Shown here: piece after piece, positions 1 to 54,051 of the stretch
Layout of the letters: each line of letters starts with the position of its first letter
Numbering within the stretch: the stretch's first letter is position 1
Assembly (NCBI GenBank): GCA_013202295.1
Contig: JABMRT010000096.1
Location: 1 to 54,051 of the forward strand
Reading direction: 5' to 3'
DNA length: 54,051 nucleotides
Origin: Candidatus Zhuqueibacterota bacterium
GTDB lineage: Bacteria; Zhuqueibacterota; QNDG01; JABMRT01
Translations under genes and position numbers: made by a program
The notes under the pieces: generated by a model
The model's database searches: none
What the model was told of the DNA's origin: nothing
The model's input: only the letters and a program-made list of their open reading frames with translations

Positions 1-385
1 ACATCATGAGAATGGTTTTGTGATGCTCCCAGCAGGTGAGTACAAGAATCAGGAAGGTGAGCGGATAATAGACCGTACCCCATGTGTGCCGCTCGGTGCC
101 GTGCATGCCTTTTAATTTGCCGGATTGAATCCCGAGAAAGTTCACGACGATAAAAATTCCTGCCATATAGATCAGGGGGATCTGTGATTCAAAGAGAAAG
201 GCACAAAAGAAGATGAGCACACCCGTAGCGATGTGCACGAGTTTTCTGGTGACTTCAGCGGGCCATCCCAGCGCGGAACGGGTTTTTTCCGCGATGAAAA
301 TAAAGAGGAAGATTCCTAAAAAGAATCCAGCGAACTTGATCCAGTCGGATGCGGGTGCGCCGAAAAAGAATTCAAGAAGGTTCAT
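1..385 (-). CDS. Diacylglycerol/polyprenol kinase-like membrane protein, C-terminus cut off by window edge
   Basis: The reverse strand reads from an ATG at 385 to the window edge without a stop, giving about 128 residues. The protein is hydrophobic with several membrane segments (near residues 15-35, 50-70, 75-90 and 105-120). It carries RKLVHIATG near residue 45 and an MHGTERHTWGT stretch near residue 94, both typical of the dolichol/phytol/diacylglycerol kinase family, which uses CTP or another nucleotide to phosphorylate a membrane lipid alcohol. An AGGA lies about 7 bases before the ATG. The gene follows hipT on the same strand after 35 bp. The substrate cannot be told from the sequence, and the C-terminal half lies outside the window. 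Confidence 0.7.
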   Translation of the reverse strand, partial: MNLLEFFFGAPASDWIKFAGFFLGIFLFIFIAEKTRSALGWPAEVTRKLVHIATGVLIFFCAFLFESQIPLIYMAGIFIVVNFLGIQSGKLKGMHGTERHTWGTVYYPLTFLILVLTCWEHHKTILMM

Positions 386-415
386 GGTTTTGTCCTATCA
401 TATTTAATGATGAGC

Positions 416-448
416 AGACCTCAAGGGTTTTGAAAACCTTTGAGGTCT
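416..448. repeat. Palindromic repeat overlapping the hipT stop codon (copy 1)
   Basis: A 33-bp palindrome with two 16-base arms (AGACCTCAAGGGTTTT and AAAACCTTTGAGGTCT) and one central base; the arms have a single mismatch. It includes the hipT stop codon at 421-423 and so forms the last codons of hipT as well as a possible transcription-ending hairpin. A nearly identical palindrome lies at 2103-2130 on the other side of the hip operon. Confidence 0.75.
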
Positions 449-1398
449 ATCTTTATTTCAAGCCGTGCAACTCGTTCGAAAATCAAACTTTTATATGCTT
501 CTTTTGTTTCAGGCAGAATCATCCCGTGATCTATGAAATCAATTGCAGAGGAGAGTGCGCGTGTAAATCGCTTCCAGATATTCTCGATTTGTTTGGGATT
601 CAATCCCAGATACATTGCAAAGATTTCAAAATCCTCTGTTTTAAAATTGGATTTTTTTCCGTTCAATGTCAATGCCAGCTCTTCAGAATCTTTTTCCATT
701 GGAATCAAAAGCCGTGTGGATAGGAGGTCGTAGGCCGGAGCAAGCTGTATCATCCCGTTCTCTAAATATATTAATGAAAAATTCTTCAGGTGCATGTCTG
801 CATTACCGGTAAGGAATGAGAAAAGTGTGACCTCCACAAAGCGAATCACATCAAACAGCGGATTGGATGTGTGTTTTAATATCGCTTTGCCCACTTGTTC
901 CATGGATCCCCGATATTTCTGCTCAGTGAGCCGTTCGGTGAGCTGACACATGTCTTCCATGTGATTGGCCCGACCATTCTCCTGCCTGTCGATACGACGG
1001 GTGAGATAAGCCAATTCTCCGGATTGAAGCGGTATCAGACAGTGGGGTACGGTTTGGATGCCGAATAGTTGTGCCAAATGCATGGTCAGATCTTCATTTT
1101 CCGGCATGCCGGGATACTGCTTCACAGGCGGTTTCAGGATGTAATTTCCCCACAAACCCACAATGGTAAAGCGGGATTCAGACTGACGTATTTTTTCAAG
1201 ATTCAATGAGAGTTTTGCCTGTACTCCCGGCACTGTGATGTGACTGTGCACAACCTCCCTTGCCAAATCGGTGATTTCATCCAGTTTATAGGGCAATTCA
1301 GGCGGTTCCGGGCAACCGAACCATCTCTGGCGACAGGCCGGATGGGTGTGGCGCTCCGTTGCATCCAGTACTTCATAGCATATCAGGCAGCGGGTCAT
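421..1398 (-). CDS. hipT: HipT-type serine/threonine kinase toxin (HipA C-terminal family)
   Basis: This 325-residue protein matches the kinase part of HipA but lacks the first HipA N-terminal subdomain, which is encoded by the preceding gene, as in HipBST systems. It begins with a possible zinc-binding knuckle (Cys4, Cys7, Cys22, Cys29), as in many HipT-like proteins. The VPGVQAKLSL loop (57-65) corresponds to the nucleotide/phospho-serine loop. The catalytic N-x-D-x-H-x-K-N motif is at 199-206 (Asp201), and the metal-binding Asp is near 224 in the APAYDLLST stretch. HipA-type kinases phosphorylate aminoacyl-tRNA synthetases and halt translation; the target here is unknown. The start overlaps the hipS stop by four bases (ATGA), so synthesis is probably coupled. 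All key residues are present. Confidence 0.88.
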   Translation of the reverse strand: MTRCLICYEVLDATERHTHPACRQRWFGCPEPPELPYKLDEITDLAREVVHSHITVPGVQAKLSLNLEKIRQSESRFTIVGLWGNYILKPPVKQYPGMPENEDLTMHLAQLFGIQTVPHCLIPLQSGELAYLTRRIDRQENGRANHMEDMCQLTERLTEQKYRGSMEQVGKAILKHTSNPLFDVIRFVEVTLFSFLTGNADMHLKNFSLIYLENGMIQLAPAYDLLSTRLLIPMEKDSEELALTLNGKKSNFKTEDFEIFAMYLGLNPKQIENIWKRFTRALSSAIDFIDHGMILPETKEAYKSLIFERVARLEIKIDLKGFQNP

Positions 1399-1730
1399 GA
1401 TTCAGTCTCCGTATCCATCAGAATGATGCTGACAGCACCAATACAATCTTTGCAGCAGGCAAGTAGTAAGCCCATGCGGTCACGGGGATCAAGTTTCCAT
1501 GTGCGATGGGCCACATCCAATAACCAACCTTCAGGAATGAGGCCGTCAAAAAAAGAAAAGAGGGTGGGGTTTGTATAGGCTTTCTCTGTTAGTGGCAGCG
1601 TGAGACTTATGGCTTGTGTATCCGGATTCTCAAGATACTCTGCGTCGTATTGAAAGACATAGCCATCAGGCGTTTCTTCCAATTCACCGGCTTTATAACC
1701 ATACATGAGCACAATGGCTTTTCTATTCAT
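1395..1730 (-). CDS. hipS: HipS-type small antitoxin (HipA N-terminal subdomain 1)
   Basis: This 111-residue protein corresponds to the first N-terminal subdomain of HipA. Recognisable family positions are the LFSFFDGLIPEGW stretch (residues 57-69) and DRMGLLLACCKDCIGAVS near 83-100. In described HipBST systems the small HipS protein, not HipB, neutralises the HipT kinase. The gene lies between hipB (8-bp overlap at 1723-1730) and hipT (4-bp overlap). Both neighbours have their own start codons, and hipT has its own N-terminal Cys knuckle, so this is a genuine three-gene arrangement and not a frameshifted hipA. The antitoxin role is inferred from gene order and length. Confidence 0.85.
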   Translation of the reverse strand: MNRKAIVLMYGYKAGELEETPDGYVFQYDAEYLENPDTQAISLTLPLTEKAYTNPTLFSFFDGLIPEGWLLDVAHRTWKLDPRDRMGLLLACCKDCIGAVSIILMDTETES

Positions 1731-1938
1731 GAGGGTCCCGCTTTATTGGAATCGGACCTGTTTCATGTCCGAAGAGTGACAATACTTGATTGACTTTATC
1801 CAAGCGTACGGTATCCTTGCCTTGTTCAACTTCGCGGATAAATCGCAGACCCACGCCAGCACGATCGGCGAGTTCGGGCTGTGTCAGACCGAGCAGTTTA
1901 CGACGGTCTTTAATAAATTGTGAAAGTATATCGGACAT
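1723..1938 (-). CDS. hipB: HipB-type helix-turn-helix repressor
   Basis: A 71-residue XRE/Cro-type DNA-binding protein with the helix-turn-helix around residues 15-45 (LGLTQPELADRAGVGLRFI). I chose the ATG at 1938 (protein begins MSDILSQF) because GAGG lies 6 bases before it. An in-frame ATG four codons upstream (1950) would start inside an operator palindrome. HipB-type proteins bind palindromes upstream of their own operon and repress it, usually better when complexed with HipS/HipT. Four palindromes that fit this role lie directly upstream at 1941-2080. Confidence 0.87.
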   Translation of the reverse strand: MSDILSQFIKDRRKLLGLTQPELADRAGVGLRFIREVEQGKDTVRLDKVNQVLSLFGHETGPIPIKRDPHE

Positions 1939-1940
1939 CC

Positions 1941-2080
1941 TATACCTCATCGGGTATAAATTATTGTGTTATGGTGAAATTATACCTTTTCGGGTATAAT
2001 GTCAAGTTATTTCTGCGGAATTATACCTGATCGGGTATGGAATTAGGTATTGTCACGTAAACTATACCCGAAGGGGTATA
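1941..2080. promoter_or_regulatory. Array of four hip operator palindromes with 40-41 bp spacing
   Basis: Four 18-bp boxes of the form TATACC-N6-GGTATA lie at 1941-1958, 1981-1998, 2022-2039 (last base G instead of A) and 2063-2080. The first base of each box is 40, 41 and 41 bp from the next, close to four helical turns, so all four would face the same side of the DNA. The consensus resembles the HipB operators of E. coli (TATCC-N8-GGATA). Box 2 covers the predicted -10 and spacer of the hip promoter, and box 1 ends just before the Shine-Dalgarno region of hipB. Binding by HipB is inferred. Confidence 0.85.
1979..2005 (-). promoter_or_regulatory. Predicted sigma70-type promoter of the hip operon
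   Basis: On the minus strand TTGACA (2005-2000) and TATAAT (1984-1979) are both perfect matches but are separated by only 15 bp, shorter than the usual 17. Operator box 2 (1981-1998) fills the spacer and the -10. The predicted start would be near 1972, giving a leader of about 34 bases before hipB. Confidence 0.6.
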
Positions 2081-2102
2081 GTTTGGAGGAGAATTAAAGG
2101 AA

Positions 2103-2136
2103 ACCTCAAAGGTTTTAAAACCTTTGAGGTCTTTTT
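2103..2136. terminator. Perfect 28-bp palindrome plus T-run between uvrA and hip operon (copy 2)
   Basis: ACCTCAAAGGTTTT followed by its exact reverse complement (2103-2130), then CTTTTT on the plus strand. It sits 12 bp after the uvrA stop, so it probably ends uvrA transcription. It belongs to the same repeat family as 416-448, so the hip operon is flanked by two copies. Confidence 0.65.
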
Positions 2137-2142
2137 ACTAAA

Positions 2143-4977
2143 TTATAAGTTCAACTCCTTCTTTAAAAACTTACCGGTATACGATCCCTTAATCATTGCG
2201 ACCTGTTCGGGTGTGCCTTCGGCGATGATCTGGCCGCCGTCATCGCCGCCTTCGGGGCCGAGATCGATGATCCAGTCCGCAGTTTTGATGACGTCCGGAT
2301 TGTGTTCGATTACAAGCACGGTGTTGCCTTTCTCCACCAGCCGGTTCAGTACACCCAACAGCATGTGAATATCTTCAAAATGCAGTCCAGTCGTGGGTTC
2401 ATCCAGAATATATATTGTCCTGCCTGTCGAGATTTTGGAAAGTTCCGTGGATAACTTCACACGCTGTGCTTCACCTCCAGAAAGCGTTGTGGCCTGCTGC
2501 CCCAGATGGATATAGCTCAATCCCACATCATTCAGGGTTTTAAGTTTGCGATTGATCGAGGGAATGCGTTCGAAGAATTCCAGCGCCTCCTCAACGGTCA
2601 TGTCCAGTACATCCGCGATGGATTTGCCACGATACTTCACCTCCAAAGTCTCCCGATTGTACCGCTTGCCTTTGCACACTTCGCATTGCACATAGACATC
2701 CGGCAGAAAATGCATTTCAATTTTAATAATGCCGTCGCCCTGACAGGCTTCGCAGCGGCCGCCCCTGACGTTGAAACTAAACCGGCCCGGTTTGTATCCG
2801 CGAATCTTGGCTTCGGGTAATTGCGAAAAGAGATCCCGAATATGTGTGAACACACCCGTATAGGTGGCAGGATTGGAACGCGGTGTGCGTCCAATTGGTG
2901 ATTGATCTATGTCAATGACCTTGTCCACATGCTCTAACCCCTCCACTGCTTGATGTGCGAGGGGCACGCTGCGGCTTTGATAAAATTTCCTCATTAGAAT
3001 GGGATAGAGCGTTTCATTCACGAGCGTGGATTTTCCCGATCCGGAAACGCCGGTAATGCATGTGAATACGCCAATGGGGAAACGCACATCGATTTCTTTC
3101 AGATTATTTCCCGATGCACCCTTTAGAATGATTGATTGTCCCCCCGGATCTCTCCTTTTCTCCGGCACAGCGATTTCTTTCTTTCCAGATAAATACTGTC
3201 CCGTAATCGATTCAGGACAGGCCATCAAGTCCTCCGCTGTACCCGCACACACAACTTCGCCGCCGTGCTCACCCGCACCGGGACCAAGATCGATGACATA
3301 ATCCGCCGCAAAAATGGTATCGCGGTCATGCTCCACAATCACAACAGTATTGCCCAAATCCCGCAATGTGGTCAGGGTTTCGATGAGGCGGTTGTTGTCC
3401 CTTTGATGTAAACCGATAGACGGTTCATCCAGAATATAGAGGACACCCACGAGTTGCGATCCAATTTGCGTGGCCAGGCGAATGCGCTGGGCTTCACCGC
3501 CGGAGAGTGTGCCTGCAGTGCGATCCACAGTTAAATAATCCAGCCCCACGTTTTTCAGAAACTTGAACCGTGCCTGAATTTCATTCAGAATTTGATGTGC
3601 GATCTGCTGATCCCTCTTGGACAATTTCAGATTGGTAAAGAACTGTTCCGATTGTTTAATCGAAAGGTGGGTGATGTCCGAGATAGACTGATCCGCGATT
3701 TTCACGGCAAGACTCTCTTTTTTTAAACGCGCCCCTTTACAGTCCGGGCAGGACAAAACGCTCATGAATCCTTCAATCCAGTTTCGCACGCTCTGGGACG
3801 TTGTCTGTTTGTAACGGCGTTCCAGATTGTTGATGATCCCTTCGAATTTGTGAATGAAGACACCTTCCGCTTTGCGGTTGGCGGCCTTATATTCAAAACG
3901 CATCTCCTTGTCGCCTGTACCATAGAAGATGACATTCTGAAGTTCTTCCGACAACTTATGGAACGGGACATCTGTCTCAAAACCATACTCCTTCGCGACC
4001 TGCCGCAGCATGCTGAAATACCAGCCTTCGCGAGCCTCGCCCCAAGGCACAGCTGCGCCTTCGTCCAGGCTTTTTAATGGATCGGGCACCACAAGCCGCG
4101 GATCAACTTTCATGATGGAACCCAGGCCATTGCAGGTCTCGCACGCACCATACGGCGAATTGAATGAGAAGGATCTCGGTGAGGGTTCCTCATAACTGAT
4201 ATTGCAGTGCACGCATGCGAAGTGTTCCGAGTAGAGGATTTCTTCACCTCCGGACACACTGATCAACACGGTGCCGGAACTCAGCTTCAGAGCGGTTTCC
4301 AGAGAATCGGTCAATCGCGTGGCAATCGCAGGACCGGCCTGCAGTCGGTCCACCACGACTTCGATGCTGTGTTTCTTGTTTTTATCCAGTTGGATTGACT
4401 GATCGAGTTCTTTGCTGTCGCCATCCACGCGCACGCGGAGAAAGCCATCCTGCCGGATCTGTTCAAAGACTTCGCGGTACTCGCCTTTGCGTCCGCTTAT
4501 GACCGGCGCGAGAATCTGAAAACGCGCACCCTCTTTCAATCCTAAAATCGAATCAACCATTTGCTGAATCGTCTGCCGCTCAATCTTCCGTCCACAATTA
4601 TAACAGTAAGGCACACCGATGCGCGCGTACAGAAGTCTCAGATAATCGTAAATTTCAGTGACTGTTCCCACAGTCGATCGCGGATTCTTGGTCGTGGTTT
4701 TCTGCTCAATGGAGATGGCGGGCGAGAGCCCTTCGATTGTGTCCACGTCGGGTTTTTCCATGAGCCCGAGAAACTGGCGGGCATAGGCCGAAAGGGATTC
4801 GACGTAACGCCGCTGACCCTCAGCATAGATGGTATCAAATGCCAGCGAGGATTTGCCCGATCCGGAAAGACCGGTGATTACGACCAGTGTGTCACGGGGC
4901 ATCTCGACATGAATATTTTTTAAATTGTGCTCTCGTGCACCCCTGACAATCAATTTGTTTCGAATAGATTCACTCAA
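2143..4977 (-). CDS. uvrA: Excinuclease ABC subunit UvrA
   Basis: A 944-residue protein of the usual UvrA length. It has two ABC ATPase halves: Walker [10 protein letters not shown] near residues 36-44 and GVSGSGKST near 640-650, each with an LSGGEAQR signature and an ILDEP Walker B. Zinc-binding Cys pairs are visible (CYNCG near 125, CVHC and CETC near 255-283, CEAC and CEVC near 740-765). UvrA dimers with UvrB scan DNA for bulky lesions in nucleotide excision repair. The start is a TTG at 4977 with GGAG 8 bases upstream; no ATG fits better. The gene is divergent from the TPR gene at 5080. No LexA-like box was recognised in the short intergenic region. Confidence 0.97.
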
Positions 4978-5079
4978 GAAAATGGCTCCGTAAATTAAAA
5001 GTACTTGCTATTTATCTGTAATCTCATTAAATAAAAAGAAATCCTATTACTTCCAAACAAAAAATGACTGGAGCCTTAA

Positions 5080-5856
5080 ATGAAACGATTACTATTGTGC
5101 TGTACCCTGCTAATTGCCGTGATGTTTTCGGCCAATTTAATTGCTGGTTCTGTTGATACTCCTTGTGCGAATATCGTGCTTGGTGATTCACTTTCTGAGA
5201 AGTGGGATCATGAAGGTGCGGCAAAAGCTTATCTGAAAGCGATAGAGGAGGATTCAACAAATTATGAAGCTTTTTGGAAAGCGGCCGATGAAGTAACCGA
5301 AGTGGCCAATGACATCTCCGATAAAGAGAAGGACAAAAAGGAAGAACTTTATGCCAAGGCAGACGCACTCTGCGACAAGGCCATTGCAGTTGATCCCTAT
5401 GGATGGGAAGGGCATTTCTATAAGTCCGTTGCGGGCGGACGACTCGCTCTTTTTCTGGGTGGTAAGAAGAAAATCAACATGTCCAAGCAGATCAAGGTCG
5501 AAGTAGACAGAGCCATCACATTGAATCCCGAAGCGGATTTGGCCTATCATGTGCTTGGCCGCTGGCATCAGAATCTGGCCAATTTGAGCTGGATGCTCAG
5601 AGCAGCTGCGAAAGTGATTTATGGCGGCGTTCCCCCTGGCTCAAATGAAGAAGCGGTTGACGCGTTCAAGAAAGCCATTGCGATTGATCCTTTGCACATT
5701 GAGCATCATCTTGAGCTGGGTCGAACATATAAAATGATGGGCAAGAAGGATCTTGCAGTGATTCCTCTTGAAACTGTGCTCAAGTTGCCCAACACGGATG
5801 AGGATGATGATGCGTTTAAGAAAGAGGCGGAGGAGCTGCTAAAGAAGGTGAAGTAG
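5080..5856 (+). CDS. Exported TPR protein resembling the RMDN (regulator of microtubule dynamics) family
   Basis: A 258-residue protein with an N-terminal hydrophobic signal segment (residues 3-22, likely cleaved near Ala22-Gly23). It has helical tetratricopeptide-like repeats, for example around 45-80, 100-130 and 195-255. The stretch HVLGRWHQNLANLSW near 153-167 and the following GVPPGSNEEAVDAFKKA resemble the TPR module of eukaryotic RMDN/FAM82 proteins and their bacterial relatives, whose bacterial role is not known. GGAG stands 7 bases before the ATG. A strong terminator follows at 5881. It is most likely a periplasmic protein-interaction scaffold; the partner is unknown. Confidence 0.75.
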   Translation: MKRLLLCCTLLIAVMFSANLIAGSVDTPCANIVLGDSLSEKWDHEGAAKAYLKAIEEDSTNYEAFWKAADEVTEVANDISDKEKDKKEELYAKADALCDKAIAVDPYGWEGHFYKSVAGGRLALFLGGKKKINMSKQIKVEVDRAITLNPEADLAYHVLGRWHQNLANLSWMLRAAAKVIYGGVPPGSNEEAVDAFKKAIAIDPLHIEHHLELGRTYKMMGKKDLAVIPLETVLKLPNTDEDDDAFKKEAEELLKKVK

Positions 5857-5880
5857 GAAATTTTCAAGTTATAAAAAATA

Positions 5881-5915
5881 AAACCTCCGGAAAGTTATGC
5901 CTTCCGGAGGTTTAT
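5881..5915. terminator. Bidirectional rho-independent terminator
   Basis: AAACCTCCGGAA and TTCCGGAGGTTT form an 11-12 bp stem around a short loop, with A- and T-rich flanks on both sides. It lies between the converging TPR gene (ends 5856) and the antitoxin gene (ends 5936), so it can serve both. Confidence 0.85.
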
Positions 5916-5935
5916 TATGTTCGTTTTCTTGTTTA

Positions 5936-6202
5936 TTATTTTTCGGTCAGATCTCCTTCAACATAGCGATGGATCATTCCTGATATCAATGTTTGATAAG
6001 GGATGCCTTTTTCCATGGCTTTTTTCTGTATGCCTTTGAAATCATGATCATATAATCGAATCGTGATTCGTTTATCTTTTCTTGTGGTATTTCGTGCTGC
6101 TGCTTTGATTTCGGTTATCTCATGTTTTGAAGGCGTTCTCGTTTTTAGTTTGCCCTTCTCATATGCGTCAAGGATTGATTTTTCTTCATTAATTATTTTC
6201 AT
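5936..6202 (-). CDS. brnA: CopG/ribbon-helix-helix-type antitoxin of a BrnT-like pair
   Basis: An 88-residue protein starting MKIINEEKSILDAYEKG, the usual beginning of CopG-type antitoxins partnered with BrnT-like toxins. The C-terminal half (RITIRLYDHDFKGI near 48-61 and GIPYQTLISGMIHRYV near 66-81) is the ribbon-helix-helix/dimerisation part. I chose the ATG at 6202, with GGAG 9 bases upstream; a TTG at 6217 would extend into the toxin gene. It lies 4 bp after the toxin stop. The expected role is to bind the toxin and repress the shared promoter. Confidence 0.82.
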   Translation of the reverse strand: MKIINEEKSILDAYEKGKLKTRTPSKHEITEIKAAARNTTRKDKRITIRLYDHDFKGIQKKAMEKGIPYQTLISGMIHRYVEGDLTEK

Positions 6203-6206
6203 CACT

Positions 6207-6488
6207 TTAATCTCCAAATTCTGAATTATACTCTTTTGTTGCCTTTCTGCTGGGAATAATTGTTTTTAAAAATAGTCCGTCATCCGTTTTTATGAAAGGC
6301 ACTAAATATACATACCTGTCCACGATGACGAAATAGATTTGCTGCCCGGGATATTTCTCCTGATCAGGATGGTCGGCGATTTTCCAGACATCGCCTTGCT
6401 GCAGATGAAAGATGATTTGTTCGAAGGAAATGTCGCGTTCTTTTTTCAGTGATTCGTTTTTATCAGGATTCCAATCAAATTTCAGCAT
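6207..6488 (-). CDS. brnT: BrnT-family ribonuclease toxin
   Basis: A 93-residue protein with the BrnT pattern: an N-terminal F-x-W-x-x-x-K-N stretch (residues 3-11), an acidic/aromatic SFEQII motif (22-27) and the C-terminal IIPSRKATKEY (78-88), equivalent to the I-I-S-A-R-x-A-T of the family. BrnT toxins are RelE-fold ribonucleases that inhibit translation. Toxin-first order followed by the RHH antitoxin is usual for this family. There is no clear Shine-Dalgarno sequence before the ATG at 6488, and the predicted -10 ends 6 bases upstream, so the transcript may be leaderless. It is a divergent family member, and activity is inferred. Confidence 0.8.
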   Translation of the reverse strand: MLKFDWNPDKNESLKKERDISFEQIIFHLQQGDVWKIADHPDQEKYPGQQIYFVIVDRYVYLVPFIKTDDGLFLKTIIPSRKATKEYNSEFGD

Positions 6489-6493
6489 GAATA

Positions 6494-6522
6494 AATGTAC
6501 ATCGATTGAATGTACATGTCAA
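6494..6522 (-). promoter_or_regulatory. brnTA promoter with two ATGTACAT operator boxes
   Basis: On the minus strand TTGACA (6522-6517), a 17-bp spacer and TACATT (6499-6494) form a good sigma70-like promoter. Two copies of the palindrome ATGTACAT lie at 6495-6502 and 6510-6517, 15 bp apart; one covers the -10 and the other abuts the -35. They are likely operators for the RHH antitoxin. Confidence 0.7.
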
Positions 6523-6557
6523 GTACTTTTAGAATGGATATGTGAATATGAAAATTT

Positions 6558-6573
6558 GTTGGCTTAAGCCAAC
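6558..6573. repeat. Palindrome overlapping the hemW stop codon
   Basis: GTTGGCTTAAGCCAAC is a perfect 16-bp palindrome (6-bp stem, TTAA loop) that contains the TAA stop of hemW, followed on the minus strand by AAATTTT. It may act as a weak terminator for the lepA-lepB-hemW operon. As with hipT, the hairpin overlaps the 3' end of the coding sequence. Confidence 0.5.
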
Positions 6574-7670
6574 CTTATGGCTAATTCATCCGCGAGCAAG
6601 AATCCTTTTACAGTCAGGATGAATCGATCTTTCTGGATTTTGCCGAGGCCCTTCGTTTCGAGTTGGTAAAGTTCGTCCATTTTATCTTTCACAATCGAAA
6701 GTGAGATACCCGTGTAATGGCGCAAACCGAGAGAGATGGATTCCAATCGCTTTTGTTCAGGCGTCAGGATTTCTTCACTTTCACGGGGCAGTTCTCCAAC
6801 TTTTAGCTTTTCCATGTATTGATCAATGGATGACACATTCCAGAACCGTTTCCCATCCAAATATGAATGCGCGGAGGGGCCGAGGCCGAGGTAGGGGGTG
6901 CCGTTCCAATATGACTCATTGTGCTGACAGGTGAAGCCGGATTTTGCAAAATTCGAAATTTCGTAATGAAGGTATCCAACTTCAGTTAAGATTTCATCCG
7001 TCCATAAAAACATTTCAGAAATGACATCTTCCTCTGGTTTCGGAAGTGTACCGGATTCAATGTCGCGCCCCGTTTGTGTCGCGTTGCTCCACGTCAGCGC
7101 ATAGGTCGAGATATGATCCGGCTCCAGCTCCAACGCTCTGTGAATGCTCACCTGCCAGTCCTCCAATGTTTGACCGGGAAGGCCGAAAATCAGATCCAGA
7201 CCGATGTTGTTGAAACCGGCAGAACGGGCTCCCTTTACTGTTGTGGTGATGTCATCCCGGGAATGAATCCTGCCTAGTAATTCCAACTCATCAGACACAA
7301 ATGATTGCGCACCGATGCTGAGACGGTTGATTCCCGCCCTGCTAAATCCTTTAAGATGTTCAATCGAGATTGTGCCGGGATTGGCTTCGAGCGATATTTC
7401 GGCATTAACATCCAGTTCGAAATATTTTTGAATCCCATTTAGAATCGCTGATATATCCAATTCAGAGAGCAACGAAGGCGTGCCGCCGCCAAAAAAGACT
7501 GTTCTGATTTTCTTTGGGAATATTGGCAATTGCTGTGAGTAAAATCTAATTTCATTCAACACCGATTGAATAAAAAATGGCAGGTGCTTTTCAGCATCTG
7601 CCACAGAATAGAAATCGCAGTAATTACATTTTTGAACACAGAAGGGAATGTGAATATAGATCCCGGACAT
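6564..7670 (-). CDS. hemW: Radical SAM heme chaperone HemW (HemN-like)
   Basis: A 368-residue protein beginning MSGIYIHIPFC, with the radical SAM cluster Cys11, Cys15, Cys18 (C-x3-C-x2-C followed by D-F, as in HemW rather than the C-x-C of true HemN). The FGGGTPS SAM-binding loop and a GLDLIFGLPGQT stretch follow, and a HemN C-terminal domain is present. HemW binds heme and is thought to deliver it to membrane or respiratory proteins; older databases call it oxygen-independent coproporphyrinogen oxidase. I chose the ATG one base after the lepB stop (TGATATG), which suggests translational coupling; a longer frame into lepB exists but adds non-family residues. Last gene of the lepA operon. Confidence 0.9.
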   Translation of the reverse strand: MSGIYIHIPFCVQKCNYCDFYSVADAEKHLPFFIQSVLNEIRFYSQQLPIFPKKIRTVFFGGGTPSLLSELDISAILNGIQKYFELDVNAEISLEANPGTISIEHLKGFSRAGINRLSIGAQSFVSDELELLGRIHSRDDITTTVKGARSAGFNNIGLDLIFGLPGQTLEDWQVSIHRALELEPDHISTYALTWSNATQTGRDIESGTLPKPEEDVISEMFLWTDEILTEVGYLHYEISNFAKSGFTCQHNESYWNGTPYLGLGPSAHSYLDGKRFWNVSSIDQYMEKLKVGELPRESEEILTPEQKRLESISLGLRHYTGISLSIVKDKMDELYQLETKGLGKIQKDRFILTVKGFLLADELAIRLA

Positions 7671-7671
7671 A

Positions 7672-8634
7672 TCAATGGATGAGTTTAAGGATTCGATTCC
7701 ATCTGATTTTGTGAAGCAATCGATAGAATGGAATCTCATTGTCCCAAGACCAATAAATGATTAGTGGTTCTCCAACAACTAATTTCTCAGGTAAAAATCC
7801 CCAGTATCGGCTGTCCAAACTTTCGTCCCTGTTGTCACCCATGAGAAAGTAATGACGATTCTTGACCGTGTAGAGGCGGTTTTTGATTGGATCTCTATCA
7901 ATGAAAAAGGCGTCAATGGGATAGCTGTCTGTATATCGATTCCATTGGTCAATGTTTTTTTCGCTGAGAATGATTGTTTGTCCACGATGTGTTAACTCTA
8001 AATAGAAGCCTTCATAAAAGGCAATCGTTAACCATTTGGACCAATCCATTCTCGACTCGTCGGTGAAACGGAAAGTATCCCCCGGAGCAGGGACACGAAC
8101 GGGGCCGTAATTGTCTCGATTTCCAGCACCACGAGGAAACATGCCAGACTGCTGTTGATCAATCGAGATGGTTCCCGGTTTGAATAACGTCCTGGGTGCA
8201 TTTGGAAATGGAATGCCATTGATCGTCGTCAACTTGTCCCGGATTTCTAAAGTATCTCCGCTGACAGCGATGCAACGTTTGATATAATTAAGGGATTGGT
8301 CTTTTGGATATTTAAAGATAACTATATCGCCACTTTTGGGTTTACGAAAACCGGGCGTTCGGAAATAGGGTATTCTGAATCCAATCTTTGTATAAGGGAT
8401 ACCGATCCAATCGGGAGAGCGGAGGCCATAGACAAATTTGTTTGCAAGCAGAAAGTCGCCAACAAGAAGGGAGTCTTTCATGGAACCGGTTGGAATACGA
8501 AATGGATAAATAACTAGAGCCCGGATAACAAGCGCAATCAGAAGTGCGACAATGAATGATTGTGTGTATTCACGAAATCCGGATATTTTGGATTTGGATT
8601 TTTGGGATTTCGTTAGCTTTTCAGGTTTGGCCAT
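7672..8634 (-). CDS. lepB: Signal peptidase I, second tandem copy
   Basis: A 320-residue type I signal peptidase that cleaves signal peptides of exported proteins on the outer face of the inner membrane. One membrane segment (about residues 26-43) is followed at once by PTGSMKDSL with the nucleophile Ser51; the catalytic Lys119 lies in NYIKRCIA. GDNRDESLDSRYWG near the C-terminus is the conserved box E. The protein is longer than minimal signal peptidases because of an insert (about 135-250) shared with the neighbouring copy. The two copies are alike throughout, so they arose by tandem duplication. Both keep all active-site residues. Confidence 0.94.
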   Translation of the reverse strand: MAKPEKLTKSQKSKSKISGFREYTQSFIVALLIALVIRALVIYPFRIPTGSMKDSLLVGDFLLANKFVYGLRSPDWIGIPYTKIGFRIPYFRTPGFRKPKSGDIVIFKYPKDQSLNYIKRCIAVSGDTLEIRDKLTTINGIPFPNAPRTLFKPGTISIDQQQSGMFPRGAGNRDNYGPVRVPAPGDTFRFTDESRMDWSKWLTIAFYEGFYLELTHRGQTIILSEKNIDQWNRYTDSYPIDAFFIDRDPIKNRLYTVKNRHYFLMGDNRDESLDSRYWGFLPEKLVVGEPLIIYWSWDNEIPFYRLLHKIRWNRILKLIH

Positions 8635-8696
8635 CGCTTGACTGAAAATCCTTAAATGATTTTATAGCTTATAGAATTTAATATAGCTTTAGTCAA

Positions 8697-9653
8697 TTAA
8701 TGAATCAACTTCAATATTCGGCTCCAGCGGATTTTATTGAGAATTCGGTACAGCGGCGTGGTGTTGTCCCAAGACCAGTAGATGATCAGAGCCTCGCCTA
8801 CCACGAGCCGTTCGGGCAGGAAACCCCAATAACGGCTGTCAAGGCTGTTGTCACGATTGTCACCCATCATAAAGTAATGACGATTTTTAACGGTATAAAG
8901 CGTGTTTTCGAGAGATTGGTTATCCAGATAATAAGCTTCAAGGGGGTACTGACGGATATATCGGCTCCACTGTGCAAGATTTTTCTCGTCCAGTTCAATC
9001 TCCTGTCCATGATATTTCAGTAGAAGATCATGACCCTCGTATAGCGCGACAACCATCCACTCTTCCCACTTGTCGATATTGCTCTGCGTGAATCGGAGCG
9101 TATCACCTGGAGCCGGTACACGGACCGGGCCGTAATTGTCCCGGTTTCCCGCACCGGGCGGGAAACTGTGCCGCTCCTGTGCGCCTTGAGGATAAATCGT
9201 GCTGTGTACAAATTTGGTTTTTGGTGCGTTCTGAAATGGCACGCCGTTCACGTTTACGACCTTGTCTCGAATCAAAACAGTATCACCACTCTGTGCGATG
9301 CAGCGCTTGATGTAATTGAGTGACTGATCCTTCGGATATTTAAAGATTACCACATCCCCGGGATGGGGATCACGGAATCCCGGTGTGCGGATAAAGGGAA
9401 TCTTGAATCCGATTTTAGTATAGGGAATGCCGATCCAGTCGGGGGAGCGCAGGCCGTATACAAATTTATTGGCCAGCAGAAAGTCTCCTTCCAGCAAGGA
9501 ATCCTTCATGCTGCCGGTTGGGATCCTGAACGGATAAATGACCAGCGCACGGATGACCAGTGCAATGATTAATGCAACAAAAAAGGATTCGGAATATTCG
9601 CGAAAACTGCTTTTGTTGTTTTCAGGAGATTTCTTTTTGGATTCCTTCGCCAT
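8697..9653 (-). CDS. lepB: Signal peptidase I, first tandem copy
   Basis: A 318-residue paralogue of the gene at 7672, with the same layout: N-terminal basic tail, one membrane segment (about 23-40), nucleophile Ser48 in PTGSM, general base Lys116 in NYIKRCIA, and the box E sequence GDNRDNSLDSRYWG. It starts 11 bp after the lepA stop, the lepA-lepB order known from many bacteria. The N-terminal tails of the two copies differ most, and the catalytic blocks are almost identical. Two active signal peptidases may split substrates or raise dosage; nothing in the sequence tells which. Confidence 0.94.
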   Translation of the reverse strand: MAKESKKKSPENNKSSFREYSESFFVALIIALVIRALVIYPFRIPTGSMKDSLLEGDFLLANKFVYGLRSPDWIGIPYTKIGFKIPFIRTPGFRDPHPGDVVIFKYPKDQSLNYIKRCIAQSGDTVLIRDKVVNVNGVPFQNAPKTKFVHSTIYPQGAQERHSFPPGAGNRDNYGPVRVPAPGDTLRFTQSNIDKWEEWMVVALYEGHDLLLKYHGQEIELDEKNLAQWSRYIRQYPLEAYYLDNQSLENTLYTVKNRHYFMMGDNRDNSLDSRYWGFLPERLVVGEALIIYWSWDNTTPLYRILNKIRWSRILKLIH

Positions 9654-9664
9654 GAAAAGATCCT

Positions 9665-11467
9665 CTATTCTTGTTGGATTTTAAGTACGGCCAGAAATGC
9701 TTCTTGCGGGATTTCAACTCGCCCGACCTGCTTCATACGTTTTTTACCAGCCTTTTGTTTTTCCAGCAATTTACGTTTTCTGGAGATGTCGCCCCCATAA
9801 CATTTGGCTGTTACATTCTTACGCAACGCCTTGACGGTGGTGCGCGCGACGATTTTGGAGCCGATGGCTGCCTGAATGGCCACTTCGTAAAGCTGACGCG
9901 GAATCAACTCTTTCAGTTTGGATGTTAACTTGTGACCCCATTCAAATGCCTTGTCTCTGTGTATGATCATTGAAAGCGCATCCACGGGTTCTCCGTTAAT
10001 GAGAATATCGAGTTTATCCAGATTGGACGGTCTGAATTCCAATAACTCGTAATCGAATGAGGCATATCCCCGTGAACAGGATTTTAATTTATCATAGAAG
10101 TCAAAGATGATCTCCCCCAGGGGGAATTCGTAATGCAGGGTCACCCTCTTGGGATCCAGATAAACCGTATCTTTGTATATGCCCCGTCGGTCCTGTGCCA
10201 GTTTCATCAGGTTGCCGACATATTCGGTAGGCACCACGATGTTGGCGTCGATGTAAGGTTCTTCGATTTTGTCAATTTTCATAATCGGTGGCAATGCCGT
10301 TGGATTGTCCAGCAGCATCACCCGGCCGTCTTTGTGTGTGACCTGGTACTCCACATTGGGAATGGTTGTGATCAGCGATTGTTCGTACTCCCGTTCAAGT
10401 CGTTCTTGAACGATCTCCATGTGAAGCAGTCCGAGAAAACCGACGCGGAATCCGAAACCGAGCGCAACCGAACTTTCGGGTTCGTAGATCAATGCCGAGT
10501 CGTTGAGCTGTAAACGCTCAAGTGCGTTTCTCAGTTCCGGCAGGTCATTTGAATCCGTTGGAAAAAGCCCTGAAAAGACCATGGGTTTGGGTTCGCGGAA
10601 TCCGGGTAAAGGTTCCACTGTGGTTTTTCCCTCTAAAGTCAGTGTGTCACCGACCTTGGTATCCTTCAAATTTTTCATACCGGCTATCAGGTATCCCACT
10701 TCACCGGCCTGAAGCGTATCCACGGATTTTCGCTGAAGACGAAGTTTGCCGATCTCATCCACTTCAAAAACCTTGCCGTTTGAGAGAAATCGTATATTAT
10801 CTCCTTGATTGACCTCACCATCAACCACACGGATGAGGGCAATGGCGCCTCGGTAGTAATCAAATATTGAATCGAAAATCAGCGCCCTTAGGGGGCCGTC
10901 CGGTTGACCTTTCGGCGAAGGGATTTCATGGACGATTGTTTCCAGCACTTCAGGTATGCCTATGCCCTCTTTTGCGCTAACCTTAAGGATTTCATCTTCT
11001 TTTACGCCGAGCAGTTCCATAATCTGATGGGTGACATCTTCAATTTGTGCGCTGGGTAGATCAATCTTATTAATCACAGGAATGATCTGAAGGTCATTCT
11101 CCATCGCAAGATAAATATTGCTCATGGTCTGGGCCTCAATGCCTTGAGCTGCGTCCACAATCAATAAAGCACCTTCGCAGGCTGAGAGACTTCGTGAGAC
11201 TTCATATGAGAAATCGACATGACCAGGGGTATCAATCAGGTTGAGCTGATAGTTGATGCCATCCTTTGCCTTATAATTCATGGTAATGGCATGGGCCTTG
11301 ATTGTGATGCCGCGCTCGCGCTCCAAATCCATGCTGTCCAACACCTGCTCTTTCATAGCCTTGCCAGAGACAGTGTGGGTCACTTCAAGCAGCCGATCCG
11401 CCAACGTAGATTTGCCGTGATCGATATGCGCGATGATTGAAAAATTTCTTATATGCTTCATTTCCAT
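9665..11467 (-). CDS. lepA: Elongation factor 4 (LepA) GTPase
   Basis: A 600-residue translational GTPase of normal LepA length. It has the G1 loop AHIDHGKST (13-21), the G2 region RGITIKAH, G3 DTPGH (near 79-83), G4 NKID and the LepA-specific C-terminal domain ([20 protein letters not shown] near 560-579). EF4 binds ribosomes and is implicated in back-translocation or late 30S assembly. The start ATG at 11467 has no clear Shine-Dalgarno sequence; a second in-frame ATG at 11461 matches the usual LepA start (MKHIRNF). A strong promoter ends only 9 bases before the first ATG, so the mRNA may be leaderless. First gene of the lepA-lepB-lepB-hemW operon. Confidence 0.96.
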
Positions 11468-11475
11468 AGCTTATC

Positions 11476-11504
11476 AATATATCGATTTACTTTTGGAGAG
11501 TCAA
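11476..11504 (-). promoter_or_regulatory. Predicted promoter of the lepA operon
   Basis: On the minus strand TTGACT (11504-11499), a 17-bp spacer and TATATT (11481-11476). The transcript would start near 11469, within 2 bases of the first lepA ATG, leaving no room for a ribosome binding site. Confidence 0.65.
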
Positions 11505-11653
11505 TCCTTAAAAAAGTAGAAAGGTGAAATGGGGAATTATAGCAAGGTACAGCTTGATCGTGAGCGAGATGAGTGAGTAGAGATTATTCTGCCTGATCGG
11601 AAGGTGGGTGAAGAGAGAGGTGTTGGAGGTTCTTTAATTATCTATGATATTTG

Positions 11654-11687
11654 AAAAAGCCCTGCTCGAATGAGCGGGGCTTTTTTT
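11654..11687. terminator. Rho-independent terminator downstream of the glycosyltransferase gene
   Basis: AAAAAGCCCTGCTC and GAGCGGGGCTTTTT form a 12-bp stem (with one mismatch) around GAAT, flanked by A- and T-runs. It touches the stop codon of the minus-strand glycosyltransferase (11686). The stretch 11505-11653 holds no convincing gene. Confidence 0.8.
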
Positions 11688-12477
11688 ATTTAGTCTTATA
11701 ATCCTCCGTCTCCGGAAGTTTAGCTATTCCCTTCCTAATTTCCCACGCCTTAACATACCGAAACCAGTTAAACTGCGCCTGCATACAGGCAAAGATAAAA
11801 CCGATTAGGCCGTCAAGAATCGCACCTTTGGCAAAGTAAACTCTGAGGAATGTGGAAAGGGTGTGCACACCGGCCGAGAAAACGGAGATATGTTTTTTCT
11901 TGTGTTGAATCATGTCCGCTGCGTTTGCTGTGGAGTAGGTATTCATCTTCTTTAACACATGATGCAGATTCGGGTCGGTGTAGTGTTCGAGATAGCCCAT
12001 AGAGTCCACGATCTCACCTTGTACAGTGACACCACAATGAATCTTGGCATCGTTCCATGCGCCATATTCTTTACGATAGAGGCGGAGTTGAAAATCATTG
12101 TTCCACATGCGCATGGGCTTACCCAGAAAATAGGAGCGTCTGCGAAGGCGCATTCCATTGACTTCAGAATCAGATGCATTGATCAGGGTTTTGATTTCCT
12201 GCCACAATTTCGGGGAGACCCGTTCGTCCGCGTCGAGGGAGAGCACCCATTCATGGGTGGCGAGTTCGGCCAGATCGGCTTTGGTTTGTGCGTGGCCCTT
12301 GAATTCCAATTGATGCAGATTAGATGTGAATTTCCGGGCTTTGTCCATCGTGTCATCCGTACTGCCGGTGTCGGCGACAAGAATTTCATCTGCTTGGCTG
12401 ACCGAAGTGAGGCAATCCTCAATATTATTGGTTTCATTGAGTGTGATCACGCAGACAGAGAGGGGGAGTTTTAACAT
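11686..12477 (-). CDS. Family 2 glycosyltransferase, LPS core type (WaaE/KdtX-like)
   Basis: A 263-residue GT-A-fold glycosyltransferase. The N-terminus LSVCVITLNET (6-16) and ILVADTGSTDDT (31-42) bind the nucleotide sugar; LSLDADERV (78-86) holds the metal-binding DxD. The later RRRSYFLGKPM and IHCGVTVQGEI stretches resemble the WaaE/KdtX group, which adds a sugar to the lipopolysaccharide core. The C-terminal part (about 205-235) is hydrophobic and probably membrane-associated. It stands alone on the minus strand. The donor and acceptor sugars cannot be named. Confidence 0.85.
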   Translation of the reverse strand: MLKLPLSVCVITLNETNNIEDCLTSVSQADEILVADTGSTDDTMDKARKFTSNLHQLEFKGHAQTKADLAELATHEWVLSLDADERVSPKLWQEIKTLINASDSEVNGMRLRRRSYFLGKPMRMWNNDFQLRLYRKEYGAWNDAKIHCGVTVQGEIVDSMGYLEHYTDPNLHHVLKKMNTYSTANAADMIQHKKKHISVFSAGVHTLSTFLRVYFAKGAILDGLIGFIFACMQAQFNWFRYVKAWEIRKGIAKLPETEDYKTK

Positions 12478-12916
12478 GGAAAACCTTCCAAGAATATATT
12501 TAACACAGTGATGTCATTCTGATCCCGCCGTGGCGGAAGAAGAATCTAATAGCCCAGCCCCACCCCGGAGATACTTCGTCCTGCTGTGCAGGACTCAGTA
12601 TGACAAAATAATACTGGGTTTTGGACATAAACGCAACCGTTTTTTAAAAAGACAGATAAAAGCTTTTCAGGAGATTTTACGTCGATGCTGTTTTTTTGGC
12701 CACTTTTTTCGAAAAAATGTGGCATCCATTACCTCAATATATTCTATATCTTATTCTGTTATGGAAATTGCATTCGACATATATTTCAATAATATTTTGG
12801 AACATCTAGAAAAAGATCCTCGTACAAGAAATAACTTACATAGGCGCATGCCTCACTATTAAATCACAGAGAGGTCGTGCATGGTGTTGAAACTCTCCAA
12901 CTACTAGGAGGCGATC
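12478..12916. other. Intergenic region between divergent glycosyltransferase and FHA genes
   Basis: This 439-bp stretch holds the inverted-repeat element at 12513-12604 and otherwise AT-rich sequence. A 110-codon frame at 12530-12862 starts inside the repeat, has low-complexity composition and no family features, so I do not call it a gene. A weak promoter-like pair (TTGCAT near 12768 and TAATAT, 16-bp spacer) precedes the FHA operon. AGGAGG at about 12906 is the ribosome binding site of the FHA gene. Confidence 0.6.
12513..12604. repeat. 92-bp imperfect inverted-repeat element
   Basis: Left arm from GTCATTCTGA (12513) to AGAATCT (12547) and right arm from AGATACTTCG (12569) to CAGTATGAC (12604) are imperfect reverse complements of about 35 bases, with inner sub-palindromes in each arm (CCGCCGTGGCGG; TCCTGCTGTGCAGGA). 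The outer ends match the widespread GTCATTCTGAG-type intergenic palindromes of many bacterial genomes. There is no coding capacity, so it resembles a MITE or REP-like element. Confidence 0.7.
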
Positions 12917-15037
12917 ATGAGAAATCAGGATCAGTTCAACACCACGATGGAAGAACAGGCACTTGCAGATATCGAGCAAGTGGAGCAAGAAAATTTTGAA
13001 CCTGTTGAGGAACTGGAAGCAGACGATCAGACTGTTCTGCGTTCAGAACCCACCGTTGTGGTGAAGAAAGACGACGCGGTAGTTTTCGAAGGAACCCTCG
13101 AAGAACTTCCTGTCCAAATCGGACGAAAATCCACCAATCACATTGTACTCGATGAAAAGAATGTTTCGCGTCAGCATGCGCAGATTCTGATGAAAGACGA
13201 TCAGTATTTCATTCAGGATCAGGGAAGCACAGGCGGCACGAAAGTCAATGGCGAACCGGTTTTGGAGAAAGACATCCACACCGGGGACCGCATTGAAATC
13301 GGATCGTTTCAGATTCTCTTCAATTCAGGGATTCCGGAAGACGAACGCACCATTTATGATGCGGACGATCAGACGATGCTCGAAGACGGCACGGAGATGG
13401 ATGAAGACCGCACCCTGTTTTACGAGGAGCCGGTTGCGAAACTTGTTGTCACGCAATCCGACTCTCTGGAAGGGGAATTTCCCCTTGAGGATGAAGAAAT
13501 CATTCTAGGCCGGGATGAGGACGCGGGTATCCCGATTGATGACAAGCGCATTTCACGTCATCACTGCAAACTCTGGATCAATGAGGGCGAATACACACTC
13601 ACGGATCTGGGCAGCTCCAACGGCACATTCGTAAACAATCAGCGTATTACTGAGACCATCCTGAAAAATGGTGATCAGATCACGGTCGGATCCAGCAAGT
13701 TCAGCTTCTCGCTCGAAACACCGGGGGCGCCGGGCAAGAAGAGGGTGCCCACTCTGGTCAAGGGCGCAATCGGCGTACTTGCACTGGCAGTGATCGCATT
13801 TGTGATCATGCAGATTCTTCCGCGATTCCAAACCCTGGAACCGCAAAAGGTCATACTACAAAAAATGTGGGAACAGCCCACTTTGGCTGCCGTGACTGCT
13901 TCACCCAGTCTAGGTGATGTGAACGGCGACGGATACATGGATCTCGTAACCGCCGATATGAGCGGTCGAGTGTATGCCATGGATACACGTCAGGGTGGCG
14001 CAATTTGGAATTCCACATTAAATACTGAAGGTGGCGCTTTGCTCTGTTCTCCCTTGCTTGCGGACATCAATAAGAGTGACGGCGAGTTTGACGTGATCAT
14101 GGCGACCTCCACGCAGGGGGTCTGGGCCGTGGACGGTGCGACCAAACGACGCATCTGGCGCGGCAGCCTGGATTCGGCAGTGCCTTCCACACCCGCGGCT
14201 GCGGACATCAATGGCGACGGCACGTCCGATATATTTGTGGGCACGAAAAAAGGCTCGCTGCTCTGCTTTGACGGACGTCAGGGTGGTGTGGTCTGGAACG
14301 TGCCTCTGGGTGCGACACTCCAATCCTCTCCGCGATTCGGCGACCTGAACCGCGACGGCCACATGGATGTGGTGATCGGGGCCGAGGATTTCCGAATCCA
14401 TGCTTTGGACGGACGGAACGGCCATTCGATCTGGATTCATGTGGGTACGCATGTGCCTTCCACGGCAGCGATTGCGGACATGAATAATGATGGTATCCCG
14501 GATGTGGCGATCATCACGCCGGCAGAGGTGATCATCCTCGAAGGTAAGACCGGAGCGGCCCTGTGGCGCTGGAGCGTGCCGCAGACCGCGCGTCCCACAA
14601 CCGCGGATCCCTTCATTCCCGATCCTCCGGCCATTGCGGATCTGAATCGCGACGAGATCCCGGACGTGATCGTTCCAACCGCGGGTGGTCATGTGTACGC
14701 CATCGACGGGGCATCCAATGGGTTGGCATATCTTTGGGATTACGGCCTGACGCGATCCCGCAAGACCGCGCCTGCGCTGCATGATATGAATCGTGATGGT
14801 GTCACGGATGTGGTGTTCGGCGATACGGACGGCAATCTGACGGTTGTGGACGGTACGACCGGGCATCAGCTGAATCAGATTCAGGTGGGTGGCTCCATCA
14901 TCGGAGCACCTGCCATTGCAGATATGAACGGCAACGGCACCGCGGATCTGGTCGTCGGCACAAAGAACAAGACGATCATTGCGATTGAAACCGAATCCTC
15001 GGTGAAGCCGAATCAAATTGTTTGGAATTCCTTCTAA
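12917..15037 (+). CDS. Tandem-FHA transmembrane protein with eight-repeat FG-GAP/PQQ-like propeller
   Basis: A 706-residue protein with an unusual layout. The acidic N-terminus is followed by FHA domain 1 (about 66-135; IGR, SRQH at 84-87, G-T-K-V-N-G at 107-112) and FHA domain 2 (about 197-266; LGR, SRHH at 213-216, SSNGTFVN at 233-240). A KKR-flanked membrane segment follows (about 282-302), then a beta-propeller region with eight calcium-type D-x-N-x-D-G-x-x-D repeats, predicted periplasmic. FHA domains bind phosphothreonine. Four acidic threonine motifs (Thr39, Thr145, Thr153, Thr166; all D/E-x-Q/R-T-hydrophobic) flank the FHA domains and look like kinase/FHA sites. AGGAGG precedes the ATG. 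The phosphatase and kinase genes follow. The external ligand is unknown. Confidence 0.85.
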   Translation: MRNQDQFNTTMEEQALADIEQVEQENFEPVEELEADDQTVLRSEPTVVVKKDDAVVFEGTLEELPVQIGRKSTNHIVLDEKNVSRQHAQILMKDDQYFIQDQGSTGGTKVNGEPVLEKDIHTGDRIEIGSFQILFNSGIPEDERTIYDADDQTMLEDGTEMDEDRTLFYEEPVAKLVVTQSDSLEGEFPLEDEEIILGRDEDAGIPIDDKRISRHHCKLWINEGEYTLTDLGSSNGTFVNNQRITETILKNGDQITVGSSKFSFSLETPGAPGKKRVPTLVKGAIGVLALAVIAFVIMQILPRFQTLEPQKVILQKMWEQPTLAAVTASPSLGDVNGDGYMDLVTADMSGRVYAMDTRQGGAIWNSTLNTEGGALLCSPLLADINKSDGEFDVIMATSTQGVWAVDGATKRRIWRGSLDSAVPSTPAAADINGDGTSDIFVGTKKGSLLCFDGRQGGVVWNVPLGATLQSSPRFGDLNRDGHMDVVIGAEDFRIHALDGRNGHSIWIHVGTHVPSTAAIADMNNDGIPDVAIITPAEVIILEGKTGAALWRWSVPQTARPTTADPFIPDPPAIADLNRDEIPDVIVPTAGGHVYAIDGASNGLAYLWDYGLTRSRKTAPALHDMNRDGVTDVVFGDTDGNLTVVDGTTGHQLNQIQVGGSIIGAPAIADMNGNGTADLVVGTKNKTIIAIETESSVKPNQIVWNSF

Positions 15038-15124
15038 AATGATTTAAATTTTCGGGGATGGCACGATGTTCCGACTCAAATCCGGGACATCCGTGCTGTC
15101 CCTTTTCTTATAAAGGAGCTCACT

Positions 15125-15922
15125 TTGAAAATAGATGTTGCATTTGACTGCCACGCCATTACAGATAAGGGCATGCGCCGGCGGCTGAATGAGGATGTGT
15201 ATGTGTGCGATCCGGATCTGGGACTGTTTCTCGTGGCGGACGGTATGGGGGGTGAAAGCTGCGGGGATGTGGCCAGCCAGCTCACGGCTGAAACCTTTAA
15301 GGACAGTATCGCTCCCTATATCCTCGATGAAGAGGCCACCGCGCCCTTCGAGCATACCAATGAAGGGGATTTCTTCCTCAACACGCTGGGCCACGCGGCG
15401 GAGCAGACCAATCAGACCGTGCTTCAAGCTGTGAAAAATAATCCAACTTGCAAAGGCATGGGATCCACATTGACGGCCGCGCTGATTCAGGATGACTTGC
15501 TCTATGTCGTGCATGTGGGGGATTCGCGTCTGTACTGTTATCATGAGGAATTATTGACTCCGCTTACGGAAGATCATACGCGTGTTCAGGAGATGGTGAA
15601 TAAAAATATCATTTCTGCAGAAGAGGCACGCACTCATCATCAGCGCAACATTATCACACGCTGTGTGGGACGTAAGAAGCAGTTCAAACCGGATCTGTTT
15701 AAAGTAGAACTTTTGTCCAATGCCCTGTGTCTGATCTGCAGCGACGGTCTGTACGACATGCTGGATGATTCAGAAATTTCAGAAATCATCCGGGCCAATC
15801 CAGATCTGGACCAGCTGGGTGCGCAGCTCGTGGATCGCGCCAACAAGGCCGGCGGCAAGGACAATATCACGGTCGTGCTGTTCCGGCCGACATCCGAAAA
15901 CTCATCCGGAGTAGAGAGCTGA
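15125..15922 (+). CDS. PP2C-family serine/threonine phosphatase (Stp/PphA type)
   Basis: A 265-residue soluble metal-dependent phosphatase. Metal and phosphate ligands are visible: RRLNED (19-24), ADGMGG (38-43), HVGDSRLYCY (near 130-139), CSDGLYDML (near 202-210) and GGKDNITVV (near 244-252). It removes phosphate from Ser/Thr residues and normally counteracts the kinase encoded next door. The start is TTG at 15125 with AAAGGAG just upstream. The gene lies 87 bp after the FHA gene and one base before the kinase gene, so the three form an operon. Confidence 0.92.
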   Translation: MKIDVAFDCHAITDKGMRRRLNEDVYVCDPDLGLFLVADGMGGESCGDVASQLTAETFKDSIAPYILDEEATAPFEHTNEGDFFLNTLGHAAEQTNQTVLQAVKNNPTCKGMGSTLTAALIQDDLLYVVHVGDSRLYCYHEELLTPLTEDHTRVQEMVNKNIISAEEARTHHQRNIITRCVGRKKQFKPDLFKVELLSNALCLICSDGLYDMLDDSEISEIIRANPDLDQLGAQLVDRANKAGGKDNITVVLFRPTSENSSGVES

Positions 15923-15923
15923 T

Positions 15924-17114
15924 TTGACTTCCAAGAAGATAAAAAAGAAACTGGGCAAATATCAGATTGAGCGGCAGATTGGCAAAGGCAGCGCGGCCAA
16001 TATCTATCTGGCCGAGCAGGATTCATTGGGCCGGAAACTCGTCATCAAAGAACTGCTTCCGCTCTATTCATCCAATGAAAAGATTGTGATTCGGTTTCAA
16101 CGTGAGGCCAAGCTCATCTCCCAGCTTTCTCATGAAGCGATCACACATATTTATGATTACTGGGTCAAGGGCAACTCCTATTACATTGCCATGGAGTACG
16201 TGCCCGGGCCACACATCCGTAAAATCCTTTCCACAGTGCATCACGTGCCCGTCCACATTGCGGCACTCATCATTTATCAGATCTGCCGGGGGCTTGATCA
16301 CGCGCATAAGGCGGGTGTGATTCATCGTGATCTGAAGCCCGCCAATATCATGATTTCCAATTTGGGACAGGTCAAAATTCTCGATTTCGGCGTGGCCCAT
16401 TTTCAGGCCGAGGAGAATTTGACCGCACTGGGTGCGGTACTCGGCACCTATCATTATATGTCTCCTGAACAGGCTGTGGGTAAGAAGGTCACACCGGCTT
16501 CTGATGTCTTCTCCCTCGGCATTCTCGTTTATGAATTGCTCACAGGCATCAAGCCATTTTCCAAGGATGATGACGGCGAGGTGCTCGAGAAGATCGTGAA
16601 CAAGAAAGTGCGTTCCGTGCGGCGAATTAATCCGGCTGTGCCCCGCTCCTTAGATCGGATTATAAAGAAGTGCCTGAAGAAGAATTCCAAGCGACGTTTT
16701 CAGGACGCGGATCAGATCAAACTGAAATTGGAAAAGGTTCTGAAGAAATATTCCCTTGATCACAATGCCATCCTGAAAACCTATCTGGATAATCTAGCAC
16801 CCACACCGCCTGATCCGCACTGGCCGCCGAATCTGTGGCGAAGGATTCTGTACCGGCTCACGCATCAGAGTATCCGGACGTATTTTATCTGGGTGATGGT
16901 TCTTGCGGGTTTTGGATTCGGAGAGTACTATTTACACTCGCGGGGAATTACACTGCAACATCAATGGAATGTAGTCCAAAAAGTTACACTATCCGCGTGG
17001 GATAGGGTGATTCCAGCCAAATCTGATACACAGAGAGATCAGGAGATAAATTCCGATGCAAAGCTGGAAAATCCAAAAATCTCTTCACAGGACTCGACAT
17101 CTGCTGTAAAGTAA
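15924..17114 (+). CDS. Membrane-anchored eukaryotic-type Ser/Thr protein kinase
   Basis: A 396-residue Hanks-type kinase. Landmarks are the glycine loop IGKGSAANIYLA (19-30), catalytic Lys42 in VIKE, catalytic loop HRDLKPAN (134-141, Asp136), DFG (154-156) and the activation segment GTYHYMSPE (174-182). The kinase domain ends near 275. A membrane segment follows (about 318-335), then a short polar tail of about 60 residues without PASTA repeats. It starts with TTG one base after the phosphatase stop. The likely substrates are the acidic threonine motifs of the upstream FHA protein, inferred from context. There is no sensory domain of its own, so input may come from the FHA/propeller partner. 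Confidence 0.93.
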   Translation: MTSKKIKKKLGKYQIERQIGKGSAANIYLAEQDSLGRKLVIKELLPLYSSNEKIVIRFQREAKLISQLSHEAITHIYDYWVKGNSYYIAMEYVPGPHIRKILSTVHHVPVHIAALIIYQICRGLDHAHKAGVIHRDLKPANIMISNLGQVKILDFGVAHFQAEENLTALGAVLGTYHYMSPEQAVGKKVTPASDVFSLGILVYELLTGIKPFSKDDDGEVLEKIVNKKVRSVRRINPAVPRSLDRIIKKCLKKNSKRRFQDADQIKLKLEKVLKKYSLDHNAILKTYLDNLAPTPPDPHWPPNLWRRILYRLTHQSIRTYFIWVMVLAGFGFGEYYLHSRGITLQHQWNVVQKVTLSAWDRVIPAKSDTQRDQEINSDAKLENPKISSQDSTSAVK

Positions 17115-17248
17115 TTTCTTATATTCATTAAATAACCTCTCTTCTTTATACCGTTAGAAACAGAGTCAGGAACAAGATGGTATTGTCGCCCTATTATTCA
17201 TTCCTCCTTCACTGTTAATCATTCCCCTTTAGTTATCCTATAATTTAT

Positions 17249-17277
17249 TTGACTCTCAATGGATTATGGTGTATCTT
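17249..17277 (+). promoter_or_regulatory. Predicted promoter of the GH30 operon
   Basis: TTGACT (17249-17254), 17-bp spacer, TATCTT (17272-17277). The transcript would start near 17284, about 50 bases before the GH30 start codon. The rest of the 17115-17334 gap shows no gene. Confidence 0.6.
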
Positions 17278-17304
17278 AACCAATGATCCTGTCCAATAAT
17301 TTTG

Positions 17305-17321
17305 TCACATGTCCAATGTGA
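17305..17321. promoter_or_regulatory. Inverted repeat between GH30 promoter and ribosome binding site
   Basis: TCACAT-GTCCA-ATGTGA is a perfect 6+5+6 inverted repeat in the leader, ending 3 bases before the AAGGAGG ribosome binding site. It may be a repressor operator or a leader hairpin. Its half-sites are those of a CRP site but in the opposite order. Confidence 0.5.
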
Positions 17322-17334
17322 TCAAGGAGGGTTT

Positions 17335-18789
17335 ATGAAGATCCTGAACCGTTTTCTGAACATCCTTTTTCTGCTGATTTTTATATTCGCTGGATGTCAA
17401 AAATCTCCCGAAATCCAAAGGGAGGGATGGAAGATCCCAAAGAAGGCGGAGGTCTTTCTAACCGCTAAAGATACAGACCACAGGCTTTCGAAACAGAGGA
17501 GTATTTCCTTTTTCGGATTTCCGCAGCCAGATGAGGCTGATGCCGCGATCATGATTGATCCCAATAAAACATTTCAGGAAATTGAAGGATTTGGCGGCGC
17601 ATTGACGGACGCGTCTGCCGAGACCTTTTCCAAACTGCCCGGATCCAAACAGGAGGAACTGCTTGAGGCGTACTTTGATCCTGAAATCGGGATCGGATAC
17701 ACACTTTGCCGAACAAGCATTCACACCTGCGATTTCTCGAGCTTCAGTCAGGCGTATACAGAAGTGAAAGATGATACACTGCTCAACAATTTTACAATCG
17801 AGCAAGATCGGACACACCGTATCCCCTTTATCAAACAGGCTTTGGCAGTTTCGGATTATCAGATGAAGATGTTTGCTTCGCCCTGGAGTCCGCCCGCATG
17901 GATGAAATCCAATGACAATATGCTGCAGGGCGGTAAACTGAAACCCGAATATCGAAAGGCCTGGGCACGGTATTATGTACGCTTTATCCGAGCATATGAG
18001 GCGGAAGGTATCCCCATCTGGGGATTGACTGTGCAGAATGAGCCAATGGCCACACAGACCTGGGAATCCTGCATTTACACCGCTGAAGAAGAACGCGACT
18101 TTGTGCGTGATTATTTGGGTCCTGCACTGGAAACTGAGGGTCTGTCCCGCGTGAAACTCATGGTTTGGGATCACAATCGCGGTATTATGTATCAGCGCGC
18201 TAAGGTGGTGCTGGACGACTCCCTTGCATCCCAATATGTGTGGGGTACTGGATTTCACTGGTATGTGGGCGATCACTTTGAGAATGTGCGGCTCGTGCAT
18301 GATGCCTTTCCGGATAAAAAGCTGATCTTCACAGAAGGATGCGTGTTTTCCTATGTGCCTGAACGAATCGACGAATGGCAGTGGGGCGAGCAATATGCAG
18401 AATCCGTGCTTATGGATCTGAACAACTGGGCTCATGGCTGGGTGGACTGGAACGTTCTCCTGGATGAACAGGGAGGACCCAATCATGTGGGCAATTTCTG
18501 TTTCGCGCCGGTTCATGCTGATACCAAAGAGGGCACACTTCATTATATGAATTCCTATTACTATCTCGGCCATTTTTCCAAGTTTATCCGGCCCGGAGCG
18601 AAACGGATTATCGCATCCTCTAACGATGATCAATTATTGACCACGGCCTTTCTCAATCCGGATGGCAAGATTGCGGTGGTGGTTCTCAATATGACAGATG
18701 AGGAAATCCCCTTTATGCTCTGGATTGAGGGCCGTGCAGCCAAGAGCGTCAGTCCACAACATTCGATCATTACATTGATTATGGGATAA
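17335..18789 (+). CDS. Glycoside hydrolase family 30 lipoprotein (glucosylceramidase-like beta-glycosidase)
   Basis: A 484-residue exported enzyme. The start is the ATG at 17335 with AAGGAGG just upstream; a longer frame reaches back through the leader palindrome. The signal segment (1-22) ends with a lipobox before Cys (IFAGC), so it is a lipoprotein. The GH30 (alpha/beta)8 barrel shows the usual FGGALTDASAE near 85, the acid/base Glu236 in VQNEPMA and the nucleophile Glu334 in FTEGC. GH30 enzymes cleave beta-glucosides, beta-xylosides or beta-1,6-glucans; the substrate here is not certain, although the subgroup resembles glucosylceramidase/beta-1,6-glucanase. The DUF5916 gene follows after 10 bp, as an operon. 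Confidence 0.9.
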   Translation: MKILNRFLNILFLLIFIFAGCQKSPEIQREGWKIPKKAEVFLTAKDTDHRLSKQRSISFFGFPQPDEADAAIMIDPNKTFQEIEGFGGALTDASAETFSKLPGSKQEELLEAYFDPEIGIGYTLCRTSIHTCDFSSFSQAYTEVKDDTLLNNFTIEQDRTHRIPFIKQALAVSDYQMKMFASPWSPPAWMKSNDNMLQGGKLKPEYRKAWARYYVRFIRAYEAEGIPIWGLTVQNEPMATQTWESCIYTAEEERDFVRDYLGPALETEGLSRVKLMVWDHNRGIMYQRAKVVLDDSLASQYVWGTGFHWYVGDHFENVRLVHDAFPDKKLIFTEGCVFSYVPERIDEWQWGEQYAESVLMDLNNWAHGWVDWNVLLDEQGGPNHVGNFCFAPVHADTKEGTLHYMNSYYYLGHFSKFIRPGAKRIIASSNDDQLLTTAFLNPDGKIAVVVLNMTDEEIPFMLWIEGRAAKSVSPQHSIITLIMG

Positions 18790-18799
18790 GAATTCCATC

Positions 18800-20968
18800 A
18801 TGAATCTTTCCAAATTGGGGCGCACTGCCTTTGCTTTTGTTTTGCTTTTCTCAATATTACTTTTTGGGGAGGAAAAGAGGGAAATCCAATTGTCTTTGGG
18901 CGAGAGTAGTGCGGACAGTTCCAATCCACAGGTTGTTGAAGAACGATCAACTCTATCCGCTACGCACAATAGTGAGAAGATAACCATCGATGGTCTGCTT
19001 AGCGAGGAAGTGTGGCTGAAGGCCGAAAAACTGGATATCTTCTACCAGTTCGAACCGCATTACAATGAGCCGGCTTCTTTGCCCACCATCCTTCGGGCCG
19101 CCTACGATGAGAAAAATCTCTACTTCGCATTTGACTGCAAAGATCCGGAACCGGCCAGGATCACGGCCCGGGCTACCAAGCGGGACGGAGACGTTCTAGA
19201 AGATGACGCCGTGGCCATCGCCCTGGATACCTTCGATGACAACAACAGCGCCTATATGTTTGCCATCAATCCACTGGCCACTCAACAGGATGGACGCTTC
19301 GCTGACAACGGCCGTACCACGGATATGAACTGGGACGAAACCTGGTACGCGGCGGCTCATGTCTATGAGGGCGGCTGGACCTGTGAGATTGCCATTCCTT
19401 TGAAATCTCTTAAATATAATCAAAACCTGACGAGTTGGGGTTTTAGCGCAGGGCGCTGGATCGCCCGCCTGAAAGAGAAACATTTTATCAGCAAGGATCT
19501 GGTGGCCACAACGCGTGTATCCCAATTTGGCACACTGACCAGCTTGCAACTGAAAAACTTTTCCGTGAAAAATTATACAATCATTCCCTACATGCAGGGT
19601 GAGTTTGAGCAGGGTGAGGCGCCGGTGAGCAATACAGGTGTGGATGTACGCTATAATCCTGTCAGTAACCTGGGTCTCTCATTCACGATTAATCCTGATT
19701 TTGCCACAATCGAAGGGGATGTGGAGCAGGTAAACCTGACCCGCTTCGAATTGAGTTACCCCGAAAAACGCCCCTTCTTCCTGGAAGGTGCGGAGAACTA
19801 CTCCACACGGATCCGTCAGTTCTACTCCCGCCGCATCGGGGAGATCCCCTGGGGTGCCCAGGTAAACGGCAAGGTGGGCAAGTGGAACCTGAACGGATTG
19901 ATGACCACGTCTGATCCCTCAACAGCAGGAGCGGAACCTGAATCAGGTCAGGAGGCTCTCTATTCTGTGTTCCGTGTCAATAGCGAGTTGAAGGGCGGCT
20001 CCACTATCGGACTTATAGGAGCGAACCGAACTTATAAAGGAAACAACAGTGGCTCGCTGGGACTCTCGGGCACGCTCTTTTTCACAGACGTGCTGGGTAT
20101 GACCACACAGTTGATCAAATCCCACGGGTCGTCATCGGAGGGCACTTGGACCGGATTCCTTCGGCCGGCCTATGATACCCAAGTCAGCCACTTCCATCTG
20201 CGCTACTCCTCCTACGGTACGGGAGTGAAGGAGAACATGAACACGGTGGGATTTATCCGGCACGATGACCGCAAAGAGTTCGACACCAATCTGCGACATA
20301 CCTTCTGGATTAACCGCCTTGGTTTTGACTCAGTACAACCCTCCGTAAATTATAACCAGTATTGGAGCCAGTCCGGCTATCTACGCTCCTGGACCCTGGA
20401 CACGGATGTGGAAATTTCTCTATACAAAAGAGTCAGTCTGGAACTGGCTTACGAGACGGATTTCAAGGCTGAGTACGACCCCTATTTTGAGAAGGACTTT
20501 AATAATCACGAGTGGGGTTGTGATTTCGGTTACGACAACAACCGGGGATTCTCCACCAGCATCGAATACAAACGGGGAAAGATTTTTGACAGCGACATGG
20601 AGGCCATCGAGGGCGGTTTGGAAGTGAAACTTCTAGAGGCCTGGGATCTCTCGTATTTCGCAGAGAAGACCTGGCTCTCGCCTACAGAACCAGGAGAAAA
20701 CAGCTGGATCCATTACATCCGTTCCAGCTATTATCTGAACACTGATCTTTATTTCAAGGTTTTTTATCAGACCCGCTACGAGCTGAACAGTTTCTGGCGG
20801 GATCCCGATTTTGAGCTTCAGCGAAAAACACTGCAGCTCCTTATGGTCTGGCGCTTTCTGCCGCCCTTCGGCTCGTTGCAGCTGGCTTATCAGGAAGGGA
20901 CGACCCGTTTCACGGAAGATGAGGGCCGGGGAAGAACTCTCTTCACCAAGCTTTCCTGGGTATTTTAA
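18800..20968 (+). CDS. DUF5916 outer-membrane protein with CBM9-like N-terminal domain
   Basis: A 722-residue protein with an N-terminal signal segment (about 1-24). A carbohydrate-binding family 9-like domain follows (about 55-225; IDGLLSEEVW, AYDEKNLYFAFDCKDP and DDAVAIALDTF are typical positions). The long C-terminal region has alternating aromatic beta-strands, ends in a final Phe (WVF) and contains the DUF5916 hallmark YPEKRPFFLEGAENY. This family is predicted to form an outer-membrane beta-barrel with an external sugar-binding domain; no biochemical role is established. Its position behind the GH30 lipoprotein suggests binding or import of the same glycan, which is inference. Confidence 0.85.
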   Translation: MNLSKLGRTAFAFVLLFSILLFGEEKREIQLSLGESSADSSNPQVVEERSTLSATHNSEKITIDGLLSEEVWLKAEKLDIFYQFEPHYNEPASLPTILRAAYDEKNLYFAFDCKDPEPARITARATKRDGDVLEDDAVAIALDTFDDNNSAYMFAINPLATQQDGRFADNGRTTDMNWDETWYAAAHVYEGGWTCEIAIPLKSLKYNQNLTSWGFSAGRWIARLKEKHFISKDLVATTRVSQFGTLTSLQLKNFSVKNYTIIPYMQGEFEQGEAPVSNTGVDVRYNPVSNLGLSFTINPDFATIEGDVEQVNLTRFELSYPEKRPFFLEGAENYSTRIRQFYSRRIGEIPWGAQVNGKVGKWNLNGLMTTSDPSTAGAEPESGQEALYSVFRVNSELKGGSTIGLIGANRTYKGNNSGSLGLSGTLFFTDVLGMTTQLIKSHGSSSEGTWTGFLRPAYDTQVSHFHLRYSSYGTGVKENMNTVGFIRHDDRKEFDTNLRHTFWINRLGFDSVQPSVNYNQYWSQSGYLRSWTLDTDVEISLYKRVSLELAYETDFKAEYDPYFEKDFNNHEWGCDFGYDNNRGFSTSIEYKRGKIFDSDMEAIEGGLEVKLLEAWDLSYFAEKTWLSPTEPGENSWIHYIRSSYYLNTDLYFKVFYQTRYELNSFWRDPDFELQRKTLQLLMVWRFLPPFGSLQLAYQEGTTRFTEDEGRGRTLFTKLSWVF

Positions 20969-21113
20969 GATCTAAAAAGTGAATAAGACGAATGTGGATC
21001 ACGAGTGGAGATATTAGAAATTCCTTTTATACTTTGAATCAAGGGCTGAGCAGTATGGAGCATCAGTTCAGCACGTTCAATTATTACTTAGATTTTGGGA
21101 TAAGGAGCACATC

Positions 21114-23081
21114 ATGAAGCTTTCCAGAATGAATACCATCTTCATCGTCCTTTTTCTGCTGCTTTCTATAACACTTGTTGCGGAGGTACGTCTGCCGCGT
21201 GTTTTCTCGAGCCACATGGTGCTGCAGCAGGATCGGGATATACCGGTCTGGGGTTGGGCCGAACCTGGTGAACAGGTGACTGTAAAATTGTTTGATCAGA
21301 AAAAATCCACTACTGCGGATGAAGAAGGAACCTGGCGCGTGACTTTAAGCAAGATGGAAGCAGGCGGCCCTTATCAGATGATTGTGGAAGACAGCAGTGT
21401 CGTACTCTTCGATGATGTGCTCATCGGCGAGGTGTGGATTTGTTCAGGACAGTCCAATATGGAGTGGCCGCTTTCCATGGTGAATAACGCGGATGAGGAG
21501 ATGGCAGCCGCGGATTATCCCAACATGCGACTTTTCCAAGTGTCCAATCGGATTGGGGGTAAGCCGGAAACTGATCTCCCCTCTGGTGCGTGGGCTGTGT
21601 GTACACCTGAAACCGCGCCGGAATTTTCTGCGGTGGGTTACTTTTTCGGACGGGATCTCCTTAAAACACAGAATGTGCCGGTCGGATTGATCAGTTCGAA
21701 CTGGGGCGGTACGGATATTGAAACGTGGATCAGTCAGGAAGCCATTCAGACCCATCTTGATTTTGAGGCGCCTGATGAGGCCATGGGGAAAATGTCCATG
21801 CAGGAAATCATGGAGAAAGCGGACGAGGAATACGAAGCATGGCTGGTATCCATCCGTGAAAACGATCTGGGTATGAAAGAAGGCAGTCCAATCTGGGCTG
21901 ATCCTGATCTGGATGCGAGTGAATGGCCGATCATGTCTTTACCAAGTCTCTGGGAGGGATCCGGTCTACCCGGCCTGGACGGTGTGGTTTGGTTCCGCAA
22001 GACCTTTGATCTAACCGATCCTGAAGCAAAATCGGATCTTCATTTATCCCTCGGACCAATCGATGATTCGGACGAGACTTTTGTCAACGGCAAGAAAGTC
22101 GGCGAAATGTGGGATCAGTACAATGTCCCACGAAAATATACAGTACCATCCGATGTGCTGCAATCCGGTACGAATACATTGGCAGTTCGGGTTGAGGATT
22201 ATACAGGTGGTGGTGGGCTGTGGGGCAAGCCGGAGCAGCTTTTTATCCAAACCATGACGGAAGAACGCACCTTGGTTGGGGATTGGCAGTATCAGGTGGG
22301 GTCGGGCAGTGAGTCCCGGCGTCCCAGGCAACCGGGGCCGAACAGCTATCCCTCATTACTTTTCAACGGCATGATCAATCCGCTCATCCCATACGCCATG
22401 CAGGGTGTGATCTGGTATCAGGGTGAGAACAACGCAGGCCGCGCATATCAGTACCGCGACCTGCATCCGCTGATGATTAAAGACTGGCGCAACCGCTGGG
22501 ACGATGATTTTCCATTCCTTCTCGTCCAGCTTGCCAATTACATGGCTGCTCAGGATGCACCGGCTGAGAGCGACTGGGCCGAACTTCGCGAGGCGCAGCT
22601 CATGACTCTGTCCGAAAAGAAAACGGGTATGGCTGTCACGATTGATGTCGGCGAAGCGCAGGATATTCATCCCCGGAACAAGCAGGATGTGGGTCACCGG
22701 CTGGCCCTGGCTGCGCGTAAGATCGCGTACGGCGAGGATATTGTCCACTCCGGGCCGATTTATGATTCCATGAAAAAGAAAAAGGATCACATCCAGCTTA
22801 AGTTCAAACATGCAGGAAGCGGCCTTGAAGTGAAGGATCGGTACGGTTATTTAAAAGGATTCGCAATCGCAGGATTGGACAGTGTGTTCCATTGGGCCAA
22901 AGCAGAGATCGACGGCAAAGACAAGGTGAAAGTCTGGAATCCTAAAATCGAAAAACCGATTGCTGTGCGTTATGGCTGGGCGGCCAATCCGGATGATGTG
23001 AATCTCTATAATAAAGAGGGATTGCCCGCGTCTCCGTTCCGCACGGATGACTGGCCGGGAGTGACGCAGAAAGCGAAGTGA
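21114..23081 (+). CDS. Sialate O-acetylesterase family protein
   Basis: A 655-residue exported esterase. The signal segment covers about 1-22. The SGNH-like catalytic domain holds the GQSNMEW box with nucleophile Ser114 and the D-x-H pair Asp517/His519 in QDIHPRNK. Between them lies a GH2-type beta-sandwich insertion (about 280-390), common in this family. These enzymes remove acetyl groups from sialic acids or from plant polysaccharides such as xylan and mannan. With GH30 and GH130 genes nearby, a plant or algal hemicellulose role is at least as likely as sialic acid. AAGGAG precedes the ATG. The enzyme is probably periplasmic and ends in a strong terminator. Confidence 0.9.
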   Translation: MKLSRMNTIFIVLFLLLSITLVAEVRLPRVFSSHMVLQQDRDIPVWGWAEPGEQVTVKLFDQKKSTTADEEGTWRVTLSKMEAGGPYQMIVEDSSVVLFDDVLIGEVWICSGQSNMEWPLSMVNNADEEMAAADYPNMRLFQVSNRIGGKPETDLPSGAWAVCTPETAPEFSAVGYFFGRDLLKTQNVPVGLISSNWGGTDIETWISQEAIQTHLDFEAPDEAMGKMSMQEIMEKADEEYEAWLVSIRENDLGMKEGSPIWADPDLDASEWPIMSLPSLWEGSGLPGLDGVVWFRKTFDLTDPEAKSDLHLSLGPIDDSDETFVNGKKVGEMWDQYNVPRKYTVPSDVLQSGTNTLAVRVEDYTGGGGLWGKPEQLFIQTMTEERTLVGDWQYQVGSGSESRRPRQPGPNSYPSLLFNGMINPLIPYAMQGVIWYQGENNAGRAYQYRDLHPLMIKDWRNRWDDDFPFLLVQLANYMAAQDAPAESDWAELREAQLMTLSEKKTGMAVTIDVGEAQDIHPRNKQDVGHRLALAARKIAYGEDIVHSGPIYDSMKKKKDHIQLKFKHAGSGLEVKDRYGYLKGFAIAGLDSVFHWAKAEIDGKDKVKVWNPKIEKPIAVRYGWAANPDDVNLYNKEGLPASPFRTDDWPGVTQKAK

Positions 23082-23101
23082 GGTTTCATCCAATAATAAT
23101 T

Positions 23102-23136
23102 AAAAAGCCCCACTTGGATGAGAGGGGCTTTTTTTA
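23102..23136. terminator. Bidirectional rho-independent terminator
   Basis: AAAAAGCCCC and GGGGCTTTTT form the stem of a hairpin with A- and T-runs on both sides. It lies between the converging esterase gene and the small membrane-protein gene. Confidence 0.88.
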
Positions 23137-23167
23137 ATCCACTACCCGTTATACAGGTTCTCCCTTT

Positions 23168-23371
23168 TCAAGGGGATATTCTTTCATTTTGAAAGGCATT
23201 CCATTTCTTTCGTCTAACCAGACCTATAATCAGGTATGTAATGCCTGTTCCGTACAAGATAAATACACATTCGAATTTGAATTTCATTGTCAGCAGGATT
23301 CCGGCGATGAGCAGTCCAACGCCGTAAATGAAGTATTGTTTGTGATTTGATTTGTTTTTATTGCTTGTCAT
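23168..23371 (-). CDS. Small two-helix membrane protein of unknown function
   Basis: A 67-residue frame beginning MTSNKNKSN, with two predicted membrane helices (about 13-29 and 35-53), a short loop and a basic tail (RRKKW). I do not recognise a family. It lies 29 bp after the lipoprotein gene on the same strand and directly before a terminator, which argues for a real gene. No convincing Shine-Dalgarno sequence is seen, so confidence is moderate; a TTG one codon upstream is also possible. Confidence 0.5.
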   Translation of the reverse strand: MTSNKNKSNHKQYFIYGVGLLIAGILLTMKFKFECVFILYGTGITYLIIGLVRRKKWNAFQNERISP

Positions 23372-23400
23372 CAAGGGGTGTCACGAAATAGGAGGTTTGA

Positions 23401-23871
23401 CTATTTATTAAAATCCCATGAGTCTTGCACCACTTGCACGTCGCCTTCTTCCTGATTGCCGTAGAATCCCCATTCGGCGGGATCTTTTCGCAGAAAACAG
23501 AATCCAAGCGGGTCGAATCCGGGCGTGAATTCAACCGATTCCTCGCCGTTCTCCCACTCCACAGTGATGACGAACGAGCATTCGGCGTAAATCCCCTTTA
23601 ACTTGATGTGAATGTTCGTGATGTTCAACGCGTTCGGGCCATCGCTCAGAATAATTTCCACGAATTCCTTGTCAATGCCGTTATGCAGAAAGCGAACAGA
23701 GAAAAGCTTCATGAGCCGATCCCTATTGCCAGTGTTGTAAAACGATTCGAACTGGCTGTACAGGGCCTTGATCAACTCATGGTCAGTGACGATGGGCCCC
23801 GTGATTTTATTAACACAACTGGATGTGATCAACAAAATGCAGATTATTGAAAGGGCGGCTTTCCTCATCAT
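23401..23871 (-). CDS. Putative lipoprotein of unknown function
   Basis: A 156-residue protein with a signal peptide and a lipobox before Cys19 (LITSSC). The mature part has a stretch resembling SnoaL/NTF2-like folds (LIKALYSQFESFYNTGNRDRL, about 33-53, then beta-strands), a common fold of small exported binding proteins; this resemblance is only suggestive. GGGGGA stands before the start codon, and a well-formed promoter lies at 23929-23957. No carbohydrate-active motif is present. It probably sits in the inner leaflet of the outer membrane. Confidence 0.7.
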   Translation of the reverse strand: MMRKAALSIICILLITSSCVNKITGPIVTDHELIKALYSQFESFYNTGNRDRLMKLFSVRFLHNGIDKEFVEIILSDGPNALNITNIHIKLKGIYAECSFVITVEWENGEESVEFTPGFDPLGFCFLRKDPAEWGFYGNQEEGDVQVVQDSWDFNK

Positions 23872-23928
23872 GGATTTCCCCCTGAAAATTCTGATTTAGA
23901 TAGGTTTTGTTAAAGTTGCCTGATGTGT

Positions 23929-23957
23929 AATATAGCTTAAAGAGCGTGAAATTGCAA
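23929..23957 (-). promoter_or_regulatory. Predicted promoter of the lipoprotein gene
   Basis: On the minus strand TTGCAA (23957-23952), 17-bp spacer, TATATT (23934-23929). The transcript would start near 23922, about 50 bases before the lipoprotein start codon. The same -35/-10 pair occurs in front of the sulfatase-maturase gene. Confidence 0.6.
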
Positions 23958-24018
23958 ATGGATTTCCTTGATATTCATTCCATGACTTTTAAGAGAATGT
24001 GATTTCTGATGTATGAAT

Positions 24019-25776
24019 TTATAACATTCGAATCCGCACAGCTTTCAGATCCATGACAATGTTTCCGGGCCTGGACAGTGCTTTGACTTTGAGTTGGTAT
24101 TTCCCAGGATTCAGTTGGAGCAATCCAACCGACAGTGTTGCCCAAGTTTTTTCATAAACTTCCTTGCGCGGTACACGGTCGGGGCTGTGAACTGGGGGTG
24201 GATTGTGCGGTTTTGATATGCGTCCTGATAGTTTTTGCTCTCCGACTTCGATTTGAAAAGTGGCTCCGATTTCCTTTTTTGGGCAGATGTAGTCGAGTGC
24301 AATTTCGTATTGGCCCCCTTCTAGTACCTCGATTTCCCAATAGGGATATGCAGCTTTATCCGTCCATTCCGCGATCCAGTCATTGGCCCAGCCGTGGCCT
24401 TCGAAATATTCTATCCCATCACTCGATAGGTAGGCTTCGTGCGCAGGCATGATAACTTCAGCCTCTCCTTTGTACCCAATCGGAATGGGAATGGGATTGA
24501 ATCCATTCTTCGTCACATCCTCAAACCAGACATCATAAGCGGATTTCATTTGGGCTGCGGTTTCCGGATTCTCCCCCTTGTTATCTTTCGTTTCTCCCGG
24601 ATCTTTGATCATATCATACAGCTCTACACTTTCGGGGTTGACAATGAGGCGATACTGTTCGGTTCGCATGGCACCCCGACCAGCCCAGTATGAGAAGAGG
24701 GCACGGTCCGTCCAGTCTGCCTCCGGATTGCGGATCAGAGGAGTCAGATCCTTGCCATCCAACTCCAACTCTCCGGGTAGTGAAATGTCGCATAATGAGA
24801 GCACTGTGGGTAAAATATCGATATGATCCGCAATGGGCAAGACTGTCCGACCTGGCTCAATCCGGCCCGGCCAGCGGATGAAGCAAGGCACACGTATGCC
24901 GCCCTCATGCACGGATGCTTTTCGCCCGCGCATGTTCCCATTGAAGCGATCTGAATTGGGGCCGTTGTCTGTAATAAACAGAACGATAGTATTGTCAGCG
25001 ATTTCCAGATCATCCAGTTTGTCCAACAACCGGCCGATGTTGTCATCCAGGTTTTCGCACATACCGTACACGCAGGCGAGTGTGTCATCCAGCCCCATTT
25101 GCTTGTATTTATCAAAGAATTGATCCGGGACCTGAAAGGGACTGTGCGGCGGATTGTAAGGAATATAGCAGAGCCAGGGATTTTCCTTCTGATCCTCCAT
25201 GAATGTTAACGCCTTGTCCGTAAGCACATCGGCCATGTATCCTTCGGTTTCGATGGTTTGGCCGTTATGTTCCATTTGCGTATCAAAGTAATTGTTCCAA
25301 TGGCCGGCGCAGAAGCCGACAAACTCGTCAAATCCCTGACCGTTCGGGTGCATTGGGCCATGCGCCCCATTGTGCCATTTTCCAAAACAGCCGGTGCTGT
25401 ATCCTTTTGATTTTAGAATTTCAGCGAGTGTAACTTCCTCGGCCCGCATGTTTTCTTCGCCGCGGGTTACGCCGTGCACACCGGTTCGCAAATGATACCG
25501 GCCAGTCAAGAGACTGGCTCGAGTCGGCGCGCAAACAGGGCTGACATAAAATCGATCAAAACGCACGCCTTCGGCGGCAATGCGATCCATGTTGGGTGTG
25601 GACAGGATTTCATTGCCATGAGAGGTGATATCTCCCCAGCCCTGATCATCCGTGAGAATGAGCAGGATATTAGGCCGTTTGCCATTTCCCAAATCACAAT
25701 TTAATAATGGAAGGGATGCCAAACCAAGACTGGTCATGGTAATGAATTGACGACGGGAGGGGCTGTTTATGTTCAT
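24019..25776 (-). CDS. Exported S1-family sulfatase with C-terminal beta-sandwich domain
   Basis: A 585-residue sulfatase. The N-terminal SRRQFITM stretch (7-14) plus a hydrophobic segment to about 26 is a twin-arginine-like signal; Cys27 could be a lipidation site. Metal ligands Asp43-Asp44 lie in LTDDQGWGD. The formylglycine signature is C-A-P-T-R with Cys82, the type modified by anaerobic maturases. GKWH and NPPHSP histidines and the DNGPNSD metal site follow. The last 120 residues form a carbohydrate-binding-like beta-sandwich. It removes sulfate from sulfated sugars in the periplasm or at the cell surface. It is divergent from its likely maturase at 25942. Confidence 0.94.
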   Translation of the reverse strand: MNINSPSRRQFITMTSLGLASLPLLNCDLGNGKRPNILLILTDDQGWGDITSHGNEILSTPNMDRIAAEGVRFDRFYVSPVCAPTRASLLTGRYHLRTGVHGVTRGEENMRAEEVTLAEILKSKGYSTGCFGKWHNGAHGPMHPNGQGFDEFVGFCAGHWNNYFDTQMEHNGQTIETEGYMADVLTDKALTFMEDQKENPWLCYIPYNPPHSPFQVPDQFFDKYKQMGLDDTLACVYGMCENLDDNIGRLLDKLDDLEIADNTIVLFITDNGPNSDRFNGNMRGRKASVHEGGIRVPCFIRWPGRIEPGRTVLPIADHIDILPTVLSLCDISLPGELELDGKDLTPLIRNPEADWTDRALFSYWAGRGAMRTEQYRLIVNPESVELYDMIKDPGETKDNKGENPETAAQMKSAYDVWFEDVTKNGFNPIPIPIGYKGEAEVIMPAHEAYLSSDGIEYFEGHGWANDWIAEWTDKAAYPYWEIEVLEGGQYEIALDYICPKKEIGATFQIEVGEQKLSGRISKPHNPPPVHSPDRVPRKEVYEKTWATLSVGLLQLNPGKYQLKVKALSRPGNIVMDLKAVRIRML

Positions 25777-25811
25777 TTCAATATCCTACTCATGATTGAT
25801 TGGATTTCTCT

Positions 25812-25840
25812 ATTATATAAAGTCTGTATGAAAGAAGCAA
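25812..25840 (-). promoter_or_regulatory. Predicted promoter of the sulfatase gene
   Basis: On the minus strand TTGCTT (25840-25835), 17-bp spacer, TATAAT (25817-25812). The leader would be about 30 bases. Confidence 0.65.
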
Positions 25841-25885
25841 GCTGTCATGGGGTGAAAAGTAAAAGAATCTGAGTGGGCTTGTGTC

Positions 25886-25914
25886 TTGCAATTCACTCGA
25901 TTAATCTCTATATT
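25886..25914 (+). promoter_or_regulatory. Predicted promoter of the anaerobic sulfatase maturase gene
   Basis: TTGCAA (25886-25891), 17-bp spacer, TATATT (25909-25914). The predicted transcript start near 25921 favours the ATG at 25942 over the TTG at 25930 as start codon. The promoter lies back to back with the sulfatase promoter, 45 bp apart. Confidence 0.65.
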
Positions 25915-25941
25915 TATCCTGATTAAAATTTGGAATCCGAG

Positions 25942-27186
25942 ATGCTCCTGACAAAACCTCTCTCATCGATTCTCATCAAACCGGCCGGTCCGGATTGCAA
26001 CATGCGTTGTGCGTACTGCTTTTATCTTGAAAAGTCTGCACTTTTTAAAATGAGTAAGACCCATCGCATGAATTTGGATGTGCTTCGTGAGACCGTCCGC
26101 CAAGTCATGGAAGGGGGCGGTCAGCAGGTTTCATTTGGCTGGCAGGGTGGTGAGCCTTCACTCATGGGCCTGGATTTCTTTCGTCGGGCCGTGGAATATC
26201 AAAAACAGTTTGGTCAGTCCGGTCAAGTGTGCAGCAATGGATTCCAGACCAATGGCACGCTCATGGATGCGGAATGGGCCCGATTTTTCAAGAGTGCACA
26301 ATTTCTGGTGGGTTTATCTCTGGACGGTCCGGAGCATGTACATGATCATTATCGGAAGCTGGCGGGCGGGCAGTCGAGTTATAAGCAAGTCATTCACGGC
26401 CGTGATGTACTGCTCGAACATGAGGTGGACGTGAATGCGTTGGTTGTGGTAAATGACTATTCCGTTCAATTCGCGGAAGAGATTTATACGTATCACAAGG
26501 CCAACGGATTAGCCTTTATGCAATTCATCCCATGTGTGGAGCCGGACCCGGAAGACACGAACAAGACTGCGCCTTTTTCCGTATCACCGGAACCATACGG
26601 TAAATTCCTTGTTCAATTGTTCGATCTGTGGATCAACGATTTTCAGGATAGTAAGCCGACCACGTTCGTGCGATGGTTTGATTCCCTGTTCTTTTCATAT
26701 GTGAATTTACCCGCACCGGAATGCACACTCCTCCCTGAATGCGGGATTTATACGGTCGTTGAGCACAACGGCGATGTATATGCTTGCGATTTCTTTGTCG
26801 ATCCAGAATGGAAGTTGGGCAATATAATGGAGGATTCGCTCCCGGATCTACTGAACAGTCCGAAGCAGAATGAGTTTGGTGCCATTAAATCCAATCGTGC
26901 GGAAGAATGTTCGGATTGTCCCTGGCTTATGTATTGCCAGGGGGGATGTCCGAAAGATCGGCAGGGTGAATCGGGGATGCACGGCGGGAATTACTTATGC
27001 GCATCCTATAAAAGATTTTTTAAACATGCAGATCCCATATTTCGGGATATGGCAGTGCGATGGAAACGGGAGCAACTCCGTCAGGATGTGGCGTACTGGG
27101 AAGCCCAATCCGGCCAAAAGATGGAGCGAAACGCACTCTGTCCGTGCGGTAGCGGGAAAAAGTATAAGCAGTGTTGTGGATCATAA
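25942..27186 (+). CDS. Anaerobic sulfatase-maturating enzyme (radical SAM/SPASM)
   Basis: A 414-residue radical SAM enzyme that oxidises the active-site Cys (or Ser) of sulfatases to formylglycine without oxygen. The radical SAM cluster is Cys19, Cys23, Cys26 (CNMRCAYC). Further Cys groups in the SPASM domain (CTLLPEC, GDVYACDFF, CSDCPW, YCQGGCPKD) hold two auxiliary [4Fe-4S] clusters. The C-terminus is a SEC-C zinc motif (CPCGSGKKYKQCC), seen in several maturases. Start chosen as ATG 25942 (weak GGA upstream). Its divergent neighbour is the CAPTR sulfatase, its likely substrate. Confidence 0.93.
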   Translation: MLLTKPLSSILIKPAGPDCNMRCAYCFYLEKSALFKMSKTHRMNLDVLRETVRQVMEGGGQQVSFGWQGGEPSLMGLDFFRRAVEYQKQFGQSGQVCSNGFQTNGTLMDAEWARFFKSAQFLVGLSLDGPEHVHDHYRKLAGGQSSYKQVIHGRDVLLEHEVDVNALVVVNDYSVQFAEEIYTYHKANGLAFMQFIPCVEPDPEDTNKTAPFSVSPEPYGKFLVQLFDLWINDFQDSKPTTFVRWFDSLFFSYVNLPAPECTLLPECGIYTVVEHNGDVYACDFFVDPEWKLGNIMEDSLPDLLNSPKQNEFGAIKSNRAEECSDCPWLMYCQGGCPKDRQGESGMHGGNYLCASYKRFFKHADPIFRDMAVRWKREQLRQDVAYWEAQSGQKMERNALCPCGSGKKYKQCCGS

Positions 27187-27236
27187 TCCAGAATCGGTAT
27201 ATTAATAAATATCCAACCTAATGTATAAAAGGAGAC

Positions 27237-28421
27237 ATGATGGGTTCCATATTTGAGACACGCAAAGCCCAACTTGAAAAAGAATGGGATGCTCTTGTTA
27301 CCCGAAAAAATGAAAAGGTTGAGCCGGGCAATGGTATTGTAACGCGATATAAAAATCCAGTTCTGACAAATGCGCATGCACCATTGTTATGGCGATATGA
27401 TTATAATCCTCAAACCAATCCCCATTTTATGGAACGCATCGGCGTGAACGCGGCATTCAACGCAGGTGCCATCGAGTTTGACGGCAAGATCATTCTCATG
27501 GCTCGTGTCGAAGGCGCGGATCGCAAATCCTTTTTTGCGGTGGCCGAGAGCGAGAATGGTGTGGATAATTTCAAATTCTGGAATAATCCAGTCGTCATGC
27601 CTGAGACCGATGATCCCGATATCAATGTGTATGATATGCGGTTGACGAAACATGAAGATGGCTGGATTTATGGCGTGTTCTGCACAGAGCGAAAGGATCC
27701 AGACGCGCCCAAAGGGGATCTATCCAGCGCCACTGCGCAGGCCGGGATTGCCCGCACCAAGGATCTCATCACCTGGGAACGGCTTGATGATTTGAAATCG
27801 CCCTCTCCCCAGCAACGCAATGCCGTGCTACACACCGAGTTCGTAGATGGCAAGTACGCCTTTTACACCCGTCCGCAAGATGGTTTTATTGACGCGGGGT
27901 CGGGTGGTGGTATCGGTTGGGGGCTGGCTGATGACATCACACATGCGGTGATCCAAAAAGAAACCATTGTAGATGACCGGGCTTATCATACCATTAAAGA
28001 ATCGAAGAACGGGCTTGGACCAGCACCCATCAAAACCGACACCGGATGGCTTCAGTTCGCGCATGGCGTGCGCGGATGCGCGGCCGGCCTTCGCTATACT
28101 CTTTACATGTTTATGACCGATTTGGAAAAACCATGGGTGCAGACCCACAAGCCGGGCGGCGCGTTTATGGTGCCTGAAGATGAAGAGCGAATCGGGGATG
28201 TTTCCAACGTCCTCTTTACGAATGGATGGGTTGCACGCGACAATGGTGAAGTGCTGATTTATTTCGCATCCTCGGATACCCGCATGCATGTGGCCACTTC
28301 CACTATTGATCTGCTAGTGGATTACGTCCAGAATACACCGGAAGATCCGCTTCGGTCTGCGGCTTGTGTGAATCAGAGAATCGAATTGATAGAGAAGAAT
28401 CTAAAATTTGTAGGAAAATAA
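27237..28421 (+). CDS. GH130 family beta-mannoside phosphorylase (4-O-beta-mannosyl-glucose phosphorylase type)
   Basis: A 394-residue cytoplasmic enzyme (no signal) of GH130 subfamily 1 type. FNAGAIEF (74-81), ESENGVDNF near 104-112 and [11 protein letters not shown] (126-136) are family positions; Asp133 fits the catalytic aspartate. GH130_1 members phosphorolyse beta-1,4-mannosyl-glucose to mannose-1-phosphate and glucose in mannan breakdown. AAGGAG precedes the ATG by 3-4 bases. It lies 50 bp after the maturase gene and may be co-transcribed with it. The terminator at 28479 follows. Substrate specificity is inferred from subfamily resemblance. Confidence 0.9.
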
Positions 28422-28478
28422 TCCGTTTTAGTAATTCACGGAATCCATTTTAAAAATATTAGAGATTTTAGCAGGATT

Positions 28479-28513
28479 AAAAGGAAGCCCTCTCGTGAGT
28501 GGTTTCCTTTTTT
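28479..28513 (+). terminator. Rho-independent terminator after the GH130 gene
   Basis: AAAAGGAAGCC and GGTTTCCTTTT form a stem with one mismatch around an 11-base loop, followed by a T-run. It separates the carbohydrate genes from the heat-shock operon. Confidence 0.8.
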
Positions 28514-28514
28514 C

Positions 28515-28543
28515 TTGCTTTTCAAAACAAGGCGCATTATACT
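28515..28543 (+). promoter_or_regulatory. Predicted promoter of the hsp20-lon operon
   Basis: TTGCTT (28515-28520), 17-bp spacer, TATACT (28538-28543). The transcript would start near 28550 and carry a leader of about 60 bases with a CGGAA/TTCCG hairpin (28551-28571). It looks like a housekeeping rather than a sigma32-type promoter. Confidence 0.65.
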
Positions 28544-28610
28544 GTACTATCGGAACCTAAGCTTTTTTCCGATGTTATACTATATCAACATGATTAATTG
28601 GGGATGTTTG

Positions 28611-29072
28611 ATGTCTAAAGATAAAAAACTGAAAATCAAGAACTTTGATCTCGATTTAAGTGGCCCCCTGGAGGATGAAATCGATTTTATCTTTTCCAAT
28701 TTCTTTGGGTCCTCATATCCCACACTCTATCGTAAAGAACTGTTGTGGCGGCCGCCTACAGACTCCTACGAAACCGATGAAGAATATGTGGCCATTCTTG
28801 AACTGGCCCAGGTGGAGATCAATGATGTGGCTGTGACATTGGCTGAAGGTGTGCTTTCAATCAGGGGGGTTCGCAAGACCACACCACCGGCAGAGCGCAG
28901 GCGGTATCACAAAATGGAAATCCATTACGGACCATTTGAGCAAAAGATTGCGATTCCCGGTGAAGTGGATATGGAAAACTTGTCTGCCCATTATAAAGAT
29001 GGATTTCTTGAAATCCGGCTCCCGAAAAGAATCGCTCCCTCAAAAGATATAATTGATATTAAGGTGGTATAG
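28611..29072 (+). CDS. Small heat-shock protein (Hsp20/alpha-crystallin family)
   Basis: A 153-residue holdase chaperone. The alpha-crystallin domain covers about 52-143, with ILELAQVEINDVAVTL, GVLSIRG and the C-terminal LSAHYKDGFLEIRLPKR, the A-x-x-x-x-G-x-L-x-I-x-x-P-K motif of the family. The start is the ATG at 28611 with GGGGA 7 bases upstream; the open frame extends back to 28515 only through the promoter. The lon gene begins 6 bp after the stop, so chaperone and protease are made together. Confidence 0.92.
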   Translation: MSKDKKLKIKNFDLDLSGPLEDEIDFIFSNFFGSSYPTLYRKELLWRPPTDSYETDEEYVAILELAQVEINDVAVTLAEGVLSIRGVRKTTPPAERRRYHKMEIHYGPFEQKIAIPGEVDMENLSAHYKDGFLEIRLPKRIAPSKDIIDIKVV

Positions 29073-29078
29073 AATCCT

Positions 29079-31475
29079 ATGAATGATGGCCCGACATTAT
29101 TGCATCAGCCCAGTGATTTTACAGATATACCGGATATTCCAACCGAACTGCCCATCCTGCCCATGAGCAATATTCTGGTCTTTCCCTATGTGGTGGCGCC
29201 GATCATTATTTCGGATGAGAAGCGCATGGCAGTAGTCAATGAGGCATTGAGTGAGCGGAAAATAGTGGGTCTGTTTGTTCAGAAAAATAAGGACGATTCA
29301 GATGAATCCATCGATTTGCATGAGGTGGGTACCGCTGTCTTTCTCCTTAAAATGTTTCGCATCCCGGATGGCAGCATGGGACTCATGGTTCAGGGACTCA
29401 GCCGGATTCAACTGAAGGAAGTGACTCAATCCGATCCCTATCTGAAAGGAAAGGTGCAAGCCATTCCTGAAGACACATCGCAAACCGTGAAGATTGAGGC
29501 TTTGCGTAGAGAGGTGGTTGAAGTCTATCAGGAAATCATCAATCTTTCACCCTTTTTGCCTGAAGAGCTGGGGCAGGCCATTTCAAGTTTGGAGCATCCC
29601 GGTCGTCTTGCGGATTTGATCGTCTCGAATCTAAAAACCGATATCGCGGATCGGCAGAAAATTCTCAGTGCCCTGAACGTTGAGAAGAGGTTGACCATAC
29701 TTCTCAAATACCTCAATCGCGAGCTCGAACTCCTGAAATTAGGAAACAAAATCCAGTCTGAAGTCAAAAACAAGATTGAAGATAGCCAGCGTGAGTATTT
29801 TCTGCGTGAGCAGATGAAAGCCATCCAAAAGGAACTGGGTGACAAGGATGAGCGCACGGTTGAGATTGATGAGCTGAAAGAGAAGATTGAGAAAGCCGGG
29901 ATGTCGGAGGAGGCCAAAGAATCTGCTGAAAAAGAGTTGGATCGGCTTACGAAAATGCCTCCCCAGGCGGCGGAGTATACGGTTTCCCGCACCTATCTTG
30001 ATTGGCTTGTCAGTTTGCCGTGGCAAACGAATACTGTCGACCAACTCGATGTGCTCAAGGCCAAAGAGATCCTTGATGAGGACCATTATGATCTGAAAGA
30101 TGTGAAGGATCGGATTCTCGAATTTCTCGCTGTACGCAAACTCAAGGCGGATTCTAAAGGGCCGATTCTCTGTTTCGTGGGCCCGCCCGGAGTGGGAAAA
30201 ACGTCCCTCGGCAAATCAATCGCTCGGGCCATGGGCCGCAAGTTTGTGCGCTACTCCTTAGGTGGAATGCGGGATGAAGCGGAAATTCGGGGGCACCGGC
30301 GCACCTACATCGGATCTTTACCCGGACGCATCATCCAGGGTCTGAAGCGAAGCGGCTCCAACAATCCCGTCTTCATGCTCGATGAGATCGACAAGGTCGG
30401 TATGGATTTTCGCGGTGATCCGGCATCCGCATTACTCGAAGTGCTTGATCCCGAACAGAACACCGCGTTTTCCGATCATTATCTCGAAGTTTCCTTCGAC
30501 CTTTCTAAGGTCATGTTTATCACCACGGCCAATATGCTCGACACCATCCCAAGACCTCTTTTAGACCGCATGGAGGTGCTTCGCCTGCCCGGATACATTG
30601 ATCAGGAAAAACTGGAGATTGCCAAAACTTATCTTGTGCCGAGGCAGCAGGTTGAGAATGGATTGAAGAAATCCCAAATCAGGTTTACGGATAAAAGCAT
30701 TCGGAAAATTATCAGCGATTACACCCGTGAGGCCGGACTTCGAAATCTCGAACGTGAAATCGGATCGTGCTGCCGCAAGGTCGCGCGCATGATCGCCGAA
30801 GAGAAAATCTCCAAATATTCAGTCAAAGACAGCAATTTATCAGATCTGCTCGGACCGCGTAAATTCTTTCCTGAAGTGGCGCAGAGAAATGATGAGGTGG
30901 GTGTTGCCACGGGCCTGGCCTGGACGCAGGTGGGTGGTGTGATCCTCTTCGTGGAGGCCACGGCCATGAAGGGCGGAAAAGGCCTTGTTCTGACGGGGCA
31001 GCTTGGCGATGTGATGAAAGAATCGGCACAGGCTGCACTTTCATATATCAGAGCGCACGCGGATGCATTTAATATCCCGGAAGATTATTTTCAAAATCAT
31101 GACATTCACATTCATATCCCCGAAGGGGCCACTCCTAAAGACGGTCCTTCTGCGGGTGTCACATTGGCGACTGCGCTGGTGTCCCTGCTCACTAAAAAAC
31201 CGGTCAAGCACGATGTGGCCATGACCGGTGAGATCACATTAAGAGGCAAAGTCCTTCCTGTTGGCGGTGTGAAGGAAAAGGTGCTTGCTGCAAAGCGATC
31301 CGGCATAGATCATGTGATTCTGCCGAAACTGAATGAAAAAGATCTCGAAGAGATCCCCGAAGAAATTCGCAAAACCATGAAGTTCACATTCGCGGAATGG
31401 CTTGATGATGTGCTGGCTGTGACGTTAAATTCCACACCCCAAAAACAGCCCCGTTCGCGAAAGAAGAAAGCATGA
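29079..31475 (+). CDS. lon: ATP-dependent protease Lon
   Basis: A 798-residue LonA-type protease of normal length. The N-terminal substrate-binding LON domain covers about 24-215, followed by a coiled region. The AAA+ module has GPPGVGKT near 368-375. The C-terminal protease domain has the Ser691/Lys734 dyad (PKDGPSAG and GGVKEK). It degrades misfolded and regulatory proteins in the cytoplasm, including many type II antitoxins; two toxin-antitoxin systems lie in this window. The basic C-terminal tail (PRSRKKKA) is slightly extended. Confidence 0.97.
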
Positions 31476-31587
31476 TTGATTGGATTAGAAAACAGTTGTA
31501 CACACGCTGGAGACAAGGCTTTCATTAAACACATTCTCCCTATCCTGAGTTGAAGGTTCACATCAAACCAAGGTAAAGGAGGATTTT

Positions 31588-32898
31588 ATGGCCAGGAAGC
31601 GTGTATTGATTATGGGCGCCGCAGGGCGCGATTTTCATAATTTTAATGTTTTCTACAGAAACTATCCTGATGTAGAAGTGGTCGCGTTCACAGCGACACA
31701 AATCCCCGATATTGAAGGACGCACCTATCCGGCAGAACTTGCGGGACCGCAATATCCAAACGGCATTCCGATTTATCCTGAAGAATCACTGGTAGCATTA
31801 ATTCAATCCGAAAAAGTGGATGAAGTCGTGTTCGCATACAGCGACGTTGCCCATTCGTATGTGATGCACAAAGCAGCGATTGTGAACGGAGCCGGTGCGG
31901 ACTTTGTCCTCTTAGGAAGCAAACATACTTTTTTAAAATCCACCAAACCGGTGATCGCCATTTGTGCCGTCCGGACCGGTGCGGGCAAGAGCCAGACCAC
32001 GCGGCGTGTGAGTGAAATTCTCCGGGCCAAAGGGAAGCAGGTTGTGGCGATCCGGCATCCGATGCCATACGGAGATCTTGTCCGCCAAAAAGTGCAACGG
32101 TTCGCGGAGTATGCAGATTTGGAGAAACACGACTGCACTATTGAGGAACGCGAAGAATACGAGCCCCATATTGATATGGGCACTATTGTGTACGCGGGCG
32201 TGGATTACGAGGCCATCCTGAGACAAGCCGAACAAGAGGCGGATGTGATTCTCTGGGACGGCGGCAACAATGACATGCCGTTTTACAAGCCTGATCTCTG
32301 GATCACGGTGGCCGATCCCCATCGACCGGGGCATGAGACGACCTATTATCCCGGTGAAACAAATTTCCGAAAAGCGGATGTCCTGATCATCAACAAAGTG
32401 GATACCGCCGATCCCGAAAACGTCACGTCCATCCGGAATCAGGCAAAAGCGCTTAATCCAAATGCCATTATCATTGAAGCGGATTCGCCGATTGATGTGG
32501 AAGATCCCTCCCTCATCAAAGGCAAGCGTGTCCTCGTTATAGAAGATGGCCCAACTTTGACGCATGGAGGCATGAAATACGGCGCAGGCGTCGTGGCCGC
32601 GAAACAGTTCGGCGCGTCCGAGATCATTGATCCCCGGCCATGGGCCACCGGGCGGATCCAGGAGACGTTTGACAAGTATCCTGACATCGGTCATCTGTTA
32701 CCTGCCATGGGGTATGGGGATGATCAAATCCGCGATCTTGAGACAACCATCCGCGACGTGGATTGCGACACCGTGATTATTGGCACGCCCATTGATCTGA
32801 CCAAGATTGTCCAAATTGACAAACCGGCAGTGCGGGTGAGGTACAGTCTCAGGGAAAAGGGTAATCTGACTTTAGATGATGTCCTCGCCCAATTCTAA
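31588..32898 (+). CDS. Cyclic 2,3-diphosphoglycerate synthetase-like P-loop protein
   Basis: A 436-residue protein with an N-terminal Rossmann-like half (VLIMGAAGRDFHNFN, 6-20) and a P-loop at 128-136 (VRTGAGKSQ). An NKVD G4-like motif lies near 269-272. The family was named after the archaeal cyclic 2,3-diphosphoglycerate synthetase, which makes a thermolyte from 2,3-diphosphoglycerate with ATP; bacterial members are widespread but their reaction is not established, and some are annotated as GTPases. AAAGGAGG precedes the ATG. The stop overlaps the start of carbamate kinase by 23 bp, pointing to a shared pathway. Confidence 0.8.
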   Translation: MARKRVLIMGAAGRDFHNFNVFYRNYPDVEVVAFTATQIPDIEGRTYPAELAGPQYPNGIPIYPEESLVALIQSEKVDEVVFAYSDVAHSYVMHKAAIVNGAGADFVLLGSKHTFLKSTKPVIAICAVRTGAGKSQTTRRVSEILRAKGKQVVAIRHPMPYGDLVRQKVQRFAEYADLEKHDCTIEEREEYEPHIDMGTIVYAGVDYEAILRQAEQEADVILWDGGNNDMPFYKPDLWITVADPHRPGHETTYYPGETNFRKADVLIINKVDTADPENVTSIRNQAKALNPNAIIIEADSPIDVEDPSLIKGKRVLVIEDGPTLTHGGMKYGAGVVAAKQFGASEIIDPRPWATGRIQETFDKYPDIGHLLPAMGYGDDQIRDLETTIRDVDCDTVIIGTPIDLTKIVQIDKPAVRVRYSLREKGNLTLDDVLAQF

Positions 32899-33841
32899 AG
32901 CACCCACAGCGGTTGTTGCTCTTGGGGGCAACGCCATTACACGCGAATCTGAGGATGGCAACATCACTCAGCAGTTCGCCAATACACGCCGAAGTTTGGT
33001 CGGCGTGGTTGACTTGATCCGGGATGGAGTTCACGTGGTGCTGACCCATGGGAATGGACCGCAAATCGGTAACTATCTGATCCGTGTCGAAGCGGCGCGT
33101 GATCAAGTGCCGCCCATTCCACTGGGCGTCGCTGTGGCTGATACTGAAGGCGGTATGGGCTACATGATCGAGCAGTCATTGCAGAACATGCTGCACCGCT
33201 CGGGCATGCCCAGGAAAGTGGCCACGCTGCTGACTCAGGTTATTGTGGATCGCAACGATCCTTCCATTCTCAAACCGGATAAATTTATCGGGCCATTTTA
33301 CAGTGCGTCTCAAGCCAAAAGGCTGGCGAAAGAGCGTGGATGGCAGGTTCAAGAAGATGCCGGGCGTGGATGGCGCCGTGTCGTACCCTCCCCAAAGCCG
33401 ATCGAGATCATTGAAAAAGAGTTTATCCGAAAGCTGACGCTGGATGGTGTGATCATGATCGCATGCGGTGGTGGGGGCATTCCTGTGTATATTGAGGATG
33501 ACGGCACATATGAAGGGGTGGATGGTGTCATTGATAAAGATCTCGCTTCTGCTGTGCTCGCACGGGACGTGGCTGCGGAGGACCTATACATCCTGACGAG
33601 CGTAGAGAAAGTTGCCTTGCGGTACAAACAGCCCGATCAATTGGATCTGGATCACCTCACTGTCCGCGAAGCAAAAACTTATCTGGAACAAGGTGAATTC
33701 CCTGCAGGAAGTATGGGACCGAAGATTCAGGCCGCTGTCAATTTTCTGGAATGGGGCGGACAGCAGGTGATTATCACATCTATTGAAAAACTGACCGATG
33801 CACGGCAAGGTCAAACAGGTACGCGTATAGTAATTGAATAA
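32876..33841 (+). CDS. arcC: Carbamate kinase
   Basis: A 321-residue amino-acid-kinase-fold enzyme that converts carbamoyl phosphate and ADP to ATP, ammonia and CO2. Family motifs are VALGGNAI (14-21), THGNGPQIGN (near 57-66), ACGGGGIPV (near 197-205), the GVDGVIDKDLAS stretch (219-230) and GSMGPKI (near 280). The start overlaps the cDPGS-like gene by 23 bp; a second ATG follows immediately. No arginine deiminase or ornithine carbamoyltransferase gene is in the window, so the source of carbamoyl phosphate is unclear. It may act in purine or allantoin fermentation, or in the other direction. Confidence 0.93.
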   Translation: MMSSPNSKAPTAVVALGGNAITRESEDGNITQQFANTRRSLVGVVDLIRDGVHVVLTHGNGPQIGNYLIRVEAARDQVPPIPLGVAVADTEGGMGYMIEQSLQNMLHRSGMPRKVATLLTQVIVDRNDPSILKPDKFIGPFYSASQAKRLAKERGWQVQEDAGRGWRRVVPSPKPIEIIEKEFIRKLTLDGVIMIACGGGGIPVYIEDDGTYEGVDGVIDKDLASAVLARDVAAEDLYILTSVEKVALRYKQPDQLDLDHLTVREAKTYLEQGEFPAGSMGPKIQAAVNFLEWGGQQVIITSIEKLTDARQGQTGTRIVIE

Positions 33842-34183
33842 TATCATGTAGGGGCGGGTCCAGAACCCACCTCTATATAACTCCATGGTAAGAGGTGATT
33901 TCTTAATATTTAGTTGATTATACAATAGTAATTATATAATGGACGACACAAATTTAAAAAATCACAGCCAAGATGAATTTATGATTTGCTTTTCGAAATT
34001 TGATTTTTTATGTTTACATATGGGCATCGAGAAAAGCTGTCAATTCATGATGAGGTGTTTATACCAAATATAATGCGATTGAAGTGGATCCTGGCTTTAC
34101 AGTGCCTGAACAACATCCTGTGCTATAGCAGAGTTGAGCTCTTCAAACTGATCATGCAGTTTTATTCATGAAGGATAGAGTCT
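33842..34183. other. Intergenic region upstream of the Wood-Ljungdahl operon
   Basis: 342 bp without a gene. A degenerate palindrome near 33850-33877 (AGGGGCGGGT and ACCCACCT) resembles the common GTAGGGGCGGGT-type intergenic repeat. A promoter-like pair TTGATT (33914-33919) and TATAAT (33935-33940) has only a 15-bp spacer; if used, it would give metV a leader of about 235 bases, in which I recognise no known riboswitch. AAGGA lies 8 bases before the metV ATG. Confidence 0.5.
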
Positions 34184-34618
34184 ATGCCCGTTGAATTTAT
34201 TACACAGCATAAGAAACCGATATCACCCACGGAGCGCAAGTTTTCCTTCCTTTTCCGGCTCGCAGAAGATGCATTTAAAGTTCCTGTATTCAGATGTAAG
34301 CATTGTGGTGAATGCATCCTGTCATCGACCGGATTCACTTGCAGCCAGCGCTGCCCGAAACGGCTGCGCAACGGTCCATGCGGTGGCACGGGAGAGAATG
34401 GAACCTGTGAGGTCTATCCCGACCGGAAATGCATCTGGTACCTGATTCACAAGCGATCAAAGTTGACGAGACGTCTCTCCATGCTCTATTCAATAAAGAA
34501 AATCCACAATTGGCAACTTGAGGGAACTTCGGCCTGGCTCAATGTGTTCTTAAGGCGTATCGATCCACCGGCCTTTTTCCCGCCCAAAAAGAAAGCGACG
34601 GATACGGATGACACTTAA
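34184..34618 (+). CDS. metV: MetV: zinc/iron-sulfur partner subunit of methylene-THF reductase
   Basis: A 144-residue protein of the MTHFR C-terminal-like family. Cys groups are visible in CKHCGEC (near 39-45), TCSQRC, GPCGG and DRKC. In acetogens MetV forms a complex with MetF and helps pass electrons from ferredoxin or NADH to methylene-THF. The stop region overlaps metF by 11 bp, so the two are made as a pair (MetVF type). No rnfC2, hdr or mvh gene is attached, so this is the simplest MetVF form. It begins the methyl-branch and carbonyl-branch cluster. Confidence 0.87.
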   Translation: MPVEFITQHKKPISPTERKFSFLFRLAEDAFKVPVFRCKHCGECILSSTGFTCSQRCPKRLRNGPCGGTGENGTCEVYPDRKCIWYLIHKRSKLTRRLSMLYSIKKIHNWQLEGTSAWLNVFLRRIDPPAFFPPKKKATDTDDT

Positions 34619-35513
34619 AGAAAAAATACAATCCGGTCGTTTCATTGTATGCGGCGAACTGGGTCCCCCCCAGAGCGCCAATGGCAACATGATCCGCAAA
34701 AAATCCTGTCATTTTAAAGAAATTGTGGATGTGGTTAATATCACGGACAATCAGACCGCGATTGTACGGCTTTCAAGTATTGCCGCGTCCAAGATTCTGA
34801 TGGATGAGGGTGTAGAGCCCATCATACAGATGACCTGCCGCGACCGCAACCGAATTGCCATTCAAAGCGATCTGCTCGGTGCATGGGCACTGGGGATTGA
34901 GAATGTGCTTTGTCTTACCGGCGACTATCAGAAGTTTGGCGATCATCCTGAAGCTCGGCCTGTTTTTGACCTCGATTCAGTTCAATTGATCGCAACAGTC
35001 ACAAAGTTGAATGCTGGAACCATGTTATCCGGATATGAAATGAAAACACCGCCTTCTTTTTGCATTGGTGCAGCGGCCAATCCATTTGCAGATCCCTTTG
35101 AGATGCGATTGATCAGGCTGGAAAAGAAAATCCAAGCGGGTGCGCACTTCATACAGACTCAGCCAGTGTTTGACATGGAGCGGTTCGTGCAATGGATGGG
35201 GGAAGTAGTCCGGTTGGGTCTGCATGAACAAACAGCCATTCTGGCCGGTGTGATGCCGGTTAAATCCGTGAAAGCTTTAGAGCATATGAAAGAGAATGTG
35301 CCCGGCGTGCGCATTGATCAGGTCTATATTGATCGGATGGGCAGTGCAGAAAATCCCAAAGAAGAAGGTGTGCGTATTGCCGTGGAGATCATCCAGCAAA
35401 TCAGGAAAGTGCCCGGTATAAGGGGTATCCATCTCATGCCCGTCATGTGGGAAAGTATCACACCGACGATTATCGATGAAGCAGGTTTATTAGAGGATCG
35501 AATGATAAAGTAA
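34608..35513 (+). CDS. metF: 5,10-methylenetetrahydrofolate reductase
   Basis: A 301-residue flavoprotein of the MetF TIM-barrel family that reduces methylene-THF to methyl-THF, the last step of the methyl branch. Typical positions are the early GELGPP (catalytic-type Glu near 18), VNITDNQTA (near 44-52), LTGDYQKFGDHP (near 104-115), AANPFADP (near 156-163) and the FIQTQPVFD stretch (near 181-189). It overlaps metV by 11 bp. Electrons likely come through MetV and a ferredoxin or NADH module. The methyl-THF product feeds AcsE at 51590. Confidence 0.93.
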   Translation: MTLKEKIQSGRFIVCGELGPPQSANGNMIRKKSCHFKEIVDVVNITDNQTAIVRLSSIAASKILMDEGVEPIIQMTCRDRNRIAIQSDLLGAWALGIENVLCLTGDYQKFGDHPEARPVFDLDSVQLIATVTKLNAGTMLSGYEMKTPPSFCIGAAANPFADPFEMRLIRLEKKIQAGAHFIQTQPVFDMERFVQWMGEVVRLGLHEQTAILAGVMPVKSVKALEHMKENVPGVRIDQVYIDRMGSAENPKEEGVRIAVEIIQQIRKVPGIRGIHLMPVMWESITPTIIDEAGLLEDRMIK

Positions 35514-35554
35514 ACCAATTCTTATTTATTGATTGGAGATAAACGGACATTGGC

Positions 35555-35606
35555 AGCATTACAAAAAAGGCGACTTCCACATCTCAACCACGCTCAATGT
35601 AATGCT
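35555..35606. promoter_or_regulatory. 9-bp perfect inverted repeat upstream of cooC
   Basis: AGCATTACA (35555-35563) and TGTAATGCT (35598-35606) are perfect reverse complements 34 bp apart in the 127-bp gap between metF and cooC. They could be a bipartite operator or the base of a leader hairpin. No protein is assigned to it. Confidence 0.45.
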
Positions 35607-35640
35607 TCTGTAAATCGCAAATCTGCAAGGAGTTCTGCAT

Positions 35641-36405
35641 TTGAAAATAGCCGTTTCCGGTAAAGGCGGAACAGGTAAAACCACATTTTCTGCCTTGATT
35701 TCACTTGCTCTTGCTGAGAAAGGGGAGCATGTTATTGCTATCGATGCGGATTCAAACGCGAATCTGGCATACGCTCTCGGTGTTTCCGAACCTGAAAAGA
35801 TAGTGCCGCTTTCAGATATGAATGATCTGATCGAGGAACGTACCGGTGCAGAAAAAGGGAAGTATGGCGTTTATTTTAAAATGAATCCAAAAGTTGATGA
35901 TATTCCAGATAAATATCACGTTGAAGCCGGCGGTGTCAAACTTCTGACTATGGGGTCTGTCACCGCAGCTGGCGGCGGCTGTGTTTGTCCTGAATATGTG
36001 TTGATCAAGAATCTGGTTGCGCATATGCTCCTCAACCGGAATGATACTCTTATCCTGGACATGGAAGCCGGACTGGAACATTTCGGCCGCGGCGTAACCG
36101 CTTCGGTGGATGTGCTGATAATTATTGTCAATCCGGATGTAGTCAGCACAGTCACAGCCGCGCGCGTCAAGGATCTGGCTAAAGATCTCGGCATTAAGAA
36201 TATTTTAGCTATTGGCAACCGTGTGCAGAATGAGGATGATCGTAACTTCATCAAAGAACGCACGGATGCTGAAGTCGTTGGTTTCATCCCTTTTATTTCC
36301 CAATTCAATGATTTACAGCGTAAAGGTCAGAATGTATTTACCCCTGAAGTTAAAACTGATATAGAGTTAATCATGAAGCATTTAGAGGAGATTAAGAATG
36401 GCTAA
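35641..36405 (+). CDS. cooC: CooC-type nickel-insertion ATPase for CO dehydrogenase
   Basis: A 254-residue SIMIBI/MinD-like ATPase. The deviant P-loop is GKGGTGKTT (7-15) with the signature Lys8. The C-x-C metal-binding pair Cys114/Cys116 (GGGCVCPEY) is diagnostic of CooC. It dimerises with ATP and nickel and delivers nickel to the C-cluster of CooS. The start is TTG at 35641, 9-10 bases after AAGGAG; the ATG alternatives lie too far in. It overlaps the following cooS by 8 bp, as expected for a dedicated maturation factor. Confidence 0.92.
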   Translation: MKIAVSGKGGTGKTTFSALISLALAEKGEHVIAIDADSNANLAYALGVSEPEKIVPLSDMNDLIEERTGAEKGKYGVYFKMNPKVDDIPDKYHVEAGGVKLLTMGSVTAAGGGCVCPEYVLIKNLVAHMLLNRNDTLILDMEAGLEHFGRGVTASVDVLIIIVNPDVVSTVTAARVKDLAKDLGIKNILAIGNRVQNEDDRNFIKERTDAEVVGFIPFISQFNDLQRKGQNVFTPEVKTDIELIMKHLEEIKNG

Positions 36406-38326
36406 GGAATTAGTGCATGCCGATAGAGCTTCAAAGGAAATGGTGAAGCGGGCGGCAGAGCAGGAGCAGGAAACCGTATGGGACCGCTATGAGAAGATGC
36501 AGCCTCAGTGCGGTTTTGGCAATATGGGAATATGTTGTCGTATATGCAGCATGGGCCCTTGCCGCATCGATCCATTCGGGGAAGGAACACAGACAGGTAT
36601 TTGCGGGGCCAATGCCGATACCATTGTCGCACGCAACCTGATTCGCATGATCGCCGGCGGGGCTGCCGCGCATTCGGATCATGGTCGGGACATAGCTCAC
36701 ACCCTTCTGATGGCGGCCACCGACCCGAACAGCGATTATGAGATCAAGGATCCGGTTAAGCTGCGCAAGGTGGCCGAGGTGTATGATATCGCCATCAAAG
36801 GCCGTGACGACAAGGAAATTGCGGTCGATCTGGCCCGGGCCTGCCTAGCCGAATTCGGCAAGAGTGAAGGCGAAGTGACCATGGCCTCTACCGCTCCGGA
36901 AGCACGACAAAAGGTATGGCGAGATCTTGGTGTCTTCCCGCGGGCAGTTGACCGTGAGATCGTTGAGATCATGCACCGCACGCATATAGGGGTGGACTGC
37001 GATTACAAGAACCTTATCCGTCACGGTATGCGCGCGTCGCTTGCCGATGGCTGGGGTGGTTCCATGGTGGCCACGGAAGTCTCGGACATTCTGTTCGGCT
37101 CTCCCAATCCGCTGCGGTCCTGCGCCAATCTCGGTGTGCTCAAAGAGGATACGGTCAATCTCATTGTTCACGGACATGAGCCCACGTTTTCCGATGTTCT
37201 CGCACTGGTTTCGCAGAAACAGGAACTGATCGACAAGGCCAAAGCGGCCGGAGCGGCCGGCGGCCTTACGGTGGGCGGCATTTGCTGCACGGCCAATGAA
37301 ATTCTCATGCGCCATGGCTTTCCCGTGATAGGGAGTTTTCTGCAGCAGGAACTGGCCATTATGACCGGCGCAGTCGAGTTGATGGTCGTGGACGTGCAAT
37401 GCATTATGCCTTCTCTGAGTGAACTTTCTATGGCTTACCATACCAAGCTCATAACGATTTCGCCCAAGGCCAAGATACCCGGGGCCGAGCACATTGAGTT
37501 CAAGGAAGACAAAGCGGTAGAAATAGCCACGCAGATCATTGAACTTTCCATTGAGAATTTCGCCAATCGTAAGAAAAAGGACGTGTATATCCCTGATGAC
37601 AAAGAGGACATGGTTGCCGGTTTTACGACCGAATCGGTCTTTCAATTCCTGGGCGGAAAATACCGCGGCACCTACCGTCCGCTCAATGACGGTATTATCA
37701 GCGGCCGTCTGCGCGGCGCGGCCGGCGTGGTGGGCTGCTCCAATCCCAATATCGATTTCGAAGAAGGCCATATCAAAATGGTCAAGGAACTGCTTGCCAA
37801 TGACGTTCTTGTAGTCACAACCGGATGCAATGCCGTTTCATGCGGCAAGCATGGGCTTCTGCGCCCGGAAGCGGCGATGAAGTATGCCGGCAAGGGCCTG
37901 CAGGAGATCTGTGAGACGGTCGGTATTCCACCGGTCCTTCACCTCGGTTCCTGTGTGGATAACAGCCGCATCCTGCGTGTTCTGGCCAATATTGTGGCTG
38001 AAGGCGGCCTGGGCGAAGACATTTCCGACCTGCCCGGTGCCGGTGCGGCCCCCGAATGGATGTCGGAAAAAGCGGTTTCCATCGGCTTCTACTTTGTGGC
38101 TTCAGGAGTGTATACCATAATAGGACATCCATTGCCCGTGGAAGGCAGTGAAGCCGTAATGAAATATATCACGGATGAGATCGAAGAGGAAGTGGGTGGC
38201 AAATGGGCTTTTGAACTGGATCCTGTTAAGGCAGCTCATAAAATGATTGATCACATTGATAAAAAACGTCAGGCGCTGAAGCTGAAACCCCCAATGTACG
38301 AACAGGCATATCCTTTTGCGGTATAG
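36398..38326 (+). CDS. cooS: Anaerobic Ni-Fe carbon monoxide dehydrogenase catalytic subunit
   Basis: A 642-residue CODH (also called AcsA in CODH/ACS complexes). The N-terminal CGFGNMGICC and CRICSMGPCRI region (near 38-57) holds the B- and D-cluster cysteines. The central and C-terminal parts carry the C-cluster ligands (His and Cys in VGGICC, a GCNAVSCGKHG block and LGSCVDNSR). It interconverts CO2 and CO; in the complex CO passes by tunnel to AcsB. The gene overlaps cooC, but acsB is 5.9 kb downstream, separated by the electron-transfer insert; in many acetogens the two genes are adjacent. Confidence 0.96.
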   Translation: MAKELVHADRASKEMVKRAAEQEQETVWDRYEKMQPQCGFGNMGICCRICSMGPCRIDPFGEGTQTGICGANADTIVARNLIRMIAGGAAAHSDHGRDIAHTLLMAATDPNSDYEIKDPVKLRKVAEVYDIAIKGRDDKEIAVDLARACLAEFGKSEGEVTMASTAPEARQKVWRDLGVFPRAVDREIVEIMHRTHIGVDCDYKNLIRHGMRASLADGWGGSMVATEVSDILFGSPNPLRSCANLGVLKEDTVNLIVHGHEPTFSDVLALVSQKQELIDKAKAAGAAGGLTVGGICCTANEILMRHGFPVIGSFLQQELAIMTGAVELMVVDVQCIMPSLSELSMAYHTKLITISPKAKIPGAEHIEFKEDKAVEIATQIIELSIENFANRKKKDVYIPDDKEDMVAGFTTESVFQFLGGKYRGTYRPLNDGIISGRLRGAAGVVGCSNPNIDFEEGHIKMVKELLANDVLVVTTGCNAVSCGKHGLLRPEAAMKYAGKGLQEICETVGIPPVLHLGSCVDNSRILRVLANIVAEGGLGEDISDLPGAGAAPEWMSEKAVSIGFYFVASGVYTIIGHPLPVEGSEAVMKYITDEIEEEVGGKWAFELDPVKAAHKMIDHIDKKRQALKLKPPMYEQAYPFAV

Positions 38327-38430
38327 CAAAAGGGCGGATCGAATAGCATTTAAAAACCGTCCTGACGTGTTTGTTCAGAGATGATTTTTATGCGAGAAAC
38401 CAAACTTGTTTTAGGCGGAAGAGTAATTAT

Positions 38431-38967
38431 ATGGCCATAAAGAAACAGAAGACAGTGGTTGTGAAGGTCGAAAGGTGCCTCGGATGCCGGTCGTGCGAAT
38501 TGGCGTGTGGGGTGGCACACTCCCTGTCCAAGGACCTCAACAGAGCAATCGAGAACAACGAGCGCCCTGGCTACCGCATATCGGTGGAGGCCTACGGTTC
38601 TAGGGCAGTGCCCGTGTACTGCAGTCATTGCGAGGAAGCGGCCTGCCTGCTGGTGTGCCCGACAGGCGCAATCAGTCGTGGTGGTAAAGGCGAACCCGTA
38701 CTCGCCGACGATCGACGCTGCATCGGATGCAAGATGTGTATTCAGGCATGCCCGTTCGGCGTCATTAGCATGAAATCCAGCGGTAAAGGGGTTCTGAAAT
38801 GCGATTTGTGTATAGAACGCTTAGCCAAAGGACAAGAACCGGCGTGCGTCGTCGCCTGTCCTACGCACGCTCTGGTCTATACCACCGAAGCATACTCATC
38901 GAAGACAAAACGAAAAGATGCGGCCAAGAGGATGGCGAAGGCGCAGGAAGCGAAGCCGAAAGAGTGA
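38431..38967 (+). CDS. CooF/HycB-like polyferredoxin with four [4Fe-4S] clusters
   Basis: A 178-residue electron carrier from the ATG at 38431 (MAIKKQKT). Sixteen cysteines in four groups (CLGCRSCELAC, CSHCEEAACLLVC, CIGCKMCIQAC, CDLC with CVVAC) fit four [4Fe-4S] clusters, the CooF/HycB/NrfC pattern. CooF accepts electrons from CooS and passes them to a hydrogenase or oxidoreductase. It directly follows cooS (104 bp) and precedes the NuoEF-type genes, so it is the likely bridge between CODH and that module. The C-terminal tail is Lys-rich. From here to 44149 codon choice looks different from the flanks (more AAG for Lys). Confidence 0.88.
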   Translation: MAIKKQKTVVVKVERCLGCRSCELACGVAHSLSKDLNRAIENNERPGYRISVEAYGSRAVPVYCSHCEEAACLLVCPTGAISRGGKGEPVLADDRRCIGCKMCIQACPFGVISMKSSGKGVLKCDLCIERLAKGQEPACVVACPTHALVYTTEAYSSKTKRKDAAKRMAKAQEAKPKE

Positions 38968-38977
38968 ATGAAGACCT

Positions 38978-39235
38978 ATGACTACGATTACTATATGCGT
39001 GGGTAGTTCTTGTCACCTGAAAGGGGCCCGGGAACTCGTTAAGTGTTTCGAAAATCTGCTTAAGGAGCATCACCTTGAAGACAAAGTCGAACTGAAGGGC
39101 TCCTTCTGCATGGAACTGTGTGGCAAGGGAGTCAACTGGCAGATTGACAACGAGGCCTTCACCAGCGAGACTGTCAAAGATGCGCTCAAGCTCTTTGACG
39201 AAAAAGTCATCCGGCCGCTGACAGGCGCAGAATGA
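38978..39235 (+). CDS. Thioredoxin-like [2Fe-2S] ferredoxin
   Basis: An 85-residue protein with Cys7, Cys12, Cys44 and Cys48 (CVGSSC and CMELC), the C-x4-C ... C-x3-C pattern of thioredoxin-fold [2Fe-2S] ferredoxins related to the C-terminal half of NuoE. Such stand-alone proteins are common in HydABC-type electron-bifurcating hydrogenase loci. It lies 10 bp after the polyferredoxin gene and 48 bp before the PAS gene. Role: small electron carrier or redox signal for the complex or its regulator. Confidence 0.85.
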   Translation: MTTITICVGSSCHLKGARELVKCFENLLKEHHLEDKVELKGSFCMELCGKGVNWQIDNEAFTSETVKDALKLFDEKVIRPLTGAE

Positions 39236-39283
39236 ACGACCGTGGGCTGATGTAGCCAGACGCCGCCCTGTGGGAGGAAAGCA

Positions 39284-39799
39284 GTGGTCCAGATGGACGA
39301 CAAGATAACTGAGGTACACGAGCGGGCAATACTGCAGCAGACGCCGAACGGTGTCCTGCTTGTTGACAAACAGACGTTGATTCGTTTCGCTAATCCTGCC
39401 TTCCGCACTATGTTCCAGTGTCACGATGAGCAGGTTCTGGGCCAGCGTGTTGGTAGTTTTATGCACTCCGACTGTTTCGACAGGGTGATCGCAGTGAACA
39501 AGCCCATTACGGTCAAGGAGAACTGTAAGGAGCACGGCGTCAGTTTCCGCGCCGGTCTTTTCCCAATTGAAGGTGAAAATCTTTACTGTGGAATATTTAT
39601 CGACATCTCAGACGCGGAGCGGGAGAGAGAACAATATCGCCGGCTTCGTGCCCAAACACTCGAGAGAGCCCAGGAAGTCATCACACGGCAGATGAAGACG
39701 GCACAAGAGATAGCGAGACTGCTGGGAGAAACCACGGCAGAAACCAAGGTTATTCTTGTACAGTTGATGTCTCTGTTCAAGGAAGAAACAACCAAATGA
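39284..39799 (+). CDS. Stand-alone PAS-domain regulator
   Basis: A 171-residue protein with one PAS domain (about 12-112; GVLLVDKQTLIRFANPAF and GIFIDISDAERERE are typical) and a C-terminal helical segment (about 113-165, probably coiled coil). The C-terminal sequence resembles the tail of PAS-containing sensory [FeFe]-hydrogenase proteins. No kinase, HTH or GGDEF domain is attached. The start is GTG at 39284, 6 bases after GGAGG. The stop overlaps the SpoIIE gene by 4 bp (ATGA), so the two act together. The bound cofactor is unknown; several cysteines in the PAS core (Cys46, Cys59, Cys77, Cys97) could sense redox state. Confidence 0.8.
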   Translation: MVQMDDKITEVHERAILQQTPNGVLLVDKQTLIRFANPAFRTMFQCHDEQVLGQRVGSFMHSDCFDRVIAVNKPITVKENCKEHGVSFRAGLFPIEGENLYCGIFIDISDAEREREQYRRLRAQTLERAQEVITRQMKTAQEIARLLGETTAETKVILVQLMSLFKEETTK

Positions 39800-40947
39800 A
39801 GCTGTACTACGAGTGGGGAATTCGCCAGATAAACAAAGGTGGTGAGGAGCTATGCGGCGACAGCATCGCTGTATCACGGCATTCCAACTCTGTGACTCTG
39901 GCATTGTCGGATGGATTGGGAAGCGGTGTCCAGGCCAACATCCTGGCAACGCTGACAACACGGATCGCAACGCATCTGCTCGAAAAAGAACTTCCACTCG
40001 GAGAGGTTGTGGAGACACTGAGCAAGACGCTTCCGGTGTGCAAAACACGCGAGCTCGCATACAGTACATTCGCCATCGCCGAGTTCTTCTCACAGGGCAC
40101 AGCGAAGGTGGTTACGTTCGATTCTCCGTCTGCTGTCTTTCTCCGCAATCGCAAGATTCTGGCCATCGCATGCGAAGAGCGTAGCGTTGAGGGAAAGGCC
40201 ATAAGTGAATACGTTGTGGATCTGAAAGTAGGAGACTGGGCAGTCTTCGTGTCAGATGGTGTTTTGAATGCGGGAATCGGAGGGCTGTATCCCTTAGGTT
40301 GGGGATGGGAGCAGACCGCGGCGTTTCTGGAGGCAAAAGCACATCCACAGCTCACAGCACAGGAACTTGCCGACAAGGTGGCGGAGACGGTCAGTGAGCT
40401 CTATCAGGGAGCTCCTGGCGATGATGTTAGCATTATCGTTATAAAGGTTCGTCGAAAGCAGTTTGCCACGGTTCTGACGGGTCCGCCGATTGACCGCAGT
40501 AAGAACGAGGAGTTTGTCTCTCAGTTCTTGAAACGTCCAGGCAAACTGGCCGTGAGCGGAGGCACTACGGCAAAAATCGTCGCTCGGTATTTGGGCCAGG
40601 CAGTGGACATCAACCTCAAAACAATGACGAGTGACGTGCCGGCGCAAGCCCAGATCGAGGGTTTGGATGTCGTTACTGAGGGCATTCTTACCCTCACTGC
40701 TGTCAACAAGCTGCTTCAATCGGGTGCAGACAGGGAGACTGTGGCGTTTCGTTCTGACGGTGCTGCAAGCCTGCTACGTCTGCTTCTGGAAGCAGACACC
40801 GTGCACTTCATGGTGGGACAGGCCGTTAATCCTGCCCACCAGAACCCGGAGTTGCCCCAGCAGCTTGCCATTCGGTTGGCCGTCGTGCGTGAAATCGTCG
40901 ACGAGCTCAGGAGAAGGAATAAAGAGGTCACAATCGAGTCGGTGTAG
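39796..40947 (+). CDS. SpoIIE-type PP2C phosphatase with unassigned C-terminal domain
   Basis: A 383-residue protein. Residues about 1-220 form a SpoIIE-like PP2C domain (GGEELCGDSIAV near 15-26, LALSDGLGSG near 34-43, VFVSDGV near 149-155, PGDDVSIIVIKV near 207-218). The last 160 residues form a second domain, conserved in hydrogenase-associated phosphatases, that I cannot name. Such phosphatases dephosphorylate Ser/Thr residues, often on anti-sigma-antagonist-like partners. In HydABC loci this gene accompanies a PAS sensor, as here. The substrate is unknown. Confidence 0.86.
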   Translation: MKLYYEWGIRQINKGGEELCGDSIAVSRHSNSVTLALSDGLGSGVQANILATLTTRIATHLLEKELPLGEVVETLSKTLPVCKTRELAYSTFAIAEFFSQGTAKVVTFDSPSAVFLRNRKILAIACEERSVEGKAISEYVVDLKVGDWAVFVSDGVLNAGIGGLYPLGWGWEQTAAFLEAKAHPQLTAQELADKVAETVSELYQGAPGDDVSIIVIKVRRKQFATVLTGPPIDRSKNEEFVSQFLKRPGKLAVSGGTTAKIVARYLGQAVDINLKTMTSDVPAQAQIEGLDVVTEGILTLTAVNKLLQSGADRETVAFRSDGAASLLRLLLEADTVHFMVGQAVNPAHQNPELPQQLAIRLAVVREIVDELRRRNKEVTIESV

Positions 40948-40971
40948 CCTGCAAATATTGAGAGGAAAGGG

Positions 40972-41478
40972 ATGGAGCAAGAGACTAAATTCGTGCAGGA
41001 GATCGTCGAACGCTACGACGGCGACGCAGGGATGTTGATCCCGATGATGCAGGATATTCAAGTTGAATACGGCTATCTTTCCGCAGAGCAGCTCCGTCGA
41101 CTGGCAAAGCAGCTCGACGTACCACTTATGCGCGTCTACGGAGTGGCCACGTTCTATTCCTCCTTCCGTCTGGCGCCGAAGGGACAGCATGAGGTGACCC
41201 TCTGCATGGGCACCGTCTGTTATCTCAAGGGGGCGGGACGCATATCCGAAGTGATCTGTGATGAATTCCAGGTTGAACCGGGCGGTACCACCGCCGATCG
41301 GCTGTTCAGCTTCCAGCCAGTGAACTGCGTCGGCGCGTGTGCCTTGGCCCCGGTTATGATTGTGGATGGGAAATATTACGACGGTGTAACCCCGGCGTCG
41401 GCTATAGATATCCTGCATTCACTTCCCTCCGAAGAAGAGACTGTGGAGGAAGCAGAAAGTTATGGAAAGGACAAGTAG
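40972..41478 (+). CDS. nuoE: NuoE/HydC-like [2Fe-2S] subunit of NAD(P)-linked oxidoreductase
   Basis: A 168-residue protein of the 24-kDa Complex I subunit family. The N-terminal helical bundle (1-70; GVATFYSSF) is followed by a thioredoxin-like [2Fe-2S] domain with Cys78, Cys83, Cys119 and Cys123. It works with the NuoF/HydB-like flavin subunit encoded next; the coding regions overlap by 17 bp. Family members serve Complex I, bidirectional hydrogenases, formate dehydrogenases and bifurcating hydrogenases; the context here points to the HydABC-like set. Confidence 0.9.
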   Translation: MEQETKFVQEIVERYDGDAGMLIPMMQDIQVEYGYLSAEQLRRLAKQLDVPLMRVYGVATFYSSFRLAPKGQHEVTLCMGTVCYLKGAGRISEVICDEFQVEPGGTTADRLFSFQPVNCVGACALAPVMIVDGKYYDGVTPASAIDILHSLPSEEETVEEAESYGKDK

Positions 41479-43348
41479 AGTGGCTCGAAAGGGCAGTACA
41501 GCAATTCGAACGTCGTCGGAACTGGAGCAGTACCGCGACAAGGTCAAGAAGCAGAGTAAGAGTATCACAAAACGCGTCTACGTGTGCGTGGGGACTGGTT
41601 GCGCGGCTAGGGGCTCACGCGTATTGTACGATCTATTTGTGAAAGCTGCCAAGGAATCCAAGGCGGACGTGAAGATTGAGGCCAAATGCGTGGGATGTCA
41701 TGGATTCTGCGAACGCGGCCCTATTGTCGTTGTGGATCCCGGATTGGTCCTCTACCAACGAGTGGAAGAGCCCGATGTCGCGGAGATCTTTCGGGAAACT
41801 GTCTTAAATGAACGAATCATAGAGCGTCTGCTCTATGAGGACGCTGTAACCCAGAAGCGGGTGAAGACAGCGGAGGAGATCTCTTTCTATAAGGCACAGG
41901 AACGCATTGTACTGGCAGGAAACGGCGTGCTGGATCCGACCAATATCGACGACTACATCGTGCACGGCGGATACGGAGCACTTATCAAAGCGATAACGAC
42001 AATGCAACCCGAGCAGGTCATTGGGGAAATCGAGAAATCGCAGCTTCGCGGAAGAGGGGGCGGTGGGTTCGTGACGGCTAGGAAGTGGAAATCGTGTCGC
42101 AATGCCGAGGGAACGCCGAAATATGTTATCTGCAACGGTGACGAGGGCGACCCCGGGGCTTTTATGGACCGTTCCATCATGGAGGGCAATCCCCACTGCG
42201 TGCTTGAGGGGATGATGATCGGCGCGTACGCCATTGGCTCCACGCAAGGCTATATCTACGTTCGCAACGAGTATCCCCTGGCCGTCGAGCACCTAACGAA
42301 GGCAATCAACCAAGCGAAAAATATGGGACTGCTGGGCAGCGGCATTCTTGGCACAGATTTCTCGTTTGATATCAGAATCAACCGTGGTGGGGGGGCGTTC
42401 ATATGCGGCGAGTCAACGGCATTGATGGCTTCGTTGGAAGGCCGCACGGGCGAGCCGCGGGCGAAGTATGTCCACACAGTGGAGAGTGGGCTCCGTGAGA
42501 AGCCGACCAACCTTAACAACGTGGAGACATGGGCGAATGTGCCTGCCATCATAGATAGGGGTGGAGACTGGTTCGCTTCTATCGGCACAGAGAAGTCAAA
42601 GGGCACGAAGGTCTTCAGCCTCGTCGGCAAAGTCGTAAACACCGGCCTTGTGGAAGTACCCATGGGGATGACGCTTCGGCAGATCGTGGAAGATATCGGT
42701 GGAGGTGTGAAGGATGGCAGGGAGTTCAAGGCCGTGCAAACCGGCGGACCCTCCGGAGGATGTATCCCGGCGGAGCACCTTGACACACCGGTCGACTTTG
42801 ACGAGCTGACCAAGTTGGGCTCGATGATGGGGTCGGGCGGCATGATCGTGATGGATGAAGACACGTGCATGGTCAACGTAGCGAAGTACTTCGTTGGATT
42901 CCTGAAGGACGAATCCTGCGGTAAATGCACACCATGTCGCGAAGGGCTTGCGCAAATGTTGCATATCCTCGATCGTATTTCCCAAGGAGAAGGCGAGTTG
43001 GTCGATCTCAGAAAGCTTGAAGAACTCGGCGAATTGCTGGCCGCCACCGCGCTGTGCGCATTGGGAAAGACTGCGGCAAATCCCGTGCTTTCAACCCTCC
43101 GGTACTTTCAGACCGAATACGAGGAGCATATTAAAAATCGGCGTTGTCCTGCCAAGGTCTGCAGAGGACTATTCCGCTACGATATCGATCCTGAAGCTTG
43201 CAAAGGGTGCGGGATATGTGCGAAACACTGTCCTGAGAACGCGATTACAGGCGAAAAAAAGAAGCCCTATGTGATTGACCAGAAGAAGTGCACCCTATGC
43301 GGCACATGTTTTGACAAGTGCCCTTTTACTGCCGTGTTGAAAGTGTAA
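41462..43348 (+). CDS. nuoF: NuoF/HydB-like FMN-, NAD(P)-binding subunit
   Basis: A 628-residue flavoprotein with the HydB layout. An N-terminal thioredoxin-like [2Fe-2S] domain (about 30-130; CVGTGCAARG, CVGCHGFC) comes first. The NuoF core follows, with the NAD/FMN glycine-rich loop RGRGGGGF (near 195-202) and GGGAFICGESTAL (near 311-323), then SLBB and ESCGKCTPCREG for a [4Fe-4S] cluster. The C-terminus carries two more [4Fe-4S] motifs (CKGCGICAKHC, CTLCGTCFDKC). HydB-type subunits are where NAD(P) and ferredoxin electrons meet at the flavin in bifurcating enzymes. It overlaps the NuoE-like gene by 17 bp. Confidence 0.92.
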   Translation: MERTSRVARKGSTAIRTSSELEQYRDKVKKQSKSITKRVYVCVGTGCAARGSRVLYDLFVKAAKESKADVKIEAKCVGCHGFCERGPIVVVDPGLVLYQRVEEPDVAEIFRETVLNERIIERLLYEDAVTQKRVKTAEEISFYKAQERIVLAGNGVLDPTNIDDYIVHGGYGALIKAITTMQPEQVIGEIEKSQLRGRGGGGFVTARKWKSCRNAEGTPKYVICNGDEGDPGAFMDRSIMEGNPHCVLEGMMIGAYAIGSTQGYIYVRNEYPLAVEHLTKAINQAKNMGLLGSGILGTDFSFDIRINRGGGAFICGESTALMASLEGRTGEPRAKYVHTVESGLREKPTNLNNVETWANVPAIIDRGGDWFASIGTEKSKGTKVFSLVGKVVNTGLVEVPMGMTLRQIVEDIGGGVKDGREFKAVQTGGPSGGCIPAEHLDTPVDFDELTKLGSMMGSGGMIVMDEDTCMVNVAKYFVGFLKDESCGKCTPCREGLAQMLHILDRISQGEGELVDLRKLEELGELLAATALCALGKTAANPVLSTLRYFQTEYEEHIKNRRCPAKVCRGLFRYDIDPEACKGCGICAKHCPENAITGEKKKPYVIDQKKCTLCGTCFDKCPFTAVLKV

Positions 43349-43363
43349 ATCGGAGGAGTCGCT

Positions 43364-44149
43364 GTGCCAAAAGTGATCATAGACGGTAAGACAGTAGAAG
43401 TCAAAACGGGCGCCACCATTCTGGATGCTGCAAAAAAGTTGGGTATCTGGATTCCCACCCTTTGCTATCATCCGGCCCTGTCCCACTCAGCAACATGCCG
43501 TCTGTGCATGGTGGAATTGGACAGAGGAGACTGGAAGCAGCTCGTAACAAGCTGCAACTACCCCGTCCGTCGTGACATCACAGTCAGTGTCTCAAGTGAT
43601 GCTGCGGTTAAAGCCCGCAGAGGTGTCATGGAACTGCTGCTTGCGAGAGCTCCGGAGTCTGAAGAGTTAAAGGAACTGGGAAAAAAGATGGGGGTCGAGG
43701 GCACACCATACCCCAATGTCACAGAGAGTCAGCGCAATTGCATCCTCTGTGGTCTTTGCACGACGGTATGCGAGGAAGTCATCGGGCAGTCAGCCATCGG
43801 ATTCGCCGGCCGCGGCGTGGATCGGTGTGTCGCGGCGCCATTCCGACAGGCTTCAGAGGATTGCATTGGATGTGGCGCGTGCGCTGTGGTTTGTCCCGTA
43901 GGTACAATCCAGATACGGATCCATGATGACACATCCGAGGTGGAGATCTCCCCGTTCAAGTCGCGGGTGAAGTTGCTAGCCTGTGAGAGCTGCGGCAAGA
44001 GTCTGATCACAGAGCCTGTAGCTATGAAGATGCTCAGCAAGGTGAATATCGACTGGGAGGAATTCCGAACACGTGCACGGCTGTGCCCGGAATGCAGGAG
44101 AAGGAAGACGGCACAAGCCCTGGCAATAGGTAGCACAGAATCGCACTGA
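43364..44149 (+). CDS. HoxU/NuoG N-terminal-like iron-sulfur subunit without hydrogenase domain
   Basis: A 261-residue protein. The N-terminal [2Fe-2S] domain has Cys34, Cys45, Cys48 and Cys64, and two [4Fe-4S] motifs follow (CILCGLCTTVC and CIGCGACAVVC). A C-terminal extension has CESC and CPEC pairs (zinc or cluster). HydA of bifurcating hydrogenases starts the same way but continues into the H-cluster domain; here the frame stops, and no H-cluster Cys motifs occur before acsB. It therefore resembles HoxU of the diaphorase module. The start is GTG at 43364 after CGGAGGAG. Role: electron link between the NuoEF-like subunits and a partner, perhaps CODH via the polyferredoxin. Confidence 0.87.
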   Translation: MPKVIIDGKTVEVKTGATILDAAKKLGIWIPTLCYHPALSHSATCRLCMVELDRGDWKQLVTSCNYPVRRDITVSVSSDAAVKARRGVMELLLARAPESEELKELGKKMGVEGTPYPNVTESQRNCILCGLCTTVCEEVIGQSAIGFAGRGVDRCVAAPFRQASEDCIGCGACAVVCPVGTIQIRIHDDTSEVEISPFKSRVKLLACESCGKSLITEPVAMKMLSKVNIDWEEFRTRARLCPECRRRKTAQALAIGSTESH

Positions 44150-44229
44150 ACCGAAGCGATCGACCGAGAAGATAATTCATCATATCATTATAGATAGACA
44201 TTCGCAATTACAGCAAGGAGTATGTAAAG

Positions 44230-46452
44230 ATGTCAAAAATCATCGCGACTGCTGCAATCAGAGGAGCCCATGCCATGGTAGCCAGAGCAGAGCAGGCTCT
44301 AGCTGAGGCGATCAAAGCAAAGGGAAAAGATGCCACAGTGGAATATCCTAACACTGCGTATTACTTGCCGATTATGCTTTTATTCCTGGGCCAAAAGGTG
44401 CAGAAAATCGGCGATCTGGAAGAATCACTGCGGGAAGCCAAAAAACTGCTTGGAAAAATCCCGTCTAATGATCTCTGGCTGCCTTATCTGGGCGACACCC
44501 TGGATTCAGGTGTGGCAACCCTGATCGCCGAGGAAATCATCGAATCACTCAAGTATGTGACCGGGGATGATGATTCCTCCAAGGATAATATCTGGCTGGG
44601 ATTTACGGATGATGCCATTTTGCGCTTGCAGGGCATCAAATTGGTGGATGGCCGCATGCCCGGCTTTGCCGCCATTGTAGGCTGCACCGAGAAAAACGAG
44701 GACGCAGTCAAAATCATCCGTGGATTGCAGGAACGCAGCATTCTGGTTTTTATGGCCGGGAATTCCAATGGCCGGGCCATTGCTGAACAATTGGACGAGG
44801 AAGGGATCGAAATGAACTGGGACTCCTTCCTGGTGCCTTACGGTAAGGAGACCACGGCTGCCGTGCACGCGCTCAACTTCGCCGCTCGGTCAGCCATGAC
44901 CTTCGGTGGGATCGAGCCTGGGGACATAAAAGCTGCACGGGATATTCTCATGTATAACAAAGACCGCGTGTATGCATTTGTCATGGCACTTGGCGCGGAT
45001 GATGGTGTAGACAAGGATCAGCTGATCACGGACGAAAAATATGCCACAGCGGCCGGAGCAATCAATTTCGGTTTTCCGGTCATTGCGGATATCAATATTC
45101 CCGAGATCCTGCCCACCGGTATCTGCACTTACGAACACGTAATCTCCGGTGTCAAACTGGATGAGATCATCAGCCGGGCCATTGAGCTGCGCGGGTTGAC
45201 AATTAAGATCGAAGACATTCCCATTCCGGTACCCTATGGTGCTGGATTCGAAGGGGAGCGTGTACGCAAAGAAGACATGCATGTTCAGTTCGGCGGCAAA
45301 TACACCGATGCCTTTGAACACCTGCGCACACTGCCTATGGATGAGATTGAAGACGGTAAAATTGAAATCATCGGGCCTGAAATCGATGAAATGAAAGAAG
45401 GCGAAGCTTATCCTCTGGGTATTGTGGTTGAAGTGGCCGGGCGTGAATTTCAGGAAGACTTCGAATCCGTACTAGAACGCCGTATTCACGAATTTATTTC
45501 CTGCGCCAACGGCATCTTTCACATGGGCCAGCGCTCGATTATCTGGGTACGCATCTCCAAGGAAGCCGCGGCCAAGGGATTCAAGGTCAAAGATCTTGGT
45601 GAGATCCTGCTGGCCAAGATGCACAGTGACTTCTCCACTATCGTTGACCGGGTACAGGTCAAGATCTATACGGACCCCGAAAAGGTCAAACCTGAGTTGG
45701 CACTTGCTTTGGAGAAGTATGGCGTGCGTGACGACCGCATTGGCGGCATGACGGATGAGGATGTGGAAGACTTCTACTCTTGCACCCTTTGCCAGTCCTA
45801 TGCGCCCAATCATGTCTGCATTGTCACCCCGCAGAGATTGGGCCTGTGCGGAGCCTATACCTGGCTGGACTGCAAAGCCTCCTTTCAGATCGATGAACAC
45901 GGTCCCAATGAACCGGTTAAAAAAGGCAACACCATTGATGCACGTTTGGGTCAGTGGCAGAACATCAATGAGTATATCAAAGTCAAATCTAACGGTGCAT
46001 TGCAGGTATTCAATGCCTATTCCATTATGGAAGATCCCATGACTTCATGTGGGTGTTTTGAATGCATTGCCGCGATTGTGCCGGAGGCCAATGGTATCAT
46101 GATTGTGGACCGTGATTACAGCGGCATGACTCCTATCGGCATGAAATTTTCGACCCTGGCTGGTCAGGTTGGTGGTGGCATGCAGATGCCCGGTTTTACG
46201 GGGATTGGCAAGCTTTATATTTCCAGCCCGAAATTCATCTCCGGCGAAGGCGGACAGCAGCGCATTGTCTGGATGCCCAAGCAGCTCAAGGAAGAAATAG
46301 CCGACCGTTTGAAGGTCACTCTCGAGAAACTGGGTAAAGCGGATCTGTTTGACAAAATTGCTACCGAAGAGGATGCCGAAGAGCCGGACGTCCTGGTCGA
46401 ATACCTGACCAAAGTGGGGCATCCGGCCCTTGAAATGGAATCTTTGTTTTAG
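44230..46452 (+). CDS. acsB: CO-methylating acetyl-CoA synthase (ACS beta subunit)
   Basis: A 740-residue acetyl-CoA synthase. The A-cluster ligands are all present: Cys518, Cys521, Cys530 and Cys540 bind the cubane/proximal nickel site and Cys607 and Cys609 (CGC) the distal nickel; each is offset by 12 from the numbering I recall for the Moorella protein. It joins CO, the methyl group of the corrinoid protein and CoA into acetyl-CoA. The N-terminal domain (about 1-310) interacts with CODH, so this is the long bacterial form. AAGGAG lies 9 bases before the ATG. Confidence 0.97.
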   Translation: MSKIIATAAIRGAHAMVARAEQALAEAIKAKGKDATVEYPNTAYYLPIMLLFLGQKVQKIGDLEESLREAKKLLGKIPSNDLWLPYLGDTLDSGVATLIAEEIIESLKYVTGDDDSSKDNIWLGFTDDAILRLQGIKLVDGRMPGFAAIVGCTEKNEDAVKIIRGLQERSILVFMAGNSNGRAIAEQLDEEGIEMNWDSFLVPYGKETTAAVHALNFAARSAMTFGGIEPGDIKAARDILMYNKDRVYAFVMALGADDGVDKDQLITDEKYATAAGAINFGFPVIADINIPEILPTGICTYEHVISGVKLDEIISRAIELRGLTIKIEDIPIPVPYGAGFEGERVRKEDMHVQFGGKYTDAFEHLRTLPMDEIEDGKIEIIGPEIDEMKEGEAYPLGIVVEVAGREFQEDFESVLERRIHEFISCANGIFHMGQRSIIWVRISKEAAAKGFKVKDLGEILLAKMHSDFSTIVDRVQVKIYTDPEKVKPELALALEKYGVRDDRIGGMTDEDVEDFYSCTLCQSYAPNHVCIVTPQRLGLCGAYTWLDCKASFQIDEHGPNEPVKKGNTIDARLGQWQNINEYIKVKSNGALQVFNAYSIMEDPMTSCGCFECIAAIVPEANGIMIVDRDYSGMTPIGMKFSTLAGQVGGGMQMPGFTGIGKLYISSPKFISGEGGQQRIVWMPKQLKEEIADRLKVTLEKLGKADLFDKIATEEDAEEPDVLVEYLTKVGHPALEMESLF

Positions 46453-46495
46453 ACCGGAAAATTAAAAGTTAAAAATTTGATTTAGGAGAAAACAA

Positions 46496-47830
46496 ATGGC
46501 TATTACCGGTATGCAGATTTACAAGCTGCTTCCCAAGACGAACTGCAAGGACTGCGGTCTGCCGACTTGCATGGCCTTTGCTATGCAGATAGCCGCAAAG
46601 CAGAAAGCCCTGAGCGACTGTCCGCATGTTTCCGACGAAGCACAGTCCGAGCTTTCTGATGCGTCGGCTCCACCCATGAAGCTGATCAAAATCGGCGCGG
46701 GCGATGCAGCCTTCCAGTGCGGACAGGAAACCGTCATGTTCCGGCATGAGGAAAAGTTTCACAATGGTACAGGTGTAGCGGTCCGTATTCCGGCCTCTTT
46801 GTCGGATGCAGAATGCCTGGCCAAAGTCGAAGCAATTAATAATTCCGTTTTCCAGCGCGTAGGCGAAGAACTTAAAACCGCGCTGGTAGCCGTGGAGGTT
46901 GATGGCTGCAGTGATCCCGCAGGCCGCGCCAAAGCCGTGGCGGATAAAAGCAAAGTGCCCCTTATCCTGATGGGTAAAGAAGCGGATAGACTCAAAGCTG
47001 CACTGGATGCGGTTAAAGATCAGAAACCTCTGGTTTTCAAGGCGGATGCCGGAACGGTTGACGTTTTAGCCGAAGCCTGTGCCGCGGCCAAAGCCCCTCT
47101 GGCTGTTTCCGCAGGCAGCCTGGATGAGCTTGCGGAAGTCGCAGGTAAAGCCAAAAATAAAGGTGTGGAAGAAATTGTACTGGCTTTCGGAAGTGAGAAT
47201 GTCGGGGAAACCCTCCGCAATCTCACGGTTGCTCGCCGTGCAGCTCTGAAAAAAACATTCCGGGCCCTCGGATATCCGGCACTGGTGGACATTCAGGCTG
47301 ACACTCCGGAATTGGCAGTTGTACTTGCCTCCTCCTTTGCAGCCAAATACGCATCCATCGTGGTCATGGACGTGGTGGAACCCTGGGCCATCCTGCCGAT
47401 TCTGACCACTGTTCAGAATATCTACACTGATCCACAAGTCCCGAATACGGTTGAAGCCAAGCTGTATGAGGTTGGCAGTCCGAATGAAAATTCACCGGTC
47501 ATGTTCACCACCAATTTCTCGCTGACCTATTTTAGTGTGGAAGGTGAAGTTGAACGAAGCAAGATTCCATCCTATATATGCGTCGTTGAGACGGAAGGCC
47601 TGGGTGTTCTGAATGCGTATGCCGGTGATAAGATCTCTGCGGAAAAAGTGATTGAAACGCTTAAAACCCAGGGTGTAGCCGACAAGGTCAAGCACCGCAA
47701 GCTCATCATCCCGGGACTTCTACCGATTTTCCGAGCCGAACTCGAAGATGATTCTGAGTGGAAAGAAGTCATTATCGGACCCGAAACCGCAAGCAAGATC
47801 CCGGCCTTTTTGAATGAAGTCTGGAAGTAG
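46496..47830 (+). CDS. acsC: Corrinoid/iron-sulfur protein large subunit
   Basis: A 444-residue gamma subunit of the corrinoid iron-sulfur protein. The N-terminal [4Fe-4S] motif is Cys17, Cys20, Cys25, Cys42, which reduces the corrinoid for reactivation. A TIM-barrel domain follows, with a C-terminal corrinoid-contacting region near residue 340 onwards. With AcsD it carries the methyl group from AcsE to AcsB. TAGGAG stands before the ATG. It is followed by a 122-bp gap filled mostly by a large palindrome before acsV. Confidence 0.95.
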   Translation: MAITGMQIYKLLPKTNCKDCGLPTCMAFAMQIAAKQKALSDCPHVSDEAQSELSDASAPPMKLIKIGAGDAAFQCGQETVMFRHEEKFHNGTGVAVRIPASLSDAECLAKVEAINNSVFQRVGEELKTALVAVEVDGCSDPAGRAKAVADKSKVPLILMGKEADRLKAALDAVKDQKPLVFKADAGTVDVLAEACAAAKAPLAVSAGSLDELAEVAGKAKNKGVEEIVLAFGSENVGETLRNLTVARRAALKKTFRALGYPALVDIQADTPELAVVLASSFAAKYASIVVMDVVEPWAILPILTTVQNIYTDPQVPNTVEAKLYEVGSPNENSPVMFTTNFSLTYFSVEGEVERSKIPSYICVVETEGLGVLNAYAGDKISAEKVIETLKTQGVADKVKHRKLIIPGLLPIFRAELEDDSEWKEVIIGPETASKIPAFLNEVWK

Positions 47831-47863
47831 GCCCTCATGACTACATTCCACTATCGGGGTATT

Positions 47864-47942
47864 GGATTAATGGAAGATTGGGTAAATGGTACGCAGTGGG
47901 TAGTAAATCTGATGTCCCATTATACCATCATTCCATTAATCC
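47864..47942. repeat. 79-bp palindromic element between acsC and acsV
   Basis: GGATTAATGGAA (47864-47875) and TTCCATTAATCC (47931-47942) are perfect 12-bp inverted ends. The inner sequences (GATTGGGTAAATGG and CCCATTATACCATC) are also partly complementary, so the whole element can fold into one long imperfect hairpin. It ends 10 bp before the acsV ATG. It may be a mobile REP/MITE-like repeat or an mRNA processing or attenuation structure. Confidence 0.7.
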
Positions 47943-47952
47943 TGTCTGACCG

Positions 47953-49842
47953 ATGACTGATTATACCGTCGAATTCAAACCGCATGCCAAAAAGGTCAAG
48001 GTGCCTCAGGGTACCTCCCTGCTGGAGGCATCGCATCAGGCTGGCATCACCATTAATAATCTTTGTGGCGGTGATGGCATCTGCGGCCGCTGTAAAATGA
48101 TTATCAAAAAAGGTGAGGTCCAGGCCGAAGTATCGACCAAACTCACGCGTGAGGAGATCCAAGCCGGCTATGTCCTGGCCTGTCAGACCATGGTCGAAGG
48201 CAATATTGTTGCCGAAATTCCCCCGGAAACCTTTGCTAGGGAAAAGACTCGTGCCGATAAGGACACCGAACGCTTTCAGTCCTTTGAATCTCATTTCTAC
48301 AGTACGCGGTTTCAGCCTTCACCTTTGGTAGCCAAAGTCTACCTGGAACTGGACCAACCGGAAATTTCCAATAATACAGCTGATCATCAGCGGGTGTGCG
48401 AATCGGTTCAGCGTAAACTTGATCTATGTGCCACGCAGATGGGTTTGAAGATTATAAAAAACCTGCCCGAAATTCTGCGGGAACATAACTATAAGATTAC
48501 AGCCACAGTCGGGCTGCGGCGTGAAGTGGCCGAAGTAATCCAGATCGAAGGCGGGGATACGGCTGAAGAAAGCTACATGATTATCGTGGATATGGGTACT
48601 ACCACGGTAGTGGCCCATCTGGTTGACGCGACCTCCCTGCGCACGATTGATGCGGCGGCTTGTTTCAATTCACAGGGGATATACGGCAGGGAAGTCACAG
48701 GTCGGATGATTTCCGCTGAAAAGAAAGGGGCCGAGGATCTTCAGAAGCTGTTGGTGGGTGACATCAATCAGCTGATCAATCAGTTAGCCAAAGCCAATGA
48801 TGTGCTGCTTAAGGATATCATTGCCGTGGTCTGTGCAGGTAATACGGCCATGGGCCATTTTCTGCTGGGCCTGCCCACGTATCATATTCGGCGTTTTCCG
48901 TATGTTCCGGCTTCAGTTGAGCCGCCCCCGTTGCGTGCGGCCGAAGTTGGCATTGAAATCAATCCCCGTGGCTTGCTGTATTCCCTGCCCGGTATCAGCG
49001 GCTGGGTCGGCAGCGACCTGACCTGTGGGATATTGGCCACTGGCATGTATGACAACCCTGAAATTTCGCTGCTGGTTGATATCGGTACCAATGGTGAGAT
49101 AATCATCGGCAATAATGAGTGGCTCGTGGCCTGTTCCGCGTCCGCCGGCCCGGCCTTGGAAGGCGCCAGTGTGGAATGCGGCATGCGGGCTGAAACCGGT
49201 GCTATTGAACGGGTTTTTATTAAGGATGGTGAGATCCGGTTTGCGGTAATAGGTGAAACGGCGCAACCCAAAGGGTTGTGCGGTTCCGGTATCATCGATC
49301 TGGTAGCGGTACTGTTAACTCAAAAAATAATCAACCGCTCTGGAGTCTTTATCAACGACAACTCCGACCAGGTACGTGAAATAGATGGTGTTCCCGCTTA
49401 TATTCTTGTTGAAGCGGAAGAGAGCGGAACTGACGATCCGGTCTATATGAATGAGGTTGATATTGAGAATATCATCAATGCAAAGGCAGCCATTTACGCC
49501 GCTATGCAGATACTGGTCAAGCGTCTGGATATGAATTTCAATGATATTGACCATTTCTATATTGCCGGCGCTTTCGGCAGCTATATCAATATTGAACATG
49601 CGATCACCATCGGTCTGCTGCCTGATATACCGTATGACCGCATCGAATTTGCGGGCAATACATCCATCTGGGGAGCCAAGATAGCGGCCATGTATGAAGA
49701 AGCATTTTTTAAGGTCACGGAGATCAGGAAGAACACGACCTATTATGATCTCATGGGTGCGGATGATTATATTGATGAATTCCAGCAGGCCATGTTCCTG
49801 CCACACACGAACATTGAACTTTTTCCGGTCCTGAAGGGGTAA
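47953..49842 (+). CDS. acsV: AcsV: ATP-dependent reductive activator of the corrinoid protein (ASKHA/DUF4445)
   Basis: A 629-residue RACE-type protein. The N-terminal [2Fe-2S] ferredoxin domain has Cys38, Cys44, Cys47 and Cys77. A linker region and a DUF4445/ASKHA nucleotide-binding fold follow (about 205-620; IIVDMGTTTVVAHLV near 211-225 and LLVDIGTNGEI near 374-384 are phosphate-loop motifs). It uses ATP to reduce accidentally oxidised Co(II) corrinoid back to Co(I). It lies between acsC and a CooC-like gene, as in other acs clusters. The start codon follows the 79-bp palindrome with no obvious Shine-Dalgarno sequence. Confidence 0.93.
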   Translation: MTDYTVEFKPHAKKVKVPQGTSLLEASHQAGITINNLCGGDGICGRCKMIIKKGEVQAEVSTKLTREEIQAGYVLACQTMVEGNIVAEIPPETFAREKTRADKDTERFQSFESHFYSTRFQPSPLVAKVYLELDQPEISNNTADHQRVCESVQRKLDLCATQMGLKIIKNLPEILREHNYKITATVGLRREVAEVIQIEGGDTAEESYMIIVDMGTTTVVAHLVDATSLRTIDAAACFNSQGIYGREVTGRMISAEKKGAEDLQKLLVGDINQLINQLAKANDVLLKDIIAVVCAGNTAMGHFLLGLPTYHIRRFPYVPASVEPPPLRAAEVGIEINPRGLLYSLPGISGWVGSDLTCGILATGMYDNPEISLLVDIGTNGEIIIGNNEWLVACSASAGPALEGASVECGMRAETGAIERVFIKDGEIRFAVIGETAQPKGLCGSGIIDLVAVLLTQKIINRSGVFINDNSDQVREIDGVPAYILVEAEESGTDDPVYMNEVDIENIINAKAAIYAAMQILVKRLDMNFNDIDHFYIAGAFGSYINIEHAITIGLLPDIPYDRIEFAGNTSIWGAKIAAMYEEAFFKVTEIRKNTTYYDLMGADDYIDEFQQAMFLPHTNIELFPVLKG

Positions 49843-49845
49843 GGC

Positions 49846-50613
49846 ATGGTAACCAGTCTTGCAGTAGCGGGAAAAGGCGGAACAGGCAAATCCACCATTG
49901 CGGCTGCGATTATTCTGGAATTGGTCGCTCGAGGAGAAATCCCGGTGCTGGCTGTGGACGCGGACCCGGATTCCAGTCTGTCGTTGCTGCTGGGTTTGGA
50001 ATCCGAAGGATCGATTGCCGATTTGCGTGAAGAAGTTCGCAAGGAAATGAAGAACTTCCCGGCCGGCATGTCCAAGGCGCATTTTGTAGAAGCCGGACTG
50101 CATCAGGCCATTGCCGAAGGAGACGGTTTCGACCTGGTCACCATGGGCCGTGGAGAAGGGCCCGGATGCTACTGCTATCTGAATTCGCTTATCAAAAAAT
50201 TTTCGGATGATCTGGTATCCTCCTACCGCTGGGTGGTCATGGATAATGAGGCCGGTCTGGAGCATATCAGCCGGCGGACATCCGCCAATGTCGATGCGCT
50301 TATCACGGTCGTGACTGAAAATCCGCTGTCTCTGACCTGCGCGGCAAAGATCGATCAGGTCAGCAGTGAGTTGAAAAATGCTTTTTACAAACGCTTTGTT
50401 GTTTCTAATATGGTGCGAGAGGATCGGCGTGAAGCCATCCGGGCGCGTGCCGCGGATCTCAATATGGAGTATATCTGTGATATCCCCTTTGATCCTCAAC
50501 TTGACGAAATTATTTTCAATGGCCGTTCTTTGAAAGAACTTAACGATTCACCTGTAAAAGAATCCATAAAACAGATTATAGATCAAATTGGAGGAAACCA
50601 TGGCAGTACCTGA
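49846..50613 (+). CDS. acsF: Second CooC/AcsF-type nickel-insertion ATPase
   Basis: A 255-residue MinD-like ATPase with deviant P-loop GKGGTGKST (9-17) and a C-x-C pair Cys108/Cys110 (GPGCYCYLN). It is clearly a different branch from the CooC at 35641: that one precedes cooS, and this one sits inside the acs genes, where AcsF-type proteins load nickel on AcsB or CODH. It starts 3 bp after the acsV stop and overlaps acsD by 14 bp. The assignment to AcsF rather than CooC is by position. Confidence 0.88.
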   Translation: MVTSLAVAGKGGTGKSTIAAAIILELVARGEIPVLAVDADPDSSLSLLLGLESEGSIADLREEVRKEMKNFPAGMSKAHFVEAGLHQAIAEGDGFDLVTMGRGEGPGCYCYLNSLIKKFSDDLVSSYRWVVMDNEAGLEHISRRTSANVDALITVVTENPLSLTCAAKIDQVSSELKNAFYKRFVVSNMVREDRREAIRARAADLNMEYICDIPFDPQLDEIIFNGRSLKELNDSPVKESIKQIIDQIGGNHGST

Positions 50614-51556
50614 TGTGAAGGAAAAATGGAGCAATGCGATTAATGCCGTTACAATCGGCGCCACCAAGGACGAAGGCGGCACGCGTGCTTCCACCGTTAC
50701 GGTGGGCGGGCAGAATACACTGCCTTTCATGACCTTTGAAGGGGAATGCCCCAACAAGCCCGTGATTGCCGGATATGTGGCTGACACTGTGCCGGACTGG
50801 CCGGATGTGCTTAAGAACGCTATCGGCGATGAGATCAACTCACCCGTGGAATGGGCCCAGAAATGCGTCCAGGATTTTGGCGTGGACCTGATTTGCCTCA
50901 AACTGCTCAGTGCCGATCCCAACATCAATGACGCTTCTCCTGAAGAGTGTGCAAAGACCGTCAAAGCCGTGCTGGAAGCGGTGGATGTCCCTCTTATTAT
51001 CTGGGGATGCGATGATGATGATAAGGACAATGTGGTCATGCCCGAGTGTTCCCAGGCCGCACGCGGAGAAAACTGCCTGTTAGGTTCAGCCAAAGTATCC
51101 AATTACCGTACCATGGTTGCCATCTGCAAAGCCGATAAGCATAAAGTCATTTCCGAAGCGCCCTGCGATATCAACTTGGGCAAACAGGTTAATATTCTGC
51201 TGCAGGATGCTGACTTTGACCTAAAGGATGTCATTGGCTATCAGACCACGGGTGCCCTGGGTTATGGTCTGGATTATATCTACACCATCCTCGAACGTGC
51301 TCGTATCACGGGTATGCAGGGGGACAAGCTGATGGCCATGCCGCAGATCTGCGATATCGGCGGTGAAACCTGGCGTGCCAAGGAAGCCGTGGCGGATGAT
51401 GATATCCTGCCCGGCTGGGGCAAGCTGGCCAAACGCGGGCCCATGTGGGAAGCCGTGTGCGCGGGTAATTATTTGCAGGCCGGAGCCGACATCCTGGTGA
51501 TGGCGCACCCTGAAGCGATCAAGATTATGCAGCAAACAATCACCAAACTGATTTAA
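50600..51556 (+). CDS. acsD: Corrinoid/iron-sulfur protein small subunit
   Basis: A 318-residue TIM-barrel delta subunit of the corrinoid protein, starting MAVPDVKEKW. The ATG at 50600 is 5 bases after GGAGG; the TTG further up is part of that ribosome binding site. Typical positions are VTVGGQNTLPF near 30-40, a DPNIND stretch near 112 and GGETWRAKEA near 255. It forms the heterodimer that clamps the corrinoid with AcsC. It overlaps the preceding ATPase gene by 14 bp and precedes acsE by 33 bp. Confidence 0.94.
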   Translation: MAVPDVKEKWSNAINAVTIGATKDEGGTRASTVTVGGQNTLPFMTFEGECPNKPVIAGYVADTVPDWPDVLKNAIGDEINSPVEWAQKCVQDFGVDLICLKLLSADPNINDASPEECAKTVKAVLEAVDVPLIIWGCDDDDKDNVVMPECSQAARGENCLLGSAKVSNYRTMVAICKADKHKVISEAPCDINLGKQVNILLQDADFDLKDVIGYQTTGALGYGLDYIYTILERARITGMQGDKLMAMPQICDIGGETWRAKEAVADDDILPGWGKLAKRGPMWEAVCAGNYLQAGADILVMAHPEAIKIMQQTITKLI

Positions 51557-51589
51557 TATATTATAGCGAGTGATGAAAGGAGAAAACCA

Positions 51590-52372
51590 ATGATATTGAT
51601 CGGTGAAAGGATCAATGCGGGTTTCAAAGACATCAAGGCCGCAATTGAAAATAAGGACGGGGATGTCATCAAAGAATGGGCTCGGAAACAAACAGACAAG
51701 AAAGCCACCTATCTGGATGTTAATCTCGGCACGGCTTCAAATAAACCAGAAGACTTGTGCTGGATGATTGAAATGGTTCAGGAGGAAGTGGATACTCCCA
51801 TTTCGATCGACAATAATAGACCAGCCATGCTTAAAGAAGCGATCCCGGTCTGCAAGAAACCGCCCCTGGTCAATTCAACCCTGGCGATTGATGAGAAAAT
51901 GGATGAACTGCTGCCGCTGGTGGCCGAGGCAGGAGCTTCGATAATCGGTCTGGTGATGGATGAGACCGGCAGTCCTAAAAACTCTGACAAACGTATCGAA
52001 AACGCAGGTAAGATCTTTGCCAAGATTGCTGAATACGAAATGTCCCCTGAGCAGCTGTTTCTGGATCCGATCGTTATGCCGCTGAAGTTTATGCAGGAGC
52101 AGGCCCAAGAAATTCTCAAGGCTGCGGGCCAGTTCGGGCTATTTTCCGATCCTCCCTGCCACATTGTCTGCGGGCTGAGCAATATCTCCAACGGTACCAC
52201 GCAGAAGAGCCTGATTAACCGTACGTTTTGCACTATGATGATTGCCAATGGTCTTGATGCTGTCATCCTGGATGTGATGGATGATGAGCTCGTCAATGCG
52301 ATTCTGACTGCGGAACTGATCATGAATAAATCCATCTATGCTGATTCCTATATTGAGGCATTCCGCAGGTAA
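51590..52372 (+). CDS. acsE: Methyltetrahydrofolate:corrinoid/iron-sulfur protein methyltransferase
   Basis: A 260-residue pterin-binding TIM barrel. It moves the methyl group from methyl-THF to Co(I) of AcsCD. Family residues are visible: GERINAGFKD (4-13), YLDVNLG (41-47), the SIDNNRP stretch near 72-78, NSTLA (near 95-99), DPIVMPL (near 158-164) and GLSNISNG (195-202). AAGGAG precedes the ATG. It links the metVF product to acetyl-CoA synthesis. Confidence 0.95.
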   Translation: MILIGERINAGFKDIKAAIENKDGDVIKEWARKQTDKKATYLDVNLGTASNKPEDLCWMIEMVQEEVDTPISIDNNRPAMLKEAIPVCKKPPLVNSTLAIDEKMDELLPLVAEAGASIIGLVMDETGSPKNSDKRIENAGKIFAKIAEYEMSPEQLFLDPIVMPLKFMQEQAQEILKAAGQFGLFSDPPCHIVCGLSNISNGTTQKSLINRTFCTMMIANGLDAVILDVMDDELVNAILTAELIMNKSIYADSYIEAFRR

Positions 52373-52434
52373 AGGTGTTCGGTGATGCAACATAGGCGAT
52401 AGGCTAAGAGCGGAAATTAAAAGCAGACAGATTT

Positions 52435-53256
52435 ATGAAAATATTGATTCTGCGCAGTATTCCAGGAGGTGAGAAGCCGGGGCCATATACCGTCCGAATG
52501 GACACGGCCTATGCCCGGCGGGTCATCGGGCATTTGAGCGATACCGGTGATTACTGCTCGACCTGCGGAAGCAAATGCCGTGAGTGTCGGCGGGAATATC
52601 CCCTTGATCATACCGGCAGTATTGCCGGAATCATTAATTTTCCATCCATCCTGCCCGCACTACTTGATGAACCTGAGGAATACTTACCTTCCAATGTTCC
52701 GGAGTATGACATTCTGCTGGCCCTGGGAATTCATGAGCAGATTCTCCTGGCCTTTGCAAATTGTTTCCCGATCAGCCGGGGAATCATTGTGCCGCAAGAA
52801 AGAAGCGACTGGCTGAGTCCCTATGCGATTGACCGTCTGCGGGAGCTGGGAGGTTCTCAGGGGATAGAAACCGCCTTTCCCAAACCATTCTGCAGCTTCA
52901 ATCCGAAGAATGGGATTTTGAAAACCTTCAAGGAAGAATTCCGGATCGGCCGGCCCGAGTTTGAAATGTCGGTTTCTGACGGAAAGATCCAGAATATGCA
53001 GGTTGGTTGCAGTGCTCCTTGCGGAGCCTCTTATTATGTGGCTCGTCATCTTCCGGGTTTGTCCCCGGGCGAGGAGCTGATCCTCAAAGCTGACATGCTG
53101 CTTTCGGCCTACCCCTGTACCGCCGATCATGCCATTGATCGTGAATTTAATGATTCCATTACACATCAGGCTGTTAAGATTCAGGCTCGTGTGCTAGAAG
53201 ATCTTATACTGAGGGAGTGCCCATCCGAAATGGCTTTTATGACGCGAAGTGAATAA
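52435..53256 (+). CDS. DUF166 family cysteine-rich protein of unknown function
   Basis: A 273-residue protein of the DUF166 family, known mainly from methanogens and some acetyl-CoA-pathway bacteria and sometimes mislabelled thymidylate synthase. Cysteines 41, 44, 48 and 51 (CSTCGSKCRECR) could hold a [4Fe-4S] cluster or zinc. Cys153, Cys192, Cys196 and Cys228 make a second group (GCSAPCGASYYVARHL near 191-206 is strongly patterned). It lies between acsE and fhs on the same strand. The context suggests a role in maturation or electron supply of the pathway, but no reaction is known. The ribosome binding site is weak. Confidence 0.82.
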   Translation: MKILILRSIPGGEKPGPYTVRMDTAYARRVIGHLSDTGDYCSTCGSKCRECRREYPLDHTGSIAGIINFPSILPALLDEPEEYLPSNVPEYDILLALGIHEQILLAFANCFPISRGIIVPQERSDWLSPYAIDRLRELGGSQGIETAFPKPFCSFNPKNGILKTFKEEFRIGRPEFEMSVSDGKIQNMQVGCSAPCGASYYVARHLPGLSPGEELILKADMLLSAYPCTADHAIDREFNDSITHQAVKIQARVLEDLILRECPSEMAFMTRSE

Positions 53257-53297
53257 ATCGATATTAATCATTTATTGGATACTGGAGGGTTAAGAAG

Positions 53298-54051
53298 ATG
53301 AAACTGGATCCGACCAAGATGAAAGACTGGGAAGTAGCTGAAGCCGCTGAAGCGAATATGAAGCCTTTCGTGAAACTGGCACGCGAGGCGGGTTTTGAAG
53401 ACAATGAATTGATTCCCATGGGGAAACGCGTTGGCAAAATCGATTATTTACAGGCCATGAGTCGCTTGAAAGACAAACCTCGCGGCAAATATATCGACGT
53501 CACGGCCATTACTCCCACGCCGTTGGGTGAAGGCAAAACAACCACGTCCATGGGGTTGGTGCAGGGATTGGGGAAAATTGGCAAGAACGTTTTCGGCGCT
53601 ATTCGCCAACCAAGCGGCGGTCCAACTTTCAATATCAAAGGTTCAGCTGCGGGTGGCGGTCTGGCACAGTGCATTCCTCTGACCGAGTTTTCTCTGGGTT
53701 TGACAGGCGATATTGACGCTATCACCAATGCACATAATCTGGCGATGGTGGCTCTGACTTCACGCATGCAGCATGAAAATAACTATGATGATGCGCGCCT
53801 GGCCAAAAGCAATCTCAGTCGTCTGGATATTGATCCAGAGCGTGTCGAATTGCGCTGGATCATGGATTTCTGTGCCCAATCCCTGCGAAATATCCGCATT
53901 GGTCAGGGTGGCAAGATGGACGGATTCGAAATGGATTCAGGTTTTGCGATCACAGTGTCCAGTGAGATCATGGCGATCCTGGCTGTGGCTCGAAATCTAA
54001 AAGACCTGCGCGAACGCATGGGCCGTATGGTTGTGGCTTATGATAAAAAGG
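53298..54051 (+). CDS. fhs: Formate-tetrahydrofolate ligase, N-terminal part (window ends inside gene)
   Basis: 251 complete codons of FTHFS from the ATG at 53298 (GGAGG 10 bases upstream) to the window edge, without a stop. It activates formate with ATP to 10-formyl-THF, the entry to the methyl branch. The ATP loop [12 protein letters not shown] is at 72-83. The AAGGG block appears as [11 protein letters not shown] (near 104-114) and is followed by LTGDIDAIT. Several positions differ from the common bacterial form (for example the SLGLTGD instead of INLHFTGD stretch), pointing to a distinct FTHFS subgroup. The usual length is about 560-590 residues. Confidence 0.94.

Follow-up and report, generated by a model that had tools for sequence, protein, structure and literature searches.

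The window (the whole stretch of 54,051 nucleotides of Candidatus Zhuqueibacterota DNA that was analysed) contains a three-gene unit on its forward strand, in which a protein with two FHA domains and a propeller comes first, followed by a PP2C phosphatase and then by a Ser/Thr protein kinase:

12917..15037, +, FHA-FHA-TM-propeller protein, 706 aa (ORF, Pfam, AlphaFold2 model)
13052..13324, +, FHA1, aa 46-136 (Pfam, model, ortholog alignment)
13328..13432, +, inter-FHA linker, aa 138-172 (model, ortholog conservation)
13436..13714, +, FHA2, aa 174-266 (Pfam, model, ortholog alignment)
13751..13828, +, single membrane helix, aa 279-304, positive-inside (hydropathy, model, charge count)
13859..15034, +, eight-bladed FG-GAP/PQQ-like propeller, aa 315-706, predicted periplasmic, BamB-like fold (Pfam, model, fold match)
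15125..15922, +, PP2C phosphatase, Stp1/IreP family (Pfam, metal-site motifs present, equivalog score)
15924..17114, +, Ser/Thr protein kinase (Pfam; HRDLKPAN and DFG present; no PASTA)

The start, end and strand of the first ORF are confirmed exactly, and, judged by four full-length orthologs (48-77% identity) that keep its whole architecture, it is a real gene and no chance ORF. Pfam finds two FHA stretches in its product (E 2.5e-42; 143.6 bits against a cut-off of 20.7) and FG-GAP, FG-GAP_3 and PQQ_2 repeats. An AlphaFold2 model, built with 14 homologs as input, has a mean pLDDT of 81.6, with low confidence in the N-terminal tail (1-41) and in residues 145-170 of the linker. The strands of the propeller make up eight four-stranded blades (the count was read by the author from the model's strand list), the last of them completed by the strand at 315-321; the top solved folds found for it by Foldseek are those of BamB, itself an eight-bladed propeller (target TM ~0.73-0.83, at ~18% identity). 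Each blade carries one DxNxDG-type loop in the sequence (at 334, 383, 430, 476, 525, 575, 623 and 669), and the Asp residues of these loops are among the best-conserved columns. The eight repeats and the closed fold of an FG-GAP/PQQ-like propeller are both found, in the model's strand pattern and in the BamB matches. A reading of the DNA made earlier from the letters alone (the sequence-only reading) had proposed just this layout of two FHA domains, one membrane segment and an eight-repeat propeller, and Pfam, hydropathy, the AlphaFold2 model and the fold matches bear it out.

Which way round might such a protein sit in the membrane? Its one strong hydrophobic segment (283-301, hydropathy 2.61) is flanked by KKR..K on the FHA side: four Lys/Arg residues precede it (net +4) and three follow it (net +2), and the same bias is seen in the orthologs, which favours placing the FHA part inside. 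An independent indication comes from homologs of a second branch (described below), in which an extra C-terminal helix nearly always has a K/R-rich tail after it; this favours a propeller that is outside. Omp85 proteins are encoded in the genome, so that the organism should be diderm and a periplasm is to be expected. The cytoplasmic FHA part and periplasmic propeller of the sequence-only reading are supported as a prediction by these two lines of evidence.

The phosphatase scores above the Stp1/IreP equivalog cut-off (245.6 against 230). The kinase had been said to lack any external sensor, and to the extent that Pfam detects no PASTA and no outer domain is recognisable in it, this holds; but it also has a weak, conserved hydrophobic segment at ~317-333, followed by a tail of ~60 residues, and this segment may be a membrane anchor. 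Identity as a PASTA kinase (PknB/Stk1) is not sustained: the score is 304.6 against 450, over the kinase region only. (A technical note on defence models, with PADLOC's anti-phage kinase systems such as PD-T4-6 in view: the kinase domain matches many kinase models and the phosphatase one candidate model, PDC-M21C, these hits being to generic kinase or PP2C models, and the FHA-propeller protein matches none. Elsewhere in the window, the region downstream of the unit, 17302-25776, encodes a GH30 glycosidase, a CBM9/DUF5916 protein, a SASA esterase and a sulfatase, which are not conserved directly beside the orthologs' units; and two adjacent, closely similar ORFs of 320 and 318 aa at 7672-9653, on the minus strand, look like signal peptidase I paralogs.)

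The four full-length orthologs were found among 82 genomes of the phylum: G014 (77% identity), G042 (67%), G009 (55%) and G008 (48%). The PP2C gene is next to the FHA-propeller gene in all four, and the kinase gene comes after it in three, the contig of G008 ending after the phosphatase. The flanks of the unit are unrelated between genomes, except for one esterase-family gene that is shared at a distance with G014. The sequence-only reading had asked whether this protein co-occurs with an adjacent phosphatase and kinase: it does, in a gene order that is kept where the surroundings are not, with the kinase present wherever the contig continues. G043, of the same genus as G042, has PP2C and then kinase at the start of a contig, and PP2C orthologs of at least ~50% identity occur only in G043 and in the genomes that have an FHA-propeller ortholog. 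G012 and G013, which belong to the same family as the window genome, do not have the unit. A scan of contigs, limited to close relatives, yielded one full ortholog, probably from the genome of G014.

Sequence comparisons suggest, without proving it, that the unit has moved horizontally. G042 lies outside the window's order and G009 inside it, yet G042 is the closer in all three genes (67% vs 55% for the FHA-propeller protein and 73% vs 61% for the kinase, for example); for LepA the ranking is reversed (67% for G043 vs 72-74%; G043 stands in here for its congener G042, whose LepA is a fragment), and in the PP2C tree G042 falls together with the window and G014 (support 96/97).

Beyond these compact proteins there is a second branch (families f12 and f19-f23), of ~780-910 residues, in which the order is FHA, FHA, helix, propeller, second helix. 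Among the matches listed, 33 FHA-bearing frames are of second-branch size (they were picked by FHA and size, and the propeller was read in part of them), and 26 of these have a same-strand PP2C gene directly downstream, at ~2 kb. Of the seven that do not, two reach the end of their contig and five belong to f12; in the three f12 cases that were fetched, a PEGA-type kinase lies on one side and a TPR protein with a second kinase on the other. The upstream kinase of the second branch that was scanned has an outer PEGA domain, and other such kinases align over that region; in a tree of 22 sequences, the clade of the window kinase is sister to the PEGA-type kinases with moderate support (94/91). 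The window's own genome has a second-branch locus, on contig C211 (L081, 7000-21089), with the order PEGA-type kinase, possible barrel protein, FHA-propeller-helix protein (whose FHA domain scores 43 bits), PP2C-helix protein, ExbB, ExbD, ExbD; the ExbB carries an Ig-like domain. This locus is possibly a kinase-controlled envelope motor. (Two further observations: L063, at 10266-12874, has two more FHA-plus-membrane-helix proteins (526 and 336 aa), close to a second-branch locus but on the other strand; and contig C96 of the window's own genome, in L082, has three Ser/Thr kinases in tandem (883, 780 and 935 aa), all with a single membrane helix at around residue 300.)

The residues that mark phospho-threonine recognition (GR, SxxH, NG) are all present in FHA2 (as GR, SRxH and NG), which is predicted to be a competent phospho-threonine reader. 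FHA1 retains GR and SRxH, but in its NG motif all five orthologs, the window's included, have Gly for Asn (STGG). In the second branch, FHA1 has lost the Arg and FHA2 the NG, and, taken together with the altered FHA1, this means that phospho-binding is probably not conserved family-wide. GarA and OdhI are among the nearest solved FHA relatives.

The segment with the highest conservation, on which the sequence-only reading (like the second locus on C211) does not remark, is neither of these domains: in the five compact-branch orthologs, 54% of the columns of linker 138-172 are invariant, against 45% for FHA1, 34% for the propeller, 29% for FHA2 and 4% for the N-terminal tail. (Naive Fisher P values are 0.0045 against the rest of the protein and 2e-8 against other unstructured segments; they are to be read with the number of sequences, five, and the non-independence of columns in mind.) The linker is mostly predicted to be disordered, and a segment that is disordered yet conserved is usually the sign of a short functional motif. 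It contains no Ser, and its Thr145, 153, 159 and 166 are invariant in an acidic setting, with Asp/Glu at the +3 position of the first three and Tyr at that of the fourth. The simplest reading is that these threonines are phospho-acceptor sites, because the conserved disordered segment has an FHA domain on either side; alternatively, the linker could be conserved as a docking site. Only the compact branch has the motif; in the second branch the linkers vary.

What is observed, then, is an architecture, a predicted fold, a gene unit that is kept among unrelated flanks, a linker with invariant threonines, and intact catalytic motifs. Together with the canonical residues of FHA2, these make a case, in our judgement evenly poised between acceptance and doubt, that the FHA-propeller protein spans the membrane as a phospho-threonine reader or scaffold dedicated to the neighbouring kinase and PP2C, the three genes specifying a transmembrane phospho-switch. 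Three parts of this scheme are inferred from sequence and model: the kinase as writer of the linker, FHA2 as its reader, and the existence of a ligand for the propeller. On the inside, the kinase would phosphorylate the threonines of the inter-FHA linker; FHA2, of the same or of a neighbouring molecule, would bind them in their phosphorylated state; and the phosphatase would reverse the modification. The propeller, which has calcium-type loops, would bind an envelope partner or ligand on the outside and bias the state or cluster that is formed. There is precedent for elements of this scheme: in GarA, OdhI and DgcB, an FHA domain recognises the protein's own tail peptide in signalling (PMC6733907), and in the GlnX/GlnH-PknG-OdhI system a separate membrane sensor, encoded in the same putative operon, controls the kinase upstream of the FHA protein (PMC9769921). 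Counted against it are the confinement of the linker motif to the compact branch, the missing Asn of FHA1, the residue losses in second-branch FHA domains, and an ortholog set of five.

Information might instead flow outward, with the propeller as output rather than sensor: the FHA pair would read phosphorylation in the cytoplasm and thereby control what the propeller does outside, for example which outer-membrane, polysaccharide or assembly factors it touches. BamB, to which the propeller is similar, serves for docking and not as a sensor of small ligands. The second-branch homolog in the window's genome sits beside the possible barrel protein, the ExbB and the two ExbDs, and there is a PorV-like protein near the second-branch locus in L063; however, no envelope-machine genes are conserved beside the compact unit, and we regard this alternative as rather unlikely. 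Less likely still is a purely structural role, in which the FHA domains form a phospho-independent piece of an envelope machine (compare the FHA-like domains in the inner rings of type III secretion systems), while the kinase and phosphatase regulate something else nearby. The second-branch FHA domains without key phospho-binding residues, the match of Pfam's YscD cytoplasmic model to the FHA region, and the ExbB and ExbD genes adjoining the second copy all fit such a role, but compact-branch FHA2 is fully canonical, the linker is threonine-rich and conserved, the periplasmic part has no ring-building domain, and secretion genes are absent among the neighbours scanned. That the three genes are functionally unrelated and merely neighbours is hardly credible: gene order alone is indirect evidence, but four orthologs keep the order although their flanks are unrelated, and the PP2C gene lies downstream in most of the listed second-branch frames, with two of the exceptions cut off by contig ends.

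If the FHA-propeller protein is there to supply a sensor that its kinase lacks, why do second-branch kinases, which already have an outer PEGA domain, keep it as a partner? The absence of PASTA next door agrees with the proposal of a supplied sensor; the second branch weakens it. A broader version of the phospho-switch is conceivable, and we put it forward tentatively, as a doubtful proposition: the phylum as a whole would have an undescribed class of split receptor kinases, with the FHA-membrane-propeller protein as the transmembrane part, and the phospho-linker, read by that protein's own FHA domain, would carry state from one side of the membrane to the other, in one direction or both. Each domain is already known, and so is the kinase/phosphatase/FHA theme; as a conserved membrane unit, the combination of FHA-membrane-propeller protein, kinase and PP2C appears to be undescribed within the papers searched. 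None of these brings FHA domain, FG-GAP and PP2C together, and forkhead-associated and FG-GAP meet in one survey of serine proteases. The layout was called uncommon; this is true of that literature, but not of the phylum, across which it recurs. The signals that activate bacterial Ser/Thr kinases are largely an open question, for which the unit offers a compact and testable case: an outer propeller is joined to an inner (predicted) phospho-threonine reader beside one kinase and one phosphatase, and four invariant threonines are concrete candidate sites.

How does this unit compare with systems already known? It shares with BamB the eight-bladed PQQ-like propeller fold, but BamB is a lipoprotein without FHA domains or a membrane helix, and the scores (66.5 vs 285.2, and 43.8 vs 423) fall below the BamB equivalog cut-offs. 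Myxococcus GltG, an envelope protein of a motor complex, also has an FHA domain; we know of no propeller in its family, and its NCBIfam model, whose cut-off is 650, finds just the FHA part of the present protein, with 91.5 bits. Mycobacterial PknD joins a Ser/Thr kinase to a beta-propeller. So do the PQQ-repeat kinases of the Streptomyces AfsK type (PMC1262709). Kinase and propeller are one chain in PknD and AfsK, whereas here they are split and the FHA domains are on the propeller protein. Chlamydial CdsD, the YscD ortholog of type III secretion, likewise pairs a two-FHA protein with a Ser/Thr kinase, PknD, which phosphorylates it (PMC2765968), but in the present protein the periplasmic part is an eight-bladed propeller with no secretion genes found beside it, and a YscD/CdsD identity was rejected on these grounds. 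FhaB/FipA was also rejected (120.5 vs a cut-off of 125, the best stretch being in the FHA region), and for GarA/OdhI (106.2 vs 200) the likeness is one of function only. That likeness, to the actinobacterial GarA/OdhI, PknG and GlnX/GlnH, is that the state of an FHA reader is tied to a kinase and to a threonine peptide of its own. The difference is one of assembly: the actinobacterial FHA protein is a soluble molecule distinct from the membrane sensor, whereas here a single protein is both reader and membrane part, with tandem FHA domains and the propeller.
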